Of a stretch of 64,000 nt of DNA, positions 1 to 64,000 are shown piece by piece. How positions within the stretch are numbered: the first letter of the stretch is position 1; each line of letters opens with the position of its first letter. A model generated the notes under the pieces. That model did no database searches and was not told where the DNA came from. It saw only the letters and a list, made by a program, of their open reading frames with translations. A program made the position numbers and the translations under genes. The stretch is from a virus. The stretch covers positions 1-64,000 of the IMG/VR virus record IMGVR_UViG_3300046167_000744; one strand, 5' to 3'.

Positions 1-1981
1 TCTTCATAAAGTAACACTCCTGGAAAGCCTGGATAACTGCCTCTTTAGCTCCATCGGCTGAGATACCTTGGAACGGAGTGTTACATCCAACGGTATACTT
101 GCGAAGATATCTAGCTCGGTTACTGACTCGGAATAAGTAGGTGCGTTCAGCTTCGGAGGTAAGCTCATCACCCATAACGTCAGTCTTGAACATCTCTGAG
201 CGCAGGCTGAAATACGTATCCATCTCGGACCATACACGTCTCCACATATCACAGAGCTTCTTGGACTCACCGATACTCATATAGACCTTATAGCCACGAG
301 CGTAATCTACAAAGCTAACGTGACTCAAGCCACCAGCTAAACCAAAGTTGAGGATCTTCGCCAGGGTCCTGAACTTCTTCATGGTCTTATACATCGCATG
401 CTTCTTATCAGCGTATATAGCCTTCGCCTCATCAAAGCTCATATTCGTGTTCTGCTCAATATTGATCATCTGATAACCAGCGTATAGGTGAGGATCGAAG
501 TGCTTATCCTTCCTATACTCTACAGCCAGCATTGACGCAGCGCCCTGAGTATCCCAGTTTTCTTGACCGAGACTACGCATCTCAGCGTTACTGTAATCGT
601 TGATAATGAAGATATGTCCATCAGCAGGGAGGTGATACAATCACGGACAGCGCCACCACGAGGTAGATTCTGCATATTAGGATCACTACTACTAGTGCGA
701 CCTGTGCTGACAAAACCGTTGAGATTGAAGCGGATACGAGCGTCCTGAGATAAGCGTGAGCGTCGTAGGCCCTTAATGAAGGTGTTGATTTCCTTCCATA
801 GTGACTCGCACTCCTGGAACGTGCGGAGCGCATCAGCGAGTAGTGTAAGCTCCTCTTGCTGAGCTTTCTTTAGTGGGACTCTAGTAGTAGGTGTGCGGCC
901 ATGCTCAATACCTTTAGAGATCATACGGAGCAAGTTATCGAGAGGTGCTTTAGCGATGCTGATCTCAGGTTTGTTCTTCTGTAAAGATGCCTCTGTATAG
1001 ATCGAAGGCTCTGTATACTGAAGGATAGAGTAGCAACGGTCAAACACGCACTTGACTCTAGCAGATACAACCTTATGCCCACGCTTATGCTTCTCTACTT
1101 TCTTATAGAATCCGAAGTCACCGATACGAACTAGTATCGCATCATGAGCCTGCATCAAGTGATCGAAAGCAGCTTGGATCTTGGTCTGATCAATCTTAAC
1201 GCCAGTCTTGAAGCTCATATACATAAGGCAGAACTCAGCCACAGCTTGGCGCTGAGCGTCGTCAATGATGGTGCCTTGCGACTTATGATGCCTCATGATA
1301 GGAGCAGATATACGCTCAGCCTTCTTCTGCTGTCTCAGGAATACACCGAGCGCATACTCAGCGTCAGCGATAGCGTAGTCTACAGCAGAGATAGGCCACT
1401 GTTGAATAGGTGTGCCGTGCAACTTATGATAGCTCAGTCGCCATATATCCGCAGCAGGTGAGTTCTTAGTGTTCTTAGCCTGGACCTTCGTAGCGGTCAC
1501 GTCTTTACCGAAGTAGGTATATAGACAACCTGCGAGCGATAGGTAGCTGGTAGGGGACTTTCGTGCCTTTAACTGTTCCACGGATCTCGCCATAGTTATC
1601 GGGACCGCCGACCAGGAGGAGAGCTTCACGGAGCTTAGTGCAGTGCAATCGACCTACACGGTAGGCTCTGAAGATAAGAGCGAATAGAGATGGGTGCATT
1701 ACTGAGCTTGCGATAAAGTCAAACTGAGCGTTGTGAGCGATGATCCAGATAGAGTCGTCCTTAAGAAGCTCTGCGAGATGCACGGCACCGTCTTGAGGAT
1801 CGAGTATATAACCTTTAGATGCTTCACGACGAGGATCATAGAAAGTCATGCATACAACCTGTGGAGCTGTATTGTTCATGATCTTATAAGTCTCAACATC
1901 GAAGCCGATGGGAGTGATGCCTTCAGGCATAGAGTTAGCGTAACTATCAAGTGTGTTACGCATAGTAGGGAAGTTCTGCAT
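1..1981 (-). CDS. Family A (Pol I-like) DNA polymerase with 3'-5' exonuclease, partial and frameshifted
   Basis: Replicative polymerase. The N-terminal part (1981 to about 1557) has DEDD exonuclease motifs: GFDVET (Exo I), AHNAQFDF (Exo II) and, after a frame change, YAIADAEYALGVF (Exo III). The middle part (about 1556-635) carries the palm-entry motif GRTSSSDPNMQNLP. A third frame (about 630-1) continues with motif A (NDYSNAEMR) and motif B (RTLAKILNFGLAGG); motif C lies beyond the left edge. Two single-base frameshifts interrupt it, at the G run 1553-1556 and at the G runs 627-632; removing one base at each restores a continuous polymerase. The start at 1981 has a GAGG ribosome site. The gene is last in the leftward early block. 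The family is clear; intactness depends on whether the indels are real. Confidence 0.9.
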
Positions 1982-2044
1982 GTTTTACCTCAACGTATTA
2001 TGTTGTGAAGCTAGGTCGGACACCGTGTCTCAACCTCACTATTA

Positions 2045-2072
2045 ACTATAATACCATACGAGATAAAAGCAA
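2045..2072 (-). promoter_or_regulatory. Sigma70-like promoter upstream of the DNA polymerase
   Basis: On the minus strand TTGCTT (2072-2067) is followed by a 16-bp spacer and TATAGT (2050-2045). The core resembles the promoter at 57795-57822, which has the same CTTGCTTTTAT start and a similar GGTATTATA before or within the -10. It points at the polymerase start at 1981. Confidence 0.55.
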
Positions 2073-2081
2073 GTATTTATT

Positions 2082-2183
2082 TTAAATAATGTTCAGGAGG
2101 TTCAACGCCCATAGCAGATAAACACTTGAAACATAACCGAAAATAACCAGGCCGCCGATCTTATCTTTTTTCCTATCGTTCAT
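2082..2183 (-). CDS. Mini membrane protein (33 aa)
   Basis: ATG at 2183 follows an AGGA ribosome site (GGAATAGGAC upstream) and encodes 33 residues ending at TAA 2082-2084. A charged N-terminus (MNDRKKDK) is followed by one hydrophobic helix (GGLVIFGYVSSVYLLWAL), so it should be a single-pass inner-membrane peptide. It sits between the KTSC gene and the polymerase and follows the promoter at 2234-2263. No family is recognised. The call rests on the clean start, the hydrophobic helix and the context. Confidence 0.5.
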   Translation of the reverse strand: MNDRKKDKIGGLVIFGYVSSVYLLWALNLLNII

Positions 2184-2233
2184 AAATAAAGTCCTATTCC
2201 AACGGGTAGACAGTGTGCTTTGATGAAGAGGGT

Positions 2234-2263
2234 TATATACAGCACTCCTACCACTCGTTGCAA
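2234..2263 (-). promoter_or_regulatory. Sigma70-like promoter before the mini membrane gene
   Basis: Minus strand TTGCAA (2263-2258) is followed by GTATAT with a 17-bp spacer, or TATATA with 18 bp. It lies downstream of the KTSC stop and upstream of the small gene at 2183. Confidence 0.45.
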
Positions 2264-2269
2264 GTTTAT

Positions 2270-2691
2270 TTATCGGATCCGCTGATATGGGAATCTCTTA
2301 CGTATAGAATAATAAAAAATACCTCCCCTTACTACCGACACGTTTAAGCACCTCAAAGACTTTAGGTGACACGTTATAATACTGATACTGCCTACCACCT
2401 TTAAAGCCTACACGTAAGACGTTACGGCTGTGACTATATGCTGCGAAGGTGATATTGCTACTAGTAACATACACTACCTCCAGGTCTTTCTTCCCTGATA
2501 TCTCATCCTTGACGAAGAAACGGGACCGAACCTTCTCCATTCTAGCTCTGTCTGCAGGTCGCATACCTGGTGAGTTAGCTGCAGCCTTTATTCATGTGAG
2601 GCTGCATAGTGTTATGCCCTATCTGAACATTACCTCTAGTCCTAGTATTGTTAGCAGTGTGGCCGAAGCCTCTGCGGTCGCCAATGGCCAT
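2270..2691 (-). CDS. KTSC domain protein, frameshifted by two apparent homopolymer errors
   Basis: A perfect AGGAGG site (2702-2697) precedes ATG at 2691, one base after the cyclase stop. The first frame reads 38 codons (MAIGDRRGFGHTANN...) and then hits a stop. Removing one base of the CC at 2585-2586 joins it to the frame with the KTSC domain (EVVYVTSSNI...VLRVGFKGGRQYQYYNVS). Removing one base from the A run 2314-2319 gives a family-like ending, SKGRYFYYSIRKRF, with a stop at 2270-2272. KTSC is a short domain common in phages and bacteria and linked to lysyl-tRNA synthetase or RNA contexts in some proteins; its phage role is unknown. It is co-operonic with the cyclase. Confidence 0.75.
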
Positions 2692-2692
2692 A

Positions 2693-3508
2693 TCAGCCTC
2701 CTAATAAATAGTTAATAAAGTCTTGTATCCAGTATAGCACAAAGAGGTAGTCGTAAAGATAATATCGGCCTGTCTCGCTTATTATGAAAGGGCCTAATAG
2801 ATAACACCACGCAGCTGCGGATAATATACCTAGTCTCCAGAAGCACCACTTGATCCAATCCCATAGCTTCCTATCTCTAGCTCTCTTCTTTATGAGCTTG
2901 GGACCGCCTAATCTCTTCACTTTATCACTACTAGGTGGAGGCTGTAATGATTCTACTGAATACCCTATAGCGTGAAGCTCGACAGCCTCACGAACGCCTT
3001 TAAACTTATATAGCCCTACGCAGGCATGCATAGCGTCTTTAGTGTCCCTGGTAGCACGAACCTGGGACATAGCGTCTTTGGTGAGCAGCACCTGACCTGC
3101 TCTACATACGCTCATGGTGCGAGCTGCTATATTCTTGCCCACGCCCTCTAGCTCTATCTGCTTAACTCCAGCGATAACATCTAGTTCGTGTTGATGCACC
3201 TCCGCTACAATATCCCAGTGAATACCTATACGGCAGCCTAGCTTGATCTTATCAGGCACCGTCTTCTGATAAGCGAGCGCAAAAGCGACAGCCGCACTAA
3301 CGGAGTCGAAGGATAATAAGAATCCGTCCGACCTGTCTATCTCTCTACCACCGTGCTTATATATCAAGCTACGAGCGAGCCTATCATGGTATTGAAGCCA
3401 CTTGGCCGCCTTTACTCTGCCGACTTTCTGCACAAACCTGGTGCTGCCTATTAAATCTAGTAGCACGATAGCGAGTCTGCGCTCACGGATCTTAGGTTGC
3501 AGCCTCAT
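2693..3508 (-). CDS. Class III nucleotide cyclase (adenylate/guanylate cyclase homology domain) with C-terminal hydrophobic region
   Basis: 271 aa. Residues about 10-185 form a cyclase homology domain. Both metal-binding aspartates are present (D18 in LLDLIGST, D61 in RSDGFLLSF), as are the transition-state Asn/Arg pair (N126 and R130 in KNIAAR) and the GQVLLT and KFKGVREAVELHAI segments. It should therefore be catalytically competent, making a cyclic nucleotide from an NTP. The classical base-selecting lysine position is Ile57 and the aspartate position is Glu119, so ATP, GTP or a pyrimidine cannot be assigned. Residues about 213-271 are Trp/Tyr-rich and hydrophobic, probably one or two membrane passes. 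The start overlaps the upstream stop (TAATG), showing translational coupling. Such an enzyme is unexpected in a phage. Confidence 0.88.
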   Translation of the reverse strand: MRLQPKIRERRLAIVLLDLIGSTRFVQKVGRVKAAKWLQYHDRLARSLIYKHGGREIDRSDGFLLSFDSVSAAVAFALAYQKTVPDKIKLGCRIGIHWDIVAEVHQHELDVIAGVKQIELEGVGKNIAARTMSVCRAGQVLLTKDAMSQVRATRDTKDAMHACVGLYKFKGVREAVELHAIGYSVESLQPPPSSDKVKRLGGPKLIKKRARDRKLWDWIKWCFWRLGILSAAAWCYLLGPFIISETGRYYLYDYLFVLYWIQDFINYLLGG

Positions 3509-3963
3509 TAGTTGTCTCGTGGAGTCCAGGTGTCTATATCTGGATGCAAGATTACAGCGTTAGGATCTTTACTCCGTATAGGCTTCTCGCCCTGGAACAT
3601 ACTCAGCTTATTAATAACGGCGTTCTGTAGCTCAAATATTTGATCGTCCCTTAATTGGTTATTGATCTGACAATCTCTTAGCCTTGCGATTAAGGCTTGT
3701 CTATCCGCATTGGCGGCTGCGAGCTTATCCTTTAGATCATCTAGCTCACTTGGATCTCTACCTGAAGCTATCGCTAGCATATGGGATATAGAGCCTGTGA
3801 GCATACCGATGATCCCTATCAGTATGTCTCTATTCTCATCTACGATCTTGACGTAAGTCAGGAATATGATGAGAGCTACGATGAGGAGCATGAACGTGAC
3901 AGCTGCCCACCATCCACGCTTAGCCTTTTCAGATTGGCTGAACTGCTTCTGTGTTTGACTCAT
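3508..3963 (-). CDS. Two-TM coiled-coil membrane protein, cyclase operon partner
   Basis: 151 aa. The start at 3963 is chosen because GGAG lies 7 bases upstream; a GTG at 3966 is possible. Residues about 18-68 form a hairpin of two membrane helices (AAVTFMLLIVALIIFLTY and ILIGIIGMLTGSISHMLAI) followed by a polar ASGRDPSE turn. Residues 70-120 are a probable coiled coil. The stop overlaps the cyclase start. The hairpin resembles small phage holin-like proteins, so alternatives are a holin or a membrane partner or effector of the cyclase. No cyclic-nucleotide-binding domain is recognised by eye. Confidence 0.6.
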   Translation of the reverse strand: MSQTQKQFSQSEKAKRGWWAAVTFMLLIVALIIFLTYVKIVDENRDILIGIIGMLTGSISHMLAIASGRDPSELDDLKDKLAAANADRQALIARLRDCQINNQLRDDQIFELQNAVINKLSMFQGEKPIRSKDPNAVILHPDIDTWTPRDN

Positions 3964-4089
3964 CACTCAACTCCTATGGCTAGTATTTGGGACACTATAG
4001 GAGTATATCATGCCAAGTGGTTAATATCTAAACCAGTAACATCTCGATACATAGGCACATCTGTAACAGCTCGTCGTAGTAACAATACA

Positions 4090-4332
4090 TTAGGACCGCT
4101 CCTGACTAGTAGTCTTTCGCTTCTCAAGCTCAGTATAGAGAGCCACCAGGTAGCTGCCCATCTCACCAATCCTGGACTGTAGATACTTCTCGTGGCCTGT
4201 CCCTTCGACAGCCTCATAATACCACTCATAGAAAGGCTCTGAGATCCGCTCTACTACGGCTATGTTTATATTTAGGTCTGTGATCTTAAGATCTTTTGGA
4301 TCGCCTAGTATCTCGATATATGATTCACTCAT
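4090..4332 (-). CDS. Hypothetical protein (80 aa)
   Basis: The start MSESYIEILGDP at 4332 has GGAG a few bases upstream; a longer upstream reading would cover two better-supported small genes. The protein is acidic and aromatic (ISEPFYEWYYEAVEG) with a likely helical C-terminus (LVALYTELEKRK). Its start overlaps the preceding stop by ATGA, so it belongs to the same operon as the two mini membrane genes upstream. Function is not recognised. Confidence 0.6.
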   Translation of the reverse strand: MSESYIEILGDPKDLKITDLNINIAVVERISEPFYEWYYEAVEGTGHEKYLQSRIGEMGSYLVALYTELEKRKTTSQERS

Positions 4333-4448
4333 GATATGTATCTCCAGCCTATGGTCCCGACCGCTACGAGCGCTGACGCTATGAGAGCCTCTCGCTTGCC
4401 GTCTACGCCCCAAGTGATAAGAATGAATAGGATAGCATAGCCTAACAT
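4329..4448 (-). CDS. Mini membrane protein (39 aa)
   Basis: The ATG at 4448 overlaps the stop of the gene before it (TAATG) and the stop overlaps the next ATG (ATGA). It encodes two hydrophobic stretches (MLGYAILFILITWGV and ALIASALVAVGTIGW) split by a charged DGKRE turn: a two-helix membrane hairpin. Coupling on both sides argues that it is real. No family is recognised; a holin-like role is possible. Confidence 0.55.
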   Translation of the reverse strand: MLGYAILFILITWGVDGKREALIASALVAVGTIGWRYIS

Positions 4449-4531
4449 TACAGGCCCCCAAACTTGATATAGAATAAGGTTACGGTCGCTAAAGCTATGA
4501 TGGTGCAGCTCAATATTAATAGGTCGTTCAT
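4448..4531 (-). CDS. Mini membrane protein (27 aa)
   Basis: ATG at 4531 follows AAGGAGACTAAA, a strong ribosome site. The 27-residue product is almost entirely one hydrophobic helix (LLILSCTIIALATVTLFYI). It is translationally coupled to the next small gene. Function is unknown. Confidence 0.5.
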   Translation of the reverse strand: MNDLLILSCTIIALATVTLFYIKFGGL

Positions 4532-4548
4532 TTTAGTCTCCTTAAACG

Positions 4549-4584
4549 AGAAAACCCCCTCACAACGCTAGGCCATGAGAGGGT
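4549..4584 (-). terminator. Intrinsic terminator after the DUF669-like gene
   Basis: On the minus strand ACCCTCTCA pairs with TGAGGGGGT (9 bp, one G-U), with a 13-base loop, followed by TTTTCTC. It lies about 70 bases beyond the stop of the gene at 4653-5105. Its architecture matches the terminator at 5273-5305. Confidence 0.7.
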
Positions 4585-4652
4585 CTTCAAGGAGTCTTAG
4601 CGGCGGAAAGCGGTGCTACTAGGACTCAGTGTAATCTACCGAATGGGTGCGT

Positions 4653-5105
4653 TTAGTCTAAGCTGGTGATCTCCTGATCAACGCTGTAGAAGTCAACGAT
4701 AGTGAAAGGGTTACCCTTGCGAGTAGTAATCTCACGAGCGTTTACTCCGATGTTAAGACCAGCGAGAGGTGACTTACCAGTATCCTCTCTAGGGTCAAAC
4801 GCTTTATCAATCATCTCATCAGTGAGTGACGCATCAGGCACATTCAATGCACGAGAGAGGAACCCACGGATGTTCTTCGCAGCTGTATCAGTGTCTGTCA
4901 TCTGTAACCAAGAGCGCTCAGATCCAACAGGATGATTGCTCAGATCGTCACAGTCAACGATACTCATCTCAACAACAACGAACTCACGACCTTTACGATT
5001 CTCACCCTCTTTGAAATCAATGATTTGGAAGAGGTAGCGTCCAGGTGTTACATACTCTGATTGACGACGTGCTTCGGTGTTCTTAACTTGATCTCTAAAA
5101 CCCAT
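4653..5105 (-). CDS. Possible ssDNA-binding protein (DUF669-like)
   Basis: 150 aa with an AAGGAG ribosome site. The protein has an N-terminal TPGRYLFQIIDFKEGENRKG stretch, a predicted beta core (FVVVEMSIVDC) and a C-terminal acidic tail (VDQEITSLD), as often seen in phage single-strand binding proteins. It also contains an IRGFLSRALN helix and the GLNIGVNAREI/TIVDFY beta hairpin. It is flanked by its own promoter (5213-5241) and terminator (4549-4584), as expected for an abundant monocistronic protein. Its place between polymerase and primase-helicase supports a replication role. The family assignment is tentative. Confidence 0.5.
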   Translation of the reverse strand: MGFRDQVKNTEARRQSEYVTPGRYLFQIIDFKEGENRKGREFVVVEMSIVDCDDLSNHPVGSERSWLQMTDTDTAAKNIRGFLSRALNVPDASLTDEMIDKAFDPREDTGKSPLAGLNIGVNAREITTRKGNPFTIVDFYSVDQEITSLD

Positions 5106-5212
5106 GATAGGCTCCTTCTTAAAACTTACAGGATTGTTTACCTGCTGTATATCTTATGGTGTTGGGGCGGTCGAACTGACCTAAGAAACTGAATAACCCT
5201 AACCACCTCTAG

Positions 5213-5241
5213 ACTATAACCACCTGGTTCATAGATTACAA
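5213..5241 (-). promoter_or_regulatory. Sigma70-like promoter for the possible ssDNA-binding gene
   Basis: Minus strand TTGTAA (5241-5236), 17-bp spacer, TATAGT (5218-5213). The -35 and following TCTA match the promoter at 9777-9804, giving a shared TTGTAATCTA start. Confidence 0.6.
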
Positions 5242-5272
5242 CCCTATTTGTAAACTATTTTACGGTGGATAG

Positions 5273-5305
5273 AGAAAACCCCATAAATCCAAGGACTTAC
5301 AGGGT
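5273..5305 (-). terminator. Intrinsic terminator after the 5363 gene
   Basis: Minus strand ACCCTGTAA pairs with TTATGGGGT (9 bp with two wobble pairs) around a 10-base loop, followed by TTTTCTC. It separates the primase-helicase operon from the gene at 4653-5105. Confidence 0.65.
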
Positions 5306-5362
5306 CTATTTTATTTCACTTATTATTTTGGAAGGCCTTATCGCTAGCCTTATCGCTAACCT

Positions 5363-6124
5363 TTAGCGGTTCAGGAAGTCTAAAGCTCTCTGAGCTGCGT
5401 TCGTGATTAGCTCCTGCTTTAGCTCTTTAGGCTCTTGATCTACGTCTTCGTCTGCATCCTCTTCGACCTGGACCCCTGCGTTGATCTGAATGCTGCCAGG
5501 ATCAATGCTGTCAAACATCTCATCTAGGTCGTCGCCTTCGATATCATCAGCAGGTGAGCAGAAGTCGTTGATACACTGGTCAAGATGATCTTGGGTGTAG
5601 AATGCGTGAGTTGGGTAGCCGTGCTTCGTGAGTTCCTTAAGTCCAGCTTTAGTGTAGTCTGTCTTGCTCTTCAGATCGTCAATCGTAGGTTTGATTAACT
5701 TTCTAGCTTTAGTAGCGACCGTGATACCCTTGCTGTTGACGGGCCATGCCACGCCAGGAAAGGCTCGCTGTGAGCATAGATCCACTAGCTCAGCTGCCTT
5801 AAGGGATCCTTCTTTACCAGTGTCACGCTCAACTCGTGCGTAGAGTAGGCCGTGTAGGAACTCCTCGATGGTGCAGGTGTTAGGATCAATCTGTAGTGCA
5901 AACTTGAAGATATCTTCAGGCTTACCATTGTGATCCTCATCTGACCACCAGTTGTATCCGTTGAATATACTCATATCTGTCTCCTCTGTAGTTTCGATAA
6001 TATCGTCTTCGCATGATACATCATCTTCACTAGCAACGCTAGTCTCAACTACAGGTAGTGCGGTAGTAACCTCTCCAGCCTTAAGAGCTTTCAAGGCGAT
6101 CCTCGATAACGGTGAGGTTATCAT
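5363..6124 (-). CDS. Hypothetical acidic protein, possibly C-terminal part of a longer gene
   Basis: Up to 253 aa. The best conventional start is ATG at 5974 (MSIFNGYNWW), which has GAGGAG seven bases upstream; the ATG at 6124 has no ribosome site. Alternatively, removing one base at the AA of 6083-6084 fuses this frame to the gene at 6081-6617, giving one protein of about 418 aa with an acidic linker. That fits the indel pattern elsewhere in the window. The middle part has a mixed charged, helical look (KARKLIKPTIDDLKSKTDYTK) and the C-terminus is strongly acidic. No family is recognised. It lies directly downstream of the primase-helicase. Confidence 0.55.
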   Translation of the reverse strand: MITSPLSRIALKALKAGEVTTALPVVETSVASEDDVSCEDDIIETTEETDMSIFNGYNWWSDEDHNGKPEDIFKFALQIDPNTCTIEEFLHGLLYARVERDTGKEGSLKAAELVDLCSQRAFPGVAWPVNSKGITVATKARKLIKPTIDDLKSKTDYTKAGLKELTKHGYPTHAFYTQDHLDQCINDFCSPADDIEGDDLDEMFDSIDPGSIQINAGVQVEEDADEDVDQEPKELKQELITNAAQRALDFLNR

Positions 6125-6617
6125 TTAGGGACTGACCGCAGTTAAGACTCCAGGCCTCTTCGATAAGATCATCAACGGCGGTGATATGCTCATCGCTACC
6201 GTCACCTGAGTCGATAAGCTCGTTAAGAAGCATCACATAGTTTTCACAGGTGAGGTGCTTATACTCTTCAAAGTATTCGTTATAGACCTCCACGTCCCAC
6301 TCTTTAGTAGGTGCGATTATCTCTGCAATCGTCTCGGTTGATGTAGGTGTAGCGACTTCCAAGGGCTTATCGCTGGAATTAGTAGTCTCTACAACATCTA
6401 CAACTGTCTCGATCTCATGATCCACGGAGTCACGCCAATCTGCGAGTAGCTCAGTGTTGACAGCCTTGATGGTGCGTCCGAAGCACTTTTGAAGCTGGCC
6501 CATCTCTACCAAGTAGTTGCTGCGCCACTCGATCTCTGAGTTGAATAGATCCAGGTCTTCGACCATACCGAGCGCTTCTCTAAGAGTGCTAATAGTTTCT
6601 TGCATTTGATTACTCAT
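6081..6617 (-). CDS. Hypothetical acidic protein
   Basis: 178 aa beginning MSNQMQETISTLREALGMVED; acidic and mostly helical, with a Thr/Glu-rich central linker (ETIAEIIAPTKEWDVEVYN). It starts 29 bases after the primase-helicase stop, so it is in the same operon. Its end overlaps the next frame by 44 bases and may be an artefactual stop (see the 5363 gene). Function is unknown. Confidence 0.5.
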   Translation of the reverse strand: MSNQMQETISTLREALGMVEDLDLFNSEIEWRSNYLVEMGQLQKCFGRTIKAVNTELLADWRDSVDHEIETVVDVVETTNSSDKPLEVATPTSTETIAEIIAPTKEWDVEVYNEYFEEYKHLTCENYVMLLNELIDSGDGSDEHITAVDDLIEEAWSLNCGQSLNDNLTVIEDRLESS

Positions 6618-6645
6618 ATTTATTACCTCTGATTCTTACTACTGA

Positions 6646-9600
6646 TTACAGGCTAGCTTGGATAGCTTGTGCTTTGTTGATGATATGCTTCGCACATCGA
6701 GCTTTACGAGTTGGCTGATCCTCAGTGATGGACTCATATCGCTCTACGAGATGTCCCTGGTCGTTAGCTGTGAGAAAAGCAAGGGCAGAGTCTAGGGTTA
6801 GCTCTTCAGTGGCTTTAGGGGCCGTCTCAGTGACTACAGGAGCTGCTTTCTTAGGAGCTACTTTCTTAGGAGCTTTACGACGTGGCTCAGGACGCATCTC
6901 AGCGTGAGTTAAACGGTCTTTGAGTTCCTTATTCTCAGCGACGAGGTTAGCCATCATCTCTTTCATATCAGCCATCATCGCTTGCATAGCTGCGATCTGT
7001 GAGCCTTCGTTAGACTTAGCTACATCTCTAGGAGCGTTTAGGACCTCTGCAGTGTGAGTTACTGAGCGTCCCTCTTGCTCTGCTGTCAACTCTCCCTGGA
7101 ACTCGATACAACGGATACCGCCTGGACGCTTCTTAGCCCAGTTACGCTCGCTCAACGCCTCATTGATCTGAAGGTTGCTCTGCACTGAGATCTCATACTC
7201 CTCTTTGAGTTGTTTACGGATAGCGCTGAGAGTAGTGCGAGTTTGACCTTGAGCGACGAGTCGATCCAAGAGGTCGTATACAGACTCAGTTACAGCGTTA
7301 AGGTTAGTATACGCTTTGTTCTTAGTGTTGAGGATATCGACCTCATCAGGTGTGAGGTTCCAGTTGTCTACGAGTTTACCGCAGTAACGGATAGTATGAT
7401 CGAGACGCTCTGCAGGAATACCACGACCTTCAACTGATCGAGCGTGAGCCTCTGCGTAGAGTTGTGGAACTAGGTTTACGAGCGCATCACGGTCCCACTG
7501 ATAAGTCCCTACTTTAGCGTTGCGGTAGTCAGTGTAGAAGTCGATCATGAGGAAGCGACGAGCGCCTGTAGAGTCAGTCAAAGGCTTATATTTGTTGGTG
7601 TTACCAATCATATAAGTAGCTTTCTCAAGGCGTGTCATATTGCGTCCGTATGCTTTACGACCTTCAACAGTGCGTTGAGTGATAAAGTTCTTTACAGTCT
7701 CAGCGTCCTTCTTGCTGAAGGCTGATAGCTCTGGAATCTCGATTACAGTCTTACCAGCGAGAGCCTGGATGATGTCACCTGATCCACGGTTAAGTAGATC
7801 ACTGTTCATCTCAGCGAAGTATTGGGGGCCTACATGATCTACAGCAGCTAGAACAGAAGCCATAAGAGACTTACCGAAGTTCTGATTACCACGCATCAGA
7901 GCCATGTGCTGCGTTGATACAGGGTGACCCTCTACCGCATAGATGTTACGAACGATAGCGAGAAGCATCGCACGACCGATGAACTCATAGTAGTGGAACA
8001 GCTCAGGCTCTACGTCTTTCTTAAGGCCCATGAAGTGACATAGCCAAGCGTTATCACCATCAAGACGGCGACGACCATCCCAAGTTACGGTGCCGAGCCA
8101 CTCTTGAACCGCATCGTGACCGTTCGTGCCAGCGACAAACTCGATAGCTGAGTATAGCTCATCTTTGTTTACGGACGCACCGTAGAACATCTCAAGCTGC
8201 ATCTTGATGTATACGCCGTGACCGTCAGTGAGAGGAAACCAATCGTTCTGCTTAGCTTCAGCTTCAAACTTCTTATTGCCAGGTCTATGGCTGATGTGGA
8301 TATCTGAAGACACCTCAACAGTGTTAGTTCGGTTATTGTAGCGGAGGTTACCTGCTAGTGCAGGGATATACTGCATAAGGATAACGTGGTTAGGTGTATT
8401 CTTAACGAGAGCGCCTTTAGCGGTGCGAGCGAGCTGCGACAGGAGACTACCTTCGTAGAGCCACTTACCTACCAAGCTACCGCCTTCATCAAATACGTGG
8501 CGGTCTTCAGGATCGAGATACTTATCAACGTTACAGATGAAGGTAAGATATCCATCTTCGTCAGCACGGACCCATGCGTTTAATGATCCACCTGATAACC
8601 AATCGAGACGGCACTTGAGTTTGTCACCGTTATCGTCCTGGACAATACCTTGCTCTTTTAGCTCGCTCCAGGCGTTGAAGAGTTCGTCTACAGCAACAGT
8701 AGTCTCTTGGCCGTTATGATCGTAGGTGATGCTCTCGGAACCTGTTAGACGAGCTTTCTCACGCTTTACACGCTTATCATGTCCAGCCGAAGAAGACGTG
8801 TTACCTTTTACACGGTTACGGAATGAGCTGCCTTTACGACTAGTAGTTTTGGACGCAGGAGCGATCTCTACCTGAAGATCAGTGAGTGTGATGCTGCGGT
8901 TCGGATCACAGCGGTCTGACATGATCTCTTTAACGATCTTAGTGTTAGAGCTGTGCTTAGTGTTAGTAGAGTCGATATCACGAGTCACGCCCACGCCTGC
9001 ATCACAACGCTGCTTATCGAAGGTCACGCCTGCATTGTTGCGTCCGATCTCAGTGATGATAGCTTTCTGAGCAACACGGAACTCAGTGCGGTTAGCTTTG
9101 AGTGTTGAGTCACCTGCGAGGATCACGCCTGCATCGGTCCAGCCTTCAGACTCGTCGATGAAGTAGTGCATATGTAGGCCCGTGCCTGTATACGTGATAG
9201 TGTTAGGCTTGCCGATCATCTTGATGAGTTGATCAACGAAGGTTCCGCCTTTAGACTCGCAATAGTCGATAAGATCAGCAGCAGGCTGTGAGGTGAGATA
9301 AGCCTTAACAACATTCGCACGATCACGCTGACGAGCGCTCTCACGTTTGTTGTCGTCCTGGATAGGCTCACTCGTAACGTCAACGATCTGTAGTGGTCGT
9401 CCATCAGAGCTTACGTGGATAGTCTCGATGCCCTGAGCCTGGAACCAAGTCTTAGCGGTGAGTAGCGCCTCGTCAGTGTTGAAGAGGTCGATAAGATCGA
9501 GATCAAAGTAACAGGTCATGCCCTTGATGAGTGTCTTCTTGCTTTGGTTAGAAGTAGGATCAGGGAAGATGCCTTGTGATACGTAGTTGTCCTGGAAGAC

Positions 9601-9720
9601 TGCGCCTGTATCAACGTGATGTGAAGTGACGATGCGACCGCCGAAGAATGCCTTGCCTTGAACACATGCTGGGATTGCTGGAAGGACTTTGATGCTTTGC
9701 GATAATTTTATGTTTGCCAT
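6646..9720 (-). CDS. AEP-type primase fused to VapE/VirE-like P-loop helicase
   Basis: About 1024 aa. The start at 9720 (MANIKLSQ) is preferred to an upstream ATG at 9789 that would overlap the promoter. The N-terminal third looks like an archaeo-eukaryotic primase: a DxD-type FDLDL motif near residue 72 and GTGLHMHYF near residue 183. The central part matches VapE-type phage helicases: Walker A GNQNFGKS near residue 613, the acidic motif VIEIPELSAF, then FITQRTVEGRKAYGR and the sensor-like GNTNKYKPLTDSTGARRF. The C-terminus has a coiled coil (MADMKEMMANLVAENKELKD) and a Lys/Ala/Pro-rich linker. It would prime and unwind DNA for the polymerase downstream. The helicase call is firm and the primase call good. 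Confidence 0.85.
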   Translation of the reverse strand: MANIKLSQSIKVLPAIPACVQGKAFFGGRIVTSHHVDTGAVFQDNYVSQGIFPDPTSNQSKKTLIKGMTCYFDLDLIDLFNTDEALLTAKTWFQAQGIETIHVSSDGRPLQIVDVTSEPIQDDNKRESARQRDRANVVKAYLTSQPAADLIDYCESKGGTFVDQLIKMIGKPNTITYTGTGLHMHYFIDESEGWTDAGVILAGDSTLKANRTEFRVAQKAIITEIGRNNAGVTFDKQRCDAGVGVTRDIDSTNTKHSSNTKIVKEIMSDRCDPNRSITLTDLQVEIAPASKTTSRKGSSFRNRVKGNTSSSAGHDKRVKREKARLTGSESITYDHNGQETTVAVDELFNAWSELKEQGIVQDDNGDKLKCRLDWLSGGSLNAWVRADEDGYLTFICNVDKYLDPEDRHVFDEGGSLVGKWLYEGSLLSQLARTAKGALVKNTPNHVILMQYIPALAGNLRYNNRTNTVEVSSDIHISHRPGNKKFEAEAKQNDWFPLTDGHGVYIKMQLEMFYGASVNKDELYSAIEFVAGTNGHDAVQEWLGTVTWDGRRRLDGDNAWLCHFMGLKKDVEPELFHYYEFIGRAMLLAIVRNIYAVEGHPVSTQHMALMRGNQNFGKSLMASVLAAVDHVGPQYFAEMNSDLLNRGSGDIIQALAGKTVIEIPELSAFSKKDAETVKNFITQRTVEGRKAYGRNMTRLEKATYMIGNTNKYKPLTDSTGARRFLMIDFYTDYRNAKVGTYQWDRDALVNLVPQLYAEAHARSVEGRGIPAERLDHTIRYCGKLVDNWNLTPDEVDILNTKNKAYTNLNAVTESVYDLLDRLVAQGQTRTTLSAIRKQLKEEYEISVQSNLQINEALSERNWAKKRPGGIRCIEFQGELTAEQEGRSVTHTAEVLNAPRDVAKSNEGSQIAAMQAMMADMKEMMANLVAENKELKDRLTHAEMRPEPRRKAPKKVAPKKAAPVVTETAPKATEELTLDSALAFLTANDQGHLVERYESITEDQPTRKARCAKHIINKAQAIQASL

Positions 9721-9776
9721 TGATATGGACTGCTTTCCGCTCTGTCGAGCCGATTGGTTAAAGATTACACTATATA

Positions 9777-9804
9777 AATATAATACCAAGACCGTAGATT
9801 ACAA
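9777..9804 (-). promoter_or_regulatory. Sigma70-like promoter of the primase-helicase operon
   Basis: Minus strand TTGTAA (9804-9799), 16-bp spacer, TATATT (9782-9777). The 3' part, GGTATTATATTTATAT, is identical to that of the plus-strand promoter at 57795-57822. Confidence 0.6.
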
Positions 9805-9916
9805 GGCCTTTTATAAATAAAGTTTTAAGGAACTGCTTAAGTGTATGAAAACTCTAGGGATTTATTTTATTCGGTCCCGAAATGAGTCTCCATGTATTCC
9901 ATAGCGAGCGGTTCGA

Positions 9917-10468
9917 TCATATCCCGTAAGCCTGTATTAGCGTATAAGGATACGGGAAATTAGGTGCAGACTCTCGGAACACCTCATCATAGGCGGCCTC
10001 TATAGTTGCTATCTGCGTGATCTGATCCATCTCACCATCCGTGATGAGCGCCACGATCTCATCCATAGGATTAGTCAACATGTTGCATAGTAGATTCAGT
10101 GCAGGTGTGCTGAAGATCAGACAGAGGTAGTTACGCTTAGCTATGGGGCAACACTCGTTCAGTATAGATAGAGGATAGCCTACTAGCCTGGTAGTGGCTG
10201 CGTTTAAGATGTTCTGCGAGAAGCAGTAGCTGCTCTCTACATCCCAGCCTACTACATCTAAGAGCATACGTGGCATCTCAACTCGCACTATAGAGAGTAG
10301 TTGGACTACAGGAGCTATACGAGTGTTAGATAGGTGACGCATATCCTCACTCAGCATCTCAACAGCCTGGAGCTTCATCTCTACTAGCTCTCTTGAGTCT
10401 GCGTAATCTACAACGGGATAAGCATAACGGTAATCGAAGTCTTCTCTGAATGGCTCTGTAGGGTCCAT
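9917..10468 (-). CDS. Hypothetical early protein
   Basis: 183 aa. The start MDPTEPFRED has GAGGAG upstream. It is the first gene after the divergent control region and the leftward promoter at 10551-10579, so probably an early protein. It is largely helical with several Cys residues (LNECCPIAKRNYLC). The C-terminal end may be wrong: adding one base at the G run 9954-9956 replaces the short tail with a protein-like ending (LRDMIEPLAMEYMETHFGTE) stopping at 9867-9869. No family is recognised. Confidence 0.6.
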   Translation of the reverse strand: MDPTEPFREDFDYRYAYPVVDYADSRELVEMKLQAVEMLSEDMRHLSNTRIAPVVQLLSIVRVEMPRMLLDVVGWDVESSYCFSQNILNAATTRLVGYPLSILNECCPIAKRNYLCLIFSTPALNLLCNMLTNPMDEIVALITDGEMDQITQIATIEAAYDEVFRESAPNFPYPYTLIQAYGI

Positions 10469-10550
10469 AATATCTCCTCTGCCAAAGTTAGGTCAAAACA
10501 CTGACCGCTCTCCAACATATATAGTTTATCTAGGTGTCTTAGGTAAAGGT

Positions 10551-10579
10551 ATATTACAACTATATATACTCTCTAGCAA
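10551..10579 (-). promoter_or_regulatory. Leftward early promoter
   Basis: Minus strand TTGCTA (10579-10574), exactly 17 bp, TAATAT (10556-10551). It lies between the hairpin-repeat region and the gene starting at 10468. Confidence 0.6.
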
Positions 10580-10594
10580 GTTTCATTTTTTAGT

Positions 10595-10689
10595 AAGTTT
10601 GGCATTTAGGTCTTTTTGTGTAGTTAGATCAAGGACTTAGAGTCTGCCACTAGGCTGCCACCTGCCAAGAAGATTCGTGGTTAGAACAC
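10595..10689 (+). promoter_or_regulatory. Composite control module, copy A (TTGGCA site and TGCCA cluster)
   Basis: This non-coding segment holds AAGTTTGGCATTTAGGTC, then TCTGCCAC, GCTGCCAC and CTGCCAAG in close succession, and then AGATTCGTGG leading into the hairpin repeats. The last 27 bases (10663-10689) are identical to 31281-31307. The same order appears inverted at 56640-56745. It could hold operator sites or replication iterons. Confidence 0.6.
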
Positions 10690-10885
10690 TAGTGGATAGC
10701 TCACTAGCTCCACTAGCATAGGTTAGAACACTAGTGGATAGCTCACTAGTGGCTCTAGGTTAGTGACACTAGTGGATAGTCCAGTAGCTCACTAGCAAGG
10801 TTAGTGACACTAGTGGATAGCCCACTAGCTCCACTAGCTTTAAGTTAGAACACTAGTGGATAGTCCAGTAGCTCCACTAGTCTAT
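10679..10885 (+). repeat. Tandem hairpin repeat array A (five units)
   Basis: Five units begin near 10679, 10721, 10758, 10799 and 10842, with periods of 37-43 bp. Each reads GGTTAGAACACTAGTGGATA or the variant GTTAGTGACACTAGTGGATA, then (G/T)CTCACTAG- or GTCCAGTAG-type sequence and CTCCACTAG. Most units contain inverted arms CTAGTGGA and TCCACTAG about 12 bases apart, so each can form a stem-loop. CACTAGTG is itself a palindrome. The array fills most of the 500-base divergent intergenic region. Confidence 0.85.
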
Positions 10886-10901
10886 CACCAGGTATATAGA
10901 C

Positions 10902-10930
10902 TTGAAGAGCCTCGGTAGATATGATAAGAT
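10902..10930 (+). promoter_or_regulatory. Rightward promoter
   Basis: TTGAAG (10902-10907), 17-bp spacer, TAAGAT (10925-10930), placed 38 bases before the ATG at 10968 and just after the repeat array. Confidence 0.5.
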
Positions 10931-10967
10931 ACAAGTATCTTAAACCCATTAACGAAAGAAAAGCAAA

Positions 10968-11204
10968 ATGACAGATGTTCAAATACATTCACTCGTTCTA
11001 TCGCTAGAGATAATCAAGGTCCTTATGGCTGACACTCCAGGGATCTACGCTGATATGGAACACGCCGCACTCACTCATGTATTCAGAGCAGGTGAGCAAC
11101 GTCAACTATCCATGTCTGAACTCACTAACTTGCTAAGATGCACAGCTCAAGAGACAGCTGATAAAATGGCAGCAGTTAGAGTTAGGCTGAATCATGAGAG
11201 CTAA
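10968..11204 (+). CDS. Hypothetical small protein (78 aa)
   Basis: First gene of the rightward block. It is all-helical by appearance, with a segment reminiscent of a helix-turn-helix (LSMSELTNLLRCTAQETADKM), so it could be a small DNA-binding or adaptor protein. It overlaps the nuclease start by 11 bases, showing coupling. No family is recognised with certainty. Confidence 0.6.
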   Translation: MTDVQIHSLVLSLEIIKVLMADTPGIYADMEHAALTHVFRAGEQRQLSMSELTNLLRCTAQETADKMAAVRVRLNHES

Positions 11205-12333
11205 ACCAGCTAAACTTAAACACGTCTCAGCATCCTCCATCGGCCTGTTCGATAGATGCCAGACCCGATGGTATTACACCTATCTATTAGGCATGCGTGG
11301 CAAGACTACAGATGCGATGACTAGAGGTAGCCGTGTGCATGAGCAACTTGAGAAGTATCTTAAGGATGGGACCAAGCCTGAAGTGAAGACCACCTCTGGA
11401 CTTATAGCGGCTCAAGGATTGGAGCATATACCTAGCCCGAAGAAGTTTACGAAGAAGGAAAATAAGGTAGAGGCCAGCCTGGCTGAATACCCCGTGCCTA
11501 ACCTACCGATTCCGTTCAAAGGCTTTATCGACTACCTAGTAGTTGACACTGACGACGGTATCATCGAAGTAGGGGATCATAAGACAACCTCTGGCTGGAA
11601 GTGGATCAAGACTGAAGAGGAGTTACGAGAGAATACTCAGCTCGTGATCTACGCTCGCCACGTCTTAGAACACTATCCTGATGCAACTGATATCAGACTG
11701 ACACATGTATACTATCTAACTAGACCGCCTCATAGCTCACGCAAGGTCACGGTAGTTGTGAGTAGACAGCATGTATACGATGAGTTTGATAAGGTTCTAG
11801 CCGCTGCCCATAAGATGATCGAGGCAGCATCCAATACACTTGACCACGCCGACAAAAATAAAGCAGACTGTTTCGCCTACGGCAAACGCTGCACCCAGTA
11901 TGATGAGTGCTGGCACACCATTAACCATACGGAGAAACTACCTATGAGCAATAAGCAAGAAGATATCCTGGCCTTCCTTAGAGGCGAATCGGTCCCACCT
12001 GCACCTGTAGCAGCGGAGCCTGAACCTGTTGTTTCTGAGACTGAGGTTATCAATGAGGCTGTTACTGTATATATAGGGTGTAAACCGCTCTATGGTGAGT
12101 GCAAGTCTCTGATTGATGCGCTCGCACCTCTTATGGCAGAGGTCTGCAGTGATAAGAACGTGAGCCACATCGGGTTCGTTCCATACGCTCAAGGTTGGGA
12201 TATGTTAGCTGCGAAGCTAAGCGCTCAGGGACTTCCCAACGGGGCCTACTATGTGCCTTCGTTCAGTAATGTAGCTCAGCGACTGAGCGACACTCTAGTT
12301 ACAGTAGCTAACCAGGTGGTGATTGCAGGTTAA
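11194..12333 (+). CDS. PD-(D/E)XK nuclease (Cas4/RecB-like exonuclease)
   Basis: 379 aa. Residues about 10-260 match phage PD-(D/E)XK exonucleases: an N-terminal Cys in SSIGLFDRCQTRWYY, RGSRVHEQLEKYL, GFIDYLVVD, the catalytic VGDHKTT, QLVIYARHVL and a Cys pair (CFAYGKRCTQYDEC) that could complete an Fe-S or zinc cluster. An acidic Pro linker leads to an extra C-terminal domain of about 95 residues (VYIGCKPLYGECKSLIDAL...) that I do not recognise. The neighbours are an SF2 helicase and terminase, so a recombination or DNA-processing role is likely. Confidence 0.8.
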   Translation: MRAKPAKLKHVSASSIGLFDRCQTRWYYTYLLGMRGKTTDAMTRGSRVHEQLEKYLKDGTKPEVKTTSGLIAAQGLEHIPSPKKFTKKENKVEASLAEYPVPNLPIPFKGFIDYLVVDTDDGIIEVGDHKTTSGWKWIKTEEELRENTQLVIYARHVLEHYPDATDIRLTHVYYLTRPPHSSRKVTVVVSRQHVYDEFDKVLAAAHKMIEAASNTLDHADKNKADCFAYGKRCTQYDECWHTINHTEKLPMSNKQEDILAFLRGESVPPAPVAAEPEPVVSETEVINEAVTVYIGCKPLYGECKSLIDALAPLMAEVCSDKNVSHIGFVPYAQGWDMLAAKLSAQGLPNGAYYVPSFSNVAQRLSDTLVTVANQVVIAG

Positions 12334-12351
12334 GACCTACTATGTTATACT
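12323..12351 (+). promoter_or_regulatory. Sigma70-like promoter before the SF2 helicase
   Basis: TTGCAG (12323-12328), 17-bp spacer, TATACT (12346-12351), overlapping the end of the nuclease gene and 35 bases before the helicase ATG. Confidence 0.55.
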
Positions 12352-12386
12352 GTGCTTATACTTATAGACTAAGGAAAGCACGGTAA

Positions 12387-14093
12387 ATGAACGATCAACT
12401 AAAGCATCTCTTCGGAGAAGTAACACCTGAAACAAAAGAGAAGCCTGTAGAGGTATCCGAGCCTGTTAGGATCAAGAGCCTACCTACTTATAACTACACT
12501 CCTGAAGACCTGACGGATCAGCTAAAGACTCCTGAAGGCTTTATGAGCTTAAGACCGCTACAGAATCAGGCGCTCGTTGAGTGTCGTGACGCTAAAGGCG
12601 GAGTCCTACTACTAGGTTGTGGTGTCGGCAAGACACTCGTCTCGTATCTATTGCCAGTAGTTATGAAGGCTAAACAGCCTCTGCTCCTGGTCCCTGCTTC
12701 ACTAGTGGATAAGACTAGAGCTGAGTTCCATAGCTACTCTACCAACTTTAAGATTACGCTACCCACTATATTATCTTATGAGAAGCTATCACGCCGAACC
12801 GCTCAGCAGTTCCTCACACAACTAAAGCCAGACTTAATAATCTGCGATGAGGCTCACCACCTCAAGAGTATGGACTCGACACGCACTTCTCGACTTGGCA
12901 AGTATCTAGTGAATCACCCTAAGTGCAACCTGGTGGTGATGAGCGGAACACTATTTAATAAGAGCGTCGCCGACTTCGCACACCTAGCGGATTGGGCGTT
13001 AGAAGAAGGCTCACCTGTCCCTAATAATCATAGAGACGTAGAGGTGTTCGATCTAGTCCTAACAGGTGAGGCGAATGGATATCAGTATGGCCAGTTTGAG
13101 CCTATGATGGAGTGGGGCCAATCAGCTCGTGAAGCGGTGTATCAACGAATGAAGGCTACTAAAGGCGTGGTGCTTACCACTGACGAAGCCGTGCCTTCAG
13201 CTCTACGCTTGATTAAGATGGAGGGTAAAGTCCCTAAAGAACTCCAGGACGGGATCAATCAATGCTTTGAGTCTGGAGTTATGAGTGAGGTGCTTACAGG
13301 GATGGAGATCGACTTCGATATAAACACCATCAATGCGAGCCAGCATTTGTGGGACGATACAGATCAGTTTGCGTTAAGAGCTTTAGGTCAAATGGTGAGC
13401 GGCTGTCTCTACTTTTGGGAGTGGCCTAATCATACACCTGATGATGAGTGGTTACTTGCTCGTAAAGATTGGCGACGGGCGGTGCGTATTATAAGGGAGA
13501 TGGATCTAGAAGACTACGACTCACCTCATATAATAGAGACTGAGTTCCATCAGTTACCGCCAGATATAGTGAGTGTATTCGAGGGTTCCTACTCCAAGTG
13601 GCAGGCGGTTAAACATCGACCAGCGCCACCTAGAGATAGTGTTTGGGTATCTGATTATATGATTAACTATGTAGCTAACTGGAAAGAAGAGCAGACGCTG
13701 CCGTATATAATATGGGTAGATGGTGTGGAGGTTGGTAATAAGTTGAGCAGTAGATTAAATATACCGTATTATGGAGCAGGGGCGAGCCTCCCTACTATTG
13801 CGGAACCGTGTATTATGTCGATACGATCTCATGGCACTGGTAAGAATCTACAGGCGTGGAGCGTTAATCTAGTATTCGCAGCTCTAGCGGATCCAGCCAC
13901 TTGGGAGCAGATGATTGCTAGAACGCATAGAGCAGGACAGCTCGCTGACGAAGTATTAGTATATACTTTCACTCACTCAATCTTCGGATCTAGTTTTGGT
14001 AAAGCGTATAAGCAGAGCAAAGTTATATCCGACACTACGGGACAGCCGCAGCGTTTAGTTTACGCAGATAAGCTATCCAGGAGATTATCATGA
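12387..14093 (+). CDS. SF2 DEAD/DEAH-box (SNF2-like) helicase
   Basis: 568 aa. Helicase motifs are visible: Walker A LLGCGVGKT near residue 77, Ia-like LLLVPASLV, motif II DEAH near residue 153, motif III VVMSGTLFN, and a C-terminal lobe with GTGKNLQAWSVNLVF and motif VI ARTHRAGQ. It is an ATP-driven DNA or RNA translocase likely used in replication, recombination or repair. It has its own promoter and ends with ATGA overlap into the small terminase gene. Confidence 0.85.
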   Translation: MNDQLKHLFGEVTPETKEKPVEVSEPVRIKSLPTYNYTPEDLTDQLKTPEGFMSLRPLQNQALVECRDAKGGVLLLGCGVGKTLVSYLLPVVMKAKQPLLLVPASLVDKTRAEFHSYSTNFKITLPTILSYEKLSRRTAQQFLTQLKPDLIICDEAHHLKSMDSTRTSRLGKYLVNHPKCNLVVMSGTLFNKSVADFAHLADWALEEGSPVPNNHRDVEVFDLVLTGEANGYQYGQFEPMMEWGQSAREAVYQRMKATKGVVLTTDEAVPSALRLIKMEGKVPKELQDGINQCFESGVMSEVLTGMEIDFDINTINASQHLWDDTDQFALRALGQMVSGCLYFWEWPNHTPDDEWLLARKDWRRAVRIIREMDLEDYDSPHIIETEFHQLPPDIVSVFEGSYSKWQAVKHRPAPPRDSVWVSDYMINYVANWKEEQTLPYIIWVDGVEVGNKLSSRLNIPYYGAGASLPTIAEPCIMSIRSHGTGKNLQAWSVNLVFAALADPATWEQMIARTHRAGQLADEVLVYTFTHSIFGSSFGKAYKQSKVISDTTGQPQRLVYADKLSRRLS

Positions 14094-14749
14094 AAGATTT
14101 AATAGGCGATAAGGTATACGTGCCTGGCGAAGAGCCTATGGAGATAGCTGTTAGCGACTCCGAGGTAATATCTAGTGGTCGGGACCTTCAGGTTATGGTG
14201 CATCACGATATCCTCAGAGGCCTGGATATACCAAATAAAAGAACAGGCGCTCTAGATCCTATAGATAAGGAGCGTTGGTTAGTTGTGGTAGAGACACTGA
14301 TGCAGCGAGGCACTAAGAGTGTATCGCAGCTCCGAGACTATACAGGTCTGACACAACAACGAGCTACCAGGTTTATCCAAGAGGTTCGGGACCGATGGGC
14401 CAACTCCCTAACAATGGGACAGGTTAACTCTAGGCGTGAGCAGCTCTATTTAGAGTGTGAGCGTGTCAAGGAGGAGTGCTGGCGACAGTATCACCTAGTT
14501 GATAGTGAAATGGCTAAGCTAGCCTTTATGAAGATGATTATAGATGCTGGTAAGCGTCAATCGTCCTTGATAGGTGCCGAGCGCATTAACGTCAATGTAG
14601 AGTCTAAGGTGGCAGGCCATAAGACCGCTGAAGAGATGGAGGCTGAAGTAGCTGGCCAACTATCTATATCTGTAGATCAATTTAGCGTGATGGGCGAGAT
14701 GTTATCTAAGCAGATAACCACACTCAGGAAGGATCATAACGATGAGTAA
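14090..14749 (+). CDS. Probable small terminase subunit
   Basis: 219 aa, overlapping the helicase by 4 bases and the large terminase by 8. Residues about 65-105 look like a helix-turn-helix (TKSVSQLRDYTGLTQQRATRFIQEV), followed by a helical region (YLECERVKEECWRQYHLVDS...) of the kind that forms the TerS oligomer, and an acidic C-terminal part. It would recognise packaging sites in phage DNA and regulate TerL. The assignment rests on position and HTH rather than on a recognised family signature. Confidence 0.65.
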   Translation: MKDLIGDKVYVPGEEPMEIAVSDSEVISSGRDLQVMVHHDILRGLDIPNKRTGALDPIDKERWLVVVETLMQRGTKSVSQLRDYTGLTQQRATRFIQEVRDRWANSLTMGQVNSRREQLYLECERVKEECWRQYHLVDSEMAKLAFMKMIIDAGKRQSSLIGAERINVNVESKVAGHKTAEEMEAEVAGQLSISVDQFSVMGEMLSKQITTLRKDHNDE

Positions 14750-16421
14750 TGTAGATATTAAAAAACTAATGCTGACGAAGGAAGGTAGGAGGCTGTTATC
14801 TATTCACAGCCCTATGTTCTTCGCCACCTATTATCTAGGTTATGATTATGCGAAGCATCAAGATGATTGGCTAAACGAGTGTGAGATACATACCAAAGAC
14901 GCTAAAGCTAAGAACGCTAAGAAGAAGATGTTGCTCCTGGCCCCTCGTGACCACGGTAAATCATTCTTAAGTATAGCGTATACCGTTCGTCGCCTATGTA
15001 TAGATCGTAACGCAAAGATCTTATGGATTAGTGCGAGTTCAGGCCAGGCCGAGAAGCGTGTCCGTATGGTTAAGCAGTTTCTCAATGATCCCAAGATTAT
15101 AGCGGATTGGGCAAGTGACGATCTACCTCCATTCAAGGATGCTGAAACTAAGTGGGTATCAACTCAGATCTATATCGTGCGACCTGATGAGAGTGTTGAT
15201 CCTTCAGTAGAAGCTACTGGCTGTGGTGGATCTATAACAGGCGGTCACGTTGATGTTATCATCATGGACGACCTTGAAGATGATAAGACCGTATATTCCT
15301 CATCAGTGCGAGAGAAGACTCGTGACTGGTTAAGAGGCACGGTTCAGCCTATGCTTAATCGTAACGGCTTTATGTTGGTGGTAGGCACTCGCAAACACTT
15401 TGATGATGTATACGCTCATATGATTAAGGACCCTACGTTCATAGTGATGAATGATCCAGCTATATCGCAGATGCCTGAGAGTTACACTTTTGATATGGCG
15501 ATGGATCGAGATGGTAGAGATATCATTCAGAATGTTGTGGTTAACGGACCCTCCAAAGTCTTATGGCCTCAAGAGCGCCCTATCGAGTATCTACTCAAAG
15601 AGAAACAGGCTGTAGGCGGTCTACTCTTCGCTCGTGAGTTTATGAACCAGGTTCAGTCTGATGATGCCGCAGCCTTCAAGTGGGAATGGCTCGATAAGGC
15701 TAAAGAGCGAGGTCAACATCTAGCTCTAGGTGAGCTGCCTCCCTTCGATGAACTCCAAGTGGTTCAAGGCTGGGACCTTGCACTTATCACTGACGCTAAG
15801 AAAGCTGAAGACCAGGACGGTGACTACACCGTAGGGACGACCTGGGGCAAGGATCAGGATGGGAATAGGTATTTATTATCAATGGTTAGGTTCAGAGGTG
15901 TATCCCCTAATGAGCTGCAGCGTAGAGTGGTGCAAGAGTATGAGCGGTTTAAACAGTTCGTCACTTGCGTGATGATAGAGAAGAATGCTTTTGGTCAACT
16001 CCATCTACTTGAACTACAGAAGAAGACTGATCTACCCTTGAAGCAACACCTCACTACCGCTGGAGCTAAGTCTTCACCCTGGACAGGGGTTCCTGCCTTA
16101 TCCGCCTTATTTGAGAATGGTAAGATTACACTGCCTTACGCAGATCAGGAGAGTAAAGATATTGTAGACGTGTTATGCCAGGAGCTTTATGGGCTAGGTA
16201 AAGAGAAACACGATGACACTGCTATGAGCTTATGGATAGCTGAAACGGCTATGCGTGATGCGTCTTTCCAATATGCGGTAAGTTTCGGAGATGATATAGA
16301 GTATGATATGTTTGGCAATCTGACTAGCCCTGGCCAAGATGAGGGAAGCTACAATGAAGCGGCTGACCGTAAACACCTATCAGGCCTCTGGAGTAACTTT
16401 GATTGGTATAAAGAACATTAA
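14742..16421 (+). CDS. terL: Large terminase subunit (packaging ATPase/nuclease)
   Basis: 559 aa. ATPase domain: Walker A APRDHGKS near residue 70 and Walker B VIIMDDLED near residue 176, with the motif III-like LVVGTRKHFDDVY. RNase H-like nuclease domain: catalytic Asp in VQGWDLA near residue 345 and a C-terminal HDDTAMSLW. The length is normal for the family. It drives ATP-dependent DNA packaging into proheads and cuts the concatemer, working with the upstream HTH protein and the portal at 27979. Confidence 0.95.
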   Translation: MSNVDIKKLMLTKEGRRLLSIHSPMFFATYYLGYDYAKHQDDWLNECEIHTKDAKAKNAKKKMLLLAPRDHGKSFLSIAYTVRRLCIDRNAKILWISASSGQAEKRVRMVKQFLNDPKIIADWASDDLPPFKDAETKWVSTQIYIVRPDESVDPSVEATGCGGSITGGHVDVIIMDDLEDDKTVYSSSVREKTRDWLRGTVQPMLNRNGFMLVVGTRKHFDDVYAHMIKDPTFIVMNDPAISQMPESYTFDMAMDRDGRDIIQNVVVNGPSKVLWPQERPIEYLLKEKQAVGGLLFAREFMNQVQSDDAAAFKWEWLDKAKERGQHLALGELPPFDELQVVQGWDLALITDAKKAEDQDGDYTVGTTWGKDQDGNRYLLSMVRFRGVSPNELQRRVVQEYERFKQFVTCVMIEKNAFGQLHLLELQKKTDLPLKQHLTTAGAKSSPWTGVPALSALFENGKITLPYADQESKDIVDVLCQELYGLGKEKHDDTAMSLWIAETAMRDASFQYAVSFGDDIEYDMFGNLTSPGQDEGSYNEAADRKHLSGLWSNFDWYKEH

Positions 16422-16444
16422 GGTGAAGTATAGGGCTGTTGATG

Positions 16445-16473
16445 TTATCATATACCCACTCAACACTTATAAT
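16445..16473 (+). promoter_or_regulatory. Sigma70-like promoter for the fibre genes
   Basis: TTATCA (16445-16450), 17-bp spacer, TATAAT (16468-16473), a consensus -10, placed 12 bases before the ATG at 16486. Confidence 0.6.
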
Positions 16474-16485
16474 TAGGAGTTCATC

Positions 16486-16812
16486 ATGGCAGATCATAAA
16501 ACCGTAGTTGTGGAGTCTGGCGGCGACACAGTATTCTTAACTAAAGCCAATCTAGGCTTCTCACCAGCTGATACGCACCGTAACTTCCAAATCTCGGTTC
16601 ATAACTTAGATGGTGGAACTTATACAGTGTCCTACTATCCCGTAAACTGCAGCCACTTGATTGAGTTTCAAGATAATGCGCCTGAGTCTGCAGCGGTAGT
16701 AGCCTCTCAAACTATCGACTTCCTATACTCAGGCTTGGTTATATCTTTCAATAACCTGGGTGCAGGAGCTGCCCCGAAGGTCCATGCAACATTCTGGCCT
16801 CGTGGTCTATAA
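16486..16812 (+). CDS. Hypothetical small structural protein (108 aa)
   Basis: Starts after TTAGGAG. The sequence is beta-rich with aromatic edges (FQISVHNLDGGTYTVSYYPV and TIDFLYSGLVISF). It lies between its own promoter and the first long fibre gene, so it is probably a small virion or fibre-associated protein. No family is recognised. Confidence 0.6.
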   Translation: MADHKTVVVESGGDTVFLTKANLGFSPADTHRNFQISVHNLDGGTYTVSYYPVNCSHLIEFQDNAPESAAVVASQTIDFLYSGLVISFNNLGAGAAPKVHATFWPRGL

Positions 16813-16823
16813 GGAGTTAAACT

Positions 16824-19800
16824 ATGGCTATTTTATCAGGTGATGACGCAACCACCAAGGAGCCAGGACTCGTCAGACTTGCTAGGGTCGATGAGACTTT
16901 AGCAGGTGTAAGTGAGTCCATTGCTACCACGCCTCTAGGTGTGGCTTCCTATGTTGCCCAACTTATAGGAGCGGCCCCTGCTGCCCTTAACACTTTACAA
17001 GAGCTAGCTGAAGCTATCCAGGGTGACGACGACTTCTACGTCCGTGTCCAAACCCTAGAGGCTACAGCTACATCACACGGCACACGCCTCACCTCTGCTG
17101 AAGGTGATATCGCAGTATTGCAAGCGGATCTCAATACCGCCGAGTCTAGCATCTCGACTTTACAGTCGGGCGTTAGCGGTAACGATACTGATATCGCTGG
17201 CATCCTAACCAGGTTGACCGCAGCCGAAGGTGATATTGACGACCTGGAAGCACATACCCATATTGATGGTGGGGGATCTAGCACAGCGCTCCAAGATGAG
17301 GTCGATGATATAGAGGCTGGTGTAGGGCTTGCAACTGACGGATCATACGCTTCACGCAGCGGCTCTAACTATATCGACTCAGCCTCATCTATCGCAGGTG
17401 AGATCGGTCTACTCGATACGCAGGTTAAGAGTAACGCAGATGCTATCTCTTCACTTCAATCAGGTGGCTCAGGTAGCTCCGCTAACCAAGACGAAGTTGA
17501 TGATATTGAATCATCAGTCGGGTTAGATGCTGACGGTAACTATGTATCCAGGTCTGGAACTAACTACCTCGATAGCGCCTCATCCATTGTAGGTGAGATC
17601 GGACTACTCGACGCTCAAGCTAAGATTAGCGCTGACGCTATAGCGAGTAACGATAGTGATATCGCATCTATACAGAGCGACGTGAGCGCAGCTCAATCAG
17701 ATATCTCAACGAACGCATCAGGTATAAGCAGTAATAGCTCTGCTATTTCTACACTTAACTCACTAGCTGATTCTCATGAGGCATCTATCGGACTCAGTTC
17801 TGCAGGGGCCTACGTCACGAGATCAGGTAGTAACTACCTCGACAGTGCATCTAGTATTGTAGGTGAGATCAGCGCTCTCGATACGCAGGTTAAGGCCAAT
17901 GCGGATTCAGCAGCAGCTAACTCTAGCGCAATCTCTTCTAACGATAGCGATATCGCTGGCATCCTAACCAGGCTGACAACAGCCGAAGGTGAGATTGACG
18001 CTCTAGAGATTGAAGCTCATGATGATACCCAAGTAGAACTCGACGCTACTCAAGCTGGAGCTGGACTCGATGCTGATGGAGGCTATACCGCCGATGCAAC
18101 TAGTAACTACTTAACCTCTGCCTCTTCACTGAAGGACGCAGACGATAAGCTAGATGCTCAGATCAAGAGTAATGCGGATAGTATCACTAGCCTTCAAAGC
18201 TCGGTATCATCTACTCAAAGCGATTTGGATACAGCTGAAAGTGCGATCACTAGTTTACAAAGCGATGTAGCTGGTAACGATAGCGATATCAGTGGCTTAG
18301 CGGCACGTATGTCAACGGCTGAAGGTGATATCACCCAGCTTGAGACTGACGTTGCAGGTAACGATAGTGATATAGCGACCAACTTGGCAGCTATACAGAG
18401 TAACGATAGTGATATCACGGCGTTGCAGGGGCGCATGTCAACAGCTGAGTCTGATATAGACACAGTAGAGTTGAGCGTTGCAGGTAAAGCTGATGGTAGC
18501 CTGGTGGATACCATTGAGGCATCTATCGGTATTAGTGCGGATGGGACCTTCTCAGCTAACTCCAGCTCTAACTACTTAGGATCTGCATCTAGTGTCCGTG
18601 GTGAGATCAACGCACTCGACACTCAAGCGAAGGCTAATGCTGACTCTATTGATGCAAACGATACGGATATCCTCGCCATACTGACCACGGTCTCAGGGCA
18701 TTCTACTTCAATCGCAGCTAACAGTAGTGCGATCAGCTCTAACGATTCAGATATCGCTACCAACGTAGCTTCCATCTCGACTCTACAGAGTGAAGTAGAT
18801 GCAGCTCAAGTCGGTGCTGGATTAGATTCTGATGGAGGCTATACAGCTGACTCATCTAGCAACTACCTCACGGCAGCCTCTTCACTGAAGGATGCTGACG
18901 ATAAGCTAGACGCTCAGATCAAGAGCCTATCTGATGATATAGACGCTATCACTTCAGGCACTAGCGGATCAGCTTCACTAGCTACCATCCAGGCCGAGGT
19001 CAATGCGACTCAGGCAGGTGCAGGTCTTGATCCCGACGGCGACTATACAGCTGACTCATCTAGTAACTACTTAGCATCAGCTACCTCCTTGCTCGATGCA
19101 GACGATAAGCTAGACGCTCAGATCAAGGTCAACGCAGACGCAATCGCTTCTAACGACTCAGATATCTCAGCTCTTCAAAGCTCTGTATCAGGTAATGATA
19201 GTGATATCAGTAGTTTACAAAGTTCTGTAGCGAGTAACTCTAGTGCGGTCTCCTCTAACGATAGTGATATCGCTAACCTCCAGGCGCTCGCCAATACGCA
19301 CGAAGCCTCTATAGGTCTAGAGGCTGACGGTTCCTTAGCTGCGTTTACGAACAAGCCTATCATCGCATCTGATACATCTATCAGAGCAGCGGTCGAAGGC
19401 ATTGTAGATTATGTAGGTGAAGCATCTATTTCAGGGACGCTATCGGCCAACCTGGTAACTGCTCAAGCAAGCATCAGCACTAACGCAACTAACATCAGTG
19501 GTAACGACTCAGATATCTCAGCGCTCCAAGCGTCAATGTCTGCAGCCGAGTCTGATATTGATGATCTTGAGACCTTAACAGTCTCTCACACATCAAGCAT
19601 CGCATCGAATGCGGCTAACATCGCATCAAACGATACTGATATAGCGGCTAACCTAGCGTCAATACAGAGTAACGACACTGATATAGCTTCTAACCTAGCG
19701 GCGATCCAGGGTAACGATAGCGATATTGCTGGACTATTGACCCGTATGAATACTGCAGAGTCAAACATAGGCTCTAATGATACGGATATATCTAACATCA

Positions 19801-20822
19801 ATACCAGCGTAGCTACTGCTGAGTCGGATATAGATGATCTTGAGACGCTGACAGCCTCTCATACATCTAGCCTCGCCTCTAACGCTAGTAGCATATCGAG
19901 TCTCTCATCTACGCAGAGTAGTCACGCTTCCACGCTCACGAGCTTGCAGAATCAGATCGACGGGAATGATAGCGATATCAGCACCAACGCAAGTAGCATC
20001 TCTTCTAATGCGAGTAACATCAGTTCAAACGATACTGATATAACTAACTTGCAATCAGAGCTAGACGCTACTCAAAGCGGAGCTGGTCTTTCTGCAGCTG
20101 GGGCCTATCAAGCTGATAGCGGAGCTAACTACATCGCTAGTGCGACTAGCCTTGCTGATGCTGATGATAAACTCGATGCTGCTATTGCAGCTAGAGCTTC
20201 AGCTATCACTGGCTTAGACACTCGACTCTCAGCTGCTGAGTCTACAGTATCAGGTCACACTTCAACCTTATCGTCTCAAGCCTCTAGTATCAGCACCATT
20301 GAGAGTGATCTTAATACAGCTGAGAGCGCTATCGCTACACTAGAGAGCGAAATGGATGCTGTCGAATCTACTAATGTATCGCAGGCATCTACCCTCACTT
20401 CGCATGGCAGCCGTTTAACGTCCTTAGAGTCTAACGACAGCACTCAAGACAGCAGCATTACTAGCCTTGGATCTCGTGTAACCACACTTGAAAACACCAC
20501 TGGTAGTAATACAGCGATCACAGCACTTCAAGGTAGAATGACTACCGCCGAAGGTGATATAGATGATCTTGAGACTCTAACCGCCTCTCACACTACCGAT
20601 ATAGCTATTGCTAATGCACGGCAAGGTGGTATTTGGCATCAGGACACTAATACGGTAGTATACAAATCCAGTGGCTTCACCGTCCGACAATCTTATGGTG
20701 CCTGGGGGTATGAACCGTCTACGAATGATTTCGTATTCATCGCACCCGAAGGCGGCCCTGGTGATCGTCACTGGAATTACGAAGGATCAACTGGTTCAAT
20801 CATTTTCACAGGAGTATCATAA
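16824..20822 (+). CDS. Long tail fibre protein with coiled-coil repeats
   Basis: 1332 aa with AAGGAG before the ATG. The N-terminus has a widespread tail-fibre attachment signature (GAAPAALNTLQELAEAI, residues about 52-68). Most of the rest is degenerate heptad-type repeats, SNDSDIAS/TLQS/TAEGDIDDLE, alternating with a GLDADGGYTADSSSNYL-like module seen about eight times. Together they should form a long trimeric fibre shaft. The last 90 residues are non-repetitive (GGIWHQDTNTVVYKSSGFTV...) and probably form the tip or a joint to the next fibre protein. Its stop overlaps the next ATG (TAATG). Ser/Asp-rich composition and direct repeats make it recombination-prone. Confidence 0.85.
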   Translation: MAILSGDDATTKEPGLVRLARVDETLAGVSESIATTPLGVASYVAQLIGAAPAALNTLQELAEAIQGDDDFYVRVQTLEATATSHGTRLTSAEGDIAVLQADLNTAESSISTLQSGVSGNDTDIAGILTRLTAAEGDIDDLEAHTHIDGGGSSTALQDEVDDIEAGVGLATDGSYASRSGSNYIDSASSIAGEIGLLDTQVKSNADAISSLQSGGSGSSANQDEVDDIESSVGLDADGNYVSRSGTNYLDSASSIVGEIGLLDAQAKISADAIASNDSDIASIQSDVSAAQSDISTNASGISSNSSAISTLNSLADSHEASIGLSSAGAYVTRSGSNYLDSASSIVGEISALDTQVKANADSAAANSSAISSNDSDIAGILTRLTTAEGEIDALEIEAHDDTQVELDATQAGAGLDADGGYTADATSNYLTSASSLKDADDKLDAQIKSNADSITSLQSSVSSTQSDLDTAESAITSLQSDVAGNDSDISGLAARMSTAEGDITQLETDVAGNDSDIATNLAAIQSNDSDITALQGRMSTAESDIDTVELSVAGKADGSLVDTIEASIGISADGTFSANSSSNYLGSASSVRGEINALDTQAKANADSIDANDTDILAILTTVSGHSTSIAANSSAISSNDSDIATNVASISTLQSEVDAAQVGAGLDSDGGYTADSSSNYLTAASSLKDADDKLDAQIKSLSDDIDAITSGTSGSASLATIQAEVNATQAGAGLDPDGDYTADSSSNYLASATSLLDADDKLDAQIKVNADAIASNDSDISALQSSVSGNDSDISSLQSSVASNSSAVSSNDSDIANLQALANTHEASIGLEADGSLAAFTNKPIIASDTSIRAAVEGIVDYVGEASISGTLSANLVTAQASISTNATNISGNDSDISALQASMSAAESDIDDLETLTVSHTSSIASNAANIASNDTDIAANLASIQSNDTDIASNLAAIQGNDSDIAGLLTRMNTAESNIGSNDTDISNINTSVATAESDIDDLETLTASHTSSLASNASSISSLSSTQSSHASTLTSLQNQIDGNDSDISTNASSISSNASNISSNDTDITNLQSELDATQSGAGLSAAGAYQADSGANYIASATSLADADDKLDAAIAARASAITGLDTRLSAAESTVSGHTSTLSSQASSISTIESDLNTAESAIATLESEMDAVESTNVSQASTLTSHGSRLTSLESNDSTQDSSITSLGSRVTTLENTTGSNTAITALQGRMTTAEGDIDDLETLTASHTTDIAIANARQGGIWHQDTNTVVYKSSGFTVRQSYGAWGYEPSTNDFVFIAPEGGPGDRHWNYEGSTGSIIFTGVS

Positions 20823-23800
20823 TGGCTTCAGTCAGACCCGAATCCAATAACACCCACACTCTAGGAACGTCTACTTATAAGTGGGCCACCCTACATAGTG
20901 TGGATGTTCAGGCCGCTACCATCACAACATCAGGCGATGTTGAAATCGGTGGCAATCTTACCGTCAGCGGAACTCAAACCGTTCTTGACGTAACCACCGT
21001 AAGTGTTGAAGATCCATTGCTTCAGCTCGCTAAATCCAACTCAGCTGACAGCGTTGATATCGGCTTCTATGGTCAAATCGTTGACGGGTCTACTACTGAG
21101 TATGTTGGACTCTACCGAGATGCTAGTGATGGTAAGTTTAAGTTATTTGAGAGCGCTTCAGCAGCACCTACCTCTACCGTAAGCGGTGGATCTACCGCCA
21201 CTCTCGTGGCTAACGTAGAAGGTGCCGTCACTGGTAACGCCGACACTGCAACCTCTGCAGCAGCTCTTACAACTGCACGAACTCTCAGCATCAGCGGCGA
21301 CGCATCAGGCTCTGTATCCTTCGATGGATCAGCTGATGCAGATATCGCTATCACTGTAGGTTCTGGAGCTATTGAAAACTCAATGCTCGACAATAGCTCA
21401 ATCACCTTTACCGACGGATCTAACTCAGAGGCTCTTGCACTCGGTGCGACTCTTGAGATCGGCGGAACCTCTGGTGAAGTTGAAGTAGCCTACTCATCGG
21501 CAGCTAATAAGTTTACCGTAGGGCTTCCTGACGATGTTAATATCGCAGGCGACCTCGTAGTATCTGGTATTATCTCAGGAACCGTTCAAGCTAACTCAAG
21601 CACAGCTACTAAGTTAGCTACTGCCCGTAACATCGCACTTGGTGGTGATCTTGCAGGCTCTGCTAGTTTTGATGGGTCTGCTGACGTGAGCATCACGGCT
21701 ACCATCCAGGCAGGTAGTGTCGATAACGCTATGCTCGCTAACGATGGAATTAGCCTCAAGCTAGCTGGTGTTGCTCAAGAAGATATTAACCTCGGTGATG
21801 ATCTTAACTTCGCAGGGCACTAGCAACGAAGTAGAGATCGCCTATGATGCATCTACTAACTCACTTACTTTCGGACTACCTAGTAGCATTACTGCTGCGC
21901 TCGTAGGGAATGCTTCAACAGCATCCGCTTGGGCTAACGCTAGAACAATCTCACTTGGTGGGGATCTTGGCGGATCAGTAAGCATTGACGGATCAGCAGA
22001 TGCGACTCTCACTGCGACTATCCAAGCTGGCTCTGTAGAAAACTCAATGCTGGACAACAGCAGCCTCACTGTTAGCGATGGATCTAATACATCAGCGGTC
22101 GCTCTTGGTGGCACGTTAACTATCGCTGGAACTGCAAATGAGGTTGCGGTAGCTCACTCTTCAGGCGTGACTACCATCGGCCTTCCAAGTAGCATCAGTG
22201 GTCTTACTGCTGTATCTGCTGACGATTTTGTAGGCGACCTCACGGGTAAGGCTGATACAGCTGACGCTCTTGCGACTGCACGGACCCTAAGTATCTCTGG
22301 TGATGCTACAGGATCTGCTAGCTTCGATGGATCTGCAAACGCAGCTATCGCCCTAACCATTGCGGCTGGAGCGGTAGATAACGCTATGCTCGCAAATGAT
22401 GGGATCGGCCTTAAGCTCGCAGGCGTAGCTCAAGAAGACATCAATCTTGGTGATGATCTTAACTTCGCTGGAACAGCTAGTGAAGTCGATATCGCATACG
22501 CATCAGGTAGTAACACGCTTACATTCAGCCTCCCTTCAACTATCAACGCAGCGACTACCGCAAACGCAGCTACATCATCAGCATGGGCCAGCGCTCGCAC
22601 CGTATCTCTCGGTGGTGACCTCGGTGGATCAGTAAGTATTGATGGATCAGCGGATGCGACTCTCAACGCTACTATTCAAAGCAGCTCTGTAGAAAACAGT
22701 ATGCTCGCTAACTCAGGGATCACCATCCAGGACGACAACGCTCAAGCAGCCTCAGTCGCTCTCGGTGGATCTCTTCGATTCAGTGAGGTAGCTAACGAGA
22801 CTACAGTCAACTTCGATTCGTCTGCTGGCTCTATCACTATCGGACTTCCTGATAACATTACAGCTGACGTAACAGGTAATGCTGACTCTGCATCGGCTCT
22901 TGAGACTGCACGAACCATCGCACTTAGCGGTGACGTAACAGGCACAGGCTCTTTCGATGGATCAGCTAACCTCACAATAGCAACTACTTTAGCAGGTGGC
23001 ACGGCGCTCACCTTCGCTGACGGTGACTCAAACTCTGAAGCTCTAGCTTTGGGATCGACTATCACCTTTGAAGGCACTAGTAATGAAGTTGATGTTGCGT
23101 ATGGAGCAGGCTCCAATACATTCACTATTGGACTACCTGATACTATCGCTGCGGAACTCACAGGTAATGCATCTACTGCAACTGCCCTGGCTACAGCTCG
23201 CACCATTGCTCTTAGTGGCGATGTTACAGGTTCGGGTTCGTTTGATGGTAGTGGCAACCTCACCATCGCTTCTACTTTGGCTGGTGGCACTGCTCTTACC
23301 TTTACTGATGGATCTAACTCAGAGGCTCTGGCTCTCGGTTCGACTCTTGAAGTCGGAGGCACCGCTAACGAGGTAGAGGTCGCATACAGCACAGCGGCTA
23401 ATAAGTTTACAGTTGGTCTTCCTGATGATGTAAACATCGCAGGTGATCTCGTAGTCTCTGGAACTATTTCAGGAACCGTAGCGGCTAACTCAAGCACTGC
23501 TACTAAACTAGCTACAGCTCGCACCATCTCACTCGCTGGTGACCTTGGAGGCTCAGTGAGCTTCGATGGATCAGCTGATGTTAGCCTCACTAGCACGATC
23601 CAGGCAGGTAGCGTTGATAACTCAATGCTAGCTAATGATCATATCGGCCTTAAGCTCGGTGGTGTAGCTCAAGAGGATATCGCACTCGGTGATGATCTCG
23701 ACTTTGTTGCAGGTCAGGACCTAGACGTAGCTTATAACGCTAGCACTAACGCTCTTACATTCAGCCTTGAGTCTGAGATTGATAGTGATACTACTGGTAA

Positions 23801-25517
23801 CGCAGCAACCGCTTCCGCACTTGAGACCGCACGAACTCTCAGCATCACTGGTGACGCTACAGGTTCAGCTAGTTTCGATGGGTCAGCTAATGCGGCTATC
23901 GCATTGACCATCGCTGCAGGTGCTGTAGACAACGCCATGTTAGCTAATGATGGAATCAGCTTGAAGCTCGGCGGTGTTGCTCAAGAAGATATCAACCTCG
24001 GTGATGATCTTAACTTTGCAGGGACCGCTAGTGAAGTGGAGATCGCTTATGCTTCTGGAAGTAACACTCTTACTTTCGGACTCCCTGATACTATCGCTGC
24101 AGAGCTTACAGGTAACTCAAGCACTGCTACTAAACTAGCTACAGCTAGAGCTATCTCAGTGAGTGGAGACGCTTCAGGAACCGTTAACTTCGATGGGTCA
24201 GCTGACGCAGATATCGCATTGACTATCGCTTCGGGCGCTGTCGATAACGCTATGCTTGCTAACGATGGATTTAGCCTTCTCGTGGATAGCGTGAGCCAAG
24301 AGGATATCAACCTCGGTGACTCACTCAACTTCATCAGTGGTCAAGATATTGATATCGCTTACAACACTACATCTAACCAACTCAGTATTGCTCTTGAAGG
24401 CACTATTGATAGCGATACTACTGGTAACGCAGCGACTGCTTCAGCATGGGCAAACTCACGCACAATCAGTCTAGGCGGTGACCTTGGAGGCTCAGTTGCT
24501 CTTAACGGATCTGCTGATGCAACTCTCACGGCTACTATCCAGTCTAACTCAGTAGAAAACAGCATGCTGGCTAACAGTGGCGTAACACTAGCAGCTGACT
24601 CAGGTTCAAACGATCCTATAGCTCTTGGTGAGACACTCACTATCTCAGGAACCTCTAACGAGATCGAGACTGCTGCCGCTGGTAGTAATCAGATCACTAT
24701 CGGACTTCCTAATAACGTCACTATCGGTAATAACCTCACCGTAACCAACGACTTAGCGGTATCTTCAGGTGATCTTGAGATTACTGACGGGACACTCTCT
24801 ATCCTCGGTGGTGGAGCTACTATCAACGGAACCGTAGCGATCAACGGAACGCATACCATCAACGGTAGCCTTATCGCTAACTCTGCAACTATGAAGTTTG
24901 AAGACAGCCTCCTTGAGCTAGGTTACACTAACTCAAGCGTTGTCGATCACGGTTTCTTCAGCAAGCATAGCGACGGCGATTACGTCGGTGTAGCTTATGA
25001 TCAGTCAGCTGCTGAGTTTGCGATGTTCAAGACAGGCACCAAGCCTGGAGCGACAGTAGACACTGGTGCTGGTGATTATGAGCTTGCTGATATGCGAGCG
25101 AAGAACATTGCTGCTAACGGTAGCTTGCTCGTGAGCGGTTCCGTTATCAACAACTCTTCAAAGGGTATGTTCGAGAAGCTCAGCTTCGCCTCTGTTACTG
25201 GAGCTAACACCACTCTATCAGGCTCTCAGATGGTCGGTGGTGTGATTCTTCGTGATGCGAGCAACGATGAGACTGATGCAACCGCTACAGCGGCTCAGAT
25301 CGTAGCTGCGATGCCTAGCTCTGCTAGACTTGCAGATATGACTTTCGTGATGCGCTTCATCGTCTCAGGAACTAGCGCTGGATATAGCTTCACAGCTGGA
25401 TCTGGTGTGACTATTGTTGGAGGGTCTTCTTACATGACAGACAAGACTCACTCGTATCTCGTGCGTGTTACTAACGCTACGGGATCTAGTGAAGCGGTCA
25501 CCATGTATAAGCTCTAA
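20822..25517 (+). CDS. Long tail fibre protein with beta repeats, one frameshift
   Basis: About 1565 aa once a single base is removed from the GGG at 21815-21817; as read, the frame breaks after NLGDDLNFAG. Many copies of a roughly 100-residue unit recur, including the ATARTLSISGDASGSVSFDG type, AMLANDGISLKLAGVAQEDI and a TASEVEIAYASGSNTLTFGL strand. Such repeats are typical of phage long tail fibres. The end (VVDHGFFSKHSDGDYVGVAY and a variable-looking C-terminus) likely forms the distal part. The frameshift site is one of many near-identical repeats, so the intact reading is easily inferred. It is coupled to the preceding fibre gene. Confidence 0.82.
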
Positions 25518-25534
25518 GATGATAACCAGGTAGC

Positions 25535-25660
25535 TATGGTGTTATACTACTTAAATCATACAGGCTGGTGGCAGCATTATTGAAGATGCACAGTCAGCCC
25601 TACCGAACTCCGTGTATTGATACTTCGTAGCTGGGGGTGATACTCTTAGTCTTTTAAACC
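25535..25660 (+). other. Intergenic segment with possible structured transcript
   Basis: There are 167 bases between the fibre stop and the next gene. TATACT near 25542 could be a -10 element, though no good -35 is seen. Downstream, GGCTGGTGGCAGC and CAGTCAGCC could pair, and a T-run follows near 25651. No tRNA-like T-arm is present and no ORF is supported. Confidence 0.25.
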
Positions 25661-25684
25661 CACGCTAGATAGTTAGGATTTATT

Positions 25685-26005
25685 ATGGATAAGATTATCG
25701 CCATTGTTACCAGGCATAAGGTGCAGTTGAAATGGACTGTTGTCGGAGTCCTGGCCGTCCTTATCGCCTACTACTCTGTAGAGGCTCTCATGGGCCTCGT
25801 AGCTATTCTATTCGGCAGCCAGGTGCATACGTCGAAGAAACAGCAAGCTGAGCATAGAGAGCGCATTAAAGACGTTGTAGAGCAACAACAGGAAGCTCAA
25901 GAAGATCTAGAGGCTATCCGTAAATCTCAAGTAGAGGCTGTAACTAAAGCAAAAGCTAAGGCAGCCTCAAGAGTTGACGACTTTATTGACGGAGATTGGC
26001 CATGA
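25685..26005 (+). CDS. Membrane protein with coiled-coil tail (spanin-like candidate)
   Basis: 106 aa. There is a short cytoplasmic start, then a hydrophobic region of one long or two short helices (WTVVGVLAVLIAYYSVEALMGLVAILFG), then a charged coiled coil (QQAEHRERIKDVVEQQQEAQEDLEAI) ending DDFIDGDWP. This topology suits an i-spanin or holin-accessory protein. It overlaps the next gene by ATGA. The function is inferred from topology only. Confidence 0.6.
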   Translation: MDKIIAIVTRHKVQLKWTVVGVLAVLIAYYSVEALMGLVAILFGSQVHTSKKQQAEHRERIKDVVEQQQEAQEDLEAIRKSQVEAVTKAKAKAASRVDDFIDGDWP

Positions 26006-26418
26006 TCAAAGCTATACTCCTATCGCTACCTATCATCTTCTCTACCTCAGTAGGTCTATGGATCAATACTGACGGGTCCGAGAAGATGGTGCCTTGCCCT
26101 GAGTCTTTTGATACGGACCGCCTACGATTACCTCAAGGCTGCTCAGCCTACGAACCAGGTGTATGGTTAAGCGTGGATCGTTATCGAGAGATGGATATCG
26201 AGTTGCAGACTTTAGAGACTCAGCTCGCCGCCAAGGATGAGGAGATCAAGCATCTTGAGGCTAGAACTAATCAGCTTCAAGGACAACTTATCCTCTGCAC
26301 CGCAGTTCCTGAGTGTCCTGCGTGTCCAGACAACTTTCTCAAATACACCGCCACAGGCGCTGCTCTAGGCTCTGTTATTTCACTGGGAGGATGCGCCGCA
26401 TGGAATCTATCACAATAA
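26002..26418 (+). CDS. Exported/membrane protein with coiled coil
   Basis: 138 aa from ATG 26002, chosen because GGAG lies 7 bases upstream and it overlaps the previous stop; a TTG at 25996 is less likely. The N-terminus is signal-like (IKAILLSLPIIFSTSVGLWI). Four or more Cys residues (MVPCPESF, PQGCSAY, LCTAVPECPACPDN) surround a central coiled coil (LQTLETQLAAKDEEIKHLEA), with a C-terminal hydrophobic GAALGSVISLGGCAA. It could be an outer-membrane or periplasmic lysis partner of the preceding protein. No lipobox is clearly placed at the N-terminus. Confidence 0.55.
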   Translation: MIKAILLSLPIIFSTSVGLWINTDGSEKMVPCPESFDTDRLRLPQGCSAYEPGVWLSVDRYREMDIELQTLETQLAAKDEEIKHLEARTNQLQGQLILCTAVPECPACPDNFLKYTATGAALGSVISLGGCAAWNLSQ

Positions 26419-26672
26419 ACGCATTAGCTGGAGGGGCCGCTATCATAGGCTTCCTCTATACCTACATTAAGGACCGTTACGAAAACGGTAAGATCATAGG
26501 TAAGCTAGAAGAGCGTGTAGCTAATCTCGAAAGAGGTAATGAAATACTTGATCAACTCACGAATACGCTCACTGAGACTCGTTTGGCAGTTGCTAGGTTG
26601 GAGCAAAAAGTGGATAGTATCTCTACTTGGGTGCAGCAACAGCAGCAGCAAACACCATTACGCAGAGAATAG
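26400..26672 (+). CDS. Single-TM coiled-coil protein (90 aa)
   Basis: The start at 26400 (MESITINALAGG) sits 9 bases after GGGAGG. It has one membrane helix (INALAGGAAIIGFLYTYI), then a coiled coil (LEERVANLERGNEILDQL...LEQKVDSI) and a Gln run. It overlaps the end of the preceding gene in another frame. It is the third consecutive small membrane/coiled-coil gene; together they look like a lysis or envelope-interaction cluster. Confidence 0.55.
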   Translation: MESITINALAGGAAIIGFLYTYIKDRYENGKIIGKLEERVANLERGNEILDQLTNTLTETRLAVARLEQKVDSISTWVQQQQQQTPLRRE

Positions 26673-26682
26673 GAGCGGATAT

Positions 26683-27378
26683 ATGGATTCGTCAGTTGAC
26701 TTATATAATGATGGTATTGGAATCGTCACTCTCATTGATTACATGGGAGATGATAAACGAGCGCTACATGCGGCTCGTGTCTCTTTCTTAAGAGACGAAG
26801 ATCTATTAGTAGACGACGGTGAGCGTCTCGATCCTAAAGATAAGAAGTTAGCTAAGTTCTTATTGAAGCATCAGCACACCTCACCATTTGAGCATAGCTC
26901 ACTTAGTTTTAGAATTAAGGTGCCTCTATTCATTCGTAGCCAAATAATGCGTCACCGCACGTTCAGCTATAATGAGGTGAGTCGCAGGTATACAGATTCG
27001 TGTATCGAGTTCCATATACCTAAAGAGCTACGCAAACAGTCTGAGAAGAATCTACAATGCAGCGTAGATGAGGTTGTGTTTAATAATGATAAGCTGGTTA
27101 AGGCTATGCGTAACCAGGCTGATTCTGCATTTAAAACCTATCAGATGTTTCTCGACTGTGGAGTATGCAGAGAGCAGGCTCGTGCAGTCCTACCTCAGAA
27201 TATGTATACGACTTTCTATATGACAGGTAACCTCCTCAACTGGATCAAGTTTTTGAAGTTACGGTTAGACGAACACGCTCAGCCAGAGGTGCAGGAGCTG
27301 GGAGTAGCTATTCTATCTATGATGGAAGAGGTATTCCCTGACACTGTAGCTATCTTGAAGGAGCTAGATATACTATGA
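26683..27378 (+). CDS. thyX: Flavin-dependent thymidylate synthase
   Basis: 231 aa from ATG 26683 with AGGAG 7 bases upstream. It contains the ThyX signature RHRTFSYNEVSRRY (residues about 91-104), matching RHRxxSxNExSxRY. SPFEHSSLSFRIK and the C-terminal NLLNWIKFLKLRLDEHAQPE helix are also family features. It converts dUMP to dTMP using methylene-THF, FAD and NADPH. The stop overlaps the start of the dCMP deaminase gene, pairing consecutive steps of dTMP supply for phage replication. Confidence 0.93.
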   Translation: MDSSVDLYNDGIGIVTLIDYMGDDKRALHAARVSFLRDEDLLVDDGERLDPKDKKLAKFLLKHQHTSPFEHSSLSFRIKVPLFIRSQIMRHRTFSYNEVSRRYTDSCIEFHIPKELRKQSEKNLQCSVDEVVFNNDKLVKAMRNQADSAFKTYQMFLDCGVCREQARAVLPQNMYTTFYMTGNLLNWIKFLKLRLDEHAQPEVQELGVAILSMMEEVFPDTVAILKELDIL

Positions 27379-27920
27379 AGATCAAGCACTTAGCTCATCG
27401 CATCAAGACCTGCTTATCACTAGCCTCCCTTTCACCCTGTAAGCGGCGGCAGTTCGGCTGCGTGGTTATAGACCCTATCGCTAATATTATACTTAGTGAG
27501 GGATATAACGGCAGCCTTCGTGGATCGACTCAGTTATGCGGTGGATCTAAGTGTGATCGAGAGGGGTTGAAGCCAGGCACTACTTATGAGGTAGGCTGTG
27601 TCCATGCCGAGCAGAACGCTGTATATAATGCAGCTCGTATCGGTAACTCGCTAGTAGGTTCCTGGTTTATCATAAATGGTGAGCCTTGCAGCTTATGCGC
27701 TAAAGCAATCGTTCAGGTAGGTGCTACAAAGGTTATTTGTGTATCGGGAGTGTTCGGACAACTAGACGGCGTTGAGATACTTCAAGACGCTGGAGTAGAG
27801 GTTGTTTTAGTAGAGCCTGATATGAGTGGTCTAGAGCTAGCTCTGCATCAGCCTATGCGATTACCTCGTGTCCGTGAGCAGAAAATACCTAGCAGTCCCT
27901 TTTCTAAGCAGACTACCTAA
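27375..27920 (+). CDS. dCMP deaminase
   Basis: 181 aa, ATGA overlap with thyX. The zinc-dependent cytidine/deoxycytidylate deaminase motif is complete: HAEQNAVYNA near residue 77 and GEPCSLCAKAI near residue 105. A Cys/His-rich insertion (LCGGSKCDREG) is typical of dCMP deaminases. It makes dUMP from dCMP, feeding ThyX. The last 30 residues are basic and probably disordered. Confidence 0.88.
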   Translation: MKIKHLAHRIKTCLSLASLSPCKRRQFGCVVIDPIANIILSEGYNGSLRGSTQLCGGSKCDREGLKPGTTYEVGCVHAEQNAVYNAARIGNSLVGSWFIINGEPCSLCAKAIVQVGATKVICVSGVFGQLDGVEILQDAGVEVVLVEPDMSGLELALHQPMRLPRVREQKIPSSPFSKQTT

Positions 27921-27978
27921 ACTACTGAGGTTATGGTAGTATACAACTACACCCTATATATCTTAACGAGGCTTTAAC

Positions 27979-29412
27979 ATGAACATTTTTGAACGTATAA
28001 GCGGCTACTTCGGTAAGTCGGTTACTATGGATTCCGCCGAAGAGCTAATCAAGGCACTACCGCCACCAACAGGTCCCATACCAGAGGCTAACGCTGTTCA
28101 GATAAACCCTGTAGACGTAGCTAACGCCTTCATGTTGGAAGATAGCGTTGCAGGGGCCGAGTCGCATAGAGGTCTAGATTACGATCAGTTGCGAGCTATG
28201 TCAGCGGTGCCTATGATAGCCTCTATCATTCAGACCAGGATCAATCAGATCGCTGAGTTTGCTAAACCCTCTCAGGACGGTGCTGATATAGGCTTTCAGG
28301 TTCGACTAAAAGATCGAAGCGAGGTTCCTACTGAGGCGGATCTTGATACTATCCAGGACTTCTATACCTTTATGTTATCGTGCGGTGACAACCGTATAGA
28401 TTATGAGAGCAGCTTCGAGGCTTTCTTGCGTATGCTGATACGGGATAGCCTTATGTTTGACCAGGCCTGCTTTGAAGTTATTAGAAGTAGGAACGGTCAA
28501 GTATCAGGATTTATGAATGTAGACAGCGGCACGATCCGTAGATCTAGAATGTCTGAGGCTGAGAAGAAGACTGGTAAACGTGATCCCGAAGGCACTCACT
28601 TTGTCCAGGTAGTCGGTAATAAGGTCCGAGCTGAGTTTGGAGCGAAGGATTTATGCTTCGGTATACGTAGGCCTAGATCAGAGCTTAAGTATCGAGGATA
28701 CGGCTTTCCTGAGCTGCAAGAATGTATAGGTATTCTCACTAACCTACTTAACGCTGAAGTTTACAACGCTAGTAACTTTACGAATGGTATATCTGTATCG
28801 GGTATAGTCGCAGTTAAGACTAAGATGAATCCGCAGCTGTTCAGAGCCTTCCGTAGAGAGTTCTACTCTATGCTTAGCGGTAGCCATAACTCTAAACGCA
28901 CTCCATTGATACAACTCGATCCCGATAGCAACGAAGACCTCAAGGCTCTTAATCTATCTCAGAGTAACGCTGAGATGGAGTTTGAAAAATGGATGAACTA
29001 TAACATTAAGCAGCTCTGCGCTATCTTCCAGATTGACCCGATGGAAGTCGGTTTTAACTTTGGTGAGACAGGTAAGACCCATAGCTTAAATCAACAAGAT
29101 CCTAGCGCTAAGGTATTGATGAGTAAAGAGAAGGGACTACGGCCTTTATTAAGAGCTGTCGAGTCCTGGATTAATAAATACATCATTACCGAGTTAGATG
29201 ATCGCTTTGAGTTGATATTTACAGGGATGGATATCACTCCACCTGAGCGCCAGCTTGAGATGGACGTGAAGAAAGTGGCTGCATTTATGACCGTAAATGA
29301 GCTGCGAGCCATGTATGATATGGAGCCTCTACCTGGAGGTGATATTATTCTTAACCAGGTCGCCGCTGTCACAATGCCAGGTGCGGCACCTACCTGTAGT
29401 GGAGGAGCCTAA
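27979..29412 (+). CDS. Portal protein
   Basis: 477 aa. It follows the HK97-type portal pattern: an N-terminal basic segment, a stem-and-wing region (AVPMIASIIQTRINQIAEF), the conserved DSGTIRR stretch near residue 185, GYGFPELQECIGIL, and a C-terminal region with QLCAIFQIDPMEVGFNFGETG and LLRAVESWINKYI. It forms the dodecameric DNA gate that docks terminase and neck proteins. It is separated from terL by about 11.5 kb of fibre and nucleotide-metabolism genes, an unusual arrangement. Confidence 0.88.
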   Translation: MNIFERISGYFGKSVTMDSAEELIKALPPPTGPIPEANAVQINPVDVANAFMLEDSVAGAESHRGLDYDQLRAMSAVPMIASIIQTRINQIAEFAKPSQDGADIGFQVRLKDRSEVPTEADLDTIQDFYTFMLSCGDNRIDYESSFEAFLRMLIRDSLMFDQACFEVIRSRNGQVSGFMNVDSGTIRRSRMSEAEKKTGKRDPEGTHFVQVVGNKVRAEFGAKDLCFGIRRPRSELKYRGYGFPELQECIGILTNLLNAEVYNASNFTNGISVSGIVAVKTKMNPQLFRAFRREFYSMLSGSHNSKRTPLIQLDPDSNEDLKALNLSQSNAEMEFEKWMNYNIKQLCAIFQIDPMEVGFNFGETGKTHSLNQQDPSAKVLMSKEKGLRPLLRAVESWINKYIITELDDRFELIFTGMDITPPERQLEMDVKKVAAFMTVNELRAMYDMEPLPGGDIILNQVAAVTMPGAAPTCSGGA

Positions 29413-29414
29413 AG

Positions 29415-30871
29415 ATGCCTAATCAATCAAAGACATTTAATGTGCCACAGGCTGTCCGTGATGCTGCCGAGCGTGGCTTAGAACTGCGTCGTAAACACGG
29501 TCGAGGCTGGTCTTGATGCTAAGCAAGCTAAGAAAGAAGGAGTAGGCTCTGGTGTTCCAGCGAGCCTCTAATCTTATGCAAGGCACCGTCTCTTACAAAA
29601 CTGTTAAGCGTATGTTAGCCTTCTTCAATAGACATAAGGCGTTTAAAGAGCATCATAGCGATAAGACGAGTGCTGCTTGGATCTCACATATGCTATGGGG
29701 CGGCAATCCAGGTTATGCGTGGGCTAAACGCATTGTGAAGCAGGAGGAGAAAGTCGAGAAGGGTAGCTTCCTAGCTGCTCACTACTTCGGTGACGACTTC
29801 CCTGATGAGGAGCTTGAGGAGGAGGCTCAGCCTATCGGTGGTTTTGCGGAGTTACTTAAAGCCGCTCGCAGACCTAAAGACTTTATGGATATCGAGGGCA
29901 GGAAACGTATTAAAGCTAAAGCTGGTGACGAGACTGATGTTGTCGCTAGTGATGTAAAGCCTGTCGATGCTCCTAAAGACGCTATACCTGCTGAAGACGA
30001 GCCGCCTAGTAGTAAAGAACTCGATGAGGCCCTTAAGGAGTTCGGTGAGGAATCTGACGACGAGGTAGAGAAGGGTGTAGTGGTTATAGATCTAGTCGGT
30101 GACGACGATGAGCTACCTGATACAGAGCCAGCGGCCCCTGTGCCTCCACCTCAAGTTCCTATGCCTATACCTCCTGAGCCGATGCTCCAAGAGATAGACT
30201 TCGTGCCTGACGTGATCGTGACTCCCTATGATCAAGTTAAGATGAAGAAGATAGCTAAGAAAGGCCGAGCTATCTATGGCGTTGACAGGGTAGCTAAGAA
30301 GCAGGGACTCTATATATGTAGAGGTCAGTGGGACAATGTTGACCTAGATCTAGTTCAGGGCTATCTATCATTTATAGATGAGCCTGGTATGAAGAAGAAT
30401 GCGCTCGCTGTAGGTGGCGAAGCCATGCTCGCTGTGATTGAAAAGGCTGAGCCTAAAGTCCCTGCTAAATATTTAGAGGGATTGACAGGGCAGGAGCGTC
30501 AGAAGCGTAAGCGTGAGATACAGCGTCGGATGAAGGATAAGCAGAGCTATAAAGAGCTGCCAGGTGATAAGGACGCTAAAACTAAACCTAGTAAGTATAC
30601 CCGTAGTAGCTTCGCAGCTAAGGTTCGTGAAGAGATTAAGAAGCCTGGTAAAGATGAGTTCTTACGGGCGGCAGCTAAAGTGAGTGGTATAAGCAAGACG
30701 ATACTAGAGGAGTGTTATGATCGTGGCTTGAAGGCTTGGTCGTCAGGAGGTCACCGACCAGGGGCCTCACCTGCTGCGTGGGCTAGAGCTAGAGTCTACT
30801 CCCTGGCTACAGGAGGCAAGACACGAAGCACCGCTGATAAAGACTTATGGGAGAGACATAAGAGAGGCTAG
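29415..30871 (+). CDS. DUF5824/DUF6321-like protein after the portal, frameshifted near the start
   Basis: About 485 aa if repaired. ATG 29415 starts MPNQSKTFNVPQAV...RRKHGRG. The frame is then broken twice within 50 bases, and removing one base at TT 29513-29514 and one at CC 29557-29558 makes it continuous. The N-terminus and the LMQGTVSYKTVKRMLAFFNR segment belong to a module often found next to phage portal/protease genes. The C-terminus (YDRGLKAWSSGGHRPGASPA, ARARVYSLATGGKTRSTADK) resembles DUF5824. The centre is acidic and Pro-rich. It is probably a head-assembly or maturation-associated protein. Hairpin repeat array B begins directly after the stop. Confidence 0.7.
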
Positions 30872-30873
30872 TG

Positions 30874-31045
30874 CGACTAGTGAGCTATCCACTAGTGTTC
30901 TAACTTAAAGCTAGTGGAGCTAGTGGGCTATCCACTAGTGTTCTAACCTAAAGTTAGTGGAGCTACTGGACTATCCACTAGTGTTCTAACATGGGAATTG
31001 CTAGTGGAGCTACTGGACTATCCACTAGTGTCACTAGTAACTTTG
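30874..31045 (-). repeat. Tandem hairpin repeat array B (four units, inverted relative to A)
   Basis: Four units of the form GCTAGTGGAGCTACTGGAC / TATCCACTAGTGTTCTAAC begin immediately after the stop at 30871. This is the reverse complement of the array A unit. Arms CTAGTGGA and TCCACTAG are retained in three of four. The last unit ends GTGTCACTAG rather than GTGTTCTAAC, the same variant seen in array A. The placement right behind a long plus-strand operon could make them RNA-level hairpins. Confidence 0.85.
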
Positions 31046-31081
31046 GCATTCTAGTGGCAGGGTCTAACCTTATGATATAGT

Positions 31082-31312
31082 TAGCCTATTCGGGCAGAAT
31101 GCCAAAGTTACCCGAAAACTAAGGATGCCCTGGAGTATATATATATTCTACCCTATTTATATTTATACATACTTATATATATATGTTTCTCTGGAACTCT
31201 TTAAAAATAGGTAACTTTGGCATTTTGGTCTTTTTCCGTATACATATCACAGGCTTAAGCCCTGCCACCTGTCTGCCACTTGCCAAGAAGATTCGTGGTT
31301 AGAACACATTTG
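31082..31312. promoter_or_regulatory. Composite control module, copy B (AT-rich core with paired GGTAACTTTGGCA sites)
   Basis: Inverted sites flank an AT-rich tract: AATGCCAAAGTTACC at 31087-31101 and GGTAACTTTGGCATT near 31210-31224, with TATATATATATT and TATATATATATG between them. A TGCCA cluster (CTGCCACCTGTCTGCCACTT) follows, then the 27 bases identical to copy A (31281-31307), ending in a degenerate repeat unit. No ORF is supported. The order of elements matches copies A and C. Confidence 0.65.
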
Positions 31313-31341
31313 TTGCTCACTAGCTAGGTTAGTGGTATACT
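31313..31341 (+). promoter_or_regulatory. Sigma70-like promoter for the head operon
   Basis: TTGCTC (31313-31318), 17-bp spacer, TATACT (31336-31341), directly after module B and 64 bases before the ATG at 31405. Confidence 0.6.
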
Positions 31342-31404
31342 AAATTGACTCTAGCACTATGGTAGTCCCTACAGACTACCCACCATCTATTAGTAGGAGG
31401 ATAC

Positions 31405-32154
31405 ATGAAGAAGTTCCTGACGCTTCCTTTTATTAACATCACTACGAGCAGCAAGGCTTGGATCACGTTAGCCGACCTAGCTACATATCTAGAAATAGGT
31501 GAGCAGTCACTGAGGCGCAGGATACTATATTCAGACTCGGCCCCGTTCAGAACTATACGCCCTAAAACCAATGAGCTTATAAAAGCTGCCAGGCGCAGTT
31601 CCTTTACGGGCAGACCTAACCGACAATACTTTGATTTAGATTTTGCTCTGGCGGCCTGTTTCAGTATGAGTCACGAACCAGCTCGCAAGATGCGTGATCA
31701 AGTCGTGTATATAATGAACAACCTGTTTTACGACGGGTTCGTCTCTACTAAGAACTACCATTTAAGTATTGAGGTGCGTAGAGCTATAACAGCCTACGTC
31801 TGCGGTGTGGATCATTATTATAAGATCATTGAGGCTCGATGGGACCCGACAGACCAGTGCCACGGCACGACGCTAGCCCCTCTTGAAGTATCCGTTGAGA
31901 AGCTCGTTATCCCAGACTATTACCTGGAACGTGCCGAGATAAGTAAGGTTAAGGCTATAGATTTAGCGATCCACTTGATATTAACGCATTGTTATGTAGA
32001 AGATAAAGGTTCGGCTTTAGTAGACTTACTTGGTATAATAGGTATCACTGTAGACGCTGGTGTCTGCGGAGCTGAACAAACCTCTAACATAACGGAATGG
32101 GTTAAGGAGCGTTACAACGCTTCCTCCTCTACGATTGGAGATTTAAATGTCTAA
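31405..32154 (+). CDS. Possible HTH regulator (249 aa)
   Basis: AGGAGG ribosome site. Residues about 20-42 (ITLADLATYLEIGEQSLRRR) look like a helix-turn-helix, followed by QYFDLDFALAACFSMSHEPA and a helix resembling the region after the DNA-binding part of phage KilA-N/Rha-type regulators. The C-terminal half (VEKLVIPDYYLERAEI...) is unrecognised. It is the first gene after control module B and its stop overlaps the protease start by 8 bases, so it is co-expressed with head genes. A role as regulator, perhaps of the repeat modules, is inference. Confidence 0.5.
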   Translation: MKKFLTLPFINITTSSKAWITLADLATYLEIGEQSLRRRILYSDSAPFRTIRPKTNELIKAARRSSFTGRPNRQYFDLDFALAACFSMSHEPARKMRDQVVYIMNNLFYDGFVSTKNYHLSIEVRRAITAYVCGVDHYYKIIEARWDPTDQCHGTTLAPLEVSVEKLVIPDYYLERAEISKVKAIDLAIHLILTHCYVEDKGSALVDLLGIIGITVDAGVCGAEQTSNITEWVKERYNASSSTIGDLNV

Positions 32155-33172
32155 ACATGTTGACCTGTTTTCGGTATGGACACCGATAGACTTAACCAAA
32201 GCACAGGGTGACCCCAATGAACCGCTTAAAGGACCTATCGCTGGGATTGTTAGCACTGAGGGCATAGACCTTCAGGGCGATACGATTATGCAATCAGGCT
32301 GCGATTGGAATTACTTCTTAAGTAAAGGCTGGCTCAACTATGAGCATCAGCAGGGACCTGAGTATATAGTTGGTTATCCTACCTCCGTGCAGCCTACTGT
32401 GCATGAGGGTAAAAATGCTACTATGATCCAGGGCTATCTTTTATTAGATAGGCCTAGAGCTAAAGAAGTATACGAATCCGCTAAAGCTATTCAAAAAGCT
32501 GGCGATGGACGATCCATCGGATTTAGTGTTGAAGGACAAGTTATACAACGGGATCCTAAAAACCCTAAGAAGATAACGAAGGCTCGTATACTAAATGTAT
32601 CAGTTACTGCCCATCCTGTTAATCCTGATGCTCGACTTGAAGTATTGGCTAGATCTTTGATGGCTTTAGATGATACAACAAATACTAGCGATACGTCCGT
32701 TGTTAATGATAGACTAACACCAGCTACACAAACTGAAGGGTCAACAATGACTGACGATACAGCAACTAAAGGTATGGTAGGCTATCAAGCCGCCGCCAAA
32801 CCAGATCCTGAAGCAGCGCTCTCTGAAATGGCTGCTCAATCACTTGACGGGCAACCCTCATCCGCAACCACTGGTAGTAAAGACGAAGATATGTCGTCTC
32901 TTATGGAAGGCATGATGCGTCGTGTTCTGAAAGAAGAGATGAGCAAGATGATGTCTGACGAAGTGGAAAAGATGATGGATCAGGCCAAGGGCTACTACCA
33001 GGGCGATAAAGTGTCGGACGCTCAAAAGAGTGCAGACTTGCGACCACCTATGGTATCATTACCTCAGATGCAGACTTTACTTGGTAAGGTCTTCCCTCAA
33101 CTTCCTGCTTCTGAGCAACGGTCTATGGCCCGTAAGCTGCTCACTGCAGCTAAAAGTTATCACTCTAACTAA
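32147..33172 (+). CDS. Prohead protease (HK97-type, S78-like)
   Basis: 341 aa. The N-terminal 185 residues have the protease fold: the catalytic His in LNYEHQQGPEYIVGY near residue 66 and the Ser in RSIGFSVEGQV near residue 126, followed by ARILNVSVTAHPVNPDA. The C-terminal 150 residues, with the helical EEMSKMMSDEVEKMMDQ, look like a scaffold-type extension that may be cleaved during maturation. It lies directly upstream of the capsid genes, as expected. Confidence 0.88.
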   Translation: MSKHVDLFSVWTPIDLTKAQGDPNEPLKGPIAGIVSTEGIDLQGDTIMQSGCDWNYFLSKGWLNYEHQQGPEYIVGYPTSVQPTVHEGKNATMIQGYLLLDRPRAKEVYESAKAIQKAGDGRSIGFSVEGQVIQRDPKNPKKITKARILNVSVTAHPVNPDARLEVLARSLMALDDTTNTSDTSVVNDRLTPATQTEGSTMTDDTATKGMVGYQAAAKPDPEAALSEMAAQSLDGQPSSATTGSKDEDMSSLMEGMMRRVLKEEMSKMMSDEVEKMMDQAKGYYQGDKVSDAQKSADLRPPMVSLPQMQTLLGKVFPQLPASEQRSMARKLLTAAKSYHSN

Positions 33173-33203
33173 CTCTCTCTCATCTCTTTTCTGGAGGATT
33201 ATT

Positions 33204-33737
33204 ATGTCTGACCAAACTGAACAGACTGTTGACCTTAACCGTATCGAAGGGCTACTTGTTGATCTTAACAAAAGCCTTTCTGCTCAGCAGGAAGCTGCCG
33301 CAGATGCCGATGTTGAAACCAACGACAGTGTAGAAATCATCGCTAAAGGTGCTGACGCTATTATTGCTCAGAACAAAACTGCGACTGAGGCTCTCACTAA
33401 AGGCATGGACACTATCATGGAAAAACTTGATAGGCTCGATGCGTTCGTAGCTAAGTTTGCTGAACTCGAAGATAAAATCGACAAAGGACTTGCCGAGATC
33501 GGTGCTATCCCTGACGCTCCTAAAGCTGTCGTCGTTGAAGCTGAGCCAGCTCCTAGCGATGTAGTTGCTGTAGAGGCCCCTGCTACTATTAACAAAGGTC
33601 AAGTTTTAGACCTATGTTTAAATGAGTTGCAAGCAGGCGCTATCGGTGACCGTAAGGTCCAGCTCATGAAGGGTATCTCTCAACTTGACTCTAACTTTAA
33701 CCCTGCCGATGTTGCGGCAGCTCTTAACCTCAAATAA
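33204..33737 (+). CDS. Probable scaffold-like or minor capsid protein
   Basis: 177 aa from ATG 33204 with GGAGG upstream; a longer reading would overlap the protease gene. The N-terminal 110 residues are helical and coiled-coil-like (LTKGMDTIMEKLDRLDAFVAKF), followed by an Ala/Val/Pro linker and a small C-terminal helical domain (GAIGDRKVQLMKGISQLDSN). Its position between protease and major capsid protein fits a scaffold or capsid-assembly factor. Confidence 0.55.
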   Translation: MSDQTEQTVDLNRIEGLLVDLNKSLSAQQEAAADADVETNDSVEIIAKGADAIIAQNKTATEALTKGMDTIMEKLDRLDAFVAKFAELEDKIDKGLAEIGAIPDAPKAVVVEAEPAPSDVVAVEAPATINKGQVLDLCLNELQAGAIGDRKVQLMKGISQLDSNFNPADVAAALNLK

Positions 33738-33751
33738 TAGGAGCGATCACT

Positions 33752-35215
33752 ATGATGATTCCAGGACACAATGAAACGGTTAACGTAGAAGACCTCGTTA
33801 AATTAAACGATGCTTTACGCAAATCTAACGTCGGCTACCAAACTCCAGCTGGCACTGCTGGTGGCGAAAATGGCGCTCTTAGCCCACTCGTCCCACAGAG
33901 CATCGAAGGTAGCCTCTCATCTGCTACTCACACTATGCAAGAGCTTAGCCTCTGGCCTATGATGCCTAAAACCAGCGTCAGCTCAACTCTTCACGAGTAT
34001 GTAGTTGTTAACGATCACGGCTTTGATATCGACCCCTTCATCGGTGAAGGTGGCGGAGCAGAGCAAGACTTCGTAACTAACAACAGCCAGTATGAGCGTA
34101 AGTCTGTCAAGATCAAGTATATGGCAGAGCGTCGTCAAGTTAGCGACGTAGCTAGCCTCGTAGGTATGATCGGTGATAACCGTAACGCTATCGCTGAAGA
34201 GACTATGCGTGGAACTATGGGCTTGATGCGTAAGGTAGAGCGTCAACTCTGGTATGGTAACGAGAGTCTTCAAGAGAAGGGTTTCGATGGTATCCTCAAG
34301 CAAGTTCGTGACGGCGCTCCTCAGAACGTCTTAGATCTTAAGGGATCTGCACCTACTCCATTACTTCTCCAAGAGGCTCTTGGCGAGGTTTACTCAGCTC
34401 CTAACTTCGGTCGTCCTGACTGTATCTACGTCGAGCCTCGTATGCATGCTGAGCTTATTAAGCAAAGCGTCGAGTCTGGTCGTCACGATCAGTTCCAGGT
34501 AGCTCAGAGTGGTAGCCTTACTTTCGGTCAGTCACAACTTAACATCATGGCTCCATACGGCGCTGTTCCAGTTAAGGCTGCTCCATTCTTGCACTTCGCA
34601 AGCCGTCTCCCTGCAAGTGGATTTGGTTCTTTAGCTCCTGCAGCTCCGACCATCACTTCAGCGGTTCCTGGTGCAGAGACTGTTGCTGGTAGCTCACAGT
34701 TCGTCGCTGGCGATCCTACCTACAAATATGCAGTAGTTGCTGTAGGCGACCAAGGTTTCTCAGCTCCTAAGAAGTCAGTCCAAATCAATGTTAACGCTGA
34801 TGAGGAAGTTGTTCTTACTATCGCTGCGACTAACCTCGTTCGTGGTGCTTCACAGGCTCCTCGTTACTACCGCATCTATCGCTCAGGCGCTAACCAAGAC
34901 GGAATCGATTCAAGCTATCGCTTGATCGCTGAAATCCCTTGCGCTGGTGGAGCTGCTGCTACTGTCTTTACCGATCTTGACGACGGTAACAACGGTCAGA
35001 AGTATGGCTGCTCACCGATTCTCTTCGCTCAGCACGACCCACAGGTTATGGAGTTTGTTCGTCTCTTAGACTTCATCCGCCGACCTTTGGCTGAGACCGC
35101 TAGCGTTAAGCCTTTCCTACTTATGCTCTTCGGATCACCAGTAGTTAAGGTTCCTGGCAAGATGTTCTTGATGGACAACGCTGGACTTAGCACTACTGAT
35201 CTAATCCGAGCGTAA
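33752..35215 (+). CDS. Major capsid protein with inserted or appended Ig/Fn3-like domain
   Basis: 487 aa. The core is a phage capsid: N-arm (VEDLVKLNDALRKSNVGYQT), EYVVVNDHG, a YMAERRQVSDVASL helix, VERQLWYGNE and the domain containing IYVEPRMHAELIKQ. Residues about 296-415 form a beta-rich insertion (YKYAVVAVGDQGFSAP...PRYYRIYRSGANQDG), which resembles an Fn3/Ig-like decoration domain. The sequence then returns to capsid-like MEFVRLLDFIRRPLAETASV. Codon and repeat features look like high expression. It forms the icosahedral head lattice. Confidence 0.88.
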   Translation: MMIPGHNETVNVEDLVKLNDALRKSNVGYQTPAGTAGGENGALSPLVPQSIEGSLSSATHTMQELSLWPMMPKTSVSSTLHEYVVVNDHGFDIDPFIGEGGGAEQDFVTNNSQYERKSVKIKYMAERRQVSDVASLVGMIGDNRNAIAEETMRGTMGLMRKVERQLWYGNESLQEKGFDGILKQVRDGAPQNVLDLKGSAPTPLLLQEALGEVYSAPNFGRPDCIYVEPRMHAELIKQSVESGRHDQFQVAQSGSLTFGQSQLNIMAPYGAVPVKAAPFLHFASRLPASGFGSLAPAAPTITSAVPGAETVAGSSQFVAGDPTYKYAVVAVGDQGFSAPKKSVQINVNADEEVVLTIAATNLVRGASQAPRYYRIYRSGANQDGIDSSYRLIAEIPCAGGAAATVFTDLDDGNNGQKYGCSPILFAQHDPQVMEFVRLLDFIRRPLAETASVKPFLLMLFGSPVVKVPGKMFLMDNAGLSTTDLIRA

Positions 35216-35238
35216 TAACCGATTGAGGGGATAACACC

Positions 35239-35562
35239 ATGTGGAAATATACTAGACGATTAAGCCTCACTAATAGACCCATGAGTCTCAAGCTAGGCAA
35301 GTTTACAATCCAGCTCAACGGAGTTGGTGTTATCACCTCTAAGGTTAGTGATGAGCTGCTTCTACAGTTGAAAGCTAATCCATTGTTTATCTACGTCCCT
35401 AAATCTGAGCCTAAGCCTGAAGCAAAACCTGTAGAGGTGGCGAAGAAAGCCGAGGCTGTTAAACAGGTTGCGGAGTGTGATATACTAGAGGAGCCAAAAC
35501 CCAGTCGGAAGCGAGCCTCTTCAAGATCACGTCGCAAGTCGTCTACCGACAAGCAGGACTGA
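35239..35562 (+). CDS. Hypothetical small head-region protein (107 aa)
   Basis: The first 55 residues are compact (LKLGKFTIQLNGVGVITSKV), followed by a Lys/Pro/Glu linker and a basic Arg/Ser tail (KRASSRSRRKS). It lies between capsid and neck genes. It could be a head-tail joining or DNA-contact protein. No family is recognised. Confidence 0.55.
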   Translation: MWKYTRRLSLTNRPMSLKLGKFTIQLNGVGVITSKVSDELLLQLKANPLFIYVPKSEPKPEAKPVEVAKKAEAVKQVAECDILEEPKPSRKRASSRSRRKSSTDKQD

Positions 35563-35629
35563 GAAAAAGGGGGAGGTCAATCGAGCCACTGTAACCCTCA
35601 TCTTTTATATTTATGAAAGGTCTATACGC

Positions 35630-36595
35630 ATGGCTATCAGAGACTTAATCACCCCTCAGTTCATTAAAGATACTTATGTTTTAGGTGTCAACCTCACTCT
35701 AGATGATGGTAGCCCGTATCCTGACGTGTTATTTGAAAACGCTATTGATGCAGCTATCAACACCTTAGAGCTAGAGTTAGGTATCACCTTCGACCCATTT
35801 ACCGTAAAAGGCGAGAGGCACGACGCTCGTATCGAGCATAAGAATGCTTTCTACCCTTTTAGGTTAGATCATAGACCCGTGCGGTCCGTTGACGCTCTCA
35901 AGATTACTATAGGCAATGCACCTGAAGTGGTGATGCCTACAGGCTGGGCGGTCAACACTATGGGACAGCACGGGCAAATCAATCTTATCCCAGCAGGAGA
36001 GACACTAGGATCATTCTTCTTCCGTAGTGGCATCCCTCTCCTATTCGGTGATGTATTCTCACCATACAGTTACGTCCCAGGCTATTTCTCTATTGATTAT
36101 ACATCAGGCTTCACCTTCATTGAAGGGACTGCGGTTATACCACAGGGCGATGTATCGGTAGAGGTGCCTATCACTGCGCCGCTTGAAGGTGTGAAGCCTA
36201 CAATCAGTCTCACTGTAACGGACGCTCAAGGTGGATCTACGCCTAGAGTTAGACGATCAGGAACAGATAGCTTCACTATATCAGTCGGGACCGCACCCAA
36301 TACGGGTGATATGCTTATCAGCTACTCACTACATACCGTAGACCCTGCATTGATCAGGGCTATAGGCTTAATGGCCGCTATCGCACCACTTGATATCGCA
36401 GGTGATCTTATCGCTGGCGCAGGTGTAGGTCAGTTTAGCGTAGGTGTAGACGGACTAACTCAATCTATCGCAACGACAGCCTCGGCCACATCCGCTGGTT
36501 ATGGCGCTCGTATTATCAGTTACCAGAAACAGCTAAAAGACGTGATGGGTAGCCTCAGAGCTAAATATCGCATGATGAATATGTTTAGCGTATAA
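35630..36595 (+). CDS. Head-tail adaptor (gp6-like connector)
   Basis: 321 aa. The N-terminal region (DLITPQFIKDTYVLG...FENAIDAAINTLELELGITFD) has the helical layout of gp6-like head-tail connectors that bind under the portal. The middle (YSYVPGYFSIDYTSGF) and a beta-rich C-terminal extension look like added domains. A gene-poor stretch of 67 bases precedes it. The position after the capsid gene fits. Confidence 0.65.
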   Translation: MAIRDLITPQFIKDTYVLGVNLTLDDGSPYPDVLFENAIDAAINTLELELGITFDPFTVKGERHDARIEHKNAFYPFRLDHRPVRSVDALKITIGNAPEVVMPTGWAVNTMGQHGQINLIPAGETLGSFFFRSGIPLLFGDVFSPYSYVPGYFSIDYTSGFTFIEGTAVIPQGDVSVEVPITAPLEGVKPTISLTVTDAQGGSTPRVRRSGTDSFTISVGTAPNTGDMLISYSLHTVDPALIRAIGLMAAIAPLDIAGDLIAGAGVGQFSVGVDGLTQSIATTASATSAGYGARIISYQKQLKDVMGSLRAKYRMMNMFSV

Positions 36596-36605
36596 GGAGG
36601 CTATT

Positions 36606-37427
36606 ATGGACTTTCCATCAGTAGAACAGAATCTATCGCTAACTAGAGCTGACTTCGATCCAGCTACATTCCGAAGGCTGATCGCTCAAAAGGGATTGGT
36701 CCTAGAGTGGAAGCAATCAGGGGAGTGTCCCTGTCAGCCTAAATCAGTTGATAGAGGTTTTGATCTCACAGATATTGATGATGTGGATAGTGGAACGGGT
36801 AACTCTATGGGATGCCCAGTGTGCAACGGCACAGGACTCATATATCACTCACCACAGGAGATTCAAGCTATCGTGACCAATGCAGAGGGGGAATACCTAA
36901 ACTCTCGTTACGGTGGATATAGAGAAGGCCTAGTGAGCATCACACTCAATCCTGAACACTTGCCTGTCTTTGGCGACCGCTTTACGCTTAAAGATAGCGT
37001 GATGCTCTACCGTGAGACGATCACCATAGAAGAGAATAAGAATCTGTATAAGCTGCGCTTCCCTATCGCTAGTCGTGACGTAACCTTAAAGACGGGTGAA
37101 GAGACTCACGATATCATCTACCTCCATGTTACAGATCCTGATACGGGACTAGCTATTGAGGGAGGGGATCATACAGAAGACTGGCGAGGCGTAAACCAAG
37201 GATACGTAGTTACCGCTGACGGTAAGTTCCAGCGTAACAACAGTATTCGCTTCTCGACTGGTATGCGAGTGAGCCTGACCTACTTTATCCATCCAGCCTA
37301 CACGGTGGTGAGCTACCCTAACAGTATCCGAGATACTCGCATCCGTAAAAAGTCAAATGTAGATAGGCACCTACCTATGCCTGTCCGTGTCCAGGCTAAA
37401 CTAGAGTTCCTGGAATTGGAGGGATAA
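36606..37427 (+). CDS. Probable head-closure/neck protein with Cys cluster
   Basis: 273 aa. A Cys-rich segment (ECPCQPKSVDRG...MGCPVCNGTGLIY, residues about 39-82) resembles a zinc knuckle and is followed by a beta-rich region (VSITLNPEHLPVFGDRFTL). Its place between adaptor and terminator suggests head closure. The stop overlaps the next ATG by one base. The function is inferred from gene order. Confidence 0.5.
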   Translation: MDFPSVEQNLSLTRADFDPATFRRLIAQKGLVLEWKQSGECPCQPKSVDRGFDLTDIDDVDSGTGNSMGCPVCNGTGLIYHSPQEIQAIVTNAEGEYLNSRYGGYREGLVSITLNPEHLPVFGDRFTLKDSVMLYRETITIEENKNLYKLRFPIASRDVTLKTGEETHDIIYLHVTDPDTGLAIEGGDHTEDWRGVNQGYVVTADGKFQRNNSIRFSTGMRVSLTYFIHPAYTVVSYPNSIRDTRIRKKSNVDRHLPMPVRVQAKLEFLELEG

Positions 37428-38098
37428 TGTTTGATCTACACTTTATACACGCTATCAAGAATGGTGTGCGATACTTCTCTAAAGACCGCTTCATGTTTGA
37501 TCCGTTGTTTCCCAACGTGAGTGATAATATGAAGGCTCGTATGTTTCAGTATCTGCAGGACACGTCTATCAAGTTTGACGCTGCGTATAATGGAGCTGCT
37601 GCCGAGGGCCTACCACTGGTGACAGTGGAGCTAGCGGAGGCCTACTACGACTCTCAAGGTCTAGGCAACCATGCTTACTCTGCCAGGGATGATGAAGGTA
37701 GAGAGTTTAAACGCTATAGTCTATTCACCTCTCAGGAGGTGCGAGTAAATATCTATGCTAAGGATATGGAAGGCGTTAGACTCATCCATAAACTGATCCA
37801 AGCGACTATGTTATTGTTTCATAAGTCCTTCATCTCAGCAGGTTATCAGAACGTGCTGTATACAGGGACTACTCCGTTAGTTCCAGAGTTAGCCCTGGAG
37901 GGCGAAGGCTTAAATGTATATGGTAGACAGGTTCGATATGCAGCTCTACACCTTATGGAAATACCTGGATACATCGAAGATCTAAACAGTATCGGTGTAT
38001 ACGATCCATTAATGGATATACAGGTCGCTCTCGACGACACCACTCCTGAGAGTGGAGTTCCTGGAGCTATTACGGTATCATCTAACTCAGACTCTTAA
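37427..38098 (+). CDS. Probable tail terminator/neck protein
   Basis: 223 aa. It begins with MFDLHFIHAIKNGVRYF and has mixed alpha/beta sections (SLFTSQEVRVNIYAKDMEGV, LIHKLIQATMLLFHKSFI) like tail-terminator folds. It immediately precedes the sheath gene, the normal position for a terminator in myoviruses. No direct family match is claimed. Confidence 0.5.
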   Translation: MFDLHFIHAIKNGVRYFSKDRFMFDPLFPNVSDNMKARMFQYLQDTSIKFDAAYNGAAAEGLPLVTVELAEAYYDSQGLGNHAYSARDDEGREFKRYSLFTSQEVRVNIYAKDMEGVRLIHKLIQATMLLFHKSFISAGYQNVLYTGTTPLVPELALEGEGLNVYGRQVRYAALHLMEIPGYIEDLNSIGVYDPLMDIQVALDDTTPESGVPGAITVSSNSDS

Positions 38099-38122
38099 CT
38101 CTCATCAACAGGAGATTTACCT

Positions 38123-40168
38123 ATGCCTTCAAGCATTTTCTTCCAAGGACAGCGTGTCTACCGACCAGGCACCTATGTGCGTGTCAACGATACACTCTCC
38201 GCTATTTCCGACCTAACTGGAGGCAACATCGCCCTGGTTGGAGACTTCGCAATCTTCCCTCAAGGCGAGATACAAACATTCTCTACCTTCGACAGCTTTG
38301 TCGAAACCGTCAACCCTGACGGCGTATCTGGACTCTACTATGATGTAGACTATACAGCCTTGGCTGATATAGCGTTTGACGCTTTGGTAGACGCTAACCA
38401 GCAGATCGACAGCCTCTCGATCATCAATACACGAGCTTCAGAGCAGGCCTCTTTCACTAGCAACGGACTCAAGGTTAAGTCGAAGCTCTACGGACCCGTG
38501 GGTAACCGCCTAACCATCACACTAGCTGCATCCTCGGATCGCACAGGTAACGCTGAAGACGACGACTTCTATGATATCTTCGTATTTAACGGCGGTCTTG
38601 ACGCTGTAGAAGAGATGCTCGATATCGGTGACGGTGAGGCTGCTAAGCTCAGCTATGCCTATACCAATGATCCTGCTGGTGATGCCGATGGTGAGTTTGA
38701 CTACGGTAGTGTATCAGCTAGAACCACGGCGACTCATATTGAGGTCGAGGCTCGTAAGACTATTGGTAATGATGAGATCATAGATGCAGCTAACCAGAAC
38801 GCTCAAGGCAACTATGAGCTGGTCTTCAATAAGCAAGTTGAAGGCGTGGTATCTATCACCACATTAGGCCAGCAGGTTGAAGCTACCAACTTTATGGACG
38901 TGATCGGCTTTAACCAAGAAGGAACACTCACCACTGAGCGTGTTACCATGCATGATGCTCAAGGTGGTGAAGTCGGTGATACTTTCACAACTACCAACAG
39001 CTTCGTAAGCATCGAGCGCATCATTATCTCTGCTTTAACTGACGGTGACGTTATTCTGCGCTGGTATCCTAAATCTACTAAACTTGAAGACGTTGGGGAT
39101 CTTGAAGGCTGGCTGGCTGACCTTAGTCGCCGTAACAGTGACTTCACTTATGTATCACCCAGCACCGTGATCACTGGTGATGAGCTAGACTTTGATTCAG
39201 CGCTCAGCTCTATCAACAATGGAGCTAGCTATATCTTCACTACGAATCTGCACCGCATCTCTGAGCGAGCCTTCAACGCATCCAAGTGGGTAGTTGCTGA
39301 GAAGCTCAGTAACACAGCGCCTGCCGTATTTGCATCAGAGCCTCTACTCGGAGGATCTAACGATCCGTCTACACCTATCTCGAAGGTCGAGGAGGCTCTT
39401 GAGGCTATCCTTTATAAGAATATCAACATCGTAGTCCCTGCTACTGATGATATCGAGATTCATAAGCTAGTTAAGCAGCACTGCAAAGATGCTTCTGAAA
39501 AGGCTGGCTTGGAGCGTAACGCATGGTTAGGCACCGAAGCAGACCGATCACTTGACTATGTGCATAACATCTACGTTAAAGAGCTTAACGACCGTAACTG
39601 CGCTGTCGTCTGTCAGGGTGTGAAGCTCGCTAAGAATGGTCGTGAGTTCAGAACACCTTGGTATACCGCACTAGCTCTAGCATCAGTTCAAGCTAGCACT
39701 GCTATCGCTGAGCCTATGACACGCAAGGTTATCCAGGGCATCTCACCGATCCAAACCACTTTCGATCCAGACGCTCAAGCTAACAAGGCTATCCGTCTAA
39801 GCATCGTTATTCTGAACAATGCTAACGGACCCATCCGAGTTGAGCGTAGCGTGACCACCTTCCGACGCAACCTCAGTCACCCTGTGTTCTGCGAGGTGTC
39901 GGCTAATGAGTCGATTAACACATGTCTTCGCACTTTACGCTCAGCGCTAGATGTATTCATCGGTGGTAAAGCGACAGGTAGCCAGGCAGGTATTATCGCA
40001 CGAGCGGCTACAAACCACCTCGACAATCTCAGGGATCGAGGTATTATAGCCAACTACAAAGATGTTTCGGTTGTGCTTAACGGTGATGTTCTTAACGTCA
40101 CTTTTGATGTAGCGGCTATTGAACCTCTTAACTTCATCACAGTCCAAGCTAATCTTGGGCAGTTTTAA
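38123..40168 (+). CDS. Contractile tail sheath protein
   Basis: 681 aa. The N-terminus (FFQGQRVYRPGTYVRVND) is the typical sheath start. The C-terminal core has the conserved VQASTAIAEPMTRKVIQGI, VERSVTTFRR and the closing beta strands YKDVSVVLNGDVLNVTFDV that interlock neighbouring subunits. The middle holds extra domains (ATHIEVEARKTIGNDEI and others), making it longer than P2-type sheaths. It is followed at once by the tube gene. It is the main evidence for a contractile tail. Confidence 0.92.
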   Translation: MPSSIFFQGQRVYRPGTYVRVNDTLSAISDLTGGNIALVGDFAIFPQGEIQTFSTFDSFVETVNPDGVSGLYYDVDYTALADIAFDALVDANQQIDSLSIINTRASEQASFTSNGLKVKSKLYGPVGNRLTITLAASSDRTGNAEDDDFYDIFVFNGGLDAVEEMLDIGDGEAAKLSYAYTNDPAGDADGEFDYGSVSARTTATHIEVEARKTIGNDEIIDAANQNAQGNYELVFNKQVEGVVSITTLGQQVEATNFMDVIGFNQEGTLTTERVTMHDAQGGEVGDTFTTTNSFVSIERIIISALTDGDVILRWYPKSTKLEDVGDLEGWLADLSRRNSDFTYVSPSTVITGDELDFDSALSSINNGASYIFTTNLHRISERAFNASKWVVAEKLSNTAPAVFASEPLLGGSNDPSTPISKVEEALEAILYKNINIVVPATDDIEIHKLVKQHCKDASEKAGLERNAWLGTEADRSLDYVHNIYVKELNDRNCAVVCQGVKLAKNGREFRTPWYTALALASVQASTAIAEPMTRKVIQGISPIQTTFDPDAQANKAIRLSIVILNNANGPIRVERSVTTFRRNLSHPVFCEVSANESINTCLRTLRSALDVFIGGKATGSQAGIIARAATNHLDNLRDRGIIANYKDVSVVLNGDVLNVTFDVAAIEPLNFITVQANLGQF

Positions 40169-40183
40169 TAAGGAGCTATAATC

Positions 40184-40696
40184 ATGGCAAACGGAACTCA
40201 ACAACAACTACGCTCTATCAACGGGTCTAACGCTATCGTGGAGATCGAGATTGAGGGTGAGACTCCTCGTGTTATCGGATACGCCACAGGCGTGACTGTT
40301 ACTGAGGCTATCGCTCTCAACCGTATTGACGTGTTAGGCACTATCGACTCTCAAGATATTGAGCCTATCGGTCGCATCGTGTCAGGGTCTATCGGTATGA
40401 TGCGAATGACAGCTAACGGAACTGATGGAGGCGGTGCATCTAACCAATCACTAGTCCCTACGCATGCTCCTAACGCTGATGCAATCGCACGAACCAAAGA
40501 CCTTATGGACTACATGACAAAAGGCTTCAACCTGGTTATCAAGGACTCCTCGGACTTCGCTGATGATAATGAGGTTAAGACCCGTTATACGATTATAGGC
40601 TGTCGTCCATCATCTCATAGCTTCGCACTTAGCCGTGGTATGCTCATGGGTGTTAACGTGACCTTTGAAGCGTTGAAGCTCGTAGAAGAAAACTAA
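40184..40696 (+). CDS. Tail tube protein
   Basis: 170 aa directly after the sheath with AAGGAG. The beta-rich start (NAIVEIEIEGETPRVIGYAT) and VNVTFEALKLVEEN ending, its size and its position all fit a myovirus tube protein. It polymerises as stacked hexamers inside the sheath. Confidence 0.82.
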   Translation: MANGTQQQLRSINGSNAIVEIEIEGETPRVIGYATGVTVTEAIALNRIDVLGTIDSQDIEPIGRIVSGSIGMMRMTANGTDGGGASNQSLVPTHAPNADAIARTKDLMDYMTKGFNLVIKDSSDFADDNEVKTRYTIIGCRPSSHSFALSRGMLMGVNVTFEALKLVEEN

Positions 40697-40703
40697 GATA
40701 CCC

Positions 40704-40732
40704 TTGCTAAACTCCCTGTGATGCTATAGTAT
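40704..40732 (+). promoter_or_regulatory. Sigma70-like promoter before the tail chaperone genes
   Basis: TTGCTA (40704-40709), 17-bp spacer, TAGTAT (40727-40732). It lies in the 77-base gap between tube and next gene. Confidence 0.5.
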
Positions 40733-40773
40733 AGAAGCAGTCCTTTTAACTATATCATTACGGGAGAAGCCCT

Positions 40774-41283
40774 ATGGCTCGTAAGAAAACCAATCTAGAC
40801 CTTAAATCATTGGCTGAAGAGGCAACGCAGGAAGTTATTGCTGCTAACGCCGAAGAGATCTCACCTGTTGATGAAGAGAGAGTCAAGCTCACACCTCGTG
40901 AGATCTCATTTAACATAGACTATGATGGGCCTGATGGTGAAGACCACTCAGCTGTTCTTACGTCTAAGGTTATGGATGCTGATGGTAGGCTGGCTAAGGC
41001 CCGTGTAGTCGCACAGCTGACTCGTGGTCTAAATCCCGATAACCTCGGTAATGAGGATCGCTTTAGAGTAGATGCGTTAGGTCGTCTATCTGTCCAGCTT
41101 ATTGAGCCTCCAAAATGGGTCTACGACTTTACAGGTCAGGATCTAGAACTGCTTATACACCTCAATGGTATACTAGTGGAGCATGAAAACCGTTACTTTC
41201 GCTCAAACGCTCGACAGGGTGAGGGAGGCGAGATCAAGGCCAGAGTTCGGTCTACTGTCTCCGCTTTTGAAGAATCAAAGTAA
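40774..41283 (+). CDS. Probable tail assembly chaperone (first frame)
   Basis: 169 aa. It has an N-terminal disordered, acidic part and then a folded region (HSAVLTSKVMDADGRLAKAR...YDFTGQDLELLIHLNGIL). Its position between tube and tape measure is where the G/GT-type chaperone pair sits. Its last 101 bases overlap the next gene in the +1 frame. Confidence 0.55.
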   Translation: MARKKTNLDLKSLAEEATQEVIAANAEEISPVDEERVKLTPREISFNIDYDGPDGEDHSAVLTSKVMDADGRLAKARVVAQLTRGLNPDNLGNEDRFRVDALGRLSVQLIEPPKWVYDFTGQDLELLIHLNGILVEHENRYFRSNARQGEGGEIKARVRSTVSAFEESK

Positions 41284-41509
41284 TACCGTTACTATAGATA
41301 ATCTCTTCGATCCCAGTAATGTAGAGCTGGCTTTATACCTTTTACCAGAGGAGGCTTGGAAGTCTGTAGATAAACCTACTATACTCCAAAGAGATGATGG
41401 AACTTATGTAACTGGCGACCCTTTCTTTGACGAGTTGGAGGAAGCCCTATCTCAAGGAGAGAATCTAGATGGCATCCTCAAACGACTCAAACTCTCCACC
41501 GAACAGTAA
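41183..41509 (+). CDS. Probable tail assembly chaperone extension (second frame)
   Basis: 108 aa in the +1 frame relative to the gene before. It may start independently at ATG 41183 (GGAG four bases upstream) or be reached by a frame change. Removing one T from TTTT at 41265-41268 would fuse the two into about 245 aa. A -2/+1 programmed shift is the alternative. The C-terminus overlaps the tape-measure start by 41 bases. The sequence is acidic (FFDELEEALSQGENLDGIL). Confidence 0.5.
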   Translation: MKTVTFAQTLDRVREARSRPEFGLLSPLLKNQSNTVTIDNLFDPSNVELALYLLPEEAWKSVDKPTILQRDDGTYVTGDPFFDELEEALSQGENLDGILKRLKLSTEQ

Positions 41510-44155
41510 GTTTGGTGGTATAAGCACAATATCGGCCCCCATAGCCATACCTAGACCTGGATCTGCACCCATAGGTGGCAATCCATCTTTAATGGCTGAT
41601 GCGTATCAGCGTCAGGGAGTGCCTTTAAACATGGCATCTACCGCTGGAGCTAGTGGCTTCAGACCTGTTGATATGGCCAGCTCTATTGATGATGCGACAA
41701 CTCAGGGTAGCATGTCACCGCTTCACGCTGCTCAAATGCTCGCACAGACAGGGACTATCACTGCACCTCAGTTCAACACGCCTCAGATGCGAAGGCCTTC
41801 TGAAATGCTTGCACAGGCAGGTGTTTATGGCCACCCTCTTTTCCAGCAGCGAGCTGTAGACCAAATAGCAGCGGAGCCTGCTCAGTTCGGAGCTAAAATA
41901 GCCGCTGTAGACGACCCTGCTAGACAGAGGCAGATGATAGGTCGAGAGGTGCTATCGGCTAATTATAATGAGCAGTTTTATTCTAACTACGGTGTAGGTA
42001 ATCCAAATCAACACATAGCAGCACCTGTTGCTTCCGCTATGTATCATGATGAGTTTAACGACGGCATATTACAGGATATGAATCAGCACTTTGGCAGCTA
42101 TTCATCGGTAGCTGGTCCAAATCAGGGATTGTTTGAGGGAGGCTCAGGACTCAATAGGCTAGAGCCTACAACGGGTTCTTTACTAGACGTGACAGCCGCT
42201 CAGGCTCTGCGACGAGCTAATAAAGAGGCACACCGCAAAGGCGGCGAGCTAGATCCAAGTATTGGGTTTGACCAAGCTCGTCTAGCAGTAGCCTCTGCTG
42301 CCACGAAAAGCAGGTGTTGATCCTTTAATACTTAACAACCAAATAGCGGTAGGTTCTGGATCAGCTAAAACACCTTTAACGAGAGCTGAGATGGAGGCTT
42401 ATGGAGCTTCCCTCGACTACGCCGCACCTGTTCTATCCAACTCTAATGCTCATACTATAGATATAGCGGCTGGATAGGCAGGGTGTATCTGTAGACGCTG
42501 ATGGTAATGTATCCACGGTTGGGTTTGGAACTACCGCTGGAGATAAAAGCAGGAGCAGCGCTGCTGCTGATCAGTCACTTGAGAAGAACACAGCTGCTCT
42601 CAATAAAGTAGCAGAAGCTCTAACCAGGTTCAGTGGCGGCGGTGGTGGCGGCTCGTTACTACTAGAAGGTCCAGGTTCCACAGGTGGTGGAGGCGGTGGA
42701 GGTGGTGGCGGCGGTCCTGTCGCTCAGCCTGGTCAGCCTCTAGGGCCTATACAGCCTGGTTTCGCACCTCCTGGATCTAGTCCGTTCCGAAGGGGTATGG
42801 GCATAGCAGGAGGTCTTATATCAGGTATGTTCGGGGGTCAAGCTACTGATACGGACACCAGAGGAAGGCGTATAGCTAAAGGTATAGGTAGAGCTATACC
42901 TGTCCTAGCTAGAGGTGCAGGGGCCGCCCTGAGAGGTAGAATAGGAGGTGACCTAGCGTCAACACTAGGTTCAGTTCCAGGCTTCAGCCGTGGCTTTGAG
43001 GGTATTGGTACATTCGGAGGGTTTGCGGAGATGGGCGCTAGTGGTGAGCTGCCTGCACTTCAAGCATCCGAGGCTTTAGGGCTAAGTGGATCATCAGGCA
43101 ACTTCCTAACCCAGCAAATGGGAGGCGCTATTGGAGCTGGAGCTGATTTCGGGATATCAGCAGAGCAGATGGGTAGCCTTATGCTACCTCTGGCTCAGAG
43201 TGCTGGTGGTGGCATGAATGTAGGTGATGTCACTAGCTTCACGAGAGCCTTCGCAGGCGGTGAAGATGTAGGTGGTGTAGCCTCTCTTATAGGTCAGCAG
43301 CGTCAAGCTGGATTCAGAGGCAATAGAGCAGCTGAGTTTAACGCAGCTAAAGGACAGGGGCTAAGGGGATCGGCGGCTACTGGTTTCGCATCTAACCTGT
43401 TTGGTGCGTTCAGAGGTGTGTCTGCTGGATCAGGTATTCAGATGGACAGGCTGAAGACAGAGGGACGCATCTTAGGTATGGGAGGCGGTGATATTGAAGA
43501 AGGCTCAGCTCGCTTCCAGCGAGGCATGGGTGTCCATAGAGGAGCTGTCAATCAACTATTCTCAGGATTCCAAGGAGTGTCAGATACGTTGCTTATGGCC
43601 GACGCTATGGGCAGAGCTGACGGTGACTTCTTGCAGGCTCAAAAGCTACTAGAGAGAGATCAAGCTCAAGGTGGAGCTATGGCTCAAAGAAGACTCATGG
43701 GTATGGGTATGGATAGACGCACCGCCCGAACCTTACTTGGGGGCCAACTAACATCTCAGGATCAACGAATGATGGGACGTAATGAGGCTGTCGCAGGTGG
43801 TGACGAGTTTAACTTCAACGAAGCTACTGGTGGTAACGCTACCTTCATTAGCGGAGCTTTAGCTGGTCGTCGTAATGAGCAACTAGGCACGGTCTACTCT
43901 GAGAGAGGCCGCTCCACGTTCCAAGAGATACAGAGGCAAGAGAAGCGAGTAGAGAATGATCTGGTGAAGGGCCTATATGATAATATAGATGAGCTAGGAA
44001 CCTTGACGGGAGCGGTTTTGACCCTTAACAAAACTATAGACGCTTTAGTGAAGCAAGCTCAGAAGCCTGTTAAGGCAGTAGCAGGTAGCAGCATCGGCAT
44101 AGTGCCTGCAATGGGACTATACAACTGGACGCTTAGTCAGTTCGGCATTGAATAA
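41469..44155 (+). CDS. Tape measure-type protein, frameshifted twice
   Basis: About 895 aa if repaired, in three frames. The first part runs 41469 to about 42308 and the middle part to about 42472. The last part is Gly-rich (SGGGGGGSLLLEGPGS and MGIAGGLISGMFGG onward) and ends at 44155. Removing one A from AAAA 42306-42309 and one G from GG 42472-42473 joins them. The N-terminus is Gln/Ala/Met-rich and the rest has a Gly/Ala-rich, hydrophobic character (AIPVLARGAGAALRGRIGG) as in tape-measure proteins. Gene order after the chaperones supports this. AAGGAG lies 10 bases before the ATG. Confidence 0.6.
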
Positions 44156-44167
44156 GGAGATACATAA

Positions 44168-46339
44168 ATGAGTGATACTGGAAAACCAAACCCTAACTCT
44201 GGGTTATCTCACGATAATCTACCACGCTTCCTACTGCATGGTTTTGAAGCTACGCAAGGGACAGCTGACGCTAGAGCTATTCCTTCAGCTGGTAAGATTA
44301 GAGAATACATCAGTGAGCTACCTCCGTTATATAGCGAGCAGGTGACGACACGGTTGAGCGACGGGACTATACGAGAGCAGGCAAGAACATCTGTCGATTA
44401 CGTTAAGGAAGGCTATTTAGGTCTGGACTTAAATGATGCAGATAAAGCCTATGTTAAGACCGATATAGACCAGTCTCTAGACCTGACTAAGTTTATGGTT
44501 AACTGTCAGTGGGAGACGACCACTACCGCACCCTATGCAAATGCTACTGCTGTATTCACGATGCCGAGTCAGTTAATACCCTTCTTATTTCACGGTGAGA
44601 TCGCTGATCAAGGAGATGGGAAAACGCCAGGTTTCCGCTTTATTGAAGCAGGAGGCTGGGCTAGTATACGCTTCCCATATATCTTTGAAGGTAATAAGGA
44701 TAAGGGTAAATCATATCGCACGGTATTCTTCGGTAAGATATTAGCTATCAATGTAAACACTAGTATAAATACTACCTCAGTCTTTAACAGTGTAGTGTCG
44801 ATCACGGTAGGCTCATTTATACAGCCTATAACACTCGGTGAGACTCGTAAGACCTATAAGCGAGCAGGGAATATCTCACAGATAGATCCTGGAGCTATTG
44901 GAACCTACGACGCTGAGCAGAACGTGATTCTAAAAGGGCTAGTCAATCAGATGCGTCAGATGCGCTCAGGGGCGAATGGCGTGGATATGTATGATTCACT
45001 ACGCTACTTTATTAAATCCTTCGGACATATGGAGGTCCCGACTGATCTAGCTGGCAGGGATAAGTCACTAAAGAAGCCGCAGCGACTAGGTGATAACATC
45101 CATATAATGGGTGAGTATCAAGAGACTACTGTCGGCACAATATACTCGGCTAACGCTGCTGATATAAACACTATACAGGGTAGACCTGAAGAGAAATACT
45201 TCGCTTCAGGGTTCATGAGTAACGGCACCACGATGTGGGGCCTAATCCAAAGTATGTTCCAGCCTTCAAGCGAGCTTATAGAGCTATTTCCAGTATTAAT
45301 ACCTCTCTCAGAGTCTGGTGAGGCTATAGGTCTGGCCGCAGGTGCAGGCACCAACTTGGTAGCTCCTACCGCCCAGGAGTATATAAACGACGATATAGTC
45401 AACTCACTCCAGGCTGTATTGTATATCATGTATAGATATAAGCCTATGCCACCTACCTTCTACGGCGATAAGAATAGTGTAGATTCTAACAATCGACGCA
45501 AGGCAGGATTGCGCCCCAACGTAGTTGGCGCTAAGACTAACCATCATAAGTTCTTCGGAACACATAACACCGTAGACGTATACTCAAGAGCCACTGATGA
45601 GAAAAATCCTGACGGCACCGCTGTTACGGAAGAGAAACTAGAGGTAAACGACTGGAGTCCTGAGTTTCTATATCTAAACGAAGGTCAGGTCACATCTATG
45701 GATCTAACCTGGTCTGATGTAGATCGCTTTAACGCTGTCAACATGAGCCTTCCTCATGCGGAGGGTCAAACAGGTAGTAATCTGCTATTCGGTGTAGAAT
45801 GTGTTCCTGTCTTCAATCAAGAGGATATTAATAGACACGGGCTACGCATGAAAAACCTGCATACACCCTTCGCCTCTAGCGCCACCTCTGAGCATATAAA
45901 AGCGTTCAACAGGGACGCTTCATCAGGTATGGCTGAAAGGCTATACTATCTAATAGGTGAGGGTCACGCCTATGGTCGAGGTCAAATCAACCTGGTATAC
46001 ACACCTAACCCTAGTCTCACTGCTGGCGTTTGGTGTCAGACTCACTTTATGGCGACGCAGCCTGGTGGCGACGCTCGCATAACGGGATCAGGCAATCCCA
46101 ATTCCCTGCGATCTAAACCATTGACCTACTACGTCACAGCCGTTAGGCACACCGTCTCGGTAGATCCCACTACAGGCATGCCTTCGGGATACACTTCCTT
46201 AACCGTGGAGCGAGCTAGTTACGGCAACCGCATACCTGCATTAGCTCTAAACCAGGTCCCTCGACAAATCATACCTCCACCGCCGAAAGATACTAGGCGT
46301 AAAGGTCGGAGACGTAAAAATAGAAAGGTGCGACGATAA
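44168..46339 (+). CDS. Probable baseplate hub or large tail structural protein
   Basis: 723 aa, first gene after the tape measure. Beta-rich segments (FNSVVSITVGSFIQPITLGE, ECVPVFNQEDINRHGLRM, QINLVYTPNPSL) resemble hub proteins, and the C-terminus is strongly basic (DTRRKGRRRKNRKVRR). The stop overlaps the next ATG by one base. The assignment is by position, size and the following spike-like gene; no specific family motif is claimed. Confidence 0.5.
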   Translation: MSDTGKPNPNSGLSHDNLPRFLLHGFEATQGTADARAIPSAGKIREYISELPPLYSEQVTTRLSDGTIREQARTSVDYVKEGYLGLDLNDADKAYVKTDIDQSLDLTKFMVNCQWETTTTAPYANATAVFTMPSQLIPFLFHGEIADQGDGKTPGFRFIEAGGWASIRFPYIFEGNKDKGKSYRTVFFGKILAINVNTSINTTSVFNSVVSITVGSFIQPITLGETRKTYKRAGNISQIDPGAIGTYDAEQNVILKGLVNQMRQMRSGANGVDMYDSLRYFIKSFGHMEVPTDLAGRDKSLKKPQRLGDNIHIMGEYQETTVGTIYSANAADINTIQGRPEEKYFASGFMSNGTTMWGLIQSMFQPSSELIELFPVLIPLSESGEAIGLAAGAGTNLVAPTAQEYINDDIVNSLQAVLYIMYRYKPMPPTFYGDKNSVDSNNRRKAGLRPNVVGAKTNHHKFFGTHNTVDVYSRATDEKNPDGTAVTEEKLEVNDWSPEFLYLNEGQVTSMDLTWSDVDRFNAVNMSLPHAEGQTGSNLLFGVECVPVFNQEDINRHGLRMKNLHTPFASSATSEHIKAFNRDASSGMAERLYYLIGEGHAYGRGQINLVYTPNPSLTAGVWCQTHFMATQPGGDARITGSGNPNSLRSKPLTYYVTAVRHTVSVDPTTGMPSGYTSLTVERASYGNRIPALALNQVPRQIIPPPPKDTRRKGRRRKNRKVRR

Positions 46340-47178
46340 TGATTTATATAGCCACTATCACGGATATACATCTCAATGAAGACGGACTCGTTGTATTCGC
46401 AGCTAGCGATGAGGCTAACAATAGCTATTATCCCTGCGCTATGACTACACCACTCGGAGGCTACGATGGACGCTTTTCTCAACCTTCTCTGAAGGAAGGA
46501 ACTAAAGTAGTCTTGATAGCTTACGGCACAGGTTACATTAGATCTTACTATGCGATCTCCTACCTACTTGATCCCGAAGACAGCCTCGCCGTGAATGTAG
46601 ATGGTGTTAGGACAGCTCTAGAGGCCGAAGCTGCTTCGGGACGCATGAGCCGAACAGAGCCAGACGTAGCAGACGCTCGCACAGCCTATGATAAGAATAC
46701 CGATTACGAAGGCTCTCATGTGGAAGACCTCCATATAGAGGTTCAAGATAGCTTTATGAATATCAGCACGGAGCATGGCTTGGTCCTGCAAGGTGAGCCT
46801 CGTGTATCTGTCCAGATCCCTGAAGATGCTAGTAGGTCTGCCTTTAGAGTTAGCGCTGGCGGTAACGCTAATAACTTCGTGCTTAACGCAGCTCCGCATC
46901 TAAACAGGCTCTTTGATTACATCGGGACACTTGAGAAGAAGATCACGCAACTAGAAACAGCGATGAACTCAATGGCTCCTGGCGTTGTAGCCTCTTATGA
47001 GGCCGCTGCCGCAGCTGCTGATCTAGCAGCACCTGGTAGTGGTCTACCAATAAGAGAGCAATCAACTACGATGTCAACCGCTCTAGCCGAGGCAGCGGCA
47101 CTAGGTCCCTTAACACCAGCTACAGAAGTTCGTGAGCAATCTGATCAAGATGTTAATGCTTATGTTATTATACCCTAA
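46339..47178 (+). CDS. Probable baseplate spike-base protein (OB-fold, gpV/gp5-like)
   Basis: 279 aa. The first 85 residues have an OB-like strand pattern (IATITDIHLNEDGLVVFAAS, TKVVLIAYGTGYIRSYYAI). Residues about 120-195 include DLHIEVQDSFMNISTEHGLV, and a helical C-terminus follows. Size and position next to the hub support a spike base. Moderate to low certainty. Confidence 0.5.
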   Translation: MIYIATITDIHLNEDGLVVFAASDEANNSYYPCAMTTPLGGYDGRFSQPSLKEGTKVVLIAYGTGYIRSYYAISYLLDPEDSLAVNVDGVRTALEAEAASGRMSRTEPDVADARTAYDKNTDYEGSHVEDLHIEVQDSFMNISTEHGLVLQGEPRVSVQIPEDASRSAFRVSAGGNANNFVLNAAPHLNRLFDYIGTLEKKITQLETAMNSMAPGVVASYEAAAAAADLAAPGSGLPIREQSTTMSTALAEAAALGPLTPATEVREQSDQDVNAYVIIP

Positions 47179-47200
47179 ACACACTTGAGGAGATCATATC

Positions 47201-49069
47201 ATGGCTATATTAACTACAATGAAGGAAGAGAAGACGGACGGCGGCGGCTTTAAAGTAGGCGATATGCTACCTGGAGGCTTCACTGATTTCTTACTAGAGT
47301 CGGGCGCTCTGCAGATAGAGTATTTCTTAGAAGAGAAGATCGGTCAAAAATCTACTCTAGTGCCTCTGCCTGCACAGCCTCAGAATGTATTGGTGCGTCG
47401 TATATATTCTGAGAATCCCATCTACACCTTTGAGCAGAAGTTTGCTTACAGAGAGATAGCTAAGCCTCGTATAGTTGAGGTGCAGCTCCAGGGACAGACA
47501 GGCAGCAGCCTTCGTTTAGGTCTAGATGAGAATGGCCAAGTGACTTATCAGAAAGGCCCCCAACACCTTCAGAACTTTGAGAAGTTCCTAGATAAATATC
47601 ACTTCCATGCAGCTAGTCACGCCACACCTATAGTCTACTCCATCCAGTCTGTTCAGAACGATCTCGATTATGAGAGTCGTCCCTACCTTATCTTCAGAGG
47701 CATTAAAGAGAATCTGCATGGGCGTTGCCATATTACAGACTTCTCTTATCAGCGCTCAGTCCAGCAGCATCGAATAGAGAGCTATCAATGGGCCTTAACC
47801 CTACGCATCTACGACACTGCAGAGGCGGATGATCCCACACGCTTTGAAATGATGAAGAGTCTCGATAAAGCGACCAACGCCGTCAATCAGATCACAGGGC
47901 TTTCGGAGAGTCTTCAACGATCCTTCCAGGCAGGCTTCGGTCAAGTATTTGGTGGTGTTGGTGATGTATTGGAGTCCGTAATAGGTCTATCAGCGAGCGT
48001 AGGCAGAATAGACAACACCGTATATGGCTCACTTGCCCTGGTTACTACGGCTGTAGGTAAAGTGATATCGGCTTTCGACGCTATAGGTAGCCTCGTTGAT
48101 GGGGATGCGTATCTAGCTGACTTTGATCAAGCGGCGGATGGCTTCACTAAAAGCACGGTAGATAACTGGCAACGTAGGAAGTTCATTGAGGCTGTTACAG
48201 CCGACAGGAGTAGGTCTAGCACGGATCAGTGGAATAAGGCACCTGGCACACCTAAACTAGAGGTGCAGAGATTGGCGCTTACTGCGAGTGAGCTACTATA
48301 CCAGTCTTGGTTACTTCTCGGACCTGTAGGTATGGACTCATCAAACCGATCACTGACAGATATCCACGGATTTCTAGGTAGAGAGTATGGTTTCTCTGCG
48401 CTCGCTCTGATGCATGCAGATAGACAGTATACACCTGCGGCGGATCTGAAGGATAATGTATACAACATCAGCTATGAGATGCGTCCAGGGCAGAGTCTGC
48501 TCACTCTAGCTAACTCTTTTCTAGGGAATCCTAACCGTTGGAATGAGCTTGCATCTCTGAATGATGCATCTGATGCCTACACTAAATCTGACGGCACCCC
48601 CTTTCAGGCTGGCGATACTATTTTCATCCCAGCAGCTATCGGTGATTACCAGGGTCAGAACATTGATCTAACTAAGAACACCGATGCAGAGGCTATCATA
48701 GGAACTGATATATCTTTTGTGAATGGTGATATCTTCTTTAGGAACGAGGATATAGGTGTGGTGTCGGGCGCTGATAATCTAAAGCAGGCTATAGAGATGA
48801 GCCTGAAGACAGCTACCGAAGAAGTTACTATGGATCCTAGATATGGAGCTAAGGTAGCTATCATAGGCTCAAAGATTAACACCATATCATCTGCCCTTAT
48901 CGCCACCAGAGTTCGTGAGCAGTTACTTAGAGACAGTCGTATACTCGACGTTATTAACTTCTCAATCGAGCTAGATCCCAACTATAGTGATACTCTAAAT
49001 CTTACCTTGACCTGTGTCTGCATAGGTCAAAATGATATAGTAGTAAACACCGACTTACCTACAGGCTAA
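47201..49069 (+). CDS. Baseplate wedge protein with LysM and gp25-like domains
   Basis: 622 aa. The N-terminal 200 residues are beta-rich (VRRIYSENPIYTFEQKFAYR). Residues about 421-478 form a LysM domain (ISYEMRPGQSLLTLANSFLG...FQAGDTIFIPAA). Residues about 500-620 match the gp25/W-type baseplate wedge (FRNEDIGVVSGADNLKQAIE, VREQLLRDSRILDVINFSI). The protein would build the inner baseplate ring that triggers sheath contraction. A fusion of LysM with a gp25-like domain explains the large size. Confidence 0.75.
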   Translation: MAILTTMKEEKTDGGGFKVGDMLPGGFTDFLLESGALQIEYFLEEKIGQKSTLVPLPAQPQNVLVRRIYSENPIYTFEQKFAYREIAKPRIVEVQLQGQTGSSLRLGLDENGQVTYQKGPQHLQNFEKFLDKYHFHAASHATPIVYSIQSVQNDLDYESRPYLIFRGIKENLHGRCHITDFSYQRSVQQHRIESYQWALTLRIYDTAEADDPTRFEMMKSLDKATNAVNQITGLSESLQRSFQAGFGQVFGGVGDVLESVIGLSASVGRIDNTVYGSLALVTTAVGKVISAFDAIGSLVDGDAYLADFDQAADGFTKSTVDNWQRRKFIEAVTADRSRSSTDQWNKAPGTPKLEVQRLALTASELLYQSWLLLGPVGMDSSNRSLTDIHGFLGREYGFSALALMHADRQYTPAADLKDNVYNISYEMRPGQSLLTLANSFLGNPNRWNELASLNDASDAYTKSDGTPFQAGDTIFIPAAIGDYQGQNIDLTKNTDAEAIIGTDISFVNGDIFFRNEDIGVVSGADNLKQAIEMSLKTATEEVTMDPRYGAKVAIIGSKINTISSALIATRVREQLLRDSRILDVINFSIELDPNYSDTLNLTLTCVCIGQNDIVVNTDLPTG

Positions 49070-49079
49070 GGAGTTATTC

Positions 49080-50498
49080 ATGCCGTTTTTACCTAAATCA
49101 GCCAGCGATATTCTGCGGCAGCTTACTATGGCTGTGCAGGGCAGGAGCAAGCTGAGTGATATAAGCCCAGGTTCGGGCATTATGATATTATTACAAGCAT
49201 TTGCGGAGGAGCTAGCCTCTACTGAGCGCAGAATGTTTACCGTCCGTGAATCATTCTTTATGAATGGTGCGACAGGTCTAGATTTAGATCGTCGAGTGGC
49301 GGAGCTTCCTCCCGTCGGTATAGCTCGCATAGCTCAAACCAACGCATCAGGGACCGTGCTAACAATGCGTCGTGATCCTGCTGACACCGCCGAGGCCCTA
49401 CTTATACCTGCAGGCTCTGTGGTCCAATCTGAAGAAGGCACTAGATACAGGACTACGGTAGACGTGGTTATGGTTCAGGGTGATTCAGAGGTTGAGAGTG
49501 TCCATATTATAGCTGAGTCTGGTGGTAGTGGTGGCAATGCCGCTATAGCTAGTATCAATCGAGTAACATCGGCACCTGATCAGATCATAGCCTGCACAAA
49601 CACTCAGCCTATCAGTAACGGTCTTGATCGAGAGACTGATGTAGACCTGCGTGACAGAGCGATGAACTATCTAAAGTCACTCAGCCGTTGTCAATCTGCA
49701 GCTATTGAGTTTATGGCTCGTAGCTTTGTATCTACTGAAGGTGAGCGTTATCCATATGCTCGACTCTACGAAGATCCTGAAGTGCGTGGCTTTTGTGAGT
49801 TGGTTATCGACGACGGTAGCGGAATCACTCAAGAGTCTTTGAGTAGACCAGGGCAGACCATCGTGACTACTATATCTGATGGTGGATCTCGTGTGGCTTA
49901 TCATGAGGCCCCAGCTGTTAGTCCGATGACACCTGATAACATCATCATCCATGTTGGCGGTGATCCTAATACTCAGATCCGAGTAACTGATATCAACTAT
50001 ACCTCTCTACATGAGCGTGGCGTTATCTACTTCAAACCTGGAGTCGTTAATCCTGGCGATAGAGTTATCATTCAAAACTACCGAGTGTATAGAGGTTACG
50101 TTCAAGAGCTACAGCGAGAGATCGAAGGCGATCCCTCCAGCCTTGATCGGATTACGGGCTTCAGAGCTGCTGGGACCCGTGTTGTTGTGACTACCGTTAC
50201 ACCTCAGTATGTCACGCTAGATATAGCGCTGACAGCTAATCCTACAGCCGATTATAACGCAGTGGAGTTCATCGTAACCCAGAGTATCGAAGAGTATATA
50301 TCTAGGCTGGCTCCAGGTGAGACACTATTTATATCTCAGCTGATAGATGTTACTGTAAACTTAGAGGGCGTAGCTGATGTTCAGTTCTACAAACGTAACA
50401 GTAGTGACAGGGCTGATAACATAGATACTTCGTCAGCTCGCCATGCCTTGCGTGTTAGGGCTGGATCACTTCAAATCACAACTTCAAGTAGAGGTTAA
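49080..50498 (+). CDS. Baseplate J-like wedge protein
   Basis: 472 aa with AAGGAG upstream. Typical Baseplate_J features: an N-terminal helix (SDISPGSGIMILLQAFAEEL), GATGLDLDRRVAEL, the beta domain AEALLIPAGSVVQSEEGTRY, GSGGNAAIASINRVTS, and NGLDRETDVDLRDRAMNYLK followed by helix IEFMARSF. The C-terminal extension has QYVTLDIALTANPTADYNAV. It is an inner wedge subunit partnering the gp25-like domain upstream. Confidence 0.85.
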   Translation: MPFLPKSASDILRQLTMAVQGRSKLSDISPGSGIMILLQAFAEELASTERRMFTVRESFFMNGATGLDLDRRVAELPPVGIARIAQTNASGTVLTMRRDPADTAEALLIPAGSVVQSEEGTRYRTTVDVVMVQGDSEVESVHIIAESGGSGGNAAIASINRVTSAPDQIIACTNTQPISNGLDRETDVDLRDRAMNYLKSLSRCQSAAIEFMARSFVSTEGERYPYARLYEDPEVRGFCELVIDDGSGITQESLSRPGQTIVTTISDGGSRVAYHEAPAVSPMTPDNIIIHVGGDPNTQIRVTDINYTSLHERGVIYFKPGVVNPGDRVIIQNYRVYRGYVQELQREIEGDPSSLDRITGFRAAGTRVVVTTVTPQYVTLDIALTANPTADYNAVEFIVTQSIEEYISRLAPGETLFISQLIDVTVNLEGVADVQFYKRNSSDRADNIDTSSARHALRVRAGSLQITTSSRG

Positions 50499-50500
50499 TC

Positions 50501-52066
50501 ATGGCTAACGCATCAAACAAAACCAAACTCCACCCTTTAGAGCGCCTAGATCTAGTAGATATTGAGAATCTACAGAACCTGGCGCATAACGCCGCCGATA
50601 ACTATATCGGTGGTGTAGTGGGGCTTACAGGTCTTTTAGATAGACCTACTTCCATCAGTGTTGATAACAGCACGGAACTTATCACTATTAGCGACTGTTC
50701 TTGGTTAGGCTGGCAATCGCACCACGAAGGCTTAAGTGGCTCTAAATACTCAGCATTCTACGGCTACTACCGCTCAGTAGACTTGCGTAACGGTGATATC
50801 AGCTTCGATGCTGTCAGAGCCTTGGTTCAGAGTTACTACAACACAAATGGCAGCCTCCCACCTACTCCGCTAGATACGGATAACTACGTTCCAGGGACTC
50901 ACGGCTTTGCTTATCCTTATGTATACGCCATGACCTCGATAGTGGATGCTGAGATTGAGCCTCGTAGATTCTGGTCTACCAACGACGCTAACGAGACGAC
51001 CAACAACGTAGCTACCGAGATGCAACAGACTCATCAGTTTGCGCTCGTGGCTCGTGAAGATGCAGCTCCTTCTGATGGTGAGTTTCCCTCCATTAAGATT
51101 ATGCGAGTGGCCGCTTGGGAGTTAGACGGCGATGTAGTCAACTTGCTCACCGTTATACCTGTTCAGCTCGCTGACAATATACTTAACATCTATCCAAGGC
51201 ACCTTGACATCTCAGGTAATCCGTTCGGTGTGATCCATCAGAATAGTAAAGAGGGTATCCCTGCGGCCATAGCTTGGTTGAAGGAGCGTCAGGACGCTAT
51301 TGTAGACAGCGGCACGTTTGACCTGGCTGGCACTGATACAGGTGCTTATAAGCATACACTACCTCGCTTCTCTCTACATGGATTAGAGAAGTATCTAGGG
51401 GATCGTATCAACATCCTTGAAGATAAAGTTAAGCGAGCTACCGTGATCGTCAAGACACGCTTTAACAAACCATCGGGGATTAACGATGTTACAGTCCATG
51501 CGTGGGATGATAATGATTTCGTGGTCTTAGCCTATAAAGATTATAGCTATCTCTATGATAACACCTCCACAGGAGGCACAGTATTCTCGGCACCTGTAGC
51601 CGTTTCTGATATCTCTAGCGTAGCCGAGGCGGAGCGCATGCTAGGTGCGTTGTTTATCCGTATCCCTGAAGAGTATGCTGGATATGGTCTGCAGATGAAC
51701 CTGACCTCTATATTTCCAGGTCAGTCCCTATCTTATCTCGATAGCACCAGTGACACCTCTGTCGTATTGACTAACAACAAGCGAGGCTTATCTGAGCATT
51801 GGGTAATCAATCCAGGGACAGGCCACGACCAAGCGGATTCTGTAACTGCTTGGGCTAGAACTATGAACGAGGTCAGTCCTAGTTGGGCTAAGAACGCTAG
51901 TGATGTGACGTATGCTTCCGCTAATGGTGACTATGGCGTATCTATAGCTCATCCTATGGCAGTTAACGAAGACAGTCAGTCTAGATTGACTAACACTATA
52001 CTTACCGATTCAGACGCTATAGCTACCCTGTATCTCAAAGTAGATATCACCCTCATTAGACCTTAA
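50501..52066 (+). CDS. Baseplate/tail structural protein
   Basis: 521 aa, directly after the J-like gene. It starts with ASNKTKLHPLERLDLVDIEN. The middle includes PYVYAMTSIVDAEIEPRRFW and an IPAAIAWLKERQDAIVD helix; the end is beta-rich. No family is recognised. Gene order suggests an outer wedge or fibre-attachment protein. Confidence 0.55.
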   Translation: MANASNKTKLHPLERLDLVDIENLQNLAHNAADNYIGGVVGLTGLLDRPTSISVDNSTELITISDCSWLGWQSHHEGLSGSKYSAFYGYYRSVDLRNGDISFDAVRALVQSYYNTNGSLPPTPLDTDNYVPGTHGFAYPYVYAMTSIVDAEIEPRRFWSTNDANETTNNVATEMQQTHQFALVAREDAAPSDGEFPSIKIMRVAAWELDGDVVNLLTVIPVQLADNILNIYPRHLDISGNPFGVIHQNSKEGIPAAIAWLKERQDAIVDSGTFDLAGTDTGAYKHTLPRFSLHGLEKYLGDRINILEDKVKRATVIVKTRFNKPSGINDVTVHAWDDNDFVVLAYKDYSYLYDNTSTGGTVFSAPVAVSDISSVAEAERMLGALFIRIPEEYAGYGLQMNLTSIFPGQSLSYLDSTSDTSVVLTNNKRGLSEHWVINPGTGHDQADSVTAWARTMNEVSPSWAKNASDVTYASANGDYGVSIAHPMAVNEDSQSRLTNTILTDSDAIATLYLKVDITLIRP

Positions 52067-52076
52067 GGATAGACCG

Positions 52077-53618
52077 ATGATTATTACAACTATCTCTACA
52101 AGCGCTGGTGCAGCCTCATCGGTTGACAGCCTTATAAATCTTAACTCTGGAGGATCCCTACCCTCAGACGTAAACCTATATGCATCCGCTGCGGATAGCT
52201 CTGATAGCGCAGCTAACTTCAGCTTTAGCTGGCATCTTATCAGCAAGCCTAACGGTAGCTCTGCATCATTAAGTGATTCGCAGATCCAGAATCCCGTCTT
52301 GGAGGGCGTGGATATTTGGGGCGACTACCGACTGTTCTGTATCGCTACCAATATAGCGAGTAACGATACTTCTGAGGCTGATCCCATCAAAGCGCCTAAC
52401 TCAGCCTTCGTTCAGGTCCGTGTAAAATCTACACATAAGGCTCTCGTTAAACCTGCTGCTGGTGAGCGTGACTGGTTCCAATACGCTTATGAGTGGGTAG
52501 ACGCTATCGAGAGTTATGATCCTCTGATAGACGGTCACGAAGAGCGCATCACTATCCTAGAGTCCCAAGTAGGCGTTAACACTTTCGCTAACTTGACGGA
52601 CACGGACTTCTCCACCCTAGTTACTGGTCAAGTGGCTATTTATAACAGCGTGACTAGTAAGTGGGAAAACGGGACAGTGGCATCAGGGGCCTCTAATCTC
52701 TTGCTAGCTGATAGCGATGATAGCTTTACGTTGAGTATGGCTACAGGTCGCCTCACTCTTAGCGGCACCGCTAACGAGATTGAGGTTGTCGGTGTATCAT
52801 CTGCTGGCGGTGTAGTGATGAGCATAGGCCTACCTTCCCAGGTCGCTATCACGGACACGCTTCAAGTAGGCGGTGTGCTTAACGCTCAAGATGAGATTAA
52901 TGTAACAGGTAGTCTCAATATCCTGGGCGATGCCTATCTCACTGGTAAGCTCCGAGACTCAGCGTCACCATACGCTTATCTAATCGGTAAGGCTGATGGT
53001 TGGTATGAGAGCGATGATGGTCAAGAATCATCTGAATGCAAGCTGATGACACGCTGCACAGCTCCTGGCTCTAGCACTACAACTCGTGGCGGTGTGGTAG
53101 CTCCTAATGATAAGTGGAGCGGTTACAACTCTACAGGTAGATTACCATCAGTCCATATACTCAACTATAGTATGGCGGTGGAGCATTCAATCTACACTAA
53201 CAGTTCAGGTGATCCCAATGTAGACCATGTAGACGACACTATAAATAGCAATCAAACAGGTGTCTCTCAGATCACTATCCAAGAGCATATCCTGTTCCAT
53301 AACTCATCAGGCGGCGATATTCAGATTGAGGATATTAGCGTGGTGGTTATGTCAGGTGGTGACATTCAAGGGCAGCCTTATATCTTTGAGTTGACACGTT
53401 ATAACGATATCAATGATCTCAAGTCGTTGACTCAGGTCGCTACTGGCACGTTACTGACAGCGACTCAGAACAGTGCGTGGCTTCCAGCGGTTGCTGAAGC
53501 TACTAATGTTAATCAGGGTGTGCCTGCAGGTGGTTACTTCGGCTTGAGAGTTAATCAAGAGTCGAAGGTCCCTGGCGCTCGTATGATCGCCAATATCACA
53601 GCTATTAGAATACTTTAA
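52077..53618 (+). CDS. Tail fibre-like protein with Ig-like N-terminus
   Basis: 513 aa. The first 125 residues look like an Ig/PKD-type beta domain (NFSFSWHLISKPNGSSASLS). The central part holds TLSGTANEIEVVGVSSAGG and MSIGLPSQVAITDTLQVGG, which closely resemble the repeats in the long fibre at 20822-25517. The C-terminal part is beta-rich (FELTRYNDINDLKSLTQVAT). The shared repeats suggest that it joins or mimics the long fibre. Confidence 0.65.
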   Translation: MIITTISTSAGAASSVDSLINLNSGGSLPSDVNLYASAADSSDSAANFSFSWHLISKPNGSSASLSDSQIQNPVLEGVDIWGDYRLFCIATNIASNDTSEADPIKAPNSAFVQVRVKSTHKALVKPAAGERDWFQYAYEWVDAIESYDPLIDGHEERITILESQVGVNTFANLTDTDFSTLVTGQVAIYNSVTSKWENGTVASGASNLLLADSDDSFTLSMATGRLTLSGTANEIEVVGVSSAGGVVMSIGLPSQVAITDTLQVGGVLNAQDEINVTGSLNILGDAYLTGKLRDSASPYAYLIGKADGWYESDDGQESSECKLMTRCTAPGSSTTTRGGVVAPNDKWSGYNSTGRLPSVHILNYSMAVEHSIYTNSSGDPNVDHVDDTINSNQTGVSQITIQEHILFHNSSGGDIQIEDISVVVMSGGDIQGQPYIFELTRYNDINDLKSLTQVATGTLLTATQNSAWLPAVAEATNVNQGVPAGGYFGLRVNQESKVPGARMIANITAIRIL

Positions 53619-53628
53619 GGAGGCTATC

Positions 53629-54528
53629 ATGAGTGAGACAGGCTTCGGCTCTTTGAGCTACGATCCACTACCAGAGTATAATGATTGGGGCTTCGGGTCA
53701 CCTACTCCTACAACTTTAGGAGAGACTCCAGTGGAGCGTGAGGTAGGCTTCGCTCGTGATACTGGATTCGGGTCACCCTTCGATAACTACCGCTACCCTG
53801 TAGAGTTGTTAGGTGAGTTTGACCTTATCCCTGATGATGGTGGTGTTGTCCTTAAGATAGCTGGTGAATGGGGCGAGCTATGGGACTACGATCAGTTTCC
53901 TACATTCCGTAAAGGCGCTGGCTTTCTAGGTCCGTTCCAAGTTCAATACATCAGTCAATCAACGGGCCAGACCTATCAGGCAGTTGGTGAGCGTCGGACT
54001 CGATGCTTTACTAACTACTCGATGGACATACTATATGCTGGTGTGCAGCCTCTACCGAGAGGCGATTATGATCTTCTGATCAGTTGGCAGGGGATCAACA
54101 CCATCATTATATCGGATGCGTTTACTGTCGGTGTTAGACCTAGAATCCCAGAGGCTTATAATATTAGGACGCACGTCCCATCGCATCTTAAGCGTGGGCC
54201 TCATATCTTAACGAACGATGTTATAGGTGAGTATGTCCCTGAGTCTAATCTTAGCCTTATACTTAAGTCAGTCGGTGAGGCTCTCCAGGTTATAGGCGGT
54301 AGACCTACTACGGGCTTAGCCTCAGAGCTGAATTGGGGCGACTCAACTATGGACGTAGAAAGCACTATCGGCTTCCCTGATAACGGCTCTATACTGATAG
54401 CAGGAATGGCCATAACTTACGGTAGCAAGACCGTGAGTAGCTTCGATCAGCTGAGCTATAGCACCTACTTCCCTGGTTCATTTTCTATCAAAGAGGAGGT
54501 ATCCTGCGATGTTACAGCCATTAAATAG
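53629..54528 (+). CDS. Tail/baseplate-associated protein
   Basis: 299 aa with AAGGAGG upstream. The N-terminus contains an imperfect repeat (ETGFGSLSYDPLPEYNDWGF / DTGFGSPFDNYRY). The middle is beta-rich (YDLLISWQGINTIIISDAFT) and the end has an Ig-like sandwich look (VESTIGFPDNGSILIAGMAI). It overlaps the next start by 20 bases. The exact function is not recognised. Confidence 0.5.
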   Translation: MSETGFGSLSYDPLPEYNDWGFGSPTPTTLGETPVEREVGFARDTGFGSPFDNYRYPVELLGEFDLIPDDGGVVLKIAGEWGELWDYDQFPTFRKGAGFLGPFQVQYISQSTGQTYQAVGERRTRCFTNYSMDILYAGVQPLPRGDYDLLISWQGINTIIISDAFTVGVRPRIPEAYNIRTHVPSHLKRGPHILTNDVIGEYVPESNLSLILKSVGEALQVIGGRPTTGLASELNWGDSTMDVESTIGFPDNGSILIAGMAITYGSKTVSSFDQLSYSTYFPGSFSIKEEVSCDVTAIK

Positions 54529-55363
54529 AATAGAGACGATGCTGAGAGAGACTTATACTCAGCTCGCTAAAGGTCAAGAGCTTAACCGTGTATCGGAGTT
54601 CTTCGGTTTTAGACGACCTCAGTATATTGAGGAAGACTACTGGCGCTCAGCTCTTAATGTAGCTCTGTTTAGCTCTCGTGGCACACCTGGTCCCATCTTT
54701 AGATTCCTAGAGGAAGTGTTCGGTGAGTGGGTAGATGGGATCAGCACCTACTCAGCGGTGGCTATCTCGCCTAACATTATGCAGTTCAGTGGCGTATCCT
54801 GCGCTCACGAAGGTCGCTACGTCAGAATCAATGGCGATCTTTACAGATCCTCAACACTCCGAGGCTCTTCACATCCTAATGATATAGTGTTCCACGCTGT
54901 AGACACTATGATGTTTAAGAAAGCAGCCTTTACACCTGGCGCTGCCTATACTCTCAAGTTCCTGCCCTTCGATATTGAGGAGCATGGCTGCGAGTATCGC
55001 ATCTTGATCGACAGCGGCATACTCAACTTCCCTAAATACTACGTCCCTACCAACGTGGCTGAAGATAGAGCTGGAGGTATACCGCTCAGCGGCCATATCA
55101 TGAACTTCTTCTCTACGGTGCTTGGTGAGCGTTACGGTAATCAAGAAGAGGGGGCCTATCCCATCTACCTGGCGGCTGAAGAGTTCCAGGAGCTTTTCTT
55201 CGACGCTATAGATATGATGCTAGCTGCTGGTGTGCATGAGCGCATCCTGGTCACTACCTGGTGCCAAAGTGAGGCTAGTATCTACGGTAGTATCTTCAAC
55301 CGTAAAGTCTATGGCAGCACAACACCTGCTAAACCCGATATCATTCAACCGTCAAGGAGTTAA
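54509..55363 (+). CDS. Baseplate/tail protein (tail protein I-like)
   Basis: 284 aa. AGGAGGT lies 8 bases before the ATG. The N-terminus (NRIETMLRETYTQLAKGQEL...YWRSALNVALFSSRGTPGPI) is typical of baseplate proteins that follow gpJ and attach fibres. The remainder is mixed alpha/beta with a Tyr/Gly-rich end. The stop is 3 bases before the next ATG. Confidence 0.55.
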   Translation: MLQPLNRIETMLRETYTQLAKGQELNRVSEFFGFRRPQYIEEDYWRSALNVALFSSRGTPGPIFRFLEEVFGEWVDGISTYSAVAISPNIMQFSGVSCAHEGRYVRINGDLYRSSTLRGSSHPNDIVFHAVDTMMFKKAAFTPGAAYTLKFLPFDIEEHGCEYRILIDSGILNFPKYYVPTNVAEDRAGGIPLSGHIMNFFSTVLGERYGNQEEGAYPIYLAAEEFQELFFDAIDMMLAAGVHERILVTTWCQSEASIYGSIFNRKVYGSTTPAKPDIIQPSRS

Positions 55364-55365
55364 TC

Positions 55366-55734
55366 ATGGAACCCGAAGTAGTTAAAGTCGTAACCGAGAT
55401 TAAAGATCTTCAAGTCCATAACGGACACTACTATATTGTGTTGGTAGCTAGCATCATCAGCTTCGCTATTACTTATATAGTTAAGCCGTTCGTGAAGAAG
55501 AAGTTTACCGATAAAGAGATGGCTAGCTCAGTCACTAGAGCTTTTGCAGTTGTTACTGGCGCTATCGTCGGCTACTCACTAGAGTTCCAGATTATTGATC
55601 TGTGGCTAGGTGCCGCAGCTGGTGGAGTCAACGCATTCATCGTCAAGATGCTCAAGAAGAAAGCTAACGCTCACTTAGGTGTGTCTGAGTCTGCTGAGTC
55701 TAAAGAAGGCTCTAAGGACGACTCTAAAGGCTGA
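55366..55734 (+). CDS. Small membrane protein, holin candidate
   Basis: 122 aa. Three hydrophobic segments (YYIVLVASIISFAITYIV, AFAVVTGAIVGYSLEF, IIDLWLGAAAGGVNAFIV) are followed by a charged tail (KKKANAHL...ESKEGSKDDSKG). This is a good class I holin topology at the end of the virion operon. The last 64 bases overlap the convergent gene on the other strand. Confidence 0.6.
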   Translation: MEPEVVKVVTEIKDLQVHNGHYYIVLVASIISFAITYIVKPFVKKKFTDKEMASSVTRAFAVVTGAIVGYSLEFQIIDLWLGAAAGGVNAFIVKMLKKKANAHLGVSESAESKEGSKDDSKG

Positions 55735-56069
55735 ACACTTGAGTAGGATCGAAGCATACCTTTGATCTCGCCTAAGTCTACCAGCATCTCGGTCGCCATT
55801 TCGTTCATAGCGTTGAGGTCTTCGTTGATACGGCGGTGGGTCTCTTCACGGGCAGTGACAGCCTCGCTCAGTTCCTTTGTGATTGTGTCTTTACAGGCTT
55901 GAGCTGTAGACGGTGTAGGGAAGGCAAAGCTGAACATAGATACTAGATTCGCCACGAGAGAGATGCAGACGAAGCGGCCCATGAGGTCGTGGTTCTTCTT
56001 GAAGTATTCGTCAACGGCCATGAAGAGGAACACGAAACTTACGGATAGTGCGATATATGATACGGTCAC
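55671..56069 (-). CDS. Two-TM coiled-coil membrane protein
   Basis: 132 aa. GTG 56069 is preferred because AAGGAG lies 7 bases upstream; an ATG at 56123 has no good site. Two membrane helices (TVSYIALSVSFVFLFMAVDE and RFVCISLVANLVSMFSFAF) are followed by a coiled coil (VTAREETHRRINEDLNAMNEM). It is the only minus-strand gene within this rightward block and overlaps the holin candidate tail-to-tail. It may be a lysis regulator, antiholin or spanin. Confidence 0.55.
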   Translation of the reverse strand: MTVSYIALSVSFVFLFMAVDEYFKKNHDLMGRFVCISLVANLVSMFSFAFPTPSTAQACKDTITKELSEAVTAREETHRRINEDLNAMNEMATEMLVDLGEIKGMLRSYSSVQPLESSLEPSLDSADSDTPK

Positions 56070-56151
56070 GATGAGTCTCCTTGAGTTATTAGGGTGTGTA
56101 TAGTAAAGTATAGCATCCCACATAAACTACAGCAAACTTTGGAGCAGAGTT

Positions 56152-56577
56152 ATGACAGATAAATATGAGAAGGTGAATGAGCCTCAACACTATCAGGGCA
56201 AGGACGGTATGACCGTTATGCAGATCATCCAGGCTTACGAGTGCAACTTCGCAGTCGGTAACGTGATTAAATACATGCTTAGAGCTGGCAAGAAGCCTGC
56301 CGAGGATGCCCTGGTCGATTTGAATAAGGCCCTTAAATACCTTGAGTTTGAGATTACTGAAAGAACACCTATCGAGAAGCGTGTTATCGGAGCTAACCTA
56401 CGCAGCACTCCTGAGAGCCTAAAGGGTTATGAGGAGATGGGTAGATATCACGCTGCGAGCTATACACCTGCCGAGGCTGATCCCTCGTTCGGTAATCCGC
56501 ATCTAGTCTTCAGAGATGAGTCGGAGCCTGTGCGTTCAATCATCGATTTGAGCGAGTTAGTAGACCATGAAGACTAG
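56152..56577 (+). CDS. DUF3310 protein
   Basis: 141 aa. The first 75 residues match DUF3310: NEPQHYQGKDGMTVMQIIQA, FAVGNVIKYMLRAGKK, DLNKALKYLEFEI. This family is very common in phages and is sometimes annotated as a nucleotide kinase, but its function is unproven. The last 65 residues are an unrecognised extension. Repeat array C follows immediately. Confidence 0.82.
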   Translation: MTDKYEKVNEPQHYQGKDGMTVMQIIQAYECNFAVGNVIKYMLRAGKKPAEDALVDLNKALKYLEFEITERTPIEKRVIGANLRSTPESLKGYEEMGRYHAASYTPAEADPSFGNPHLVFRDESEPVRSIIDLSELVDHED

Positions 56578-56942
56578 AGCCACTACTGGACTATCCACTA
56601 GTGTTCTAACTTATGCTAGTGGAGCTAGTGGGCTATCCACTAGTGTTCTAACGGCAAATCTTTCTGGCAGGTGGCAGCCTGCTGGCAGGCCCTTTTCCTC
56701 AACAAGATCAAGAGCTTAGCCTACCAAATGCCAAAGTTACCTATTTTAAAAGAGTCTGGATCAACATATATATCTATAAGTATACTATATACAGATACAC
56801 CTATAATATATATGTATCGGCGTAGACTCTCGAAAAACACAAGTTTGGCAGAATCTTCAAAAACTGCTATGTTATCAACACTTTACACCATGCCACTTAG
56901 TTAGATGAGCTACTGGACTATCCACTAGCGTCACTAGCAGAT
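56573..56942 (-). repeat. Hairpin repeats and composite control module, copy C
   Basis: Two repeat units (about 56576-56612 and 56613-56654) have the inverted orientation of array B, and a third, more diverged unit lies at about 56904-56942. Between them, read on the minus strand, come a TGCCAG/TGCCAC cluster (56660-56690), GGTAACTTTGGCATTTGG (56744-56727) and an AT-rich TATATA-rich tract (56765-56815). This is the same order as copy A. The 377-base interval contains no supported gene. Confidence 0.8.
56845..56873 (+). promoter_or_regulatory. Sigma70-like promoter in control region C
   Basis: TTGGCA (56845-56850), 17-bp spacer, TATGTT (56868-56873), within the third repeat region and 80 bases before the ATG at 56954. 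The -35 is itself a TTTGGCA motif of the module. Confidence 0.45.
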
Positions 56943-56953
56943 AAGATTTAACA

Positions 56954-57403
56954 ATGCGTAAGTTTTGCGGAAGACCTAACTGCTATGCCTCATATTATTG
57001 TGGCTGCGACCAACCTAAACAGAGGAGCCTACCCGTGTTATTACCTCAAGATATTATGATGAAGGTGAGCCAGCATTATTCTGAGCATATAGATGCTGTC
57101 CAGGAGGCTGCTGAGCTAATGTTTAACGAAGATGGTGTCGAGGCTCTCATGCAGCGGCACAATGCGTTCAAGGCTAACGTGAAGAGTCTACTAGATGTAG
57201 AGATGCTGTTCTGCGCTAACACCGCTGAGATAAAACCACCTGCGACTAACCTATTTAGCGTGACAGTCACCTGTGCAGGCGAGCCTATATTTCCAGATTT
57301 CATCGGCAAGCATACTAAACTACTAGTGGCTCGATGGGACGATACATATACAGGGCTTTATAGCCTAGACTCTTGGGAGGAAGATCATGACCCCTTATCT
57401 TAA
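56954..57403 (+). CDS. Hypothetical protein with N-terminal Cys cluster
   Basis: 149 aa. The start MRKFCGRPNCYASYYCGCDQ has four Cys in 15 residues, suggesting a zinc site. The rest is helical (DAVQEAAELMFNEDGVEALM) with a beta end. The next gene begins 17 bases before its stop. No family is recognised. Confidence 0.6.
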   Translation: MRKFCGRPNCYASYYCGCDQPKQRSLPVLLPQDIMMKVSQHYSEHIDAVQEAAELMFNEDGVEALMQRHNAFKANVKSLLDVEMLFCANTAEIKPPATNLFSVTVTCAGEPIFPDFIGKHTKLLVARWDDTYTGLYSLDSWEEDHDPLS

Positions 57404-57725
57404 TTTTATAATGGAGCATTGGCTCCGCATCCTGATCCACCTCTATATAGCTGTAGCCTGTTGGTTCTTTATAGATACTGCGCTCGGCATAGTATTCATG
57501 GCCCCTATCATCGGGTATGCGTATGCCGCCTGGTCAGTAGATATCGAGGAGGAGGGATTCTGCCTAGCTGTCTTTGTGGGTGACGAGTTTACAGAGCCAT
57601 TCGTCAATAAGCTGGCGGAGGATTGCCATAACGAGACAGGTAGAGACGTTAAAGTAATCATCGTGAAGCTGGACCAGGCTGATGATGAGGCTGATGAGGA
57701 GCTAGAGGTAGAGCTAGAGGATTAA
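57387..57725 (+). CDS. Two-TM protein with acidic tail
   Basis: 112 aa with GGGAGG six bases before ATG. Two membrane helices (ILIHLYIAVACWFFIDTALG, IVFMAPIIGYAYAAW) are followed by a soluble alpha/beta part (GRDVKVIIVKLDQ) and a run of Asp/Glu at the end. It overlaps the previous gene by 17 bases. Function is unknown. Confidence 0.6.
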   Translation: MTPYLNFIMEHWLRILIHLYIAVACWFFIDTALGIVFMAPIIGYAYAAWSVDIEEEGFCLAVFVGDEFTEPFVNKLAEDCHNETGRDVKVIIVKLDQADDEADEELEVELED

Positions 57726-57794
57726 GTAATATATTTATTTATATCCGTAAGTGGGCGAGATCATTCAGTTTTAAAAAATAGTTGTCAAAAAGAC

Positions 57795-57822
57795 TTGCTT
57801 TTATTCCTGGAGGTATTATATT
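57795..57822 (+). promoter_or_regulatory. Sigma70-like promoter before the RHH gene
   Basis: TTGCTT (57795-57800), 16-bp spacer, TATATT (57817-57822). The downstream part GGTATTATATTTATAT is identical to the minus-strand primase-operon promoter at 9777-9804, and its start CTTGCTTTTAT matches the polymerase promoter at 2045-2072. Confidence 0.6.
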
Positions 57823-57878
57823 TATATGTAGGTAAGCACTAACGCTTAGACTACAACCCACTCCATAGGAGAAGCCCA

Positions 57879-58379
57879 ATGGCTAAAACAAAAAGAGTCC
57901 GTAAAGACAGCATCGTATCGACCACTATGAGTTACAACAATCGAGTGCTACTCGACACTATGGCTGACGCTCGTGGCATGACACGCTCTGAATACATCCG
58001 CTACCTTATCCTCGCTGACGCTGAGCTTACTACACCTCGTGTTGTCGCTGACGCTATGAATGAGCTACTCGCTGGTGAGCGTGGTCGTCCCAAAAATGAT
58101 ATTGCGATGCTTGACAGCTTCCTAATCAATGAGTCTCAGGCTGAGTATGGTCGTCTGCTTCGTGAGTTCGGTATGTTTATCGGTCAGGACCCTATCGGTA
58201 ACTCGATCTTCCAGGATCACGAGGGCGAGCCTTGCATTGTGTGGAACATGACAGCCTATAACTATGATGATTTCATTCAGCTGAGCGAGGAAGACCGTAA
58301 AGATATACTCACCGCTAAGATCGAGCAGTTGAAGGATCAAGAGATTGCTAACGATGATATTAGGGCTAGACGCAAATGA
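57879..58379 (+). CDS. Ribbon-helix-helix DNA-binding protein
   Basis: 166 aa with AGGAG upstream. Residues about 10-50 form an RHH fold: a strand (DSIVSTTMSY), then NRVLLDTMADARGMTRSEYI and RYLILADAEL. The rest (about 115 residues) is unrecognised and acidic. It has its own promoter and leads the small-gene operon to 59268, with ATGA overlap to the next gene. It is probably a transcriptional repressor. Confidence 0.72.
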   Translation: MAKTKRVRKDSIVSTTMSYNNRVLLDTMADARGMTRSEYIRYLILADAELTTPRVVADAMNELLAGERGRPKNDIAMLDSFLINESQAEYGRLLREFGMFIGQDPIGNSIFQDHEGEPCIVWNMTAYNYDDFIQLSEEDRKDILTAKIEQLKDQEIANDDIRARRK

Positions 58380-58618
58380 TAAACTTTATAAGAGATGGTC
58401 AGCTCTGGATCAACGTGACAGCTGAGCATGCTGAGCATGGCGGCATGGACCCTACTGAGTTCTACTGGATCTCAGGACTACCCAAGAAGCACTTCAAATT
58501 GAGCGCAGATGAGCTGTGCTGGCACTTCTCGCCTGTAGCGTATAAGAAGTGGCAAGAGACTAACCAAGTAAGCAAGCGATCTATGGATCGTATATTCGCA
58601 GACCTATTCTTAGGCTAA
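58376..58618 (+). CDS. Hypothetical protein (80 aa)
   Basis: ATGA overlap with the RHH gene. It begins INFIRDGQLWINVTAEHAEH and has an aromatic-rich core (FYWISGLPKKHFKLSADELC). No family is recognised. Confidence 0.55.
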   Translation: MINFIRDGQLWINVTAEHAEHGGMDPTEFYWISGLPKKHFKLSADELCWHFSPVAYKKWQETNQVSKRSMDRIFADLFLG

Positions 58619-58634
58619 GAAGAGAGAGATTATT

Positions 58635-58973
58635 ATGAATCCATCAAGTGACGTTGACGACGTGTGGCATACGATGTTTTCCGAGATATTCGGTGTTCCG
58701 CCTGTGCCTCTAGCACAACCTAAGCCGCAGCCTGCTCCTAAGCCTGCACCTAAGCCTGCACCTAAACAGGCTAAAGAGATGCATACCTATAGTGGTAAGA
58801 AGCTAGAGCATGGGTTTAACTCTGTATTCAACGTGTTCCACTGGTGCGTTCTAACCAACCTACACAACCTGGAGCCTGTAGAGTTCCACTACGCAGGCCC
58901 CGACGTAAAACTAACTGAGAAGGCTGCTCTGTCCTACGCTCAGTTCTGCCAAACACTAAAGACACAAGGCTAA
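58635..58973 (+). CDS. Hypothetical protein with Pro/Lys/Ala linker
   Basis: 112 aa. A short N-terminal segment (DDVWHTMFSEIFGVPPVP) is joined to the C-terminal domain by a PAPK-type tandem repeat linker (residues about 26-50). The C-terminal part (HGFNSVFNVFHWCVLTNLHN) may be a small binding domain. Function is unknown. Confidence 0.5.
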   Translation: MNPSSDVDDVWHTMFSEIFGVPPVPLAQPKPQPAPKPAPKPAPKQAKEMHTYSGKKLEHGFNSVFNVFHWCVLTNLHNLEPVEFHYAGPDVKLTEKAALSYAQFCQTLKTQG

Positions 58974-58977
58974 TAAG

Positions 58978-59268
58978 ATGCACTGGATGATCGCTGATTT
59001 CAGAGGTAACAACCTCGACCGTAATATGCGTAAAGACCCTAACCACGCTATCCGCTGTGAGATGTGCTGGAAGCCTCTCTATCCAGAGGCTGGCAACGTC
59101 AAGAACGTGATCGTTATTGATGATGATAACTTCGAGCTTCCCAACACTGAGGCAGAGCTAAGCACCTCAACAAGCGACGTTCCTATCGGACCTCGCTGTT
59201 ACACCGCACTCCGTAAGTCAGCTAAAACTCACGGATTTATTGTGAAAGTGAATACTGAAAATGTTTAA
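58978..59268 (+). CDS. Small Cys-containing protein (96 aa)
   Basis: It contains CEMCWKPLYPEAGN and a later Cys (GPRCYTALR) that could form a zinc site, with a beta core (NVKNVIVIDDDNFEL). It is in tandem with the preceding genes and overlaps the next start by 8 bases. No family is recognised. Confidence 0.55.
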   Translation: MHWMIADFRGNNLDRNMRKDPNHAIRCEMCWKPLYPEAGNVKNVIVIDDDNFELPNTEAELSTSTSDVPIGPRCYTALRKSAKTHGFIVKVNTENV

Positions 59269-60115
59269 AGGTTATACATACACCCTTAATGCAGCGGAGC
59301 GCCAGCTCGCTATTGACACAGGCAAGGCTCGCACCGCTAGAGCTAGAGGCGCTAAACTCGCTTATAGCAAGCTAGCTAAGGACCAATCGCAGGTGTTTAT
59401 TGATCAGAACGGCGCTGCTGGTGAGATTGTCTTCGCCGCTATGTTACTTGATCACGGCTTATATACTAAGGATCAATACAAAGCTGCCCTGGTTACGATC
59501 CGTGAGGCTGGGATCACGTCAGCTTATCAGAATCTTGATGATGGTGACTTGGTATGGAACGGTATGAAGATCGACGTGAAATGCACGGAGTATGTTGATG
59601 GGGGCCTATGGCTCACCAATAATAAGTTCTATGCTAAGAAGCTCGATGCCTACGTGCTTATCACTGGTAGCTCTACGGACTGGACCTACACCTTTAGAGG
59701 CTTCATCGAGTCTAGCTACTGCCTAACCTATTGGCTCAAATCTCAAATTAGTGACGCTCAGGGCCTGCGACTAATAGATCGTTGGAAGCCAGCCTATTTC
59801 TATCAGCGAGAGCTGAACAACCTATGCGAGTCTGTCAGTATCATGAAGGCTGAAGAGACTGCTTATATCCGCAATATCCGAGAGGTTGAAGACCCTAGAG
59901 CCGAGGCTAAGTTCGTTAAAGAGCTAGGCGTGGAGAGTGAGTTCTGGGACCAATGGATAGCCGCTTGCTCTGGTTACTTCGATGAACCGTCGGACTTTTT
60001 TAACGTGATTGATATGGTAGCTGACCAACTCAGTGACGAACTTGCGACCGCAGAGGCACATATTGACGATCTTATAAAGCTGCGGAAGGAAGAGGGAATC
60101 GTAACACCTGCGTAG
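59261..60115 (+). CDS. Putative PD-(D/E)XK-type endonuclease
   Basis: 284 aa. Residues about 47-125 show a nuclease-like pattern: GAAGEIVFAAMLLDHG (catalytic Glu), DLVWNGMKIDVKCTEY (Asp and Glu/Lys-type core DVKCT) and a following strand YVLITGSS. This resembles HJ-resolvase or homing-type restriction folds. The C-terminal half (ESVSIMKAEETAYIRNIREV) is helical and unrecognised. It lies 82 bases before phoH, with overlap to the small genes upstream. Confidence 0.6.
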   Translation: MFKGYTYTLNAAERQLAIDTGKARTARARGAKLAYSKLAKDQSQVFIDQNGAAGEIVFAAMLLDHGLYTKDQYKAALVTIREAGITSAYQNLDDGDLVWNGMKIDVKCTEYVDGGLWLTNNKFYAKKLDAYVLITGSSTDWTYTFRGFIESSYCLTYWLKSQISDAQGLRLIDRWKPAYFYQRELNNLCESVSIMKAEETAYIRNIREVEDPRAEAKFVKELGVESEFWDQWIAACSGYFDEPSDFFNVIDMVADQLSDELATAEAHIDDLIKLRKEEGIVTPA

Positions 60116-60197
60116 GACCTGCTGCGTAATCACTAGCACCTTGATAGGGTTGGTATGGTATGCTTGAGTATACCCTGACTGACTTTGTGGAGGTTCT

Positions 60198-61076
60198 ATG
60201 TTCGATATACAACATATTGAGGTGCCAGGTAAGCTGATTGACGAGCTACACCGAGAAGGCACAATCAACAGAGAGGCCACTATTGATCCTACAGCGGATG
60301 ATGGTGGCTTTTATCTTTTAACGGCTGGTAAGAAGTCAGCACTAGGTGTGGCTATAGGAGACAGTATACAGCGTGTGGTGGAGAAGGGCATGGATTGGCA
60401 AGGTATTAAGCCTAGAGATAAGGCTCAGCTCTGCATGTTCCACTCTCTATCCAACTTCGATCTCACGGTAGTGCTAGGCGCTGCAGGGACAGGGAAGACC
60501 ACTGTAGCTACAGCCTATGCACTGCATCAGTTCTTTAGGCATGAGAAGAAGATCGTGCTTAGTAAGCCGTCTTGCTTTGTAGGTGGTCGATCCAACGCTA
60601 TCGCAGCGGTCCCTGGTGATGCACGAGAGAAGATAGCTCCATACGTAGAGTCTTTTATGGGTGCGTTGCGCTCCATATTAGGGGATCATGCGGAGCATCA
60701 CCTCTATGAGATGGAGGAGAAAGGCAACTTGATGTTCCAGCCTCTGGAGCTTATCCGAGGTCTGAACTTCGATAACCATATCGTTATCATTGATGAGGCT
60801 CAGAATACCACCGCTCATGAGCTGCTATCGCTTATTAGTAGAGTTGGGCAGCATAGCCAGTGTATAGTGATGGGCGATCCATCTCAGATAGATATGGATA
60901 TCACCTGGCAGGAATCAGGACTGCGTAAGCTATTACAGAGTGACTCGTTCTACGACGACCCTATATGCCAGGCTATCAAACTTAAAGCTCAATACCGTGG
61001 GCCACTCGCTGAGCTGGCTCAGGATGTATTGGACGAGTTACTAGGAGACGAAGATGATATCAATCATTATAAGTAG
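60198..61076 (+). CDS. phoH: PhoH-like P-loop ATPase
   Basis: 292 aa with GGAGG before ATG. Walker A GAAGTGKTT near residue 95, Walker B IVIIDEAQN near residue 197, and the following QCIVMGDPSQIDM and KLKAQYRGPLAELA match phage PhoH proteins. PhoH is an ATPase linked to RNA metabolism and stress, common in phages. Its end overlaps the next gene by 23 bases. Confidence 0.92.
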   Translation: MFDIQHIEVPGKLIDELHREGTINREATIDPTADDGGFYLLTAGKKSALGVAIGDSIQRVVEKGMDWQGIKPRDKAQLCMFHSLSNFDLTVVLGAAGTGKTTVATAYALHQFFRHEKKIVLSKPSCFVGGRSNAIAAVPGDAREKIAPYVESFMGALRSILGDHAEHHLYEMEEKGNLMFQPLELIRGLNFDNHIVIIDEAQNTTAHELLSLISRVGQHSQCIVMGDPSQIDMDITWQESGLRKLLQSDSFYDDPICQAIKLKAQYRGPLAELAQDVLDELLGDEDDINHYK

Positions 61077-61329
61077 CGCTGTGCTTATCATTGTAGGGTT
61101 TATAGCTAATATGCTCTGCTTCTCTTTTAGATTGCGGAGCAGCTGGCTAAAGGAAGACCTCAGAGACATGCAGAAAGAGCATAATGAGCGCCTGGAGCGC
61201 CTACAGGAAGCTAGTGCTAGGCTCAGGACCGATGTAAATAAGTTAACCAGTCGAATGACAGGTGTTGAGATCGAGCTACATCAGCTAGGTGTTAAGAGTG
61301 ACCTGGACTATGGTAGGGAAGATCCCTAA
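61054..61329 (+). CDS. Single-TM coiled-coil protein (spanin-like candidate)
   Basis: 91 aa: one N-terminal membrane helix (IISSAVLIIVGFIANMLCFS) then a coiled coil (KEDLRDMQKEHNERLERLQE...). This fits an inner-membrane spanin topology but equally a membrane scaffold. It overlaps PhoH by 23 bases and the convergent minus-strand gene by 4. Confidence 0.55.
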   Translation: MISIIISSAVLIIVGFIANMLCFSFRLRSSWLKEDLRDMQKEHNERLERLQEASARLRTDVNKLTSRMTGVEIELHQLGVKSDLDYGREDP

Positions 61330-61547
61330 GCCTTGCGTTTACGCTTCCTTGGTAGAGCTGGTTTCTCACCTTCGGCGTAATAGCCTATGTTGTCACGGAT
61401 GGTGATCAGGCAGGTTTTACACATACCTGTCGTGCCGTTATCCCAGACTAAGCCCCAATTATTCTTATACTTAGGCAGGACCTCGCTGCAGCTGGTGCAA
61501 TGCCCGTCCTGTCTCGGTATTCTACTACTGGCGCTACGTCGTGACAT
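61326..61547 (-). CDS. Zinc-ribbon-like small protein
   Basis: 73 aa with two CxxC pairs (HCTSCSEVL and GMCKTCLITI) about 24 residues apart and a basic tail (RKRKRKA): a zinc-ribbon layout with likely nucleic-acid contact. It is the last gene of the leftward operon that includes the endolysin. No named family is claimed. Confidence 0.6.
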   Translation of the reverse strand: MSRRSASSRIPRQDGHCTSCSEVLPKYKNNWGLVWDNGTTGMCKTCLITIRDNIGYYAEGEKPALPRKRKRKA

Positions 61548-61556
61548 AAATGGCTC

Positions 61557-61736
61557 CTAGTGTTGAGGTAGTAGCCGCTTCTCCACCTTAACGATGTAGG
61601 TATCATCACTAAAGTAGGCAGCATGTGTGTCTGCATCCACCTTATTAGCGAAGATACGGGCAGACGCAGTGTATTGATTGCCGTCCTTGATGGGTGTTAG
61701 CACCGTAACCAAGTAAAACGCTTTATTCTTCTTCAT
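61557..61736 (-). CDS. Hypothetical small protein (59 aa)
   Basis: The start at 61736 (MKKNKAFYLVTVLTP) overlaps the end of the preceding gene; an upstream ATG at 61766 is the alternative (69 aa). The product is a beta-strand-rich single domain (YTASARIFANKVDAD). No family is recognised. Confidence 0.5.
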   Translation of the reverse strand: MKKNKAFYLVTVLTPIKDGNQYTASARIFANKVDADTHAAYFSDDTYIVKVEKRLLPQH

Positions 61737-62025
61737 CGTAGTCCAAGATAGATAGCCCGTCTTCACGGATATCAGGTCGGATCCCTGCGTCGATGTAGTC
61801 TATACCACGAACCACGTTGTAGCTGATCCACTCAATGGCTGTCTCGTGTTCAAACCCATGATCGTCCAGGCTCTTCATATCTTCGCACTCGTGGAAGTGC
61901 ATCACTAGCTTATTATAATCATAGATGATACGCCCGTCTTCAACAGCTACGACCGCACAGCCACAACCGTCTATCTGAACAGACTCATCTTCATAGGTGT
62001 ATTCTTTTGGTAACTCACAGCTCAT
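61723..62025 (-). CDS. Hypothetical small acidic protein
   Basis: 100 aa, overlapping the amidase by 11 bases (ATG within its end). It contains VQIDGCGCAVVAVEDGRIIY and the acidic end ILDYDEEE. No family is recognised. It is co-transcribed with the amidase. Confidence 0.55.
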   Translation of the reverse strand: MSCELPKEYTYEDESVQIDGCGCAVVAVEDGRIIYDYNKLVMHFHECEDMKSLDDHGFEHETAIEWISYNVVRGIDYIDAGIRPDIREDGLSILDYDEEE

Positions 62026-62908
62026 CGTCTAAAGCTCCAAATATAGTGTCCCACCAGGGCGCTATATCATATTTACGTTCGTTAACATGGTGATGCCCGA
62101 AGATAGTGAAGTCACTAGTATCTTTATAGACCTCATGATCGTCAGGGCAAACGAAATCCCAGCCTAGAGCCTCAAATAGATCCTCGATAAAGGCGTTGGT
62201 AGCGTCAGCTATGCGAGGGTCTACTGTTACGAGCGCTTTAGGGCCTCTACCAGTAGTGTTATCTAGCTTCTCTACGTTGTAGCCGTTCGTATCATAGTGT
62301 TCCTTCCACTGACGTAGAGGAGACTGACAAACATCAACACCGATAGAGTGATCGTTGACCCAACCGCCATGCCATGCATTTAGGCCCATATCTAAGACCT
62401 GGTAGACGACAGGTTTACCATCTACTAGCCCGATAAGGAAGTGACTCGATACTTGGCGAGCGGTGCTGGCGAATACATTGAAGCAGTGCTTAGGGTTGAG
62501 ACCGCCCCAATGCATGCAGACAGCACGAGGTAGGGTAGATCTGCGGCTAAAGTTACCGAACTTATGTAGGTCCAAGCCTGTAGGCTCATCAAAGGTGATC
62601 AGCTCATATAGATCAGACTTAGGTAGGTGGATACGGCAGCCGTTCTGAACAATATACTCTTCAGTGATAGGCTGATACTTGCTAAGGATAGCTTTGTAGG
62701 TTTGATTACCTAGCTTCCCGTCGCATTCCCACTCATCAAAACCCAACTCTCGCTGAACCTTGACAACCTCCCAGGCAAACGCCTCGGAGTGTGAAGGAGA
62801 GGCTAGTAGTGGTAACTGGTCTAGCACCGCTTGAGGGAAGGCGTGGTTAGCTCGCTTATTATATTTGCAAGCCTTACCTAGATTAAACTTATCAACAACT
62901 TCAGACAT
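62015..62908 (-). CDS. N-acetylmuramoyl-L-alanine amidase endolysin
   Basis: 297 aa. The N-terminal 80 residues look like a peptidoglycan-binding module (AWEVVKVQRELGFDEWECDG). The catalytic domain is Amidase_2: AVCMHWGGLNPKHCF near residue 132 (first zinc His), SSHFLIGLVDGKPVVYQV, LNAWHGGWVNDHSIGVDVCQ and the second His/Asp region FGHHHVNERKYDIAPWW. It cleaves the amide bond between MurNAc and peptide. The ATG follows the MazG-like stop with no gap. It is not next to the main membrane-protein candidates. Confidence 0.88.
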   Translation of the reverse strand: MSEVVDKFNLGKACKYNKRANHAFPQAVLDQLPLLASPSHSEAFAWEVVKVQRELGFDEWECDGKLGNQTYKAILSKYQPITEEYIVQNGCRIHLPKSDLYELITFDEPTGLDLHKFGNFSRRSTLPRAVCMHWGGLNPKHCFNVFASTARQVSSHFLIGLVDGKPVVYQVLDMGLNAWHGGWVNDHSIGVDVCQSPLRQWKEHYDTNGYNVEKLDNTTGRGPKALVTVDPRIADATNAFIEDLFEALGWDFVCPDDHEVYKDTSDFTIFGHHHVNERKYDIAPWWDTIFGALDDEL

Positions 62909-63493
62909 TTAGGCCTCCTCGTGTTTGATCTTCCCATCCTCATCAGGTTGGGCGCTGTAGTCACGCTCGTGAAGAAGCCTTAACTTCTCAGCGAGGCACT
63001 GTGCAGGATCGAGGTTGAGTAAAGCAGAGAGGTGAAAGGCTAGCACGAATATGTCAGCGAGTTCGTTACCCACGTCCATACGAGTTTTAATCGTATCATT
63101 CTCTGAGTAAGCGGTAGCAGCCTCAGTGAGTTCCTGGACCTCTTCTTTTAAGTGGTTCAGGACCCCGTTGACGGTAGCTCGATCATCGAGTTGCTGCTGC
63201 CAGTGCCAGATAGCGAGCGCAGCGTCGTCGAGTGGGAGCGCAGCAGGTGTGATAAAGGCAACCTCATCGCACTTCTCTTGGATATCTTCGCTTAGGCCCA
63301 TCTGAGAGAGTATGGTTGAGGAGTAGGCAGCGTGAATCTTGCTACCAACACGGACGATACCTTGCAGGGCTATATCAGCGGCCTCTGTAGCTAGTAGCTT
63401 ACCTTCGTTATTCTTCTCAGAGAGAATCATTTTAGATACGGATGAGCGAGCTTCAAGGCGAGCTTTGAGGTATTCTTCGACAGTAGAGATCAT
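62909..63493 (-). CDS. MazG-like nucleotide pyrophosphohydrolase
   Basis: 194 aa. Residues about 95-170 have the MazG/DUF550 pattern: WHWQQQLDD, VLNHLKEEVQELTEAATA (ExxE) and VGNELADIFVLAFHLSALL (ExxD), giving the four-helix metal-binding site. It probably removes pyrophosphate from dNTPs or acts on (p)ppGpp-linked nucleotides. The N-terminal 90 residues are a separate unrecognised segment. It is adjacent to the endolysin gene. Confidence 0.8.
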   Translation of the reverse strand: MISTVEEYLKARLEARSSVSKMILSEKNNEGKLLATEAADIALQGIVRVGSKIHAAYSSTILSQMGLSEDIQEKCDEVAFITPAALPLDDAALAIWHWQQQLDDRATVNGVLNHLKEEVQELTEAATAYSENDTIKTRMDVGNELADIFVLAFHLSALLNLDPAQCLAEKLRLLHERDYSAQPDEDGKIKHEEA

Positions 63494-63533
63494 GTAGGAC
63501 TCCAGATTAGCAGGGTGTTAAATAACTATCCCT

Positions 63534-63770
63534 CTAACTATAGTCTACCGCCCTCTTATTTGCAAGCCTTTTGATAGATCGCAGCTCTTCATCAGATAAA
63601 TCTTGCTCCATGTCCATACCGAAGTCGGATATGCAGGCTATGATGGACCCGTCAGCGTCTAGCGTTATCGCTAACTCCTCGCCTGAGTGTCTTCGTAAGA
63701 TTAAGAACAGATGAACTAGCTCGACTACATAAGTATCTCCAAAGCTAACATCAATAGATGGGTGTGACAT
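63534..63770 (-). CDS. Hypothetical small protein (78 aa)
   Basis: ATG 63770 follows AGGAG. A small alpha/beta protein (VSFGDTYVVELVHLFLILRR, ELAITLDADGSIIACI) with an acidic helix at the end. The promoter for the MazG-amidase operon overlaps its last codons. No family is recognised. Confidence 0.6.
   Translation of the reverse strand: MSHPSIDVSFGDTYVVELVHLFLILRRHSGEELAITLDADGSIIACISDFGMDMEQDLSDEELRSIKRLANKRAVDYS
63537..63565 (-). promoter_or_regulatory. Sigma70-like promoter of the MazG-amidase operon
   Basis: Minus strand TTGCAA (63565-63560), 17-bp spacer, TATAGT (63542-63537), within the end of the 63534 gene and 44 bases before the MazG-like start. Confidence 0.55.
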
Positions 63771-63810
63771 AATAAGCTCCTATTGTCTATTTCCTAGATA
63801 GTAGCATATA

Positions 63811-64000
63811 TCATTTCATATCGTAGCTAAGATCGCACTGACCTCCAGGGCAAGCTACCTCCGCCATAGCCTCTGTATTGTCTTCAGCCTCATGAACACC
63901 ATCTAATTTGATGTTAGGTAGCTCTGATAGGGCGTAGTATAGATCCCTAGTTTCAATCTTAGCTTCGTAGTGAGGGTCCGACGGATCAGGATTGTCGTAA
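63811..64000 (-). CDS. Partial hypothetical protein (C-terminal 62 residues)
   Basis: An open frame from the right edge to the TGA at 63811-63813. The visible part is acidic with three Cys near the end (ACPGGQCDLSYDMK is the last stretch). The start lies outside the window. No family is recognised. Confidence 0.5.
   Translation of the reverse strand, partial: YDNPDPSDPHYEAKIETRDLYYALSELPNIKLDGVHEAEDNTEAMAEVACPGGQCDLSYDMK

Follow-up and report, generated by a model that had tools for sequence, protein, structure and literature searches.

Facing pairs of a phage-specific word around AT-rich cores at the gene-block starts of an uncultured tailed phage: a candidate site for a phage-encoded DNA-binding protein

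Introduction

What is the function of two facing copies of a short word, placed around an AT-rich core just upstream of a phage gene block? The question arises at positions 31,082 to 31,312 of a 64,000-nucleotide stretch of viral DNA (the window), which covers bases 1-64000 of a 74,372-base virus record in IMG/VR (IMGVR_UViG_3300046167_000744). The original prediction, made from the letters alone, took the locus for a dedicated operator of a phage protein and considered several TTTGGCA copies to be possible −35 boxes as well. A literature search found nothing in print on this element, which is thin evidence. From the sequence pattern described below, the best reading is that the element is a dedicated site for a phage-encoded DNA-binding protein. 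The pattern points to a phage-private protein of this kind that would control, or possibly copy, the phage genome.

Results

Genome and gene blocks

The two ends of the record overlap: window positions 1-1262 match record positions 73113-74372 (1260 bases) at 98.7% identity, with slight variation between the ends. Given this 1262-bp overlap, the genome is probably nearly complete at ~73.1 kb (73,110 bp). Judged by its gene content, the source is an unclassified tailed phage, a myovirus, with genes for a major head protein, tail sheath, portal, large terminase, and baseplate, together with DNA polymerase A fragments, a VapE-like helicase, Amidase_2, and ribonucleotide reductase. Its capsid (MCP) and terminase (TerL) proteins matched those of named phages at <60% identity in all cases; among named phages, no relatives were found by DNA search and none by the 44168-46339 protein, and a search of the genome contigs collection for TerL relatives found none. 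The tyrosine integrase profile PF00589 had no match in the phage, with a positive control that rang in 14 of 14 genomes; thus, a phage that integrates by means of a tyrosine integrase is less likely. The single-subunit RNA polymerase profile PF00940 had no match in the phage's own record, but its control was equally silent, so that this negative does not point to absence.

A greedy ORF map divides the genome into five strand-consistent gene blocks. All five start at one of four sites, here called cassettes C1 to C4, with C1 serving two blocks. The block limits are based on ORF calls, not transcripts, and small opposite-strand ORFs within blocks were taken as spurious.

10468 through the contig join to 66868, leftward: gene block 1
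10968-30871, rightward: gene block 2
31405-56577, rightward: gene block 3
56954-61329, rightward: gene block 4
65868-61330, leftward: gene block 5

The cassette gaps at the block starts measure 499, 533, 376, and 999 bp and are the four main noncoding gaps of the genome; the value of 376 bp, for C3, holds if two small ORFs of 50 and 77 amino acids that the greedy caller placed across it are disregarded. Another long gap, at 42321-42796 (476 bp, in the structural block), resembles frameshifted coding sequence, not a regulatory region. Long ORFs in 16824-25517, including two of 1332 and 1249 amino acids, contain many internal repeats of up to 300 bp and perhaps encode tail fibers, and a short ORF at 56152-56577 matches phage nucleotide-kinase profiles over its first ~78 residues only.

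One word in four facing pairs

The 11-mer TAACTTTGGCA occurs in six exact copies in the 73,110 bp, compared to a mean of 0.03 and a maximum of 1 in 60 shuffles, and all six fall in the operon-start gaps. With up to one mismatch, nine copies were found versus 0.72 in shuffles (maximum, 5); eight of these are inside the four cassettes, and the ninth, at 55262, is within a gene. A chance-level frequency is thereby refuted for the exact word, whereas at up to two mismatches the window is not enriched (17 found versus 14.3 expected). The shorter TTTGGCA was found 13 times, with 4.6 expected, and none of 100 shuffles had as many.

Near matches included, the word makes four facing pairs, at 10480/10594 (C1), 31100/31212 (C2), 56729/56840 (C3), and 66498/66613 (C4). 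All four have the same facing geometry and a similar spacing, each around an AT-rich core of ~100 bp. The parts of the cassettes are as follows.

10480-10490, minus strand: C1 left word TAACTTTGGCA, ~12 bp upstream of the start codon of the minus-strand ORF 9917-10468
10491-10593: C1 AT-rich core, 68% AT, with TATGTT (left) and TATACT (right), each 23 bp from the word
10594-10604, plus strand: C1 right word TAAGTTTGGCA, one mismatch
10644-10668: C1 outer TGCCA cluster
10680-10883: CTAGTGG/CCACTAG repeats right of C1
30867-31036: CTAGTGG/CCACTAG repeats left of C2, ~43-bp period
31038-31048, plus strand: extra exact word of C2, in the outer TGCCA cluster of its left arm
31098-31112, minus strand: C2 left word AATGCCAAAGTTACC, reading outward as GGTAACTTTGGCATT
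31113-31209: C2 AT-rich core, 74% AT (0.15% of genome windows are as AT-rich), with outward-facing TATRYT-like hexamers 23 bp (left) and 24 bp (right) from the words
31210-31224, plus strand: C2 right word GGTAACTTTGGCATT
31262-31286: C2 outer cluster of TGCCA repeats, in the sense opposite to the inner word
56574-56652: CTAGTGG/CCACTAG repeats left of C3
56665-56688: C3 outer TGCCA cluster (TGGCA on the plus strand)
56729-56739, minus strand: C3 left word TAACTTTGGCA
56740-56839: C3 AT-rich core, 72% AT, with TATGTT (left) and TATGTA (right) at 23 bp
56840-56850, plus strand: C3 right word CAAGTTTGGCA, two mismatches
56902-56937 of the window and 66300-66720 of the record: further stretches of CTAGTGG/CCACTAG repeats
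66498/66613: C4 facing pair, beyond the 64,000-nucleotide window

The facing pair that raised the question is real. Its left word had been placed at 31087 but lies at 31098-31112, and the two C2 words enclose 97 bp, not ~110, with the two AT runs present as TATATATATAT. None of 100 dinucleotide shuffles of the gap matched this 15-bp pair. The related sites named at the same time also exist, with small coordinate shifts; they are the C1 and C3 words and the extra word of C2 in the list above.

Of 16 regions examined singly, four had a clearly significant inverted pair (no more than 1 shuffle in 100); C4 reached 4/100, and 11 failed. This weak single-region significance is due in part to the two copies often differing by one to three bases. 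An unbiased 7-mer concentration test mainly picked CTAG repeats, not the word. In seven of 16 regions, 0 of 150 random windows scored as high in this test; L098, L106, L012, and C3 did not stand out, and no score was possible for L013 and L113, which have two copies only.

Anatomy of the cassettes

Read outward, an arm consists of an alternating TA run ending in TATRYT, 22 to 24 bp, the word, at least ~40 bp, a TGCCA cluster, and CTAGTGG/CCACTAG repeats. The TGCCA cluster, opposite in sense to the word, is clear in C1R, C2R, C3L, and C4L and partial or absent elsewhere. The repeats (~43 bp) flank all four cassettes, and CTAG density is 22 per kb in the gaps versus 5 per kb elsewhere. Relatives with other words also carry similar CACTAG/CACTAA repeats; thus, the CTAG repeats seem to be a second, less phage-specific motif.

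The distance between hexamer and word was tabulated for 13 arms (eight of the present genome, G000; two of L014; one of L010; and two of L016), omitting L019, L015, whose word is ambiguous, and the left arm of L010. TATRYT stands exactly 23 bp from the word in 10 of them and at 22 and 24 bp in two, while C3R has TATGTA at 23. By way of background, 0.44% of positions drawn at random from the genome, and 1.7% of cassette-gap positions, have a TATRYT at 22 to 24 bp. The left arm of L010 has no TATRYT at 22 to 24 bp, and the hexamer spacing was not seen at the chosen anchor in the right arms of L098 and L100.

The G000 cores, at 68 to 74% AT, belong to the top 0.7% of windows, and in 10 of the 14 regions examined the core ranks with the most AT-rich segments (<1% of windows as AT-rich). 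G004 and L106 have paired words without an AT-run core (56 to 57% AT; 2 to 9% of windows as AT-rich). The inner words can be read as direct repeats of ~8 bp, namely, GGTAACTT TGGCATTT TGGTCTTT on the right of C2 and GGTCAAAT GGTCAAAC in L010. Moreover, the C2-left and C4-right arms have ~60 bp in common, and C1 and C3 have a common stretch of 120 bp at 88%.

Just upstream of the first gene of the rightward operon is a near-perfect palindrome, TAAGATACAAGTATCTTA at 10920-10945 of the window and TTAAGATATAAATATCTTAA at ~3817-3842 of L010. It is also found at 1-25 of L011 and is conserved although the cassette word differs.

Concerted change of the word between relatives

IMG/VR relatives were collected by means of capsid and terminase proteins and profiles. 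L014, a close relative, keeps both word and layout at the same locus, before its 31405-like gene. In more distant relatives the layout persists with a different word. L010 and L016 are parts of a single contig (record G001) and carry GGTCAAATGGT-type words at the C1 and C2 positions. L013 and L113 are two parts of another contig (G004), whose 51,538 bp contain exactly four copies of its word CCCTRCCCTCCC, arranged in two facing pairs that adjoin gene starts at the C1 and C2 positions; this word was absent from the five other relative records in which it was sought. A third word family is common to L019, L098, and L100, and other words are found in L104 and L106.

By this comparison, the word is uniform within a genome and different between related phages in the three genomes that have both C1 and C2. 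The best local match between C1 and C2 of the same genome scored 54.9 (G000), 22.8 (L010/L016), and 17.3 (L013/L113), versus shuffle maxima of 10.7, 10.5, and 11.5, respectively (12 shuffles each). The six cross-genome C1/C2 pairs among these genomes scored 7.3 to 12.7, and the top score of 12.7 came from a CTAG-type stretch and exceeded its shuffle maximum of 10.7. Such concerted change across loci suggests one phage-encoded binding protein per phage.

L017, L095, L096, L102, and L105 also have a 31405-like gene and were left out of the word comparison; in L095 and L096, neither a gap nor a cassette precedes this gene. A scan of viral contigs for the pattern of hexamer, spacer, and word returned 72 stretches. 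Among the 71 besides L014, none had a facing partner at up to one mismatch and two (L155 and L184) had one at two mismatches; protein matches in the scan stretches were to RNR-like genes only, in five loci. A scan for relatives with the VapE profile gave no new close ones.

Candidate binding proteins

Two genes encode proteins that may bind the word.

31405-32154, plus strand: 249-amino-acid protein, first gene after C2, conserved in 13 relatives; candidate word-binding regulator
6646-9789, minus strand: VapE-like primase/helicase (PF05272; E = 5e-30); candidate word-binding initiator if the cassettes are origins

The model of the 31405 protein (pLDDT 78) gave weak N-terminal fold matches to Bro-N/KilA-N/antirepressor proteins, of which the best (E = 0.01) was an unnamed protein. 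Against the PDB, DdrC was matched with a Z of 7.2, which is within the range that the tool warns about, and the sequence had no match to Pfam Bro-N (PF02498). The putative recognition helix of the 31405 protein differs among phages whose words differ, and it is identical in L098 and L100, which have a common word; this covariation is only suggestive of a link to word binding. The 57879 protein, which the original prediction named beside the 31405 protein, is likewise a possible candidate, with an RHH match below threshold (E = 0.07). The C-terminal region of the VapE-like helicase is modeled as a winged helix (pLDDT ~85 to 92), and Foldseek returned weak matches of this region to winged-helix proteins (best E = 0.04).

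A paired promoter-operator as the favored reading

We favor, with a probability of roughly 0.5, the view that the cassettes are symmetric promoter-operator modules around core promoters, which would set the transcription of the gene blocks. The AT-rich core of ~100 bp would hold promoters with outward TATRYT hexamers, which would place the word at about +17 to +27, within the first turns to be transcribed. A phage-encoded protein with one specificity per phage would bind the two inner arrays and probably also the outer TGCCA clusters, and by bridging or roadblocking, the bound protein would govern how all five blocks are transcribed. From this arrangement we infer three things: the core acts as a promoter, the word is bound by a phage protein, and the effect is on transcription. 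The promoter is most strongly indicated at C1. There, and in the C1 equivalents of L010, L019, and L013, the left word immediately precedes the first leftward gene's ribosome-binding region; thus, the promoter of that gene must be inside the core or beyond it. Together with the fixed hexamer spacing, this position favors outward promoters and a paired operator.

The operator proposed in the original prediction gains further from an exact word far above chance (6 versus 0.03 expected), from its place in four facing pairs in the gaps at the starts of the five blocks of a near-complete genome, and from its being kept in L014 and swapped in concert elsewhere. Nonetheless, several observations fit it poorly. 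Sigma-70-like matches in the gaps are near shuffle level, one word before every block gives no early/late distinction by itself, the single-region test failed in 11 of 16 regions, and the 31405-like gene of L095 and L096 does without a cassette. Furthermore, the left arm of L010 and the right arms of L098 and L100 depart from the TATRYT spacing, and C2, C3, and C4 each have an arm that would fire antisense. A simple promoter needs no such arm, and yet the full module is kept; this retention of both arms suits an origin or a bridging operator.

Alternative readings

The rival that comes closest, possible though it ranks behind the operator, is that the cassettes are dispersed iteron replication origins, four per genome, which may double as promoters; the two readings are not exclusive. 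The words would be iteron sets flanking an AT-rich melting region, at which the winged helix of the VapE-like protein would tentatively be pictured as binding in two opposed hexamers. What makes the rivalry close is the VapE-like helicase encoded in the window, with its predicted C-terminal winged helix. Two word sets around an AT-rich region are indeed seen in G000, L014, L010, and L016 and, more weakly, in L100, G004, and L106, and the direct-repeat reading of the inner words, the very AT-rich cores in 10 of 14 regions, and the retention of both arms even where one is antisense all agree with an origin. However, the four copies lie at gene-block starts near start codons and away from the helicase gene, and the place directly 3′ of that gene, where an origin of the type found in phage-inducible chromosomal islands (PICIs) would be, is occupied by the gene at 6081-6617. 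The paired words of G004 and L106 have no AT-run core, and synonymous-site GC skew does not change sign at C2 or C3. In addition, the winged-helix region of the helicase is 58 to 62% identical between G000 and L010, about as its surroundings, despite their different words.

A combined reading, which we regard as speculative, would make the cassettes four self-specific, near-identical iteron modules that serve the five blocks as bidirectional promoters and replication origins at once, with one private specificity that would gate transcription as well as replication genome-wide and be re-coded as a set between relatives. In that case, the specificity could possibly be that of the VapE-like helicase's own winged helix.

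It is improbable that the cassettes are duplicated, nonfunctional repeats spread by recombination between intergenic regions. The ~60 bp common to C2-left and C4-right and the 120 bp at 88% common to C1 and C3 would be expected from such spread, but words and spacing persist where the intervening DNA has diverged (L014; L010 and L016), and both loci of G004, and likewise both loci of G001, have changed their word in concert.

We give slightly less credence still to an RNA element, in which the word would act in a 5′ leader through structure, antitermination, or translational control and pair with the outer TGCCA cluster. The word is in the sense strand of the likely leader, and within an arm the inner repeats complement the outer ones. 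Against this, seven arms folded as RNA gave z-scores of −1.1 to +1.0, none of them unusual, five loci had no Rfam match, and an RNA would have no need of two-sided facing symmetry. RNA leader structure and known RNA families were rejected on these fold z-scores and Rfam negatives.

The proposal that TTTGGCA copies are −35 boxes of ordinary sigma-70 promoters can be set aside as very improbable: TTGGCA does resemble TTGACA, but sigma-70-like pairs (a hexamer 16 to 18 bp upstream of a −10) were near shuffle level (1 versus 1.3, 4 versus 1.4, 2 versus 1.0, and 3 versus 2.0 in the four gaps and 2 versus 1.4 in L014), only one of them (C3, 56845) used the TTGGCA of the word as its −35, and the left word of C1, which abuts the ribosome-binding region ~12 bp from the start codon, cannot be the −35 of that gene.

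Discussion

The concerted re-coding between close relatives is a natural experiment in which a DNA-binding specificity and all of its sites would have changed together. The site set is small, with four symmetric pairs in a near-complete genome, so that full testing is possible. If the module also starts replication, the control of transcription and replication in a tailed phage would be tied to one private word, and uncultured phages of this kind could be sorted into compatibility groups by their paired words.

Several known systems resemble the cassettes in part. The oriS and oriL origins of herpes simplex virus have inverted initiator boxes around an AT core, occur in several copies, and lie in divergent promoter regions; the likeness is one of layout only, an analogy with an unrelated virus. 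PICI origins, as described in PMC6092414, have two iteron sets flanking an AT-rich region, and the Rep helicases of Staphylococcus aureus pathogenicity islands (SaPIs) are described as recognizing their iterons through the C-terminal domain (PMC7581432). The cassettes share with these the two sets around an AT-rich region. In the islands, the C-terminal domain of the primase-helicase binds double-stranded DNA (PMC6092414, PMC7581432), and the VapE-like primase-helicase of the phage has a predicted winged helix at its C terminus. In contrast, the PICI origin is described as a single copy just 3′ of rep (PMC6092414), whereas here four cassettes stand at gene-block starts near start codons.

The SPBRE of the temperate prophage SPbeta is a repeated 15-bp intergenic element at promoters, bound by MrpR; it was first found in silico and later shown to be the master-repressor site (PMC10516654). 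It resembles the present word as a repeated intergenic element at promoters, but its description there includes no paired array around an AT core. Cluster A mycobacteriophages (L5, Bxb1, and Trixie) have up to ~30 stoperators per genome, described as mostly not promoter associated and predominantly in one orientation relative to transcription (PMC6550527). As reported for these, short sites are dispersed in one genome, and the consensus differs between relatives, in stoperators in step with the repressor. The word likewise exceeds chance at intergenic regulatory positions (eight of nine copies at up to one mismatch) and is phage specific. Unlike stoperators, it does not keep to one orientation but forms four symmetric pairs whose members face each other across an AT-rich core, at gene-block starts only, in a phage in which no tyrosine integrase match was found. 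Both systems, as presented in PMC6550527 and PMC10516654, indicate that phage-specific words of this dispersed kind serve as genuine regulator sites, whether they lie at promoters or elsewhere. Judged from its sequence, the element described here differs from both in its symmetric pairing, in its small, complete set, and, as far as tested, in belonging to a phage that lacks a tyrosine integrase.
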